From IMG/VR virus record IMGVR_UViG_3300009537_000070, positions 1-37,612 of that record: 37,612 nucleotides of DNA; one strand, written 5' to 3'. The translations under genes and the position numbers were made by a program. Under the pieces are notes generated by a model. It had not been told where the DNA came from. It did not search any database and saw only the letters and a list, made by a program, of their open reading frames with translations. The stretch's first letter is position 1; the number at the start of each line of letters is the position of its first letter. This document shows positions 1-37,612 of this stretch, piece after piece. Origin of the DNA: a virus.

Positions 1-99
1 TACCTCCAGATAGAGGTACCTCCAAATGGTGTGTAGGGGTACCTCCAGATAGAGGTACCTCCAAATGGTGTGTAGGGGTACCTCCAAATGGAGGTCATA
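1..99. repeat. Terminal direct repeat holding origin-like iterons
   Basis: These 99 bases are identical to 37514-37612. Inside are two full 39-bp units plus a partial one, with five copies of ACCTCC and three of GAGGT that form small inverted repeats: ACCTC-6 nt-GAGGT, ACCTCC-AAAT-GGAGGT and the palindrome GAGGTACCTC. The 39-bp period is 13 codons and stays in frame inside the initiator gene. The simplest reading is an assembly overlap of a circular or permuted genome broken in its own repeat. The copy number of the 39-bp unit could be collapsed or wrong. Confidence 0.9.
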
Positions 100-494
100 T
101 TAGTAATATAGATATAAGTAATATAAAGGATTTTTCTAACAAAAAATCACCTTTAAAAGAAAACAATATGAAAAACTATGAAGAAGATGTAATAGATATA
201 GATTCTGGGGAATTAGTCACTCCTAAGAAGAAAATACCTCAAAACAAACTAGCAATTAAACTTATAGAAGTTTTTGGAGATATTTGTGAAGATAACATAA
301 AAGTTAGACCTATACCTTCCAAAGGAAATTATTTTATAACATTAAACGCTCTTAAGTATTTAGACAAAGATGATATACTTAAGCTAATGGAAGAATGGTT
401 TACATTAGGAAAACAACACGAAGATCTTATACAAATAACCCAATGCTTGTCGGTTAATAATATTAATAGATTTAAAGCAAAAAATAATGTCTAA
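3..494 (+). CDS. Replication initiator protein, C-terminal part (gene continues from the window end)
   Basis: The frame is open from the first bases and joins exactly in frame with the gene starting at 37228 if 100 follows 37612. The joined product is 259 residues. The part here holds the iteron-encoded repeats (PPDRGTSKWCVGV, 13 residues), a polar linker, and from about position 168 a more conserved-looking domain ending in KAKNNV. An internal ATG at 168 could give a separate short product, but the frame upstream is fully open. It overlaps the helicase gene by 8 bp. An initiator with its origin inside its own gene, next to a helicase gene, recalls lambda O-P and Gram-positive phage replisome organisers (family analogy, not a search result). 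No TGA codons. Confidence 0.75.
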   Translation, partial: PPDRGTSKWCVGVPPDRGTSKWCVGVPPNGGHISNIDISNIKDFSNKKSPLKENNMKNYEEDVIDIDSGELVTPKKKIPQNKLAIKLIEVFGDICEDNIKVRPIPSKGNYFITLNALKYLDKDDILKLMEEWFTLGKQHEDLIQITQCLSVNNINRFKAKNNV

Positions 495-1377
495 AGAATT
501 AATAATAAAACACGAAAAACTTTTTACTTACGAAGGTGACGATAGAATTATCTCATCTCACGAACTAAAAGAAGAATTAGAAAAAACAAAATTAGAGAGT
601 TTTGTATTCCAAACAAAAGTACCTAGTATTGATAGAATACTTGAAGGAGTAGAAGCTGGTGAACTTATAGTTGTCTCCGGTCCTACAGGGAATGGTAAGA
701 CATCTGTACTTTCTACAATAACTAAAAATATAGCAAATGATGTTCCAATAGCCTGGTTTTCTCTGGAAGTCACTCAAAGACAATTCATTTATAAGTTTGG
801 AGAACCTACACCATTATTCTACTTACCAGCAAAAAATACCGACAATAACATTCAATGGCTAATAGATAGAATTATTGAAGCCAAAGTAAAGCATAATGTT
901 AAGATGGTATTCATCGACCACTTACATCAAATATTTTCTGTAGATCGCTTTAATGGAAAAAATCTATCACTTGAACTTGGAGACATCGTTGCTAAGATAA
1001 AACAAATTGCAATAGATTATAATTTAGTTATCTGGTTAGTAGCTCACTCAACTGATCCAAAAGACGCAACAACGAGAGAACCTAAAATGACAGATGTTCG
1101 TGATAGTGGTATGATAATTAGATTAGCAGATATAGTACTCGGTGTGTGGAGAATACCAAATCACTACAATGGATCAGAAACAACAGTAACAACTATCGAG
1201 GAAGGAGATAACCGAACGAAGATAAGAATATGGAAAAATCGCCGAACCGGCAAACTTGGATATTTTTTAATGGAGATGAATAATTTTCACTTATCAGAAA
1301 TTACTTTGACAGAAGAAGAAAAGAAACCAAAATCAAAGTATGGTAAAAAATTAGATGATGCCTATGATAACTTTTAA
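487..1377 (+). CDS. DnaB-type replicative helicase (RecA-fold core only)
   Basis: 296 residues. A Walker A motif SGPTGNGKTS lies near residues 64-73, Walker B-like MVFIDHLHQ near 140, a sensor-like VIWLVAHSTD near 180, then RDSGMIIRLAD and a C-terminal KIRIWKNRRTGKLGYF, which fits the DnaB/RadA C-terminal ATPase domain order. The DnaB N-terminal primase-binding domain is absent, so the protein is about 150 residues shorter than cellular DnaB, as in several phage helicases. It should unwind DNA at the fork after loading by the initiator, whose gene overlaps it by 8 bp (ATGTCTAA). Sixteen glycines, none coded by TGA. Confidence 0.88.
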   Translation: MSKELIIKHEKLFTYEGDDRIISSHELKEELEKTKLESFVFQTKVPSIDRILEGVEAGELIVVSGPTGNGKTSVLSTITKNIANDVPIAWFSLEVTQRQFIYKFGEPTPLFYLPAKNTDNNIQWLIDRIIEAKVKHNVKMVFIDHLHQIFSVDRFNGKNLSLELGDIVAKIKQIAIDYNLVIWLVAHSTDPKDATTREPKMTDVRDSGMIIRLADIVLGVWRIPNHYNGSETTVTTIEEGDNRTKIRIWKNRRTGKLGYFLMEMNNFHLSEITLTEEEKKPKSKYGKKLDDAYDNF

Positions 1378-1672
1378 ACAAATACAAGATAATATTCAAA
1401 AAGAATGGAAACAATTTTGTCGTGGACTCTATTCTAATTTACTCGCAATAGAAAAAGATGCAGAGAAACAGTATATGAAAGATTTTAAATCCGATATGTC
1501 TTTCCAAGAAAGAATATGGAAAATAAAAAAATGCCAAGAGTATAAAAATTTAATAAAAGAATTTGCTGATAAGAAAATAGAGATAACAAATAAATTGGTC
1601 GATGTTATTTCCACCAGAGGATTTGATTATTATTTTAGAAACTATACAAATGTACCAATGTTCGATTTGTAA
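1355..1672 (+). CDS. Hypothetical early protein, helical and lysine-rich
   Basis: 105 residues from ATG 1355; a second start at 1364 (MITFKQIQ) is equally good and gives a smaller overlap with the helicase gene. The protein is mostly charged helix (EKDAEKQYMKDFKSDM, then IKKCQEYKNLIKEFADKK) with an aromatic C-terminus, YYFRNYTNVPMFDL. I see no known motif. Its place between helicase and methyltransferase, with overlaps on both sides, makes an early replication-related role plausible but unproven. No TGA. Confidence 0.7.
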   Translation: MMPMITFKQIQDNIQKEWKQFCRGLYSNLLAIEKDAEKQYMKDFKSDMSFQERIWKIKKCQEYKNLIKEFADKKIEITNKLVDVISTRGFDYYFRNYTNVPMFDL

Positions 1673-1805
1673 GAAAAAAACTAATATAGCTTATTCAGAC
1701 TCCTGGGAGATATCTAATGAAAAGTCATTCATTAAAGATTTTCCTAATCTTAAAAGAAAAAAAGACACACCAATAATTTGGAAATGTGGTAAATGTAATA
1801 AATAA
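1650..1805 (+). CDS. Small zinc-ribbon protein
   Basis: 51 residues from ATG 1650 (MYQCSICKKK), chosen because the longer frame from 1602 adds only a shadow of the previous gene. It has CSIC near the N-terminus and CGKC three residues before the end, a classic two-knuckle zinc ribbon with about 40 residues between the pairs. It overlaps the previous gene by 23 bp and the methyltransferase start by one base (TAATG). A nucleic-acid-binding role is likely from the fold; the target is unknown. Confidence 0.65.
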   Translation: MYQCSICKKKTNIAYSDSWEISNEKSFIKDFPNLKRKKDTPIIWKCGKCNK

Positions 1806-2422
1806 TGAAAATATTAAATTTATACGCAGGTATAGGAGGTAATAGAAAACTTTGGGGTGATGAACATCAAATCACTGCTATAGAATACGACCCAGACATT
1901 GCTAAAATGTATCAAGATTTATATCCAAATGATACTGTAATAGTTGGAGATGCACACGAATATTTACAACAACACTACAAAGAATTTGATTTTATTTGGT
2001 CATCACCTCCTTGTCCTACCCACTCAAGAATGAATTTTTTACTAAAAGAAAAAGGAACAGAGATGAAATTTCCAAATATGAAACTCTATGAAGAAATATT
2101 ATTTTTACAACATTTCTTCAAAGGAAAATATGTAGTAGAAAATGTAAGAAGTTATTATAATCCTCTTATAAAACCACAAGAATTACAGAGTCATTATTTT
2201 TGGGCAAATTTTGAAATACCAGATACAGGATTGGCTCGTAAAAAAGTTAGAAATGATAAAGGACAGACATTGCAAGTAAAAATGGAACAACAAGGAATTT
2301 TTATTAAAGACTTTTATAATTATAAGCGTGATAAAAGAACACTTCTAAATAATTGTGTAGAACCTGAATTAGGAAAACATATATTTGATTGTGTCAAAAC
2401 TGTGGATAACTCACTTGCATAG
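1805..2422 (+). CDS. DNA (cytosine-5) methyltransferase, short form
   Basis: 205 residues. Motif I is LNLYAGIGGN at the N-terminus (SAM binding), an acidic residue follows at IEYDPDIA (motif II), motif IV is WSSPPCPTHSRMN with the catalytic Cys of PPC, and VVENV near residue 118 is motif VI (ENV). The C-terminal HYFWANF resembles motif VIII surroundings. At 205 residues it is far shorter than the usual 300-400, so the target-recognition region must be minimal. No restriction enzyme is adjacent, so a protective or regulatory methylation role is likelier than a restriction system (inference). Confidence 0.88.
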   Translation: MKILNLYAGIGGNRKLWGDEHQITAIEYDPDIAKMYQDLYPNDTVIVGDAHEYLQQHYKEFDFIWSSPPCPTHSRMNFLLKEKGTEMKFPNMKLYEEILFLQHFFKGKYVVENVRSYYNPLIKPQELQSHYFWANFEIPDTGLARKKVRNDKGQTLQVKMEQQGIFIKDFYNYKRDKRTLLNNCVEPELGKHIFDCVKTVDNSLA

Positions 2423-2442
2423 ATTTTACAGTATTATATAAT
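2415..2442 (+). promoter_or_regulatory. Promoter upstream of the 2476 gene
   Basis: TTGCAT at 2415-2420, a 16-bp spacer and a perfect TATAAT at 2437-2442. It leaves a leader of about 26 bases before the ATG at 2476. The early repeated motif GAGTCGGATATTAAT (2448-2462) sits at the expected start of transcription, where a repressor or activator could act. Confidence 0.55.
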
Positions 2443-2447
2443 TAAAA

Positions 2448-2462
2448 GAGTCGGATATTAAT
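2448..2462 (+). promoter_or_regulatory. Early-region repeated motif, copy 1 (operator candidate)
   Basis: GAGTCGGATATTAAT lies just downstream of the -10 box of the 2415 promoter. It differs by one base from the copy at 37196-37210 and resembles copies at 2789-2802 and (inverted) 33505-33518. Confidence 0.4.
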
Positions 2463-2475
2463 TTAAAATAAATAT

Positions 2476-2652
2476 ATGAAACACATAAAAGAATATTTAA
2501 CAAAGATACAAGAGATTAATGACAAGTATAAAGTTAATTATGATTGGGAATTAGAAGCTACAAAAGATAGATTAATTCCAAGACAAAGACTATGGGGGTA
2601 TAACTCGGTCGAACATAGTCAAGATTATAAGAATAAAGCAAATGAATACTAA
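2476..2652 (+). CDS. Hypothetical small early protein
   Basis: 58 residues starting MKHIKEYLTKIQ, with a short acidic/aromatic middle (YDWELEATKDRL) and a Tyr-rich C-terminus (HSQDYKNKANEY). The ATG lies in the recurrent AAATAAATATATG context, with no Shine-Dalgarno sequence. It is the first gene after its own promoter and overlaps the next small gene by 11 bp. I do not recognise a family. Confidence 0.6.
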   Translation: MKHIKEYLTKIQEINDKYKVNYDWELEATKDRLIPRQRLWGYNSVEHSQDYKNKANEY

Positions 2653-2782
2653 TATGGATACTAATATGGAAGAAGTATTAAACGAGGAAGTTTTAACAGA
2701 AGCTGTTGAAACTCCTGTCGAAGAAGAAGAAGTTGTAGATAATACAATCTCTACAGAAGAACTAGAAGCAGTTAGAGATTAA
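2642..2782 (+). CDS. Hypothetical acidic microprotein
   Basis: 46 residues, strongly acidic: MNTNMDTNMEEVLNEEVL, then VETPVEEEEVV, and STEELEAVRD at the end. More than a quarter of residues are Glu or Asp. Such short acidic early proteins are common in phages and can be DNA mimics or host-factor inhibitors, but nothing in this sequence decides that. It starts inside the end of the upstream gene (ATGAATACTAA), so translation is probably coupled. Confidence 0.5.
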   Translation: MNTNMDTNMEEVLNEEVLTEAVETPVEEEEVVDNTISTEELEAVRD

Positions 2783-2788
2783 GTTTAA

Positions 2789-2802
2789 TAGTCGTATATT
2801 AT
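2789..2802 (+). promoter_or_regulatory. Early-region repeated motif, copy 2, overlapping a -10 box
   Basis: TAGTCGTATATTAT runs into TATAAT at 2800-2805, upstream of the gene at 2849. No good -35 box is visible 16-18 bp upstream, so any promoter here may need an activator binding the motif. Confidence 0.4.
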
Positions 2803-2813
2803 AATTAATTTTT

Positions 2814-2837
2814 GCTACTAGGAATTGTCTTAGTAGC
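2814..2837 (+). promoter_or_regulatory. Leader hairpin before the 2849 gene
   Basis: GCTACTA (2814-2820) pairs with TAGTAGC (2831-2837) across a 10-base loop, a 7-bp stem ending 11 bases before the ATG at 2849. There is no U-tract, so it is more likely a translational or stability element than a terminator. Confidence 0.4.
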
Positions 2838-2848
2838 TACATAAAACA

Positions 2849-3010
2849 ATGGAAGATTTAAAATTATCAAAAGAGTTTACAAACTACTATAATGAAGCTA
2901 AAGAATTTTTAAAGGCAATAAAAGAAAATACCGAAGAGACTGAAAAAAGATTGAATAAAATAGATAAAGTATTATCAGATTTAAATAGATATTATTCAAA
3001 TGACAAATAA
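2849..3010 (+). CDS. Hypothetical coiled-coil microprotein
   Basis: 53 residues (MEDLKLSKEFTNYY...). From about residue 12 to the end it is one charged amphipathic helix (AKEFLKAIKENTEETEKRLNK, then IDKVLSDLNRYY) with heptad-like spacing of L/I. Probably an oligomerising or adaptor peptide; function unknown. It overlaps the following membrane peptide gene by 11 bp (ATGACAAATAA). Confidence 0.55.
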   Translation: MEDLKLSKEFTNYYNEAKEFLKAIKENTEETEKRLNKIDKVLSDLNRYYSNDK

Positions 3011-3086
3011 AGAAAATTTAATTACTTTTATATGCTTAAGTACAATGTTGGTCGTATTATTAATTTCAATAGCAATAAATTATTAA
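3000..3086 (+). CDS. Putative single-pass membrane microprotein
   Basis: 28 residues, MTNKENLITF followed by a hydrophobic stretch ICLSTMLVVLLISIAI and a short NY tail. It sits snugly between two genes: it starts within the end of the coiled-coil microprotein and stops one base before the ATG of the Rad52-type gene. The tight packing supports a real gene, the small size is against it. A host-membrane-directed early peptide is conceivable. Confidence 0.4.
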   Translation: MTNKENLITFICLSTMLVVLLISIAINY

Positions 3087-3087
3087 A

Positions 3088-3612
3088 ATGGATTTCAAGA
3101 AACTTGCAAATGAATTATTAGATAAGCTAAAAGAAAAACTACCTTTTTGGGCAGTAAAACCACATCCAATAAAATCTAATTTATCTGTAATACATCCAAT
3201 GGCAGTAATAGATAGATTAAATGAAGTATTTGAAGTAGGAGGTTGGCAGTTTACTACATCTTTCATATCCTGTGATAAAGAAAAACAAAAGACACAAAAG
3301 GGAGAAAGAGATGTGTGGGTTAGTGCTGTAAAAGGAAGATTGGAAATACCAAGACTAAATATAATACTAGAACAATATGGTGGTAGTACTAATGATGATA
3401 AGGGTGATGCTTTAAAAGGAGGAGGAACTGACGCTTTAACAAAGATTGCTTCTTATTTGGGAATAGGAGCAGAAATTTATAAGGGACACGGAAATATAAA
3501 TGGAGATGAAAAAGAAATTGAAACACCAAAAACAAGATTTGAAAAGAATGTAATTAATCCAAATAATTACAATAAAAATATTACAAATAATAATAACGAA
3601 TTAGATTTTTAA
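3088..3612 (+). CDS. Rad52/Rad22-family single-strand annealing protein
   Basis: 174 residues. The N-terminal half has VIDRLNEVFEVGGWQF and WVSAVKGRLEI, and the hallmark stretch DDKGDALKGGGTDALTKIA followed by YLGIGAEIYKG matches the Rad52 core, in which basic residues and the TDAL helix line the ssDNA groove. It should anneal complementary single strands for recombination-dependent replication or end repair. The C-terminus is a low-complexity Asn-rich tail ending in NNNNELDF, and an SSB-like gene follows 4 bp later, a common SSAP-SSB pairing. Fifteen glycines, no TGA. Confidence 0.87.
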   Translation: MDFKKLANELLDKLKEKLPFWAVKPHPIKSNLSVIHPMAVIDRLNEVFEVGGWQFTTSFISCDKEKQKTQKGERDVWVSAVKGRLEIPRLNIILEQYGGSTNDDKGDALKGGGTDALTKIASYLGIGAEIYKGHGNINGDEKEIETPKTRFEKNVINPNNYNKNITNNNNELDF

Positions 3613-3616
3613 ATAT

Positions 3617-3949
3617 ATGAAATTATCTTGCACAATAGACTTAACAAAAATAGACAAAACTAGAATAGTAGAAAGAAAATACACCAACAAAGACGGTGTT
3701 GAAGTTACACAAAAAAACTACTCTTTTGATGTAGTAGAATTAAAAGAACCAAAGACAATCAAAGAGACCGACAGATATACAATGAAAAAAACTCACTTCA
3801 TTGCTGAATCTCAAACAAAAGAAGAAAGAGACGCTAAAAAACTTTCAAACTTTATTGGTGATGTTATTAGCTTTACAAATCCAGGAGATATGGATCAAGC
3901 TTTTAACAATATAACATCTCAGGATTTAAACGAGGCTATCCCTTTCTAG
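3617..3949 (+). CDS. ssb: Probable single-stranded-DNA-binding protein
   Basis: 110 residues. It begins with a beta-rich segment (MKLSCTIDLTKIDKTRIVERK, then TQKNYSFDVVELKEP) that would fit a small OB fold, and it ends in LNEAIPF, resembling the acidic-Ile-Pro-Phe tip through which SSBs recruit partners. It lies directly behind the Rad52-type gene. I see no diagnostic motif beyond the tail and context, so the call is inference from fold-like pattern, C-terminus and neighbour. Confidence 0.6.
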   Translation: MKLSCTIDLTKIDKTRIVERKYTNKDGVEVTQKNYSFDVVELKEPKTIKETDRYTMKKTHFIAESQTKEERDAKKLSNFIGDVISFTNPGDMDQAFNNITSQDLNEAIPF

Positions 3950-3950
3950 T

Positions 3951-4091
3951 ATGAAAAGATATAAAGATAAATTAATATATGTACTCTGGGGTGACGAATG
4001 GATAAATGTTGGTTATCTTTATGGTGGGAAGGAATATTTATTAGAAGAATTTAACGCAATAGAATTATGGAAATATCAAATAGCGAAATAA
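3951..4091 (+). CDS. Hypothetical small protein
   Basis: 46 residues (MKRYKDKLIYVLWGDEWINVG...), aromatic-rich with LYGGKEYLLEEFNAIELWKY. It begins one base after the SSB stop and overlaps the next gene by 25 bp. No motif recognised; the compact, aromatic composition suggests a tiny beta fold. Confidence 0.5.
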   Translation: MKRYKDKLIYVLWGDEWINVGYLYGGKEYLLEEFNAIELWKYQIAK

Positions 4092-4249
4092 AAATAAATG
4101 GTCTAGTAGAATACTTTGGAAGTTTAGAATTTCAAAAGGATTACAATTTTAATATCTCTGGCTCAGTTGTAAAAGTAGAGGATAGAGATAATCAAGATGG
4201 AACTATTACTAAGAGGTATGTATTTAAAGTAGAAAACTTAAATGAATAA
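4067..4249 (+). CDS. Hypothetical small beta-rich protein
   Basis: 60 residues: MEISNSEIKINGLVEYFGSL, then NISGSVVKVEDRDNQDGTIT and KRYVFKVENLNE. The alternating pattern and the DGTxTKRYVFKV ending look like one half of an OB or beta-barrel fold seen in small phage DNA-metabolism proteins, but I cannot name a family. It overlaps the HNH gene by 8 bp. No TGA; this is the last gene of the TGA-free early block. Confidence 0.55.
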   Translation: MEISNSEIKINGLVEYFGSLEFQKDYNFNISGSVVKVEDRDNQDGTITKRYVFKVENLNE

Positions 4250-4589
4250 AACACAAAAACAATGTGATAAACTATTATCACCTTTGGTAGCTAAACTTAA
4301 ACCAAAGTGTTTATTGTGTAACTGACAGACGCAGGTTGCTCATCACCACGTGCATAAAAGTAAAAGTCTTATACTCAGGTATGATTTAGATAATCTAATC
4401 AACCTGTGTAATTCCTGTCACTTTAAACTTCACTACAACGAGAGCTACTGGGCTTCAAAGATTGTAGAGATAAAATGAATTGAATGGTTTCAAGACTTAG
4501 ATAAAAGAAAGAACGAGTTATGTGTTGGTGTAAACAAGATCGATTATAACGCAGTTTATGAGAGATTAAATAACTTATTAGAACATTAA
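4242..4589 (+). CDS. HNH/NinG-like nuclease (contains two TGA-Gly codons)
   Basis: 115 residues when TGA is read as Gly (codons at 4322-4324 and 4476-4478); under the standard code it would break after 27 residues. CLLCNGQT and CNSC bracket HHHVHKSKS and LRYDLDNLINLC, the pattern of NinG/Rap-type HNH proteins that cut branched recombination intermediates (CxxC zinc pair, HH catalytic pair, Asn-Ile-Leu-Cys-xx-Cys). It follows Rad52-type and SSB-like genes, which suits a recombination role. It is the first gene along the map that needs UGA decoding. Confidence 0.75.
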
Positions 4590-4600
4590 AAATAAAATAT

Positions 4601-4975
4601 ATGTGTGTTCCTATTGAAGAAAAATTAAACGATACAGGGAGTAAGAGATGCTCTCATTGTTATAGGGATTTAGTAAAAGGAGGTTTATGTAAAGATTGTA
4701 CATTGCTTCCACGATGTGAATGTTGTGAGATAATATTTAGTGATCTAGGAGATGTTCCATCAAAGGAAAATCCCCTAAGATGTAAGAGTTGTTTACAAGT
4801 TGAAGACAATATAAAAACTGAATGTTTTTTATGTAGAGATGAAATGTTTAACGACTTAGCCAGATATATAGAAAAAGGAAACCTATGCAGTACTTGTGTA
4901 TCATCAGTATTTCAAGCAACAATGCCAGAGAACAGAGGAGGTCACGGTTTACATACAGGTTTATTAATAAATTAA
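4601..4975 (+). CDS. Multi-zinc-knuckle hypothetical protein
   Basis: 124 residues with six CxxC pairs in order: CSHC, CKDC, CECC, CKSC, CFLC, CSTC. That is enough for three structural zinc sites spread over residues 17-105, followed by a Gly/Leu tail (MPENRGGHGLHTGLLIN). The array suggests a nucleic-acid- or protein-binding adaptor. I do not recognise the family. The start has the AAAATATATG context. Confidence 0.65.
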   Translation: MCVPIEEKLNDTGSKRCSHCYRDLVKGGLCKDCTLLPRCECCEIIFSDLGDVPSKENPLRCKSCLQVEDNIKTECFLCRDEMFNDLARYIEKGNLCSTCVSSVFQATMPENRGGHGLHTGLLIN

Positions 4976-4993
4976 AATAATTAAAGAATAAAT

Positions 4994-5662
4994 ATGAAAA
5001 CAAAAACAATCCAAGTTACCTCTAATGGTAAAACTGGAAAAGAATGGATAGAATATTTAGAAAAGAATAAATATAATATCGGAGATTATGCCAAAGAATT
5101 ATTACTCTCTGATGATTTTAAACCAACAAAAGGAGTTACTTACGAAATTGGCATTATAAAAGGTGATGAATTTTCGGATAACGAAAGAAACACAGCTAAT
5201 ATTCGCAAAGAAGCTAAAAAAAGAGGCTGGATAACTCCTAATGCCGAAGTTGCCTGCCTAATCAGAGAAAAATTTACCAACGAAGAATTAGAAAAAATGG
5301 GTCTTTGGGCAATTATTACAATGCACGAACCTGTAAAAGATTCTGACGGCGATCCGTACTTGCTCCATGCGTACCGTAGCGGCGGTGGTCTGTGGTTGGG
5401 CGCGTACTACGACGACCCTGACGGCAGGTGGATTCGTGAGTATGGGTTTGCTTTCGCTCTCTCGCAAGTTAGTACTTTGGAATTAGACACTCAGCCCTAT
5501 TTAGACCCTTTGCCCTTAGACCTAAAATCCTTCCAAACCCTAGTCATCAAAGAACTCCTAGCTAAAATACAACTAACCAAAGCTAAACAAGAGTTCGGTA
5601 ATGATTATGTGTTTGGATATGATGATTGTTTACGAATAATATTAGAAGAAATAAATAAATAA
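4994..5662 (+). CDS. Hypothetical protein with a GC-rich conserved core
   Basis: 222 residues. Residues about 115-152 (DSDGDPYLLHAYRSGGGLW, then LGAYYDDPDGRWIREYGFAF) are encoded by a markedly GC-rich block (5344-5446) in an otherwise AT-rich gene. I associate a similar LHAYRxxxGxWLxAYYxxPxxRW motif with proteins of candidate-phylum bacteria from memory; I cannot confirm it here. Upstream, RNTANIRKEAKKRGW is basic. No membrane segment. Function unknown. Confidence 0.65.
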   Translation: MKTKTIQVTSNGKTGKEWIEYLEKNKYNIGDYAKELLLSDDFKPTKGVTYEIGIIKGDEFSDNERNTANIRKEAKKRGWITPNAEVACLIREKFTNEELEKMGLWAIITMHEPVKDSDGDPYLLHAYRSGGGLWLGAYYDDPDGRWIREYGFAFALSQVSTLELDTQPYLDPLPLDLKSFQTLVIKELLAKIQLTKAKQEFGNDYVFGYDDCLRIILEEINK

Positions 5663-5663
5663 T

Positions 5664-5915
5664 ATGAAAATAGACACAACATTACAAAAAGCATTTCAAG
5701 AAGCGGATTTTTATGCACAAGGAAAGGCGGAAAAATCACACGAATATAAAACACTAGAGTACTATGCACACGATTATAGGGATATGGCGATGAAAGAAGA
5801 CGACTTGATGGATATGTTAGAGGGTTTCGCTGAAGCATTAAATTGCAAACACGAATGTTCCTCAAATTGTCGTAAAGAGGGCTGTAATTGTGCTTGCGGT
5901 GAGTATCATTTCTAG
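5664..5915 (+). CDS. Hypothetical protein with Cys-rich tail
   Basis: 83 residues. The N-terminal 60 are helical and acidic (MKIDTTLQKAFQEADFYAQG, then KEDDLMDMLEGFAEAL), and the last 25 carry seven cysteines (CKHECSSNCRKEGCNCACGE), most likely binding zinc. It follows the previous stop by one base. No family recognised. Confidence 0.6.
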   Translation: MKIDTTLQKAFQEADFYAQGKAEKSHEYKTLEYYAHDYRDMAMKEDDLMDMLEGFAEALNCKHECSSNCRKEGCNCACGEYHF

Positions 5916-5956
5916 CCCCCCAGAGATAACATTAACAAGTAATAAAGAATAAATAT

Positions 5957-6121
5957 ATGGAACTGGAACAAATAATAAAAGAATACAAAAAAAATAATAA
6001 AGATTTAAGATTTGGTCAAGATTTATGGAACAAGATGGCAGAAGCTGGGTATTGGAACTCACCAGAAGCTAATGCTCTATTTTTTATTAGTGATGAAGAT
6101 TTAGCTAAATTATATGAATAA
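5957..6121 (+). CDS. Hypothetical small protein
   Basis: 54 residues (MELEQIIKEYKKNNKDLRFG...WNSPEANALFFISDEDLAKLYE), helical and acidic. The start has the AAATATATG context; it overlaps the next gene by 8 bp (ATGAATAA). No recognisable motif. Confidence 0.55.
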   Translation: MELEQIIKEYKKNNKDLRFGQDLWNKMAEAGYWNSPEANALFFISDEDLAKLYE

Positions 6122-6389
6122 CAAAGATATGCCAGTATATTCTGGCGTCCTAAAATATTTTCCCGATGCTTTACTTTACATATCTAGAGTATCTAAAGCA
6201 GGTAATGACCAGCATAATCCAGGAACAGCACTTCATTGGGATAGATCTAAATCAGGTGATGAGTTAGATGCTATGATACGACACGCATTAAAAGCTGGAG
6301 AAATTGATGATGATGGTATAAGACATAGTGGAAAAATGGCTTGGCGTGCATTAGCACATTTACAGAAAGAAATAGAAAAAAATGATTAA
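6114..6389 (+). CDS. DUF5664-type protein (dATP/dGTP diphosphohydrolase N-terminal family)
   Basis: 91 residues. The order YSGVLKYFPDALLYISRVSK, AGNDQHNPGTALHWDRSKSG, then DAMIRHALKAGEIDDDGIRHSG and AWRALAHLQKE is the conserved series of the DUF5664 family, annotated elsewhere as the N-terminal part of dATP/dGTP diphosphohydrolases. A role in trimming or biasing the nucleotide pool is therefore possible. The domain is nearly full length. I see no companion adenylosuccinate-synthetase-like gene, so a modified-base (Z) genome is not indicated. Confidence 0.75.
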   Translation: MNNKDMPVYSGVLKYFPDALLYISRVSKAGNDQHNPGTALHWDRSKSGDELDAMIRHALKAGEIDDDGIRHSGKMAWRALAHLQKEIEKND

Positions 6390-6612
6390 ATTAAATTTAG
6401 GATGTGGTAAAAAAACCTTAAAAAGTTTTATAAATATTGATAAGTTTGAGAAAGGAAAGAATATTATAAATGATGATATAACTAAACTTGAATCTATAGA
6501 GAAAGGAACTGTTGATTTTATATATTCGGCTCATAGTTTGATATGCGTCCCTGAAACAAAACTACTAGATACATTCTGGGCATCAAAACCACTATTAACA
6601 GAAAATGAATAA
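6382..6612 (+). pseudogene. Truncated class I SAM-dependent methyltransferase
   Basis: 76 residues. LNLGCGKKTLKSFINIDK is motif I plus the acidic residue that binds the SAM ribose, and IEKGTVDFIYSAHSL matches motif IV surroundings of the Methyltransf_11 type. The frame then ends in ETKLLDTFWASKPLLTENE without the rest of the fold, which normally needs 180-250 residues. It stops just before a promoter, so it looks like a remnant cut by rearrangement rather than an active enzyme. Confidence 0.55.
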
Positions 6613-6623
6613 TTTGGTATAAT
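6595..6623 (+). promoter_or_regulatory. Promoter for the 6653 gene
   Basis: TTAACA at 6595-6600, a 17-bp spacer and TATAAT at 6618-6623 preceded by TTGG (extended -10). The leader then carries CTAGCATTATT and AACTTAAAAAT, features shared with the 9667 and 18110 promoters. Confidence 0.7.
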
Positions 6624-6652
6624 ACTAGCATTATTAGTTAACTTAAAAATAT

Positions 6653-6889
6653 ATGTTATTAGAAATTATATTTATCGCAGTAGCTTGTTTAGCACTTTTA
6701 GTTAGTGGTGTGATTTTACACAAAGTATCTAAACTAAAAAAACTTCTTAGATATGTGAGATCATCAATTGATTTTAATGAAGAGTGTTTGGAAGAAGCAG
6801 AAGAATCAATTAGTTATTTAGAAGACTATTTGAATATTAAAAGAGATTATAAAGATGTTGAACCAGAGTTCACATACATAAAGAAATAA
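6653..6889 (+). CDS. Membrane-anchored coiled-coil protein
   Basis: 78 residues. An N-terminal membrane helix (LLEIIFIAVACLALLVSGVI) is followed by a basic patch (HKVSKLKKLLRYVR) that puts the rest in the cytoplasm, and then by an acidic coiled coil (EECLEEAEESISYLEDYL). It has its own promoter and is followed by the structured non-coding region. Roles such as a superinfection-exclusion or inner-membrane adaptor protein are possible; nothing decides. Confidence 0.6.
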   Translation: MLLEIIFIAVACLALLVSGVILHKVSKLKKLLRYVRSSIDFNEECLEEAEESISYLEDYLNIKRDYKDVEPEFTYIKK

Positions 6890-6898
6890 TATTATATT

Positions 6899-7100
6899 CC
6901 AATCCATTAAGGGGAAAATGCACCTGAATAGTGAAGGGTTGCGGTTTACATAAATTCCGTTGTAAACCAAAGAATTAACGTGGGTTGATAGCCCCTTAGG
7001 ACTGAGTGACGGCTCTATGCCTTAAAGGTAAAGTTTAACTATAAAATACGTGCAAGGTGACCATTAAAACCAAATCCTTGCTTTTCCCTTAGTGGATTGG
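6899..7100 (+). ncRNA. Large structured non-coding RNA or packaging-site element
   Basis: The ends pair over about 18 bp: 6899-6918 (CCAATCC...AAGGGGAAAA) with 7082-7100 (TTTTCCCTTAGTGGATTGG), with one wobble and one bulge. Inside are GGTTTAC/GTAAACC (6943-6949 with 6962-6968), GGG/CCC (6982-6984 with 6992-6994) and GCAAGG/CCTTGC (7052-7057 with 7076-7081), the last one stacking directly on the closing helix. No open frame of useful length exists with TAA/TAG stops. It lies between the membrane-protein gene and the small terminase gene. It could be a free RNA, a leader element or a pac/cos site. I cannot assign it to a known RNA class. Confidence 0.6.
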
Positions 7101-7101
7101 A

Positions 7102-7190
7102 TATAAGTGGGGGTGAGGATGCAGTAGTCCAAGATAGGTTCTGGTGCGTACTGTCTAAATCCAGATTAAATCCTAGTCCCCACTTGTATA
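7102..7190 (+). ncRNA. Second folded element, overlapping the terminase promoter
   Basis: AAGTGGGG (7105-7112) pairs perfectly with CCCCACTT (7178-7185). Nested inside are AGGAT with ATCCT and TCTGG with CCAGA, giving one long interrupted hairpin of about 90 bases. Its 3' strand contains the -35 box (TTGTAT 7184-7189) of the next promoter. It begins two bases after the preceding element, so both may be parts of one RNA. Confidence 0.45.
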
Positions 7191-7212
7191 ATAAATAAAA
7201 TCGTGGTATAAT
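7184..7212 (+). promoter_or_regulatory. Promoter of the terminase operon, near-leaderless
   Basis: TTGTAT, a 17-bp spacer and TATAAT at 7207-7212 with an upstream TGG. The ATG of the small terminase gene lies at 7220, only 7 bases after the -10 box, so transcription should start at or next to the start codon. Confidence 0.7.
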
Positions 7213-7219
7213 AATAACT

Positions 7220-7591
7220 ATGAATAACGAAGAACCTAAAATTACAGGAAGAAATGAGGATTGAACTTTTAAAGAGTGATTCTCAGGTAATCCAGCTGGC
7301 AAACCAAAAGGAGCTAGGCATATGTCTACAATACTATTAGACGCTATAAAGAAAGTATCAGAAGATAAAGGAACTTCTGAAGATGTAGAGATAGTTAAAA
7401 CACTTATAAGAAAAGCAAAGCAAGGAGATATGAAAGCTATTGATATAGTATTTGATAGAATAGAAGGAAAAGCTCCAGCTTCACTTGATGTTACATCACT
7501 AGGTGATAAGGTTAATGGAATAATTATTTTACCTCAAAAGAATGGAAATCAAATGGAAACCACAACAGAAACAGGAATTAGCACTGGCTAG
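7220..7591 (+). CDS. terS: Small terminase-like protein (DUF5681 domain), two TGA-Gly codons
   Basis: 123 residues with TGA as Gly. The N-terminus reads NEDGTFKEGFSGNPAGKPKG, in which both underlying TGA codons (7262-7264 and 7280-7282) fall on glycines of the widespread GxFxxGxSGNPxGRPKG domain (DUF5681). The rest (TILLDAIKKV, then IRKAKQGDMKAIDIVFDRIEG) is the helical part that follows in the same family. The domain is found beside large terminase genes and is taken as a DNA-recognition subunit. It overlaps the large terminase gene by 50 bp. A start at 7322 would discard the conserved domain. Confidence 0.78.
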
Positions 7592-8852
7592 AATAGAAGA
7601 TGAGATACTTTATGGTGGTGCTAGAGGATGAGGTAAGACAGATGCTGGACAAGTCTGGTTACTTTATGATATAGATAAACCTTATTATAGAGCTTTAGTT
7701 ATTAGAAGAAATGCTACAGATCTTGAGGATTGGATAGATAGAGCTAGAATGATGTATTCTTCTTGTGGCGGTGTATATACAGGAAATACTTTTACATTTC
7801 CAAGTGGTGCAAAAATACGAACAGGACATTTAAAAGATGATAATGCTTATTCTAAATATCAGGGACACGAATATCAAAAGATTCTAATAGAAGAACTTAC
7901 ACATATATCAAGAGAAGAAGATTATGAAAAGTTAAGAGCTTCTAATCGTTCAAAATATTCAGATATTAAAGCTCAAGTTTTTTGTACTACAAACCCTGAT
8001 GGTGCAGGTCACAAATGGGTTAAAAATAGATGGAATATTCCCGATAGTCCAAAAGATTTAATTATATATAAAACTCCTAATGGATTAACGAGAGTATTTA
8101 TTCCTTCTACTATAAAAGATAATCCAATATTGACTGACAATGACCCAAATTATGTTAGGCAACTTGAGAGTATTCAAGATGAAGAGCTTAGAAGAGCTTG
8201 GGTTGATGGTAGTTGGGCTGGTTTTGGAATAGAGGGTGCTTATTATAGAAATCAATTAAAAAAAGCTTTAGAGGAGAATAGAATTACTAGTGTCCCTTGC
8301 GAGTTAGGATTACCTGTTATAACTTGGTGGGATCTAGGAGTTGGTGATAGTACCTGTATTGGATTTTTTCAACAAGTTGGTTATGAGTGGCGTATAATAG
8401 ATTATTATGAAGCTTCTGGTGAAGGACTTGCTCATTATGCTTCTGTTTTAAATAATAAATGATATGTTTATTGAGAACATTATGCTCCTCACGATATTGA
8501 GGTTAGAGAATTAGGTACTGGAAGATCTCGCCTTGAACAAGCAAAAGAATATGGTATTAACTTCTCAATAGTTCCTAAACTTTCTATAGATGATGGTATA
8601 AACGCTTTAAGAACTAGATTTAATTCACTTTGGATAGATGAAAATAAATGTAAAAAACTCATAGATTGCTTAAAGAATTATCAGAAAGAATGGAATGATA
8701 AAATGGGAGAATTTAAATCTGCACCTTTACACGACTGGAGTTCTCACGCAGCTGATATGATGAGATATTGGGCAGTAACAAATCATAGTAGTTATAGAAA
8801 TAATTTTAATATTATAAGTAATAGAACTAATTATGAAAAAGGATATGAATAA
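7542..8852 (+). CDS. terL: Terminase large subunit (three TGA-Gly codons)
   Basis: 436 residues from ATG 7542 (MEIKWKPQQKQELALAR). The Walker A motif is LYGGARGGGKTDAG, whose second-last Gly before Lys is TGA at 7629-7631. Walker B-like KILIEELTHI and a coupling-type CTTNPDGAGH follow. The nuclease half has WWDLGVGDSTCIG, then NNKGYVYGEHYAPHDIEVRE with TGA at two Gly positions (8460-8462 and 8472-8474), and LHDWSSHAADMMRYWAV at the end, with the acidic residues expected for the RNase-H-like nuclease. It packages DNA into proheads. Length is normal for the family. Confidence 0.92.
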
Positions 8853-9681
8853 AAAATTAGGTATTCCATATATGGGTAGCAAAAGAAGAATTGCTGGTAA
8901 AATAGTAGATAAAATCTTGCTAGATAATCCAAATGCTAAATATGTATATGATTTATTTGGTGGAGGTGGAGCTATCTCATTTGAATTTTTACAAAGACCA
9001 CAAATAGAAAAAGTTTTTTATAATGAGTTAAATACTGGTGTAGTTTCTTTATTGAAAGATATTAAAGAAAATTGAATAACAGATAAGTATTTTCAATGGG
9101 TAGATAGAGAAACTTTTAATAAGCATAAAAATAATGATGATTGGTTTGGTGGACTATGTAAGACAGCATGGAGTTTTGGTAATGGACAGAAATGTTATTT
9201 ATTCGGTAAAAATATAGAAGAAATAAAAAGACAGGCACACAAATATTTATTACAAAATGGATATTTAGAAGATAAAACAAAAAGGATACCTTTAATAAAA
9301 GAATTTAAAGCAAAAGCTTTATTAGAATGAAAATTTGAACTACAGCAACTACAGCGACTAGAGCGACTAGAGCAACTACAGCGACTAGAGCAACTAGAGA
9401 TTAGTAATTTATCTTATAAGGATGTTTTAATTGATACTCCAGTAAGAGAAACAATTATATATTTGGATCCACCTTATGAAAATACCGCTAAATATGAGAT
9501 AAATTTAGATCATAAAGAAATGTATGAATGGATTAAAAATTCTCCATATAAAATATATCTATCAAGCTATGAAAGTGAGTTAGAATGTGTTTCCGAATTT
9601 AAACATAGAGTATTATTAAGTAAAAAAGAATGAACAGAGAGACTTTTTACTAATAATAAGCCTAATTTGCTTAAACAGTAA
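8833..9681 (+). CDS. dam: D12-class DNA adenine-N6 methyltransferase with Leu-rich insert
   Basis: 282 residues with three TGA-Gly codons (9073-9075, 9328-9330, 9631-9633). IPYMGSKRRIAGKI and YDLFGGGGAISFEF are motif X and motif I of the D12 (Dam) family; YLDPPYENT near residue 210 is the catalytic DPPY; KKEGTERLFTNN near the end resembles the usual EWxERLFxN tail. Residues about 170-189 are a pure L-[QE]-[QR] tripeptide repeat encoded by 9340-9399. It starts inside the terminase end (20 bp overlap) and sits in the packaging operon, so it may methylate phage DNA before packaging. Confidence 0.87.
9340..9399 (+). repeat. 9-bp tandem repeat inside the Dam-type gene
   Basis: Twenty codons built from CTA-[CAG/GAG]-[CAA/CGA] units, six full 9-bp units and a partial seventh. 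They code for a Leu-Gln/Glu-Gln/Arg helix inside the methyltransferase. All units are multiples of three, so gain or loss changes length but not frame. Confidence 0.85.
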
Positions 9682-9695
9682 AAATATAGTATAAT
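9667..9695 (+). promoter_or_regulatory. Promoter of the head operon
   Basis: TTGCTT, a 17-bp spacer and TATAAT at 9690-9695, followed by TAGAGCATTATTT and CAACTTAAAT before the ATG at 9724. The core and early leader match those of the 18110 promoter almost base for base (AATATAGTATAATTAGAGCAT). Confidence 0.8.
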
Positions 9696-9723
9696 TAGAG
9701 CATTATTTTAATTCAACTTAAAT

Positions 9724-11619
9724 ATGGAAAATATTTTTAAAACTATTAGAGAAGAAAGGGCAGACTTTTTAAACAATCAGATTGAAGTCGTACCTGGTTA
9801 TACATTTAACCAATACGATACAATAAAAAAAATACACTTATATTTCAATTCACAGTTTGAAAAGGGAAACTATGAAACTGTAAACTGAGTAACTCGTAAG
9901 AAAGTATTTCACAATATAAATAAGTGGCGTTGTGAGGTAGCTACTAAAATGATTGACCTTGATGTCAAGGATTTTATGCTTGTATCAAACAATCCAGAAC
10001 AAGATTTTAATGTTTATTTACTTGAAAAAGAATTAAAACTATGGCTTAAAAAGCACGATCTAGGAATGAAACTTAATGAGATAGTAGATAGACTACCAGT
10101 TTATGGTTCTGTTGTATTAGAAAAAGTAGCTGATTGAGTAGAGTTGGTAGACCTTAGATATTTATACACAGATCAATCAGCGCGATCACTTAAAGACGCT
10201 AGATATATTAATATTCGTAACTTTATGACTGCTGGTGAGCTTAGAAAGATGAGTGGTAAATGGGAAAACGTAGACGAAGCTATTGAGAAATTCTCTGGTA
10301 AGCTAACTGAAGGATATGACTCTATTGGTGGACAGAAAAGTGGTGATAACTCAAAACTATTCTATGAAGGTTCTGCTACACAGATAGGTAAACCAACTTC
10401 TTCTCCTTATGTTGAAGTTTGGAAAAGATATGGTGAAGTACCTAAATCTTTTATTACAGGAAATGACAAAGATGATGATGAATATGTATTAGCTCTTATG
10501 ATTGTCGCTGGTATTGATGTTAAATCTGAAAATGATAAATGAGTTATTCTAGCTGAAGATGGAGTGGTGTTATATAAAGAAGAACTTAAAGAATTACCTC
10601 TATCTGAAGTTCATTACACAAAGACTGATGGACGATGGCTTGGAATTGGAGTTGTTGAATCTACATTCGAACCTCAAAGAAGAGTAAACGAAATCAAGAA
10701 CCAAGAAGCTAAAGCTATGGAAATTAGTTCATTACACTTGTATCAAACTAGAGATAATCTAGTAGCTTCTAACATAATGACAGACCTTGAAAATGGACAG
10801 ATTCTACAAGTTAAGAGTGAAATTACTCCTATTGCTACAGAAAACAGAGATATGCGTTCTTTTGAATCTGCTATGGCTTCTAACGAAACTTTAGCTGATA
10901 GACTTACTTTCTCATATGATACTGTACGAGGAGAACAAGCTCCTGCTTCTGCAACACTTGGCTCTATACAAATACAAGAACAACAAGCAACATCTGCTTT
11001 TGATTACAAGAGAGAAAACGTAGGATTATTCCTTTCAGATTATATCCGAAGAATTGTATTACCTGGACTTGAAAAAGAATTGAATGGTGAGCATATTCTA
11101 AGGCTATGTGGTTCTATTGATGAGATTGCTAAGCTACGACAGAATTACGCTAAGAATTACGCTTTCAATGAATTCATAAATGGCATCTTAAATGGACAAG
11201 TTATAGACGAAGCTCAATACGAACAATTTAAACAAATTGCTCTTGATAAACTTAAACAAGATGGTGATAAGCTTTGGGTTAAATTACCTCGTAACTTCTT
11301 TAAAGACTTAGACTTTGAAGTTGATATTGTTATCACGGGAGAGAATAGAAATCTATTTAAACAAATTCAAAACTCTCAAGCTCTATTACAAACAATCGGT
11401 GCTGATCCTACAATGCTACAAGACCCTGTTAAGAGAAAGCTACTATTTAAACTTATGGGAGGAATGGGAATGCACTCATCAGAGTTAGAAGAAATGGAAC
11501 AAGCAGTACAAGAACAACAAGCTCAACCAATGCAACCCGGAATGAATCCTCAAATGAATCCACAACAATTACCAGAACAATTAGCACAAGCAAATGCTCA
11601 ACCAAATGCAACACAATAA
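9724..11619 (+). CDS. Portal protein (three TGA-Gly codons)
   Basis: 631 residues with TGA read as Gly at 9886-9888, 10135-10137 and 10540-10542; the standard code would break it into four pieces. Supporting features are the position between terminase/Dam and scaffold/capsid genes, WRCEVATKMIDLDVKDF, the YVEVWKRYGEVP strand region, HYTKTDGRWLGIGVVE, the long helical block QRRVNEIKNQEAKAMEISS, EQAPASATLGSIQIQEQQAT and a Gln/Pro-rich C-terminus. These match the N4-gp56-associated portal layout. It forms the packaging and ejection ring at the capsid vertex. Confidence 0.85.
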
Positions 11620-11833
11620 AGATCTAGTACAATTAGCTAAATATCCTGAATTTTACACTTTAAAGAAAGAATTATTAGACTTTATAGATAGAATAGATAC
11701 AGTTACTGGTGTTGAAACAATAGAAGAGTTAAAAGGTAGACAATATTCAGTGGAAAACATAAAAGAATTATTAATTAACTTAGGACTTCTAAATAGAGTA
11801 GATTTTACTCCTAAAGATAGTTCATACGAATAA
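11594..11833 (+). CDS. Hypothetical small protein after the portal
   Basis: 79 residues (or 75 from ATG 11606, MQHNKDLVQLA). Helical: YPEFYTLKKELLDFIDRID, then TIEELKGRQYSVENIKELL. It overlaps the portal end by 26 bp, so translation is coupled. Possibly a head-assembly accessory; no family recognised. Confidence 0.55.
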   Translation: MLNQMQHNKDLVQLAKYPEFYTLKKELLDFIDRIDTVTGVETIEELKGRQYSVENIKELLINLGLLNRVDFTPKDSSYE

Positions 11834-11922
11834 TTAGCTGACCCGATAATGTCGTTAAACCTATCATTGGCGAACGCTTGACGCCTTTACTCAAGCATAA
11901 CTGGGCATAGACCCTTAAAACT

Positions 11923-12447
11923 ATGGAAGAAAATAACATTGAGAACAACGACTCTTTAAACGTTGAGGAAGCTCCAAACCTTGAGGTGGAGAATGATAGC
12001 TTAGAACAGGAACTAGATGCTATCTTACAGGAAGAAGAATCAGAATCTCCTGATGTAGACGCTCTTTTAGAAAAGAATAGGCAATTATATGCCAGAGCAA
12101 AAAAGGCAGAGGAAGCCTTAAAGAAAGTTCCTCAAAAACCACAGGCTAAAGTTGAAGAGCCTGGACTTAATACATTAGTTGAGAATATTTCTCTACTCAA
12201 AGACTTAAGTGGTGAAGAAATTAATATGTTGCAAGACGAAGCAAAATCCTTAGGAATTGATCCTATCAAGTTCATCAAGTCCAATTCTGGAAAGAATTTG
12301 TTGACCGCTGTTAGAACGCAAGAAAAAGCTAAGAGTGCAAATGTAAGTATCTCCCCAAAGAGTCCTGTGTATAAGAAATTTACTCAAGATGATTTAAGTA
12401 AAATGTCTTCAGCTGAATTAGAAAAAATATTACCCCACGCTGAATAG
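11923..12447 (+). CDS. Probable scaffolding protein
   Basis: 174 residues, very acidic at the N-terminus (MEENNIENNDSLNVEEAPN, then LEQELDAILQEEESESPDVD), a coiled coil in the middle (LLEKNRQLYARAKKAEEALKK) and a basic C-terminus (SPVYKKFTQDDLSKM). Acidic, coiled-coil, portal-to-capsid position and absence of TGA all fit a prohead scaffold. Its 89-bp upstream gap contains small hairpins (GGCG/CGCC, GCTTGA/TCAAGC, GGG/CCC) and ends in CTTAAAACT before the ATG. Confidence 0.75.
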   Translation: MEENNIENNDSLNVEEAPNLEVENDSLEQELDAILQEEESESPDVDALLEKNRQLYARAKKAEEALKKVPQKPQAKVEEPGLNTLVENISLLKDLSGEEINMLQDEAKSLGIDPIKFIKSNSGKNLLTAVRTQEKAKSANVSISPKSPVYKKFTQDDLSKMSSAELEKILPHAE

Positions 12448-12517
12448 TTTTATTAGTGACGATTTTTATTAATTTTATTAGTGTTCGTTAACAACTAGAA
12501 GCAAAGGGCTTAAAATT

Positions 12518-13429
12518 ATGGCAAGTACAACTACAGGTCTTTCAAACCTTATGTCAACATTCTACGATAAAGTTTTCCTAGAGAGAGCTAAAGCAGAATT
12601 AAGACACGATTTCGGTGCTACTGTAAAAAATCATTCTATGAATAATGGAAAGACTATTTACTTTAACCGAATGACCCCATTAGCATTAGCTTTGACAGCT
12701 CTTACAGAAGCTACAAATCCTTCAGCAGTAGAAATGACATCTTCTATTGTTTCCGCAGTATTAGCTTCTTATGGTAATTTCACCACAGTAGGATCATTGT
12801 TCGCAATGACATCTATTGATGAAAACCTAAAAGAACACACAGAAGTTCACGGTCAAAACGCAGGTGAGACTATTGATGCTCTTATCAGAAACGAACTTTA
12901 CACAAATGCTACTGTACAATTAGCAGGAGGTAAATCTCTTTTAACAGCAGTTGGTGCAACAGATGTTCTATCTGGTGCAGAAATCAGAAAAGCTGTTAGA
13001 ACTCTAAAGAGTAACAAGGCTCAGAAATTTGAAAACGCAATGTATCGTGGTATTATTCAACCTTTCACTTCAAGTGATCTTATGGCTAACTCAGAATGGT
13101 TGGATGCTTACAGATATACTGACGCTGACGCAATCCGAAGAGGAGTTGTTGGTAAATTACACGGTGTAGAATTTGTTGAATCCAATCAAGGATATACAGA
13201 ATCTTCAACTGTAACTGTTTACTCAAACTTCGTATTCGGTAAGGGTGCTTACGGTATCGTAAATCTTGGATCTTTCACAGCTCCTAAAATTTATGTTAAA
13301 AATCCTGGAACAGGATCAACTGATAACCCATTGGATCTTTTCTCAACCGTTGGTTGGAAAATGCCTTTCGTGGCTAAAGTTTTGAATGCAAACTGGATTA
13401 TCAACATTAAATCAGGTGCAACTGCATAG
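12518..13429 (+). CDS. Major capsid protein, N4-gp56 family
   Basis: 303 residues. Diagnostic stretches are YDKVFLERAKAELRHDFG, NGKTIYFNRMTPLALA, YGNFTTVGSLFAMTSIDENL, QNAGETIDALIRNELY, IRKAVRTLKSNKAQKF and GIIQPFTSSDLMANSEWLDA, in the family order. It is an HK97-fold capsid protein. There is not one TGA codon in what should be the most abundant phage protein. The leader holds the direct repeat TTTTATTAGTG (12448-12458 and 12473-12483) and the start context GGGCTTAAAATT. Confidence 0.9.
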   Translation: MASTTTGLSNLMSTFYDKVFLERAKAELRHDFGATVKNHSMNNGKTIYFNRMTPLALALTALTEATNPSAVEMTSSIVSAVLASYGNFTTVGSLFAMTSIDENLKEHTEVHGQNAGETIDALIRNELYTNATVQLAGGKSLLTAVGATDVLSGAEIRKAVRTLKSNKAQKFENAMYRGIIQPFTSSDLMANSEWLDAYRYTDADAIRRGVVGKLHGVEFVESNQGYTESSTVTVYSNFVFGKGAYGIVNLGSFTAPKIYVKNPGTGSTDNPLDLFSTVGWKMPFVAKVLNANWIINIKSGATA

Positions 13430-13438
13430 TCTTTAATT

Positions 13439-13492
13439 AGATTGTTGTGGGGGGTGTGCAGAACAGACTCCCCACAATTCTGCCAACAATCT
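13439..13492 (+). promoter_or_regulatory. Two-stage hairpin after the capsid gene
   Basis: AGATTG (13439-13444) with CAATCT (13487-13492) encloses TTGTGGGG (13445-13452) paired with CCCCACAA (13470-13477). A 9-base bulge lies on the 3' side and no U-tract follows. Placed between the capsid gene and the next ATG (13514), it may stabilise the capsid mRNA end or reduce read-through. Confidence 0.5.
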
Positions 13493-13513
13493 ACTTTGCT
13501 TCTACAATTAAAT

Positions 13514-13729
13514 ATGAAAACAATTTCACAATTCAAATACAAAGAAAGGGAATTTGACTTCCTTATAGATAAAGGTTTTATTGGTTACTCGTTTAAAGAT
13601 GGAGATAAGTGTTATGGACACAAACTACCATTGACTTCTAAGAAAGCAGTTGATATAATGAATGTAACAGCTTTATTAGTAATTAACGCTATTGAAACAG
13701 CGGAAGCACTATGAAACCAGAACAAGTAG
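13514..13729 (+). CDS. Hypothetical small protein ending across a TGA
   Basis: 71 residues from ATG 13514 (TTAAATATG context). MKTISQFKYKEREFDFLIDK, GYSFKDGDKCYGHKLPLTSK, then MNVTALLVINAIETAEAL. With TGA as Gly it adds GNQNK and ends at TAG 13727-13729. The TGA (13712-13714) lies inside an ATGA start-stop overlap with the next gene, the usual place for a genuine TGA stop in standard-code phages, so it may be a relic stop. Function unknown. Confidence 0.6.
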
Positions 13730-14004
13730 AAGAAGAATTAAAAAAGATTGATAGCGATATTAGTCTATCTCCTAACCCTAACAGAGAATGATTGATTAAT
13801 GTCAATTATAAGTGAGGATATATTTGCCCGATATTAGCTTCGGGTGTTTTACGTGAAACAAATCCAAGCTATGGTTATCTTTTTCCCAATGGAATATTTG
13901 GTAAGATAAGAACTTATGATGAATTGGTCGATTATGTAACTCTTATAATCGAAAAAATAAAAACAGATGAAGAATACTCTAACGACTTCTTTTGAATCGA
14001 GTAA
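13711..14004 (+). CDS. Hypothetical protein (three TGA-Gly codons)
   Basis: 97 residues with TGA as Gly (NPNREGLINVNYKGGYICPIL and NDFFGIE). The middle, LASGVLRETNPSYGYLFPNG, is rich in Gly, Tyr and Pro, and the C-terminal half is helical (YDELVDYVTLIIEKIK). It is the first gene of the TGA-rich block behind the capsid gene and overlaps the glycosyltransferase gene by 38 bp. I do not recognise it. Confidence 0.55.
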
Positions 14005-14860
14005 GATCTGCTTAGTAAACTATGAAGAACCAATATATAATGGTATACTTTCAAAGTTTGCTTATAAGATGGATGAAGAACTCAAAAAAATGGGTTTTAA
14101 TAGTTATGTTAAAAATAGACCAGATCCTGACGCAGATATTAACCATCACATAAACTATTTACCTTATAAACAAGAAAACTCCCCAGACTCTATAAATACT
14201 TTAATGGTAACTCACATATTTAATGGATATAAATTTGATACTCTTAAAGGTCAAATGAAAACAGCTGATTGTGGTATTTGTATGTCTTCTGATACTAAAA
14301 AATCACTTATAGCTAGATGAATGGAATGAAACTTTGATGTAGTATTACCCGCTCACGATTGATTAAAACCAAGACCGATAGTAATTGCTGTTTTAACTAA
14401 TGTCTATCCTGATGGTTGTAAGAGAGAACAGATGTTTGTTGAATTAGTTAATAGTATAAAAGATAAATCACGCTTTGCTTTTCGTATAATGGGAAAGGAT
14501 TGGCACGATATTTTAAAACCCCTAGTGGAACAAGGTTTACAAGTAGATTATTTTAGTGAATTTGATTATGACACCCACAAACTTATTTTGGATTCTTCTG
14601 ATTACTCATTATATCTTGGTATTGATGACGGCTCTATGGGGATTTTGGATTCTGCTCAAGCTGGTTTGAAACTAATAGCTCCAAATGTAGGTTACCATCA
14701 AGAAATTGGTATAGATTTTCCATTTAATAACCAAGAAGGGCTTAATGAGATATTTAAAAACCTAACTGATGATAGAGTCGCTGACTGGACATGGGAAAAC
14801 TATGTAAAAAAGCATTTATCTATCTGGAAAAAAATATATGATACCACAAGAACTATATAG
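13967..14860 (+). CDS. Glycosyltransferase-like protein (GT-B fold)
   Basis: 297 residues with three TGA-Gly codons (14318-14320, 14327-14329, 14360-14362). The C-terminal half has FRIMGKDWHDILKPL, YDTHKLILDSSDYSLYLG, DDGSMGILDSAQAGLKLIAP and NVGYHQEIG, which follow the donor-binding half of GT4-like enzymes (E/D-G-x-x-G-l-d-A-x-A-x-G-x-P-x-I). The N-terminal half would bind acceptor. It opens the sugar cassette. The product could decorate the virion or change host surface glycans. Confidence 0.65.
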
Positions 14861-15251
14861 TAAAATAGCTGAAAATATGCCAATAATGACAGTTGATATG
14901 ATTGTTATTAAAGGAGGCAAATATTTGCTAGTTAAAAGGAAATTAAACCCACTTAAATGAGAATATTTTGTACCTGGTGGTAGAGTATTAAAGAATGAAA
15001 AGTTGGAAGATGCTGTATATCGTAAAGCTAAACAAGAATTAGGAATTGATGTAAAAATAATATCTTGTGCTGGATTCTATGAAGATTTTTATAATGAAAA
15101 TGAGCTAGGGTTAGAGAATGTACATACAGTCGGAATAGTATTTGTTGTTTCTCCTTTAAATGAAGATATTATATTAGATAATCAATCAGCAGATTACATC
15201 TGGGCTGATGAATTACCAAGAAGATTTAAATTATATGATTCCAGTTTCTAA
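14838..15251 (+). CDS. Nudix hydrolase, GDP-mannose mannosyl hydrolase-like
   Basis: 137 residues. KRKLNPLKGEYFVPGGRVLK aligns with the GDPMH stretch (x-N-x-P-x-x-G-x-x-F-V-P-G-G-R-V), the TGA at 14958-14960 giving the conserved Gly. The Nudix box VLKNEKLEDAVYRKAKQELG has Arg-Lys where most Nudix enzymes have Arg-Glu, a departure also known from GDPMH, which cleaves GDP-mannose with inversion rather than a pyrophosphate. It overlaps both neighbours of the sugar cassette, so a role in GDP-sugar supply or disposal is likely. Confidence 0.75.
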
Positions 15252-16257
15252 ACCTTATATAACAGAATTAGATAAAAAATACGTTAATCAAGCACTTGAT
15301 GATGGCTGGATTTCTTCTAAGTGAGAATTTATAGAGAAGTTTGAGAATGCTTGGGCTAATTGGAATGATTATAAATATGGAGCTTCTTGCAACTCTGGTA
15401 CTTCAGCTTTGTTTCTTGCTTTAAAAGCTATTTGAATAAAAGAATGAGATGAGGTTATTGTTCCTGACTTTACTATGATTGCAACAGCTTGGGCAGTAAC
15501 ATATTGTGGAGCTACTCCTGTGTTTGTAGATTGTAAAGATAATCTAACAATAGACGAAACTCTTATAAGGGAAGTTATAACACCAAAGACTAGAGCTATT
15601 ATGCCTGTACATATTTATGGTAGACAATGTAATATGGATGAGATAATGAAGATTGCTTATGAATATAACTTGTATGTAGTAGAAGATAGTGCTGAAGCTC
15701 ACGGGATTAAACCTAGAGGAGATATTGCTTGTTATTCTTTCTTTGGAAACAAGATTATAACAACTGGTGAGGGTGGAATGTGTGTAACAAACGACAAAAG
15801 AATACACGATCAAATACAGCATATTAAAGCAATGGCTTTTGATAAAGACCATACATTTTTACACCCTAAATTGGGTTATAACTTTAGAATGACTAATATC
15901 CAGGCTGCTATAGGACTTGCTCAAGTTGAGCAGATTGACTATATACTCTCTAAGAGAAAACTAATTGAGGATTGGTATGATCATTATTTACCTGAAAACA
16001 TTGTAAGACAACCAAAGAGAGATGTTGTATGGATGTATGATATTTGTATGAACAATAGAGATATGATGATGAAATATTTATCTGGTAATAGTATAGAAAC
16101 AAGATACTTCTTTAAACCAATGAATGATCAACCGATGTATTCTGATACATATATTCCTTTTAGTAAAGCAAAAAAATATTCTAAACTAGGTTTTTATTTG
16201 CCAACATATACAGAATTAACAGAAGAAGAAGTTAAGTATATATGCTCAATGTTTTAA
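15235..16257 (+). CDS. DegT/DnrJ/EryC1-type sugar aminotransferase
   Basis: 340 residues. DDGWISSKGEFIEKFE, SGTSALFLALKAIGIKEGDE, VIVPDFTMIATAWAV, VVEDSAEAHGI and CYSFFGNKIITTGEGG are the standard series; the Lys of FFGNK should form the PLP Schiff base and the Asp of VVEDSAE holds the pyridine nitrogen. All three TGA codons (15322-15324, 15433-15435, 15445-15447) fall on family glycines. It transfers an amino group onto a nucleotide-linked keto sugar. Overlaps of 17 bp upstream and 16 bp downstream bind it into the cassette. Confidence 0.9.
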
Positions 16258-16898
16258 CTTGTATTACAGGAAACAAAGATAAGCTAATTGATGAACAATT
16301 CCAAGATGGTTCTATTTTTGTAGCTTTTACAGACAAGCTACAAATGTCTAATACTTGGACAGTTAAAAAAGCTCCTAATTTATTTAAAGATAATCGCAGA
16401 AATTCCCGTTTACCTAAAATACTCACTCACCAATATATTGATTCTGAATATTCATTATATATAGACTGAAATATGCAACTTAATGTATCACCACAGGAAT
16501 TGATTGATAAATATTTAAAAGATTATGATATAGCTGTTTTTAGACATCCAAGTAGGAATTGTATATATGAAGAAGCAATAATTTGCTCAAGATATTGATT
16601 AGAAGATCCTGAAATTTTAATTGACCAATGTTTAACATACGAGAAAAATGGTTATGTAAAACATAAATGACTTGCTGAGTGTGGTGTAATACTACGAAGA
16701 CACACAAAGAAAGTAGAAGAATTTAACAATGCTTGGTGGAGTGAATATTGCCGACACGGAAAGAGAGATCAAATAAGTTTTATGTATGCTATTGACAAGA
16801 TTGGTATTCGTGTCAACATTATAGATGATTTGGATTATAAATATAAAAGTATTATTCACAGTAAACATTCGATACCCAATAATACAAAACAATACTAA
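16242..16898 (+). CDS. DUF616/TOD1-like glycosyltransferase
   Basis: 218 residues with three TGA-Gly codons (16468-16470, 16597-16599, 16669-16671). RLPKILTHQYIDSEYSLYID-G-N carries a DxD-like SLYIDGN, then VFRHPSRNCIYEEA, GLAECGVILRRHTKKVEEFN and WWSEYCRHGKRDQISFMYAI. This ordered set is typical of the DUF616 (TOD1/MUCI70) glycosyltransferase-like domain. Members act on glycans or modify proteins; the substrate here is unknown. Confidence 0.75.
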
Positions 16899-16911
16899 AC
16901 GAAATAAATTT

Positions 16912-18036
16912 ATGAAAATATTTTCAAACTATGTAGATTATCAGGAGAATAAGGAACGCAAAAAGAAAAACTGATATTGAGGTTGTGGTTATTATCGTAC
17001 AATTAAACCAACAAAACAGATCAATAATCATAATATAGTAGTTTATGGTAAAGAATTAGAGAAACTACCAAGTGAAACTAAATGGAATACTATTGCAAAA
17101 GAATATGATTTACTTTGGATGAGATACTTTGATGGTGAGCAGGCTGCCTGTGCTGTATTTTGAAATGCAGAACACTATGGCAAGAAAGTTATTTTAGATA
17201 TAGATGATGATATTATAAACATAATGAGTGGCAATCCTGCTATTGAGAGATATAAGCAATGAGGTGCTAGAAAAGCTATAGTAAAAACAATTCTATCATT
17301 AGCTAACTGATTAACTGTATCAACTGAACCTTTAAAAAAACTATATGAAGATCACTTCTGGAAAGTGCATAAAATTAAAATGCCTATCAAAGTTATACCT
17401 AACTATAATGATATAAACGACTGGAATTTCCCTATAAAAGAAAAATCTAAAGATATTATAATTGGGTATATGGGATCAACTTCTCACTATGATGACTTGG
17501 TTATGGTTCTTCCTGTGATAAAGAAGTTAATGATTAAATATCCAACTCTTAGGTTTCAAATGATGGGTATTTTAACAACAGAAAAAGTAAAAGAGATATT
17601 TAAAGATTGGGATGGTAATTTACTTAATAGATTAGATATAGTTTGAGCAACAAATACCTTTAAAGAATTTCCTGAATGGCTATGTAATCAGCAATGGAAT
17701 ATATGAATAGCTCCTTTAGTAGATACAGCTTTTAATCGTTCTAGATCTCATATTAAATGGATGGAATACTCTATGATTAAAATACCAACTGTCGCTTCAA
17801 GAGTTTATCCATATTTTATTGAGTTAGACGGAAAAGATACTATCCGAGATGGTGAGACAGGATTTTTATGCTCTACACCAGAACAATGGGAAAAAACTCT
17901 ATCTAAACTTATAGAAGACGAAGAATTGCGTATTAAAATAGGACAACAAGCATATAATTACATCAAAGATAATTGGCAATATAAAGACTCTAAAATAGAA
18001 GAAAAGCTTGATTCACTATTGCAAGAAATTGAATAA
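16912..18036 (+). CDS. GT4-family glycosyltransferase (seven TGA-Gly codons)
   Basis: 374 residues and the gene richest in TGA per length after the collagen-like fibre. GYGGCGYYRTIKPT at the N-terminus matches the G-x-G-x-Y-R-x-x-x-P acceptor-site loop; VILDIDDDIINI, LANGLTVSTEPLKKLY, KVIPNYNDINDW, IIIGYMGSTSHYDD, and IGIAPLVDTAFNRSRSHIK-to-EYS with GETGFLCSTPEQW make a complete GT-B glycosyltransferase of the GT4/Glycos_transf_1 type. It closes the sugar cassette and is followed by a terminator. Confidence 0.85.
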
Positions 18037-18077
18037 TCTGATAAGATATAGATGTTCGTATTTTTTTATGGTCACAG

Positions 18078-18110
18078 AAGCCACCCCTAAAAAGGTGGTT
18101 TGTGTGTATT
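18078..18110 (+). terminator. Hairpin terminator of the head/sugar operon
   Basis: AAGCCACC (18078-18085) pairs with GGTGGTTT (18094-18101) through one G-U pair over an 8-base loop, followed by the U-rich TGTGTGTATT. The -35 box of the next promoter begins at its last base. Confidence 0.65.
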
Positions 18111-18138
18111 TGCCTAAAAACTTAAAATATAGTATAAT
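18110..18138 (+). promoter_or_regulatory. Promoter of the adaptor/tail operon
   Basis: TTGCCT, a 17-bp spacer and TATAAT at 18133-18138, followed by TAGAGCATAAAAATAACTTA before the ATG at 18167. It is nearly identical in core and leader to the 9667 promoter. Confidence 0.8.
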
Positions 18139-18166
18139 TAGAGCATAAAAATAACTTAAATAAATT

Positions 18167-18880
18167 ATGATTTTATCTTCAACATCATTAACTTGAGTAA
18201 CAGCAAAACCTTCTATTATAGAAGACATTGATTTTCTTGTAGGAACAACAGCAAATACTTATCCCTTAGCTGATAAACTAAGAAATATAAACATTCATTA
18301 TCATAGAGCAGTAACAGAAATCCTTAAAGCGGATGGTAATTGGGAGTTTGACGATACCAATAACACAACTTTCCCTATTGGAACAACAAAACTATTCCAA
18401 AATCAGAGAGATTATACACTTCCAACAAACCTAGTTAAATTGGTTAGAGTAGAAGTTTTAGACGCTTCTGGTAAATGGAATCGTGTAAATGAATTTGATG
18501 AAACACAAATTGATATTTCATTAGAAGAATTTGAATCTACTCCTTGACTACCTGTATATTACCGAGAAATTGCAAACAGTATTGAACTTTATCCAAAACC
18601 CGTTACAGATAGAGATGCTGGACTTAAAGTATATTTCCAAAGAGAAGTTTCAGATTTTACAAACGCAGACGCTTCACTTTCACCCGGATTTGATGCTTCA
18701 TTCCACAGGATACTATCAATCGGTGCAGCTTATGACTTTGCTTTCTCTAAAGGTCTATCAATATCAAACAATCTTTTAAACGAATACAATATCCTTATAG
18801 AGAACTTAAAACAAAGATATTCAGAGAGAAACAAAGAAGTTAAGACACAATTAAAAGCTAAACATTTTAACTACGAATAA
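18167..18880 (+). CDS. Head-tail adaptor/connector protein (two TGA-Gly codons)
   Basis: 237 residues with TGA at 18194-18196 (SLTGVTAKPS) and 18546-18548 (STPGLPVYYRE). LADKLRNINIHYHRAVTEIL at residues 25-48 is the N-terminal helical pair; then QRDYTLPTNLVKLVRVEVLD and PGLPVYYREIANSIELYPKP, a pattern seen in phage adaptor proteins of the gp6-like neck class; the C-terminus is helical (NEYNILIENLKQRYSERN). First gene of the tail operon, consistent with a protein that binds the portal ring after packaging. Confidence 0.75.
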
Positions 18881-18881
18881 T

Positions 18882-19034
18882 ATGGCTACTTGGAAAAACA
18901 AAGATAAAAATATGAGGGAAAGTCAAGTTCAATTTAACCAAAATGAGAATGTGACTTTTAACTTTAAATTATTAACATTTAATGATGATAAATTCCAAAC
19001 CACAGTAGTTTGGACATTACAAAACGAACAATAA
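18882..19034 (+). CDS. Hypothetical small structural-operon protein
   Basis: 50 residues (MATWKNKDKNMRESQVQFNQ...FKLLTFNDDKFQTTVVWTLQNEQ), probably a small beta sheet. It begins one base after the adaptor stop and ends 4 bp before the next ATG. No motif recognised. Confidence 0.5.
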   Translation: MATWKNKDKNMRESQVQFNQNENVTFNFKLLTFNDDKFQTTVVWTLQNEQ

Positions 19035-19038
19035 ATAT

Positions 19039-19839
19039 ATGGCATACGCAACAAATACATTTCCAACAGATATCCAAGACCCAGTAAAACCAATCGCAAC
19101 AGATGAGGTTTTAGCTTTTGACCACGCTGGGCTAGAGACATTTCAAAATGCTTCTATAAAAGCACTCAAGGATAAAGTCGGTGCTAATAGTAGTGGAGTA
19201 ACTACATCACACGACTATAAATTAAGTGAAGTTTCTGATAAGGCAATAGGTAAAACAGCAGTTCAAACTTTAGAAAATAAAAAACTAGTAGATACTACAA
19301 CAAAAATAGTTGATAGTGCTGACCCAACAATAGAGATTGCTTTTGACGCAGATGGCACTACTGGGACTAAAACAACTTTAAAAACTTCACAGACAACAAA
19401 TAAGACAGTTACAATCCCAGACATTACAGATACTCTAGTTACAAAAGATACAACTGACGCTTTAAAGAATAAAACAATCACAGATGCTTCCAATGTAGTT
19501 ACAGCAAATAAATTAAGAACAGCAACAACAGAAGTAGTGGTATCAACTGCAACAGCACCAACAGTTGGACAGGTTTTAACAGCTTTAAATGGAACTTCTG
19601 CTGAATGGCAGACACCAGCAATAACACCTGCATTACAACCATATACTTTAGAGAAAGCAAGTATAACTTATGACGCACAAGGTAGGATTGCAACGGTAAC
19701 AGATACAAATGTATCACCATCAGTTGTTTATACTCTAACTTATGACGCACAAGACAGTTTGGAAACAGTAACAGATACAGTAAGCACTTGGACTGTAACT
19801 TATACAAATGATCAAGTGACAAATATTAGCAAAGTTTAA
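19039..19839 (+). CDS. Tail fibre or virion decoration protein
   Basis: 266 residues. The N-terminal 60 look like a particle-binding part (PTDIQDPVKPIATDEVLAFD); the middle is Thr-rich beta repeat material (TTKIVDSADPTIEIAFDADG, TKTTLKTSQTTNKTVTIPD); the end has two YDAQ units (ITYDAQGRIATVTDT and LTYDAQDSLETVTDT) resembling YD-type repeats. Fibre modules of this kind are common in phages. No TGA codons although Gly is present. Confidence 0.65.
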   Translation: MAYATNTFPTDIQDPVKPIATDEVLAFDHAGLETFQNASIKALKDKVGANSSGVTTSHDYKLSEVSDKAIGKTAVQTLENKKLVDTTTKIVDSADPTIEIAFDADGTTGTKTTLKTSQTTNKTVTIPDITDTLVTKDTTDALKNKTITDASNVVTANKLRTATTEVVVSTATAPTVGQVLTALNGTSAEWQTPAITPALQPYTLEKASITYDAQGRIATVTDTNVSPSVVYTLTYDAQDSLETVTDTVSTWTVTYTNDQVTNISKV

Positions 19840-19857
19840 TAATAATAAAATAAAAAT

Positions 19858-20502
19858 ATGTTTCAATTAAATACAAATACAACAGGAGGTAGTGCAGACA
19901 ATTTAAAAAAATTAGCAACAAGTAGTATTTTTATAACTAAACATGTAGGAGATGCTGGCAGAACTACTACTACAGTTGCCCAAGCAGGTGGTGCAGATTT
20001 CGGTAATATAGTAGAAACAGTAGGTTCTACAAAAATAAATACATATTTAGGTGTAGTTCAGAATACAGATTTAATCTTAAATCCATCTGCAACATACGGT
20101 GATACTCTTTATTTGACAACTTATGGTGGAAATGACCCATTGTGTAGAATGGCTTGTATTTTACCTTGTAAGACAGGACAACAAATAACTGGTTTTTCTA
20201 TTCAGAGAATACAAGCCATTTATCTAAATGGAACTGGAGTTACAGCAGATTTTACAGCAACATTAAAAAAGATGGCAACTAATGGAACTTTAACTACTAT
20301 GGCGACCACTACAAAATCAATCGCAGCAACAGCAAGTAATGTAACATTGGGAGCAACTTTTGCACCAGTAACAATGAACGCTGGTGATAGATTAGTAATT
20401 GAATATGCACTGACAAGAACTGGTGGTACACACAATACAACAAATTTCATATATTCCTTGCATTCCCCAAATGGTTTATATAATAACATCTTTATTTACT
20501 AA
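19858..20502 (+). CDS. Virion structural protein, beta-rich
   Basis: 214 residues. It reads as a jelly-roll-like domain: ILPCKTGQQITGFSIQRIQA, then TGVTADFTATLKKMA, TLGATFAPVTMNAGDRLVIE and a short C-terminal SLHSPNGLYNNIFIY. Such domains form fibre heads or capsid decoration. It shares a one-base overlap with the next gene (TAATG). No TGA codons. Confidence 0.6.
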   Translation: MFQLNTNTTGGSADNLKKLATSSIFITKHVGDAGRTTTTVAQAGGADFGNIVETVGSTKINTYLGVVQNTDLILNPSATYGDTLYLTTYGGNDPLCRMACILPCKTGQQITGFSIQRIQAIYLNGTGVTADFTATLKKMATNGTLTTMATTTKSIAATASNVTLGATFAPVTMNAGDRLVIEYALTRTGGTHNTTNFIYSLHSPNGLYNNIFIY

Positions 20503-21986
20503 TGACACAACCAAAAGACATAGTATTAAATAATTTCCAGAACTGAGTATCAATAAGTGAAAACTTTGGTTTTTCTTCTATTGTAAACTGTGACATTACA
20601 CATAATCGTGGTGCTTTGTCAATAGCAAGAAAAGCAAACCCTACTACAGGAACAACTGGACTAATCAGATATACAGCTAATGACCCAACAAGTTCTTTAA
20701 ACTTTGCTTTATCTGAAAATGGTAAATGTTATAAATCATTAAATGAATTAGATTTTACTTGGACAGAACTTTCTAATAATCCCGTAGGTCAAACTGGTAA
20801 CGGAATAGTTTTTTGGAAGAACTGGTTATTTATAGCTAGATATGGAAGAATTGATGTAACTGATTCTGATGGTCTTTGGCATAATAACTGGCAAACACTC
20901 TTTTCTCCTAATGGAAATGAAACAGAACACTATATGCTAGTTGGACAAGACGATATACTTTATATAGGAAATGGAAGATATATGGCATCTTTACAAGAAA
21001 ATACTGGATTTACATTTAGTCCAACAAACGCAGCTACTTATACCTGGAACAATAAAGCTTTAGACTTACCATCTTCTTTTATGGTTTCTTCTTTTGCGGA
21101 ACTTGGAACAAAGCTAATGATCGGAACAAAAACTTTAAATAGTGCTTCTTATTGTTATGTATTCCCCTGGGATAGAGTATCACCATCTTTTGATCTTCCT
21201 TTAAGTGTTGGAGATACAGATATATTTCAAATGGTTACGAGAAACAATATGCTTTATTTTGTTGCTGGTGATGCTAATTTATATAAAACAAACGGATCAA
21301 GCTTAATCCGACTATTTTCTTTTAATGACTTTATGAGGAATGATGGTGTCACTAGAATACTCGGAGTTAATACAAATAATCTTTATGTAGACGCTGTAGA
21401 TATTATAAACAATAAAATTTACTTTGGAATTGGTACAAATTCAGATATACCTTATGGTGGAATATGGTCAATAGACGAGAATGATAAACCAACACTCGAG
21501 CATAGAACATCAATAGATGCAGGTGCTGATGCAATTAAAATAGGTAGTATTTCCCAGGTTAGATTTGGTGGTTTTGTTGCTTCTTCTAAATATGGTTCAT
21601 CTGTCGTTGGTTTAGATTGGATAGGACACAGAATAACTCCAGCTACGACTTCTAATATGATGCTTTATCCTAATTATCAAGCTTATTGTGAGTCTCAATT
21701 ATACGAGGTTGGTACAGAACTTAATCCTAGAACTTTTCAAAAACTTCAATTTATTTTATCGAGAAAATTAAAATCAGGTCAAGGTGTCCGTATTTCTTAT
21801 CGAACAAATTTAACCGATTCCTACACCTTATATGGAACTTATGATTATGCTACAATATGAGCAGTTAATTCACACTATGCACCTTTTGCAGTAGAAGCTA
21901 AAATTATTCAATTCAAGATAGAACTGACGACTGATACTACTAATGATAACTATACTCCGGAACTTCTGGAGGTAAGATTTACATAA
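20502..21986 (+). CDS. Large tail-associated structural protein
   Basis: 494 residues with TGA at 20544-20546 (NFQNGVSISENFGF) and 21858-21860 (YATIGAVNSH). It opens MTQPKDIVLNNFQNG and contains repeated blade-like units (DGLWHNNWQTLFSPNGNE, DILYIGNGRYMASLQENTG, NNMLYFVAGDANLYKTNGSS, NNKIYFGIGTNSDIPYGGIW) that suggest a beta-propeller. Its position behind adaptor and fibre genes suits a tail tube or nozzle component of a short-tailed phage (inference). The ATG at 20616 is internal and should not be used. Confidence 0.65.
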
Positions 21987-21987
21987 T

Positions 21988-22194
21988 ATGGATATAGAAG
22001 AAAAATTTAAAAACCACATACACAACTGAATTGACTCACAGAAGATAAGATTTAAGAAACTTTCACTAACCACTAAGAATTCAACAACTCTTTCAACTGG
22101 TGGTAGTGCAGTATTAAGCACATCAGATAGTACAGTAATAGCAAATATGAGAACTAGAATTAATGAAATTGAAACATTTTTAAAAACTTTATAA
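21988..22194 (+). CDS. Small fibre-type protein with HxHNGxDS motif
   Basis: 68 residues. FKNHIHNGIDSQKIRFK carries the H-x-H-N-G-x-D-S motif found in many phage tail and fibre proteins; the motif Gly is TGA (22027-22029), an independent support for UGA = Gly. The rest is STTLSTGGSAVLSTSD and a short helix at the end (MRTRINEIETFLKTL), which could trimerise. It begins one base after the previous stop. Confidence 0.65.
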
Positions 22195-22204
22195 AAATAA
22201 ATAT

Positions 22205-23797
22205 ATGCAACCACAAAATATAACAACACAAGGGACACAAACGGCTGCTGGTATAGTCAATTTTGATCCCAACACTGGTCAAAGACTTACACAAGGTCAA
22301 TCTGTTGTAGTAAACCAATGAGGTAATCTCTATGGTTCTGTTGCTACACCAATAAGACCAATAGCACCACCTTCTAATATTACTACTCCAACCGAGATAA
22401 CTTCTTCAAATACTCCTACTTTTGCACAAGGATCTACACCAGAGCAAACAATGAGTTCTTCTAATTCAATAGCTGGAATAGCTGGTGATATGATCACAGA
22501 ATCAGAATTAAGAAAACAACAATCAGAAACTAATGTATCTACTAAAACAGAAGAAAATAAACCATTAGTAGAAAAATTAAAACAAGCTCTTGGAATACAA
22601 TCAACATTATCGTCAGATGTAGCTGCTGGAGAAACAGCTGCTTGAATACCAGAACAACAAAAAGTAGCTGATGATTTACTTTCTACAATTAAACAGAAAA
22701 CATCTGCTTACAAGCAAGGTCTTTTAAATATTGAAGGTAAGCCTATTGCTATGCAATTTATTACAGGACAGCAAGCTCAACTACAAAAACAAGCTGCTTT
22801 TGAAATAGGAGAACTTACTGGCAATTTAGCTGCATTACAAAATAATATTCAGAAGGCTAGAGATACTGTCGAAAGAACTGTAAGATTAAAGTATGAAGAT
22901 CAAATTAATAATATTGAAAGATTAAATAAACTAATTGAATTAAACCGAGACAATATGTCTGAAGATAAAAAAGCTATAGCTGATGAAAGAAAATTCCAAA
23001 ATGATATAAAGCTTAATTACTACAAAAAACAAATGGAATTAGATATAAAAGATCAAAATAGTAAAAATGATGTATTGGCTGAAGCAAAGAAAAATGGAGC
23101 ACCAGCTGATATAATTAATGCAATTATTTCTGCTAAAGATTACCAAGGGGCATTAATAGCTGCTGATAAGTACTTAACTGAAAAGAAATATGCACCAGGT
23201 TCTATTGGTGAATACCAATTTGCTGTAGAGCAAGGATATAAAGGAACATTCTCTCAGTATCAGACAGAAGATGCTAATAGAAAAGCTACCATTGCTAAAG
23301 CTGGAGCTACAACAATATCTACTGGTGTACCAACAACTCAAGATTTAACAAAGCAAGAAACACAAGATGCATTATCAACAGTAAATCAAATTAATAATTT
23401 ATTGATAGATACTAATTTTGATGAAGCATTTGGAGCTCAAGGATTATTAATGAGGAATGTCCCAGGTTCAAATGCTGCTAGAGTTGCAGCTGAAATAACT
23501 AACATTAAAGATAGAGCCGCTATGGGTGAAAGAGGAAAACTTAAAGGTCAAGGTTCTGTATCAAACTTTGAAGTTCAAATGTTGCAAAATGCACAATCTG
23601 CTCTAAACTTTAATCTAAGCCCACAAGATGCTAGACAAGCACTTATAAACTTTCAGGGAGCAATTCAGACATCTTCAGGTGGTCAAACTAAAGTTCAAGT
23701 AACTGATAAAAAATGAAATACAAAGGTCGTTAATGCAGGTAGTCAGAGTATCACTAAAATGATAGCTGATGGATTAAAAGTTAAATATATACAATAA
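22205..23797 (+). CDS. Large internal virion protein, coiled coil, Gln-rich
   Basis: 530 residues with TGA at 22319-22321, 22643-22645 and 23714-23716. The first 100 residues are disordered and Thr/Pro-rich (PIRPIAPPSNITTPTEITSS); then EGKPIAMQFITGQQAQLQKQ and a long coiled coil (NIQKARDTVERTVRLKYEDQ, then NNIERLNKLIELNRDNMSED); then a globular part with YAPGSIGEYQFAVEQGYKGT and GQGSVSNFEVQMLQNAQSAL. It could be an ejection protein in a podovirus, since no tape measure is seen. The family is not one I can name. Confidence 0.6.
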
Positions 23798-23798
23798 T

Positions 23799-24911
23799 AT
23801 GGATTTATCTAAATATGGTGTTACAGAAATACCACAAGAACAAAGCAATATTAACGACAATGGAATGATAGATTTATCTAAATATAATGTTACTCCCGAT
23901 ATTGCGTTACCAACCAAACCAAAGCAAACTTTAGGCAGTAAGATTAAATCAAAATTAGGTGAAATTGGAACAAATATAAAAAATGTTGGTAAAAGTTCAA
24001 TAACTTTTAATGCACAAGGTAAACCAACATTATCTAAGGAAGCACAACAATATGCTATGGATGCAGTCTCAGGTTTTGCTGGTGGTTCAGGTGTAGTTAA
24101 AGCAATAAAACCAACGACTGTAAATATACTAAAAAATACTACTGAAACATTGTCCAAATTAGAAGAAAATGCTGCCAATCTTGAGGGAAGAATTAAAACT
24201 ACTATAGCAGGTGCTAAAAAAGTATTACCATCTAAAACAGAAAAAAGGGCTGCACAATTATTAGAAGGTCAAGTATCTACTAATGTAACAAAGAATCCTA
24301 TAATAATTAAAAGTGAAATATCTAGAAGAGGTTCTGATGTTGAAAATTATGTATCAAAAAATGCTAAAAAAATAACTGCTGAAGAACAAATGAATATGTT
24401 TTCTAGTAAAAGAGCAAAACTCGCTGATTACATGGATAAAACTCAATTAAAAGCTTATGACGCACAGGTATCAATGTTTCAAAAAATTCTTAATAAAACC
24501 GCAAAAGGTAAAGGATTTAATACCGATTCTTTTTATAAAGCAGTAAAAGAATATGAAGATAATGTAGCAAGTAATCTTCCAAAAGGAAAAGCATTATTGT
24601 TTGATACTACAGGAGTTGGAAGTGCTAAAATATTAGGTGCTAGATCTGTTAGAAATGTGGTTAGAGATATTATATGACAAAAACACCCTGAATTTAAAGG
24701 TAAAATGTTTGATTTAGCTTCTCTTTATGATGTTTTAGATACGGCATTAACAAAATCTCGTCAACTAGAAGGTAATACATTATCGAGATTTACTGCTAAA
24801 AATCCAGTAGTTAGTAGTGCATTAAAATATGGTGCAGGAGTAGGAACTGCTATTATAGCAGGTAAAAAGTTAGGTATAGGACAACAACAAATAGGTGATA
24901 ATTCTAACTAA
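23799..24911 (+). CDS. Virion-associated protein with DLSKY repeats
   Basis: 370 residues with one TGA-Gly (24675-24677, DIIGQKHPEFK). The N-terminus repeats MDLSKYGVTEIP and MIDLSKYNVTPD, short motifs typical of internal or minor virion proteins. A helical middle (NTTETLSKLEENAANLEGRI, KTEKRAAQLLEGQVSTNVTK) and a C-terminal glycine-alanine stretch (YGAGVGTAIIAGKKLGIG) that could interact with membrane follow. Likely a second ejection protein beside the coiled-coil protein upstream. Confidence 0.6.
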
Positions 24912-24988
24912 TAAGTAGAATTACTATACCAATCAAAAATCCTATTATAAACTCATTCATATTAATATAATAACAAAATACAAATAAA

Positions 24989-25810
24989 ATGTCAACAGAC
25001 GATGAGTTATTAAACAAAATAGATAAGATATTAACCTATGGTGAGGATAACTTGCCTGTATTAGACGATATTGAAAGACTAGACTCTGAAATTGAAGAAT
25101 TGGAAAAATCACTTGATGATTCTGTTTCACAAATAGAGGAAAAAATAACCAACATTCAACTTATTCCAGGTGAAAAAGGTGATCAAGGTATAAAAGGAGA
25201 AAAAGGCGACAAGGGAGATAAAGGCGACAAAGGTGATAATGGTAAAGATGGCATAAATGGAAAAGATTGAATTAATTGAATTGATGGGGAAGATGGCTCT
25301 GATGGTAAAGACGGAAAAGATTGATTAAACGGTAAAGATGGTTCACCGGATATGGCTGAGAATATACGGAATAAACTAGAACTTCTACAAGGTAATGAAA
25401 GACTAGACAAATCAGCAATTCGTGGTCTTGAAGACTTAGAAATGAATATCCGAAATATTCCAAAGTGAATGGGTGGAACATCTTTAGAGGTTTATCAAAA
25501 TTGAGTTAAAATAGGAACGGGTGGCAAACTTAATTTTTCAGGTGCTACAGTAACTCATTTATGAGATACTAATACAATAAAAATTAATTCGTATACTCCA
25601 GACAATGTCACTGCAGGAACTATAACCCGAACTTCAGATTTAATATCTTCCATAGCTCTAACTAAATCACTTGGCACAGACGCAATAACAATCAACAGAG
25701 ATGGAAATAATAGAATATCAAGCATAGTTTCAGTTTATAACGCAATAACCAAGACAACAACTTTTACAAGAGATGGAAATGGCATAATAACAAGTTTTGC
25801 TGTAACCTAA
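24989..25810 (+). CDS. Collagen-like tail fibre (six TGA-Gly codons)
   Basis: 273 residues. After an acidic coiled coil (DDIERLDSEIEELEKSLDD) comes an uninterrupted run of Gly-X-Y triplets from about residue 57 to 115 (KGDKGDKGDKGDNGKDG and onward). Three of the Gly positions in this run are TGA (25267-25269, 25276-25278, 25321-25323); any other meaning would break the triple helix, so this gene alone fixes UGA as Gly. Further TGA codons follow at 25468-25470, 25501-25503 and 25561-25563. The C-terminus is a beta-rich head (TFTRDGNGIITSFAVT). A trimeric fibre is expected. Confidence 0.88.
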
Positions 25811-25825
25811 ATTTAATGTTATAAT
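25797..25825 (+). promoter_or_regulatory. Near-leaderless promoter for the 25832 gene
   Basis: TTGCTG (inside the end of the fibre gene), a 17-bp spacer and TATAAT at 25820-25825; the ATG follows 6 bases later. Confidence 0.65.
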
Positions 25826-25831
25826 ACATAT

Positions 25832-26077
25832 ATGAATAAAACAACTATTGAACACGGATACTATACAACAGATGAAGTAGGTCGCTTTCACTCCTTTGAT
25901 GATGAGCCAGCTATTAAAGTAGAAGACCACATAATCACAGAAGAAAATGGAGAAATAAAAGAAGTTTCTGGTTATCGTGCTTGGTATAAAAATGGTCAAA
26001 TCCATCGTGAAGGTTCTCCATCTGTTATCCGAAACAGTGGCGAAGAATATTACTACATAGACGGAAAACTACAATAA
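25832..26077 (+). CDS. MORN-like repeat protein
   Basis: 81 residues. GRFHSFDDEPAIKVEDHIIT, GYRAWYKNGQIHREGSPSVI and SGEEYYYIDGKLQ form the WYKNGxxHRExxPA and YYxDGxL pattern seen in MORN-like (YwqK-type) repeats of small phage and bacterial proteins. In phages such proteins often lie beside tail fibre genes and may help folding or attachment; the role here is inferred only from position directly before the giant fibre gene. Confidence 0.6.
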   Translation: MNKTTIEHGYYTTDEVGRFHSFDDEPAIKVEDHIITEENGEIKEVSGYRAWYKNGQIHREGSPSVIRNSGEEYYYIDGKLQ

Positions 26078-26078
26078 T

Positions 26079-29000
26079 ATGGCTGTTATAATTACTAAGG
26101 CAGATGGTAATTTATCAACTGCTTCAAATTTCTATAGAGTAGAAGCTCATAACTTGAATGGTATTCATACTGCCCAGAATACAACTGCTTTAACTACTGC
26201 TCAATATATACCTTTAACTTTCGCCAATGCTGGTAATTTTACTGGTGTTGTTTTATCACTATGGAATGGTTCATCAACTCAGGCAAATCCTTTATGTGAT
26301 AGAAGTATTGATGTTGCCTTACAGCAAATTCATACCGTAAATCCAACAATGGCTGTAGCTTCTCCTGGAGTAGTTACAATGGCAGCACACGGATTCTCTG
26401 GTGGAGAAATAATTTCTTTTACTACTACAGGAACATTACTTACTGGTATAGTAGCTGGTACTCCATATTATGTTAGGTATATAAACGCTAACACTTTCAA
26501 TATATCAGCAACTCCTGCTGGTGCTTTAATTAACTTCTCAGGGTCTCAATCAGGAACTCATACCTTATGGGCTGATAAAGCTATAAAAACTTTAAGCTGG
26601 TCTCAAATAAAAGGAGGAACAACTTCTATAGCTTTTGGTGTAGATGCTGGTGGATATACTATAAACTTTACAGGATTTTCTGCTTCTATTGCTGTTGACA
26701 CCACTGCTTCTAAATGGAGGATAAGAGCATTTCAAAATACTGTTTCAGCGCCAGGAACAGTGGGAACTATAAACATTTGTTGGGGACAGGTAGCTACTAA
26801 TATTCAATACGCTGCTTATTGCGATACTGCTGTTTCTTTTGCAAACGGAGATACACCTATTTTTGCTCACTATTGTACCATAGACCAATCATTCAATTTT
26901 AATTCTGTATTAGGAACTGGAGGAGATGTAGTTAATAATTATTGCGGTGTTGTATGTACTAATATGGCAGCAGTAAATGTAAATGATGTTTGTTTCTTTA
27001 GATGTTTAGCTCCTGCCGCACCCTACACTTTCACATTTAATGGAATGTTTTTAATACCTGGACACGGAGGTATTCGTTTTGGTACTTCTGCTTTACCTAT
27101 TCCAATTTCAAATAAAATAACTTGTGTATTCGGTACACCAACAGTCGGTACAACTAAGGGAGGAATTTATGGAGTAAATTCATTATCTCAAAGGTCTTCT
27201 GTATTTATGTACGGAGAATATCCAACTCAAATTAAAACAAAACTTTCTGCTGATAGTATGATAGTAGGAACTTGTACTATCTCTAATGGTTCTCCTGCAA
27301 TAGTAACAAGAGCTGGACACGGATTAATAGATCAACAAAGAATTGCATTTACAACTACTGGTGCATTACCAACAGGACTTTCAATAAATACTGATTACTA
27401 TGTTAAATATATAAACACTTCTACTTTTAATGTTTCTGCTACACCAGGAGGAGCTAACATAAATACAAGTAGTGCTGGTTCTGGTACTCATTCTGTTTCT
27501 CAAATGTTTATAGTTACTACAGACGATATGAGTGCTAAATGGAATAATGGAGATATAATTGGTATTGGTAAACAAGCTATTCTTGGGGCTGGTAATGCTT
27601 CTGTATATACAATCGGCTCAATAAGTGGTACTACAATAACTCTAACAACACCATTACTTGCAAACCAAAGATTAACTGGTGGTGCTGTAATTAATATAAC
27701 AGAAAGTAAATATGGGATTAGTTTGCGTTCTTCTGATCCTGCCACAACTGTAAACTTGTGGGATATTCGTAATGGACAGAATTTCAATCTTGAGGGAATA
27801 TACAATGGTGGTGTTCAAATAGGTGGTGCTGGTTCATCTTTTGCAGGTTCTTATACTAGTGCTTATGATGATGATTCTACTTCTATCCAAGAAACTGTAA
27901 AAAACTCTGTTTGTTATTCTAATTTAATTGGTGGTTCGGGGTCTTTACTTTATGGAACTTCCCCATCTGTAGGTATTAAAATAGGATACAAAGGAATGTC
28001 TATTGATAATGTATGGGGAGTTAATAACTGCCCAGTTATTACTTGGGCTTGGGCTAAGCTTTATAGATGGACTGGAGGAATTGTAAACATAACTAATTCA
28101 GGTTGTATTTCTTCTTTTGGTCAAAATTCTCCTTTTGGTATTGCTGTTTATAATATCAATGGATGGACTTCACAAAATGGAACTAATGGAATTTATTTCA
28201 CTCCTTATTATGGTTCTAATATTCAGAATTGTGAAAGTTATGGCTGTACAACTGGATTATCTGTATTAAACGGAACTTCTGCTTTTGGATGTAAGTATAA
28301 AAACTTAACTATAGACAGATCAACAATTGGAATAAGTATAGGTAATGCTCAATCATTACTTGATATGGTTTATGAAAATGTAAATATGGGAAGTCAATTT
28401 GCAAATACTACCAATCTTTCTCTTGATACAGCTGTTTTTTTCCAAGCATTATTTAAAAATACTATTGGAATTGAGTCTTTGCCAAACACATTAACTTTAA
28501 ATAACTCTCAAGGTATATCATATATCAAAACTACAAATGGAGATGGAATAACGAATAATGATTTTGTTTATTTACCTTCAGGAAATTTCAGAAGAACAGG
28601 TACAGGATTAACTGATACAACAGTGAGAACAGCTGGAACTAATAAATATTCCATTAGATTAAATTCATTACTGGGAACAGAAGAACTTGCTTGGAAATTC
28701 AATGTGCCAAATGGAAATATTCAAAATAAAACAATGACTATTGGTATTTGGTGTAATATAGCATCATCAAAATACTGGACAGGTGGAACTAATTATCAAA
28801 TGCCTAGATTAACACTTGAATATGATGATGGAGCAAGTACTGCTTATGCTGAGGCAGCACAAATATTAGGTTGGCAATATCTTTTCGTACCCGTAACTCC
28901 ATTAACAACATTCGGTGAAGTTAAATGTAAATTAACGACAATTAATGACACAGGACAAAGAGGTACTGTATCTATTACTAATGCAAATCCTGGAATAGTT

Positions 29001-29768
29001 ACTTTGAATAATCACGGATTTTCTGGAAACGAACCAGTTATAATAGACTCAACTGGATCTATAACTGGATTGGTTTTAAGAACAAGAACTTATTATGTTA
29101 AGTATATAGATGCTAATACATTTTATTTATCAGCAACTCCTGGAGGTGCTAATATTGATACATCAGGATCTCAATCTGGTATTCATACATTATTTACTCC
29201 AATAGACGCTTATGTGTATTTTGATGATGCTTCTGTTTTCTATCCACCTGGAACAAGTCTGGACTTAGGAGGACTTGATGTTTGGTCTGATGGTTTACCT
29301 ATTATACCTCCTATCGCTACTAATATTAATGCTTCCGATGTTTGGAATGTTGCTGTTGCTTCTGCATCAAATCCTGGTAGTGTGGGGGAAATGTTAAAAT
29401 CAAACTCTGTTAAAATAGGTAATGTGGTTTCTGCTACAGCCAACTCAATTGTTATTGACTCTGGTGCTTCTACTATAGATAACTATTATAATGAAAACTA
29501 CATCTTAATACTTGCAGGTACTGGAACTGGTCAAACACGAAGAATAGTTAGTTATAATGGAACAACAAAATCCATTTCAATCAATAGAAATTGGAGTACA
29601 ACACCAGACGCAACTTCACGATACAACATTGTTCCTTTCTTCTCTATTGAGAATGCTGTTTGGGATGCAACAACGTCGAGTCATACATTAACTGGAACAA
29701 TAGGAAAAACGGTCGTAGATACTAAATCAGATATAGGTGATACGCAAGCCTTAATATTCTCACGCTAA
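26079..29768 (+). CDS. Giant tail fibre/spike protein with three internal repeats
   Basis: 1229 residues, the largest gene. A domain of about 79 residues occurs three times, at roughly residues 88-166, 393-474 and 961-1040, each with G-V/I-V-T-x-x-x-H-G, then YYVxYIxxxTFxxSATPxGA and SGxHxL. Between copies 2 and 3 lies a long right-handed-helix-like stretch (INNVW..., TNSGCISSFGQNSPFGIAVY, GCTTGLSVLNGTSAFGCKY), typical of a spike enzyme or receptor-binding part. The C-terminus ends in DIGDTQALIFSR. It has well over 100 glycines and no TGA, unlike its neighbours, which suggests recent arrival from a standard-code source or selection against UGA. Confidence 0.75.
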   Translation: MAVIITKADGNLSTASNFYRVEAHNLNGIHTAQNTTALTTAQYIPLTFANAGNFTGVVLSLWNGSSTQANPLCDRSIDVALQQIHTVNPTMAVASPGVVTMAAHGFSGGEIISFTTTGTLLTGIVAGTPYYVRYINANTFNISATPAGALINFSGSQSGTHTLWADKAIKTLSWSQIKGGTTSIAFGVDAGGYTINFTGFSASIAVDTTASKWRIRAFQNTVSAPGTVGTINICWGQVATNIQYAAYCDTAVSFANGDTPIFAHYCTIDQSFNFNSVLGTGGDVVNNYCGVVCTNMAAVNVNDVCFFRCLAPAAPYTFTFNGMFLIPGHGGIRFGTSALPIPISNKITCVFGTPTVGTTKGGIYGVNSLSQRSSVFMYGEYPTQIKTKLSADSMIVGTCTISNGSPAIVTRAGHGLIDQQRIAFTTTGALPTGLSINTDYYVKYINTSTFNVSATPGGANINTSSAGSGTHSVSQMFIVTTDDMSAKWNNGDIIGIGKQAILGAGNASVYTIGSISGTTITLTTPLLANQRLTGGAVINITESKYGISLRSSDPATTVNLWDIRNGQNFNLEGIYNGGVQIGGAGSSFAGSYTSAYDDDSTSIQETVKNSVCYSNLIGGSGSLLYGTSPSVGIKIGYKGMSIDNVWGVNNCPVITWAWAKLYRWTGGIVNITNSGCISSFGQNSPFGIAVYNINGWTSQNGTNGIYFTPYYGSNIQNCESYGCTTGLSVLNGTSAFGCKYKNLTIDRSTIGISIGNAQSLLDMVYENVNMGSQFANTTNLSLDTAVFFQALFKNTIGIESLPNTLTLNNSQGISYIKTTNGDGITNNDFVYLPSGNFRRTGTGLTDTTVRTAGTNKYSIRLNSLLGTEELAWKFNVPNGNIQNKTMTIGIWCNIASSKYWTGGTNYQMPRLTLEYDDGASTAYAEAAQILGWQYLFVPVTPLTTFGEVKCKLTTINDTGQRGTVSITNANPGIVTLNNHGFSGNEPVIIDSTGSITGLVLRTRTYYVKYIDANTFYLSATPGGANIDTSGSQSGIHTLFTPIDAYVYFDDASVFYPPGTSLDLGGLDVWSDGLPIIPPIATNINASDVWNVAVASASNPGSVGEMLKSNSVKIGNVVSATANSIVIDSGASTIDNYYNENYILILAGTGTGQTRRIVSYNGTTKSISINRNWSTTPDATSRYNIVPFFSIENAVWDATTSSHTLTGTIGKTVVDTKSDIGDTQALIFSR

Positions 29769-30460
29769 TGATAATCTATAAAATTACAAACTTAATAAAT
29801 GGTAAAATATATATAGGACAAGATTCACATAATAATCCTAATTATTTTGGTTCAGGAGAAACTATAAAAAAATCAATAAAAAAACACGGTAAAGAAAATT
29901 TTAGAAAAGATATTATAGAATATTGTTATTCAAGAGAAGAACTAAATGAAAGAGAAATTTATTGGATTAAAACATTTAATGCTATAGATAAAAAGATAGG
30001 ATATAATATTCAATATGGTGGAAATAGTGGGTATACTAATAATTACAAAAAAGGGAGAATTACTAAGGACGAATATGACAAGAAGTTAAAAGAAATGAAA
30101 GAAAAACAGCACGATATTGATATGCAATTAAGGGAACATACTTCAGCAGATGAAAACTATTATATTACTGTAGCTACTGTGTTAAATCTGGCTAAAAGAG
30201 CTAAACAATTATTTATGAGTTCTGAAACAGACGAAAAAAGAGCAATCTTGAATTACTTACTTCAGAACTGCGTTGCAAACGGAAAAAAGCTAGAGTTTAC
30301 AATGCGTTCTCCATTCAACACTATACTAGAATTGGCTAACCAACCTACAGTGCTCCCTTGGTTGGACGCACTTGGAACTCTTAATTGGGGTAGTATTAAA
30401 AGCGAATTACAGTTTAGTGGTATTTCAGAATTTAAATATATATGAAAAACGAAAATATAA
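29768..30460 (+). CDS. GIY-YIG nuclease fused to a serine-recombinase C-terminal region
   Basis: Residues 1-90 are a GIY-YIG domain: IIYKITNLINGKIYIGQDSH, the catalytic-type Glu in LNEREIYWIKTFNA, and GYNIQYGGNSGY. From about residue 97 the sequence changes to KKGRITKDEYDKKLKEMKEK, VATVLNLAKRAKQLFMSSET, DEKRAILNYLLQNC and SELQFSGISEFKYI, which is the C-terminal coiled-coil and tail of large serine recombinases common in candidate-phylum genomes. The resolvase catalytic and zinc-ribbon parts are missing. The natural end is at a TGA (30443-30445); with TGA as Gly it gains GKTKI and stops at TAA 30460. Confidence 0.75.
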
Positions 30461-30741
30461 ACTTAGAAAATATTGTTTCAGGCATTACTTATAATAGTGA
30501 TGTCGGCATTAGTAGGGATATTCGCTTCTATTATATTAGTGATAAATCCTTTGGCTTTTGCTTGTTCTGCGGACAATATAGAACCACCATCAATCATCAG
30601 TGTTTCAACTTGCCCAATGGTATTAGTTCAAAAAGAGTTTGGAGTAATCATGAATTAAAAGAAAAAATAAGTAAAGCGATAAGTATTGGTCGGACTGGTA
30701 TTAAACATAAAAATACACAAGCATTAATATTCGCAAAATAA
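30442..30741 (+). CDS. Hypothetical chimeric protein with NUMOD-like end
   Basis: 99 residues. CLFCGQYRTTINHQC could bind zinc, and HELKEKISKAISIGRTGIKH resembles the NUMOD3 DNA-binding repeat of homing endonucleases. The last residues, NTQALIFAK, copy the end of the giant fibre (DTQALIFSR). Residues 8-70 overlap an antisense open frame that looks like a ClpP-type protease fragment (30463-30651), so this frame may be partly accidental. It is best seen as debris of a mobile endonuclease insertion. Confidence 0.4.
   Translation: MKNENINLENIVSGITYNSDVGISRDIRFYYISDKSFGFCLFCGQYRTTINHQCFNLPNGISSKRVWSNHELKEKISKAISIGRTGIKHKNTQALIFAK
30463..30651 (-). pseudogene. Possible antisense remnant of a ClpP-type phage protease
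   Basis: 62 residues on the minus strand, with two TGA read as Gly, ending TAA. MIDGGSILSAEQAKAKGFIT followed by NIIEANIP resembles the C-terminal helix of S14 (ClpP-like) prohead proteases, where (L)TAEEAKxxGFxDxI follows the catalytic core. The catalytic Ser and His parts are absent. It would be the only minus-strand gene in the window. Family resemblance is by eye and could be chance. Confidence 0.3.
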
Positions 30742-30745
30742 TTAT

Positions 30746-31513
30746 ATGGCAAACGAAATTATATCAGTTGTAAATACACCTTCAGATGAGATAGCAAACA
30801 AAACTTTTGTTCTTGCTAATTATTTGAAATTAGACGCTTCTAATAGTCCATTAACAGGAATGTTAAAACTAAGAACAGGCTCAGCTACAGCTGGTACTGC
30901 ACCTTTGAAATTTACCGCTGGATCTACTCTTTCAGTGCCAGAAGCTGGAGCTATGGAATATGATGGTGATAAGTTATATCACACCAATAATACGGGAATA
31001 AGAGAATCAATTTCTGGTGCAATATTTACACAAACAGGAGATCAGACCATAGGAAATACAACAACTGAAACAACAATAATGAATGGTAGTGTAGGAACAT
31101 TAACTCTACCAGCTAACTTTTTTATAGTTGGTAAAACAATAAGAATAAGAATGAGAGGTATTGTTTCAAATACAGGAACACCCAACTTTACAGTAAAGAC
31201 TAAGCTAGGGTCTACAGTAGTTGCTTCCACTGGTCTAGTTACTATGAGTAAAAATATCACAAACAAATACTTTGACTGTGAGATTACAATAACTTGTAGA
31301 ACAACAGGAGCTTCTGGGACAATAATGGGAGCTGGTAAATTTGAACACGATGCTACTGGGAACTTAGCAGAAACTTATGGAATGGTTTCTACATCAGCTG
31401 TTGTAGTGAATACTACCGCTTCCCAGACAATTAATATAACTTTTGAATGGGGAACAGCAAATGTCGCAAATACTATAACATCTCAAGTTGGTGTTGTGGA
31501 GATTATTAACTAA
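30746..31513 (+). CDS. Tail fibre protein
   Basis: 255 residues. The N-terminus ends in a trimerisation-type segment (YLKLDASNSPLTGMLKLRTG), followed by PLKFTAGSTLSVPEAGAMEY and DGDKLYHTNNTGIRESISGA, a sequence pattern that is frequent in phage fibre bases (L.....GTxxxPLxFxxGxxLxxPxxGAxEYDG). The C-terminal half is a jelly-roll-like beta domain (VGKTIRIRMRGIVSNTGTPN...INITFEWGTANVANTITSQV). It has no TGA codons, like the giant fibre. Confidence 0.75.
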   Translation: MANEIISVVNTPSDEIANKTFVLANYLKLDASNSPLTGMLKLRTGSATAGTAPLKFTAGSTLSVPEAGAMEYDGDKLYHTNNTGIRESISGAIFTQTGDQTIGNTTTETTIMNGSVGTLTLPANFFIVGKTIRIRMRGIVSNTGTPNFTVKTKLGSTVVASTGLVTMSKNITNKYFDCEITITCRTTGASGTIMGAGKFEHDATGNLAETYGMVSTSAVVVNTTASQTINITFEWGTANVANTITSQVGVVEIIN

Positions 31514-31542
31514 TTCACTATTAGATAATAATATGGTATAAT
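31514..31542 (+). promoter_or_regulatory. Promoter of the lysis region
   Basis: TTCACT (weak), a 17-bp spacer and TATAAT at 31537-31542 with TGG upstream; the gene starts at 31575 after a 32-base leader ending in TTAACTAAAT. Confidence 0.6.
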
Positions 31543-31574
31543 ATAAACCAGCACGCTCTTTAAATTAACTAAAT

Positions 31575-31853
31575 ATGAAACGGAATGCGAATAGAAAAAG
31601 AATGGAGTATAAGGAGGAGCCGAAGTTCCACCTTAACTTTCAAACGGTTTTATACTGCGGTAGGTTACATACTCTGTATCATCCTTTTGAAACAAAAGAA
31701 GACTTATTGGATTTCCAAATCGAAAATCCGAAATTTAAAGTCTTCATCGTCGGAAGCGACAGAATGAAACCTTTTGTAAAACTAGAAGTAGATTTACAAT
31801 CATTAACCATCACAGATAAACCAAGAGAATATCTGAACAATTACCAAATTTAG
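31575..31853 (+). CDS. Hypothetical protein of the lysis region
   Basis: 92 residues. Basic N-terminus (MKRNANRKRMEYKEEPKFHL), then beta-rich NFQTVLYCGRLHTLYHPFET and FKVFIVGSDRMKPFVKLEVD. Soluble by composition. The only nearby clue is its own promoter and the following short hairpin, which makes it a separate unit before the lysis genes. No family recognised. Confidence 0.55.
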   Translation: MKRNANRKRMEYKEEPKFHLNFQTVLYCGRLHTLYHPFETKEDLLDFQIENPKFKVFIVGSDRMKPFVKLEVDLQSLTITDKPREYLNNYQI

Positions 31854-31861
31854 TACTCGTC

Positions 31862-31884
31862 GGGGGAGTATAAACCCCTTTTTT
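31862..31884 (+). terminator. Weak hairpin with T-tract
   Basis: GGGG (31863-31866) with CCCC (31875-31878) over 8 bases, followed by TTTTTT. The stem is short; it may slow rather than end transcription into the lysis genes that start at 31889. Confidence 0.45.
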
Positions 31885-31888
31885 AAAA

Positions 31889-32137
31889 ATGAAAACATTA
31901 GAACAATTTAAACCTTTTATAGTACCTATCTTAACAGCCATAGCAACTATGGCGTTAGCTTGGGGTAGTTTCTCGGCAAAAATAGATGCACAAGAAAATA
32001 GAATCAATGAGATAAATATAACCCACGATAAGCTAAGCGAAACATTAACTCAACTAAGAATAGACACAAGCTCTATAAAAGCAAATCAAGAAACAATGAA
32101 AGATGATATTGCATTTATTAAAAATAAAGTAAGATAA
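31889..32137 (+). CDS. Membrane-anchored coiled-coil lysis protein (XhlA-like)
   Basis: 82 residues. One membrane helix (FIVPILTAIATMALAWGSFS) near the N-terminus and then a coiled coil with heptads (DAQENRINEINITHDKLSE, LTQLRIDTSSIKANQETM). This layout and its place directly before the endolysin gene (1 bp apart) suggest a holin partner or XhlA/Rz-like spanin-type protein. The motif-level evidence is only topology and context. Confidence 0.6.
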   Translation: MKTLEQFKPFIVPILTAIATMALAWGSFSAKIDAQENRINEINITHDKLSETLTQLRIDTSSIKANQETMKDDIAFIKNKVR

Positions 32138-32138
32138 T

Positions 32139-33050
32139 ATGAAAATACAAGTTTTAACAAACAGAATATCTAACTACAAAGAAGACTTTAACAAAGCCCA
32201 GAAGTATTTTAATGACCACGGTGTAGACTTTCAATTCTCTTTTAAACCTTGTGATGTTAAAGGATACTACTCAGAAAAAGCACATACCGCAGCAGGTGGA
32301 GAACAGTTTATTTTAACCAATGTAACAGTACCAATAGATAAAACTTTTGATGGTACTATTTTTGCTTTTGATTTAATGGAATGGAAAACTCCTGCAGGCT
32401 CTAAATTTCCTTTACTACCTAATACACCAAGTGGAAGTTGTATAATGGCAGGAGGTAAACCTTTTATAATGTTACCAATATCTCCTATAGGAAGTTGTTA
32501 TATAACTTTGATTCACGAGCTTATGCACCTATTAAATAAAACTTTTAATTGCAAAGATGTTATGGATACATATAGAGAAAATGATAACCCTAACTCCCCA
32601 ACAGGAAACTTTACAGAACAATGGAAAATACTAGATGTCTTTATTAAAAATATCAAAGATTTAAGTGCAGATATTATAAAAAATACAAAACCAACTTGGA
32701 AATACTTTAAACTAGATGAGTCAACAGGAGGAGGACACACTATTTCAGAATTAAAACCTCAATTAGTAGATATGGTAGATAGAGCTAGATGATTAGCAGG
32801 TATTCCTTTTGTCATTACTTCTGGTTATAGAACTGTTGCAGAAAATGCAAAGATTGGAGGTGTATCTGACTCAGCTCATATAAGATGATTAGCTGCCGAT
32901 ATTAGATGTGTTGGTGGTGAGAATAGATTTAAAATGATAAACGCTTTTCTACAAGTGGGTTTTAATCGTATCTGAATAAACTTTGATAAAGATTTTATAC
33001 ACGTTGATTGTGATCCATCACTTCCTCAAAATGTCATTTGGTGATATTAA
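32139..33050 (+). CDS. Two-domain endolysin: HExxH-type domain plus M15 peptidase
   Basis: 303 residues with four TGA-Gly codons (32791-32793, 32887-32889, 32974-32976, 33042-33044). The N-terminal part has ITLIHELMHLLNK near residue 130, a zinc-metalloprotease HExxH signature, in a domain of about 200 residues. The C-terminal part is a D-Ala-D-Ala/L-Ala-D-Glu peptidase of the M15 type: ITSGYRTVAENAKIGGVSDS, AHIRGLAADIR with the zinc-binding His and Asp, FNRIGINFDKDFIHVD, and the end VIWGY. TGA falls on conserved Gly of the M15 fold. With the standard code it would lose the whole M15 domain. It should cut peptidoglycan peptides at lysis. Confidence 0.83.
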
Positions 33051-33133
33051 TTGACAAACTAGGAATATGTGATATTTAGTTTTTTATTAACTTGTTATTA
33101 ACACATCAATATATACTTGTAAAATAGTAGTGA

Positions 33134-33139
33134 TATAAT
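33134..33139 (+). promoter_or_regulatory. -10 box of the tRNA promoter
   Basis: TATAAT at 33134-33139, eight bases before the tRNA 5' end at 33148. No clear -35 element with a 16-18 bp spacer is visible. A second possible start is TTGACA at 33051-33056 with TATTTA 16 bp later. Confidence 0.5.
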
Positions 33140-33147
33140 TATACTAG

Positions 33148-33218
33148 GCGGGATTGGTGTAATGGTAACACAGCAAGCTTCAACCTTGCCTTTATGAGTT
33201 CAAGTCTCGTATCCCGCA
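33148..33218 (+). tRNA. tRNA with anticodon UCA, tRNA-Gly-like (UGA decoder)
   Basis: Full cloverleaf of 71 bases. Acceptor GCGGGAT (33148-33154) with ATCCCGC (33211-33217); D stem GTGT with ACAC around the loop AATGGTA; anticodon stem GCAAG with CTTGC; anticodon loop CTTCAAC with anticodon TCA at 33180-33182; variable CTTT; T stem ATGAG with CTCGT around TTCAAGT; discriminator A. No CCA is encoded. G1-C72, C2-G71 and G3-C70, known glycine identity pairs in bacteria, are all present, whereas Trp and Sec tRNAs differ. It reads UGA. The discriminator A instead of the usual bacterial U is an exception to note. Confidence 0.92.
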
Positions 33219-33220
33219 CT

Positions 33221-33487
33221 ATGAACAAAGAATCAATAATAAAAATGTTAGACGATAAAGTTTGTGAATCAGATCATCCTTTCTGGAGGGATGTTACTAT
33301 CCAAGATGTAGAGATTGACGACTTATATGGTCAAGGTAGAGTGTTAATAACTAAAGGATGGGAAGAACCTATACCTTTTACACTAGGAGCTTTATTCTGG
33401 GATAGTGATGAAGTACCGTGAATCAGTTGGTTTCAAACAGAAGATGAGATGATGGATAAATTTGACAAATTATACGGAATAGAATAG
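33221..33487 (+). CDS. Hypothetical protein cotranscribed with the tRNA
   Basis: 88 residues from ATG 33221, two bases after the tRNA 3' end, with one TGA-Gly (33419-33421, DEVPGISWFQ). DKVCESDHPFWRDVTIQDVE, DDLYGQGRVLITKGWEEPIP and DEMMDKFDKLYGIE make a compact mixed fold. A start at 33194 would lie inside the tRNA and is rejected. Function unknown; processing of the tRNA would free its mRNA with almost no leader. Confidence 0.6.
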
Positions 33488-33504
33488 TATATAGAAGTCG
33501 CGAC

Positions 33505-33518
33505 ATAATATACGACTC
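33505..33518 (-). promoter_or_regulatory. Early-region repeated motif, inverted copy
   Basis: On the minus strand it reads GAGTCGTATATTAT, matching the early-region copies at 2789 and 37196 but pointing left. It lies between the 33221 gene and its terminator. Confidence 0.35.
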
Positions 33519-33522
33519 GGAG

Positions 33523-33543
33523 AAAGCCCTTCTGGGGCTTTTT
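33523..33543 (+). terminator. Rho-independent terminator
   Basis: AAAGCCC (33523-33529) pairs with GGGCTTT (33535-33541) over a 5-base loop, followed by further T residues. Ends the tRNA unit. Confidence 0.85.
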
Positions 33544-33547
33544 CTGT

Positions 33548-33576
33548 TTGTTAAAAACCTCTAAATTTGGTATAAT
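33548..33576 (+). promoter_or_regulatory. Holin promoter, near-leaderless
   Basis: TTGTTA, a 17-bp spacer and TATAAT at 33571-33576 preceded by TTGG. The ATG at 33585 is 8 bases after the -10 box. It starts 5 bases after the preceding terminator. Confidence 0.75.
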
Positions 33577-33584
33577 ATTGGGGT

Positions 33585-33794
33585 ATGAAAACAAAATACA
33601 AAAAATACATAGTGTCTTCAATCGTTACTTTTATTACCGGGTTTGCATTAGTGCTAGTTGCTAACATAGATTCCTTAAGTTTAGAATCATTAAAAGCTGG
33701 AGCTTTAACGGGTCTTCTATTCACTGCTATTAGAGCAGGAATTAAGGCAGTTGCAGAGTGGTTTTTAGCAAACTTCTCAAATCCTATAAAATAG
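33585..33794 (+). CDS. Putative holin (two membrane helices)
   Basis: 69 residues. A basic N-terminus (MKTKYKKY), first membrane helix IVSSIVTFITGFALVLVAN, a short acidic turn (IDSLSLESLK), second helix AGALTGLLFTAIRAGIKAV, and an aromatic C-terminus (AEWFLANFSNPIK). Size and two-helix topology suit a class II holin; the second helix with RAGIKAVAEW resembles phage holins I know. It has its own promoter and lies after the endolysin. Confidence 0.7.
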   Translation: MKTKYKKYIVSSIVTFITGFALVLVANIDSLSLESLKAGALTGLLFTAIRAGIKAVAEWFLANFSNPIK

Positions 33795-34062
33795 AGACTA
33801 CCGATTCCTAAAAACACAATTTTGGTTTTTGGGGTTAAATTATACCCTTGTTTTATAAGGGTCAATAGGGACATAATTATATGTTTATGTCAAATGAAGC
33901 GTTATACGCCCCGTGGTGAAAGTGGTACGAGTTACCCTACTTGTAGCCATTTTTATCTCAAATAGGGCAACACAGTGATGCAAAATTTACTCACGATCTC
34001 GTCGGTTCGTCAGAGCTTAGAAAGCGAAGTAAATGAAAATTTCAGATACTCTAATTTAAACA
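33795..34062 (+). other. 268-base non-coding stretch with hairpins
   Basis: No convincing gene. CCTAAAAAC pairs with GTTTTTGGG (about 33808-33836), ACCCTT (33844-33849) with AAGGGT (33857-33862), and GTTACCCTA with TAGGGCAAC (one mismatch) around 33930-33970. Two tiny frames exist: 21 residues at 33881-33946 and 37 residues from 33978, neither supported by anything else. It may be an untranslated leader of the lysozyme-like gene or a small RNA. Confidence 0.4.
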
Positions 34063-34464
34063 ATGAATTATCTTTTACCAATAATTTTTAGTGTGGCATT
34101 TTTTACCACACCACAACCAAGTACATTAACAATAGAATTATCACAACCTTGTAATAATATTGAGATTCCTCAGATGATAGAATGTTTTGCAAACTTATAT
34201 GGTGCTTCAAAAGAAGAACTAACCATAATAGCCAAAAAAGAAAGTAATCTAAAACCTAACCCAAAGGGACACAATGATGGTGGTAATGCTTATGGCGTGT
34301 ATCAATACCACAAGCCAACATTTATTAGATTTAGTAAAATGATGGGAGAAGAATTGGATTATTATTCTTACTATGATCAAATAAAATTAACAGCTTGGAT
34401 ATTTGCCAATAAACCTGAACTTAAATCTCACTGGACAACTTCCAAATATCTTGTTAGTCTTTAA
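34063..34464 (+). CDS. Exported lysozyme/transglycosylase-like protein
   Basis: 133 residues. A signal-peptide-like start (MNYLLPIIFSVAFFTTPQPS) is followed by an SLT/lysozyme-like domain: MIECFANLYGASKEELTIIA, KKESNLKPNPKGHNDGGNAY with the probable catalytic Glu in KKESN, GVYQYHKPTFIRFSKMMGEE and KLTAWIFANKPELKSHWT. It probably cuts glycan strands from outside the membrane. A second wall enzyme beside the M15 endolysin is consistent with a lysis module, or with entry if it is packaged. Confidence 0.72.
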   Translation: MNYLLPIIFSVAFFTTPQPSTLTIELSQPCNNIEIPQMIECFANLYGASKEELTIIAKKESNLKPNPKGHNDGGNAYGVYQYHKPTFIRFSKMMGEELDYYSYYDQIKLTAWIFANKPELKSHWTTSKYLVSL

Positions 34465-34542
34465 TGTCGGCGTGTGGTCGTTCTGATAAACATATACAAT
34501 GGAATTCATTGAAAGAATGTGTGTTTTCTAGAAAGAACATAA

Positions 34543-34578
34543 AAGAAGAGCCTCTTGATTGAGGTTCTTCTTGTTTTG
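34543..34578 (+). terminator. Terminator with a 12-bp stem
   Basis: AAGAAGAGCCTC (34543-34554) pairs with GAGGTTCTTCTT (34561-34572) with one G-U pair, loop TTGATT, then TGTTTTG. The following promoter's -35 box lies in its loop and 3' strand. Confidence 0.75.
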
Positions 34579-34587
34579 TGCTATAAT
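34559..34587 (+). promoter_or_regulatory. Promoter nested in a terminator
   Basis: TTGAGG (34559-34564), a 17-bp spacer and TATAAT at 34582-34587; the -35 box lies within the terminator hairpin. The leader ends AAAACTTAAAACA before ATG 34620. Confidence 0.65.
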
Positions 34588-34619
34588 TAAATCAGTTAGA
34601 TCATTTAAAACTTAAAACA

Positions 34620-34817
34620 ATGGAGAATATAAAAGTTTTTTTCAGAATAATGAAGTGCGAAAAGTGTAATAAATACACCAGCCACGAAATAAACATCATA
34701 CGAAAGATGTTTAACCCCGAAACTTTTACTGCAACCAAAAAATGCACTAATCGTTTAGAACACCCTGATGCCACAATTATTGGCTTTGTTTATGTCCACG
34801 ATGATCATTTACCTTAA
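34620..34817 (+). CDS. Small zinc-binding-like protein
   Basis: 65 residues. RIMKCEKCNKYTSHEINIIR has one CxxC pair, and a single Cys follows in ATKKCTNRLEHPDATIIGFV with nearby His residues (HPD, HDDH) that could complete a zinc site. First gene of its short unit; followed 12 bp later by the 34830 gene behind CCCTTAAAGCT. No family recognised. Confidence 0.55.
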   Translation: MENIKVFFRIMKCEKCNKYTSHEINIIRKMFNPETFTATKKCTNRLEHPDATIIGFVYVHDDHLP

Positions 34818-34829
34818 ACCCTTAAAGCT

Positions 34830-35132
34830 ATGTTAGTTATTTATCAATCAGAACCTTGGCGTGCCGCCATTAGATCTGAGAACTTCAAGATTCTCAAAGC
34901 AGAAACTCCTAGTTTCAAAGTATTTATTGAAAAACAAGGCAAAGCACGAGTAGTTGCCTTAGCTGAATTAGAAATACCAATCTATCCTAAAAAAGTTGAT
35001 GAAAAAATCAAAACAGGATATGAAGTAATTTCTTTTACAGAACATTCAATAACAATTGGACAAGGAATGACCAGGATTGTTTGGGATAGAGATAAAGAAA
35101 TCTTTTCTAAACCTTACGATGTTTATGAATAA
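34830..35132 (+). CDS. Hypothetical beta-rich protein
   Basis: 100 residues. AAIRSENFKILKAETPSFKV, EKQGKARVVALAELEIPIYP and EVISFTEHSITIGQGMTRIV form alternating strands. No cysteine cluster, no membrane segment. The stop codon region runs directly into a strong terminator, so it ends its operon. Function unknown. Confidence 0.55.
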   Translation: MLVIYQSEPWRAAIRSENFKILKAETPSFKVFIEKQGKARVVALAELEIPIYPKKVDEKIKTGYEVISFTEHSITIGQGMTRIVWDRDKEIFSKPYDVYE

Positions 35133-35154
35133 GACCCTACGGGGTCTTTTTTTT
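35132..35154 (+). terminator. Strong rho-independent terminator
   Basis: AGACCC (35132-35137) with GGGTCT (35142-35147) over four bases, then an uninterrupted T-tract to 35154. Confidence 0.85.
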
Positions 35155-35173
35155 ATCCACATAGTTATCCACT
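35153..35173 (+). promoter_or_regulatory. Two DnaA-box-like sites
   Basis: TTATCCACA at 35153-35161 is a perfect match to the DnaA box consensus, and TTATCCACT at 35165-35173 differs by one base. They lie 12 bp apart in the same direction, in the gap after a terminator. Confidence 0.5.
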
Positions 35174-35216
35174 TTTCACTATAAACAGATTGACTTATTT
35201 ATGAGACAATGATAAT

Positions 35217-35420
35217 ATGTTCAGCCAAAATGAAACAGAATATGAGTTTAATAAGCAACAATTATTAAGATTTGTCAATGAATTCATATTGACAAATAAT
35301 CTTTTTAAACTTGCAGAATCTATTCGTATCATTTATAAAATAGCTGAAAATGAAGGTATAAAACGCTCAGACATCAATAAGATGTGATGAGTTGGGCGTT
35401 TTGTCGGAAACGCCTTTTAA
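35217..35420 (+). CDS. Hypothetical small protein running through tandem TGA codons
   Basis: 67 residues with TGA as Gly: MFSQNETEYEFNKQQLLRFV, then LFKLAESIRIIYKIAENEG and IKRSDINKM-GG-VGRFVGNAF. The tandem TGATGA (35385-35390) stands just before a terminator hairpin, and read-through continues into the hairpin to a TAA at 35418-35420. In a standard-code ancestor the gene would have ended at the TGA pair with 56 residues, so the last 11 may be an added tail. Helical; function unknown. Confidence 0.5.
35395..35418 (+). terminator. Terminator with competing antiterminator
   Basis: GGCGTTT (35395-35401) pairs with AAACGCC (35408-35414), followed by TTTT. The same 5' arm can instead pair upstream, GCGTTTT (35396-35402) with AAAACGC (35360-35366), around a small inner hairpin ACATC/GATGT, so two exclusive folds are possible. 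Confidence 0.65.
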
Positions 35421-35429
35421 TGGTATAAT
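35401..35429 (+). promoter_or_regulatory. Promoter of the phosphoesterase gene, nested in a terminator
   Basis: TTGTCG (35401-35406, the terminator loop), a 17-bp spacer and TATAAT at 35424-35429 preceded by TGG. Gene start at 35463. Confidence 0.65.
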
Positions 35430-35462
35430 GCGATTAGATTTGCACTTATACAATTTAATATT

Positions 35463-36665
35463 ATGAAACAAAATGAAAGAATCCAAGAGATAATCTTAGA
35501 GAATTACACTAAGATGTCTGACCTAGAACTCGCTGATAAGATCAATGAGGAATTAGGCACTAACTTTTCTGGTCACGCGATTAAACATCGTAGACAGAAA
35601 ATGAAACTTGCTAAAGTAGCAGGTGTAAAAGATTCTGGTAAATTTGAAGAAAGTAAAAAAGTTCTTGTTTTAAATACTGAAGAAAACTTTGTTAAGTTTC
35701 TTATCAAAGGAAGAACAGAAAGAGAACTTGCTACTAAATTCGAAAATTACAAGGAACTTCTAACTTGTAAACACAAAGGTCTAAATCTTTTTTCTCAAAG
35801 AAATCAATTTGGGGAAATGGCACATATTTTACTTCCTGAAATTACAAAGGAAATAAAAATAAAACCAAGAGATTGGACTTATGTTGTTGGTAAATCTGAC
35901 GAAGGAATAGAGCAGCCTTACATAGCTGTAAACATTCCTAAGTTTAAAGATAGAATTAATATCGCTCCGTTATTTGATGTCCACTTTGGAAATCAAGCAC
36001 ACAGACACGAGAAATTCTTATCTTATATCAGATGGATTGCAGAGACAGAAAATGTTTACACTTTTATTGGAGGAGATTTACTTGAAAATGCGTTAGATGA
36101 TGGTCGTGGAATGTCTTACGATCAGAACATCAACCCGGATAATCAATTAAACCAAATCTGCCAAATTCTTGCACCTATTGCTCATAAAATTCTGTTTGCA
36201 ACAACAGGAAATCACGAACATAGGACTTATGCTAAAACAGGAATTGATATTATGCAGATTATCGCTGATAGATTAAACATTCCCTATTTCTCCGGTCCAG
36301 TATTTCTAACAATTCTTTCAATGGGTTACAAGTGGAACTTTTATGCTTTTCACGGATTTGGTAACTCTCAAACCAAAGGAGGTAAAATGAATGTTGCTTC
36401 TCGTCCGAGAAACTTCACAAACAATATTCACTTCTTTGTATCAGGACACACTCACGATTTAATTGTTGAGCCAGAAACGACTATTACTGAAGATCTTATG
36501 AACTTCAGATTAGTATATATGACTCAATGGACTGTCGTTTGCCCTGCATTTATGAATTGGGAGAATACCTACGCTTATAGAGCTGGTTATAAACCACCAA
36601 CCAAAGGAGGAGTTTCAATACAACTCTTTGATAATGGTTCTTATAGAGCTTCTATGACCCACTAA
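35463..36665 (+). CDS. Calcineurin-like metallophosphoesterase with N-terminal HTH-like part
   Basis: 400 residues. The N-terminal 60 look like a DNA-binding helix-turn-helix (YTKMSDLELADKINEELGTN, FSGHAIKHRRQKMKLAK). The catalytic domain has PLFDVHFGN (D-x-H), FIGGDLLENA (GD), TTGNHEHR (GNHE), AFHGFGNS and VSGHTHD (GHTH), so all metal-binding positions are present. Phage members may act on nucleic acid or nucleotides. It has its own promoter and terminator, and 400 residues with no TGA. Because of the HTH a DNA-directed role is favoured over small-molecule hydrolysis (inference). Confidence 0.85.
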   Translation: MKQNERIQEIILENYTKMSDLELADKINEELGTNFSGHAIKHRRQKMKLAKVAGVKDSGKFEESKKVLVLNTEENFVKFLIKGRTERELATKFENYKELLTCKHKGLNLFSQRNQFGEMAHILLPEITKEIKIKPRDWTYVVGKSDEGIEQPYIAVNIPKFKDRINIAPLFDVHFGNQAHRHEKFLSYIRWIAETENVYTFIGGDLLENALDDGRGMSYDQNINPDNQLNQICQILAPIAHKILFATTGNHEHRTYAKTGIDIMQIIADRLNIPYFSGPVFLTILSMGYKWNFYAFHGFGNSQTKGGKMNVASRPRNFTNNIHFFVSGHTHDLIVEPETTITEDLMNFRLVYMTQWTVVCPAFMNWENTYAYRAGYKPPTKGGVSIQLFDNGSYRASMTH

Positions 36666-36670
36666 AAATT

Positions 36671-36701
36671 AAAAACCACCCCAATACGGAGTGGTTTTTT
36701 T
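36671..36701 (+). terminator. Rho-independent terminator
   Basis: AAAAACCAC (36671-36679) pairs with GTGGTTTTT (36691-36699), followed by two more T residues. Ends the phosphoesterase unit. Confidence 0.85.
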
Positions 36702-36792
36702 AGCTAAATCTAGATGTGATTTTTTACGATTCACTTACGCTTAAGGTGTCGTAGTTACACCAATAATAATAGTATAACATTTATTAAAAAAT

Positions 36793-37107
36793 ATGTCAAT
36801 AAAAATAACCAGATTTCAAAAAGAAAATGCTTGGAAGTTAGTATCTAAAGCAATAAAATCTAAAAAAATTAAAAAAAGTAAAAAATGTTCCGAATGTAAT
36901 ACTTGCACTAAAAGAATAGAAGGTCATCATAAGGATTATTTAAAACCATTGGAAGTTATATGGTTATGCAGAAAATGTCACGCCAATAAACATAGTAGAG
37001 TTAATATTGAATATAATTATTTAAAAATAATAAAAAATAGTAATCCATATAAAACAAATAAATGTAAAAATAAAATATCAACAGTAAGATTTGCTTCACA
37101 TTGATAA
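36793..37107 (+). CDS. HNH endonuclease
   Basis: 104 residues with the final TGA read as Gly (37102-37104), then [45 protein letters not shown] make a complete HNH pattern (CxxC, HH, xxPLxVxWLCxxCH), typical of small phage homing-type or packaging-associated HNH proteins. The rest is basic and Asn/Lys-rich. It stands alone between a terminator and the origin region, as free-standing homing endonucleases often do. The triple stop TGATAATAA suggests TGA was once its end. Confidence 0.8.
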
Positions 37108-37136
37108 TAATGCAAGTTTATTTTATAAAAAAAAAG

Positions 37137-37145
37137 TTATCCACA
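37137..37145 (+). promoter_or_regulatory. DnaA-box-like site near the initiator gene
   Basis: TTATCCACA is a perfect match to the DnaA box consensus, inside an A-rich tract (nine A residues just upstream), 90 bp before the initiator gene. Confidence 0.5.
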
Positions 37146-37155
37146 CCCCACACTA

Positions 37156-37184
37156 TACACAAAAAACATTTAAAGATTTATAAT
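37156..37184 (+). promoter_or_regulatory. Promoter of the early operon
   Basis: TACACA (moderate), a 17-bp spacer and TATAAT at 37179-37184, followed 11 bases later by the motif GAGTCGTATATTAAT (37196-37210) and then the initiator gene at 37228. Confidence 0.55.
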
Positions 37185-37195
37185 GAATCAAGGTC

Positions 37196-37210
37196 GAGTC
37201 GTATATTAAT
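37196..37210 (+). promoter_or_regulatory. Early-region repeated motif, copy upstream of the initiator
   Basis: GAGTCGTATATTAAT, one mismatch from the copy at 2448-2462, placed in the leader of the initiator gene. A candidate operator or antitermination site. Confidence 0.4.
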
Positions 37211-37227
37211 AATAAAAAAATAAAAAA

Positions 37228-37612
37228 TTGAAACCAGACTTTTTAATCATACCAGGTCAAATAGCATTCAGTCCAAAACTTCAACCTTTAGATAAAAATA
37301 TTTACGGGGTTATTTACTGGTTAGAAAAATTAAAGGAAGGTAAATGTATCGCAAGTAATTCTTTTATTGCAAATATTTGTAACTGTACAGAAGTTTCAGT
37401 ACAAAGATCTTTATTTAATCTTGAAAGAGAAAAATTTATTAAGAGAATTTATCAAGATAAAGAGAGAAAAATAAGAAAAGAAATACAATGTTTAGTTAAA
37501 TATGTAAAGGGGATACCTCCAGATAGAGGTACCTCCAAATGGTGTGTAGGGGTACCTCCAGATAGAGGTACCTCCAAATGGTGTGTAGGGGTACCTCCAA
37601 ATGGAGGTCATA
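37228..37612 (+). CDS. Replication initiator protein, N-terminal part (continues at window start)
   Basis: The frame begins at TTG 37228; no ATG is available between the upstream in-frame stop (37213-37215) and the conserved start of the protein. FLIIPGQIAFSPKLQPLDKN, then VIYWLEKLKEGKCIASNSFI and CTEVSVQRSLFNLEREKFIK form a winged helix-turn-helix like those of phage replisome organisers. After residue 90 come the 13-residue repeats encoded by the iterons. The gene continues without interruption at base 100 of the window, so the start and end pieces are one gene of 259 codons plus stop. It should bind the iterons within its own gene and open the origin. Confidence 0.8.
   Translation, partial: MKPDFLIIPGQIAFSPKLQPLDKNIYGVIYWLEKLKEGKCIASNSFIANICNCTEVSVQRSLFNLEREKFIKRIYQDKERKIRKEIQCLVKYVKGIPPDRGTSKWCVGVPPDRGTSKWCVGVPPNGGH
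37514..37612. repeat. Second copy of the 99-base terminal repeat
   Basis: Exact copy of bases 1-99 with the same 39-bp iterons. Together with the continuous initiator frame this shows that the window ends join. Confidence 0.9.

Follow-up and report, generated by a model that had tools for sequence, protein, structure and literature searches.

A phage-encoded tRNA with anticodon UCA in a genome whose UGA codons align with glycine

The viral DNA analysed here, IMG/VR record IMGVR_UViG_3300009537_000070 in its full length of 37,612 nucleotides (hereafter the window), carries a single tRNA gene with the anticodon UCA on the plus strand (33148..33218). Over the whole window, ARAGORN called one tRNA with anticodon TCA (span 33148-33219), and the Rfam model RF00005 gave a full match at 33148-33218 (62.2 bits, E 2.6e-11, at a cut-off of 29 bits); neither program found a second tRNA in the window. 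The arms of the cloverleaf were recovered by unaided folding (-22.0 kcal/mol, z -2.5), and inspection shows every stem to be fully paired: the acceptor stem GCGGGAU/AUCCCGC, which contains the pairs G1-C72, C2-G71 and G3-C70, the D stem GUGU/ACAC, the anticodon stem GCAAG/CUUGC with the loop CUUCAAC and thus C32/C38, and the T stem AUGAG/CUCGU. A preliminary description of this DNA had claimed a sole tRNA with UCA anticodon, a fully paired cloverleaf and the same three acceptor pairs, located between the endolysin gene and a small gene, and all of these points were borne out. It had made no mention of three further features: the discriminator is A73, CCA is not encoded (the sequence runs on as A-CTATG), and the D loop and the variable region are short, with 7 nt and 4 nt, respectively. 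The selenocysteine label assigned by ARAGORN was rejected; the architecture of tRNA-Sec is absent, and UGA is spread over approximately half of the genes. At the 3' end of the tRNA, Rfam recognised no theta/HDV-like ribozyme at E values of up to 5, and an exact-arm search of IMG/VR retrieved no sister tRNAs.

The tRNA gene is preceded by the endolysin gene (32139..33050, plus strand), assigned to Peptidase M15_3 by family search, which ends 97 nt before it and contains four in-frame TGA codons, one of them at the glycine of SAHIR[G]LAAD. The small gene on the other side (33221..33487, plus strand) has no PHROG match and one in-frame TGA. Its ATG at 33221 lies 3 nt past A73, and no ribosome-binding site is seen in the 33194-33487 region, so that 3' processing of the tRNA would yield a nearly leaderless mRNA. 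A consensus scan revealed a candidate promoter for the tRNA (TTAACA-16-TAAAAT, 10/12, at 33098..33125, plus strand), which is weak because the region is AT-rich and eight such candidates were found where 4.4 are expected by chance. Behind the small gene, a terminator scan placed a strong intrinsic terminator consisting of a 13-pair stem and a T run (33518..33546, plus strand); three terminators were found versus 0.3 expected.

Judged from the protein alignments, UGA stands for glycine in the genes of this phage. In a column test with controls, glycine makes up 59% of the relatives' residues at UGA columns, compared to 67% where the window has GGA and 70% where it has GGT, and it is the commonest residue in 21 of the 29 aligned UGA columns; TGG control columns are 68% tryptophan and CGA columns mostly arginine. 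A first column run had yielded glycine for 344 of ~590 residues of viral relatives (counts that are not independent, as the sequences are related) at the UGA positions of the window and tryptophan for a single one, and tryptophan as the meaning of UGA in the window is ruled out by the column test. Where relatives have glycine at these columns, GGA is their commonest codon. The gene of the terminase large subunit (7542..8852, plus strand) has three in-frame TGA codons, of which codon 30 (nt 7629-7631) encodes the Walker-A glycine, GGARG[G]GKT, a position occupied by glycine in 86 of 87 relatives. In a protein with a collagen-like G-X-Y repeat (24989..25810, plus strand), each of the TGA codons 94, 97 and 112 occupies a G position, and the glycine phase of these three codons is readable without any alignment. 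The coding density is 0.918 with TGA as sense and 0.783 with TGA as stop codon, and the 53 genes predicted in full under table 25 all stop at TAA or TAG, none at TGA. Pfam scores mostly follow the same trend: the M15 domain scores 66.0 with UGA read as glycine, 61.4 with histidine and 56.4 with tryptophan, and DegT scores 328.6 with glycine versus 315.1 with tryptophan; against the trend, Terminase_6N scores best with serine (51.3; tryptophan 48.2, glycine 46.9). A reading of CGA as tryptophan, as in Absconditabacteria, was rejected, since the CGA columns hold 44% arginine and tryptophan is not among their top residues; the predominance of arginine argues against Absconditabacteria as the host group.

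UGA accounts for 59 of the 799 glycine codons in the window (7.4%), far below its share in code-25 genomes (14-75%) and in the code-25 viral contig L107 (33%), and the demand for the phage tRNA therefore looks modest. Its density differs strongly from gene to gene (permutation p 0.0002). The left-end genes for a helicase, recombination and other functions (168..6889, plus strand) use UGA for 2 of 101 glycine codons versus 53 of 638 in the middle region (Fisher p 0.023), and an early HNH gene contains two UGAs. The highest share is reached in a module of NUDIX, DegT aminotransferase and glycosyltransferase genes (13442..18036, plus strand; 21 of 90). Five virion or late genes, picked after the counts were seen (26079-29768, 12518-13429, 19039-20502 and 30746-31513), have no UGA among 214 glycine codons, whereas their neighbours use it. 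Such an uneven density agrees with a recent or incomplete shift to code 25, or with UGA being avoided where expression is high; an early/late switch of the code accounts for it less well, even though UGA is scarce in the left-end genes too.

An exact terminal overlap of 99 bases in the record indicates a complete or near-complete phage genome. A short in-frame repeat (PPDRGTSKWCVGV) extends across this overlap (window 1-150 and 37470-37612), and its repeat number at the junction may be uncertain. The nearest relatives by terminase (60-70% identity) are standard-coded, UGA stops being numerous in several of them, and a UCA tRNA was found in none of 50 relative records. In a further relative with 57.5% TerL identity (L023 1740-2987, IMGVR_UViG_3300009151_005422), each of the eight in-frame TGAs aligns with tryptophan, so that codes 11, 4 and 25 are represented in one phage family. 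A syntenic relative with 48% TerL identity is a prophage integrated in a standard-code Patescibacterium that has RF2, where it adjoins an integrase gene and a glutamyl/glutaminyl-tRNA synthetase gene. Shine-Dalgarno motifs precede only 1 of 54 window genes (168-37107) and are absent in most relatives and in the tested Patescibacteria, including those with code 25, versus 56% of the genes in an unrelated control phage. Scans of viral and genome collections with the portal protein came up empty owing to the poor conservation of the seed peptides. On the best reading, the window represents a phage lineage that is presumably adapted to a code-25 Patescibacterium and carries a UGA-Gly tRNA in a probably supplementary role.

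The phage tRNA is likely charged with glycine, as judged from its sequence. The preliminary description had regarded it as a UGA-Gly decoder; the glycine meaning of UGA in the genes, the UCA anticodon, the glycine-type acceptor pairs and C38 agree with this assignment, whereas A73 and a tie between isotypes leave glycine charging itself no more than likely. The isotype comparison, which the preliminary description had put forward as a check, likewise gave a divided answer: a position model derived from 821 tRNAs, a biased training set partly gathered by tRNA patterns, scores histidine 2.8 bits, glycine 2.5, leucine -0.3 and tryptophan -2.1, which leaves glycine tied with histidine; without position 73, glycine comes first (4.0 versus 3.6 for histidine). 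For a UCA tRNA to be assigned to glycine, the published rule further requires U73 (PMC8629427), which is present in all eight other code-25 UCA tRNAs found and replaced by A73 in the phage tRNA; a small number of phage tRNA-Gly(UCC) also have A73. A hallmark shared with the code-25 tRNAs is C38, which was left unconstrained in the search patterns: it is present in 9 of 9 code-25 UCA tRNAs, the phage tRNA included, versus 0 of 13 other UCA tRNAs (Fisher 2e-6, with some of the sequences related and not independent). The former comprise the phage tRNA, that of L107, four chromosomal ones from Gracilibacteria-type genomes, two in G229 and one in G258, the label 'code-25' resting for most genomes on the UCA tRNA, a missing RF2 and in-frame UGAs; the latter comprise glycine-type tRNAs from standard-code genomes as well as tryptophan-type tRNAs and one other from phages. 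The phage tRNA does not resemble the tryptophan-type UCA tRNAs of other phages, which have G73 and mostly A1-U72. A descent from tRNA-His, to which a single blastn match had pointed, was rejected; neither N73 nor the equally close tRNA-Gly(UCC) L296 supports it.

The searches brought up several other kinds of tRNA. Glycine-type UCA tRNAs in genomes labelled Streptococcus, Thalassotalea, Alphaproteobacteria and Akkermansia (L117, L118, L124 and L111) appear to be natural opal-suppressor forms of tRNA-Gly(UCC). Others (L108, L109, L120-L123) resemble tRNA-Leu(CAA) with a GCGG acceptor and a short variable region and are mostly located in tRNA arrays; in several of them the 31-39 position is unpaired. 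The UCA tRNAs L406-L412 and L414 on phage contigs are of the tryptophan type (G73, A38) and probably stem from code-4 phages. In a code-25 contig of the G229 bin, a divergent tRNA cluster ends in a UCA tRNA and is accompanied by a polynucleotide-kinase-like gene (L212, G229:C33 60000-66494); the same bin also holds a second UCA tRNA of chromosomal type (L216).

Whether A73 is tolerable in a glycine tRNA presumably depends on the enzymes of the host. Position 73 is nearly always U in bacterial tRNA-Gly, of which 239 of 232,109 have A73, and the E. coli editing enzyme DTD strips glycine off U73A tRNA-Gly nearly 100x better than off the wild type (PMC6097841). The alpha2 glycyl-tRNA synthetase (GlyRS) of Thermus charges the A73 as well as the U73 form (PMC3990555). 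An alpha2-type GlyRS was found in 8 of 8 code-25 and other Patescibacteria genomes tested, and DTD (PF02580) in 0 of 9 versus 8 of 14 control genomes; the code-25 genomes tested have no RF2 above cut-off and carry their own UCA tRNA. Going by this gene content, A73 would be compatible with DTD-free hosts that have alpha2 GlyRS and a burden in many other bacteria. More speculatively, an A73 tRNA-Gly(UCA) might work only with alpha2 GlyRS and no DTD, the loss of DTD in Patescibacteria having freed the U73 rule, and the phage might be midway in leaving the standard code for code 25, its tRNA having been acquired before UGA became common; we hold this extended scenario to be possible but doubtful.

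As a whole, the data are probably best explained in the following manner: the window holds nearly the whole genome of a phage that infects a Gracilibacteria-like code-25 Patescibacterium and comes from a family mostly on the standard code, and UGA serves as an extra glycine codon in its genes. The host would add CCA to the phage tRNA, its alpha2-type GlyRS would then charge the tRNA with glycine, A73 notwithstanding, and the product may supplement the host tRNA-Gly(UCA) during infection. It is a reasonable inference that the phage does not rely on the host supply of UGA-Gly tRNA alone. The tRNA with its anticodon, the reading of UGA as glycine in the genes and the family context are direct observations; the near-absence of A73 from bacterial tRNA-Gly, the glycine/histidine tie, the low use of UGA, and the fact that neither a CRISPR spacer nor a prophage of this particular phage connects it with a code-25 host, count against the explanation.

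For code-4 and code-15 phages, a switch of the code has been put forward (see the discussion in PMC10746230 and PMC10879173), and in a standard-code host tRNA-Gly(UCA) might analogously be turned on late, so that late genes with UGA, such as those of terminase, portal and endolysin, are expressed only from then on. The UGA-poor left end, the standard-coded relatives and the fact that the tRNA is phage-encoded would suit such a switch, but UGA is absent from the five virion or late genes and present twice in the early HNH gene, and its density follows the gene rather than timing. Moreover, neither a phage release factor nor a synthetase was recognised among the family-searched genes, and A73 would expose the Gly-tRNA to DTD, which is found in many standard-code bacteria (PMC6097841). 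On balance, we regard a code switch as unlikely. Slightly less credible still is that the tRNA reads UGA but is charged poorly, with histidine, leucine or tryptophan, or with a mixture, in which case a host tRNA would do the decoding and the phage gene would be a relic or serve another use. A73, the marginally higher histidine score and a phage tRNA-His(GUG) that is 78% identical over 63 nt point in this direction; the glycine consensus at the UGA columns and the C38 signature point away from it, as do the lack of C73 expected for histidine, a variable region shorter than in most leucine tRNAs and the lack of the G73 or A1-U72 of tryptophan tRNAs. The intact stems throughout indicate that the gene is not decaying, in contrast to what a relic would suggest. 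Very improbable is an escape from host defence, in which the phage tRNA, more than contributing to codon supply, would take the place of host tRNA-Gly(UCA) that an anticodon nuclease has cleaved. The combination of UCA tRNA, tRNA cluster and polynucleotide-kinase-like gene (the kinase identified by eye) in G229:C33 is in line with this idea, but no repair enzyme was recognised in the window phage, which has no other tRNA, and we know of no anticodon nuclease that cuts tRNA-Gly(UCA).

An altered genetic code in the host is commonly regarded as an obstacle for viruses. A phage that belongs to a mostly standard-code family, uses UGA sparingly for glycine and supplies the decoder itself may illustrate how this code barrier is crossed. 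A73 leads to a testable prediction about the synthetase and editing enzymes that allow for a glycine tRNA; C38 provides a simple mark for finding further code-25 UCA tRNAs.

A 2023 study described phages and prophages with code 25 (PMC10746230), and phage-encoded UGA-Gly tRNAs are already known from one earlier report: the 39-kb Absconditicoccaceae phage RSA-ATP1 carries a tRNA-Gly-sup(TCA), described as the first for a patescibacterial phage (PMC13059738), and the case presented here is a further example. Both are tailed phages of similar size that use code 25 and encode a UCA tRNA assigned to glycine; RSA-ATP1 has three further tRNAs and UGA in 60% of its ORFs, whereas the window phage has a sole tRNA and rarer UGA. 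The distinct features of the window tRNA are that it is the only one of its genome, A73 as set against the other code-25 UCA tRNAs examined here, the lack of an encoded CCA and the mostly standard-code family. With the chromosomal tRNA-Gly(UCA) of Gracilibacteria and Absconditabacteria it has in common the UCA anticodon, G1-C72/C2-G71/G3-C70 and C38; these have U73, a mostly encoded CCA and a mostly longer D loop, in contrast to A73, no CCA and 7 nt in the window tRNA. The tRNA-Trp(UCA) of code-4 phages is also a phage-encoded UCA tRNA that decodes UGA and has a similar D arm, but differs by G73, mostly A1-U72, A38 and its presumed tryptophan meaning as opposed to glycine. The phage tRNA-Gly(UCC) L296 shares the first seven bases, i.e., the 5' acceptor strand, nearly the same D arm and 78% overall identity with the window tRNA, and it differs in its anticodon UCC, U73, encoded CCA and A38.
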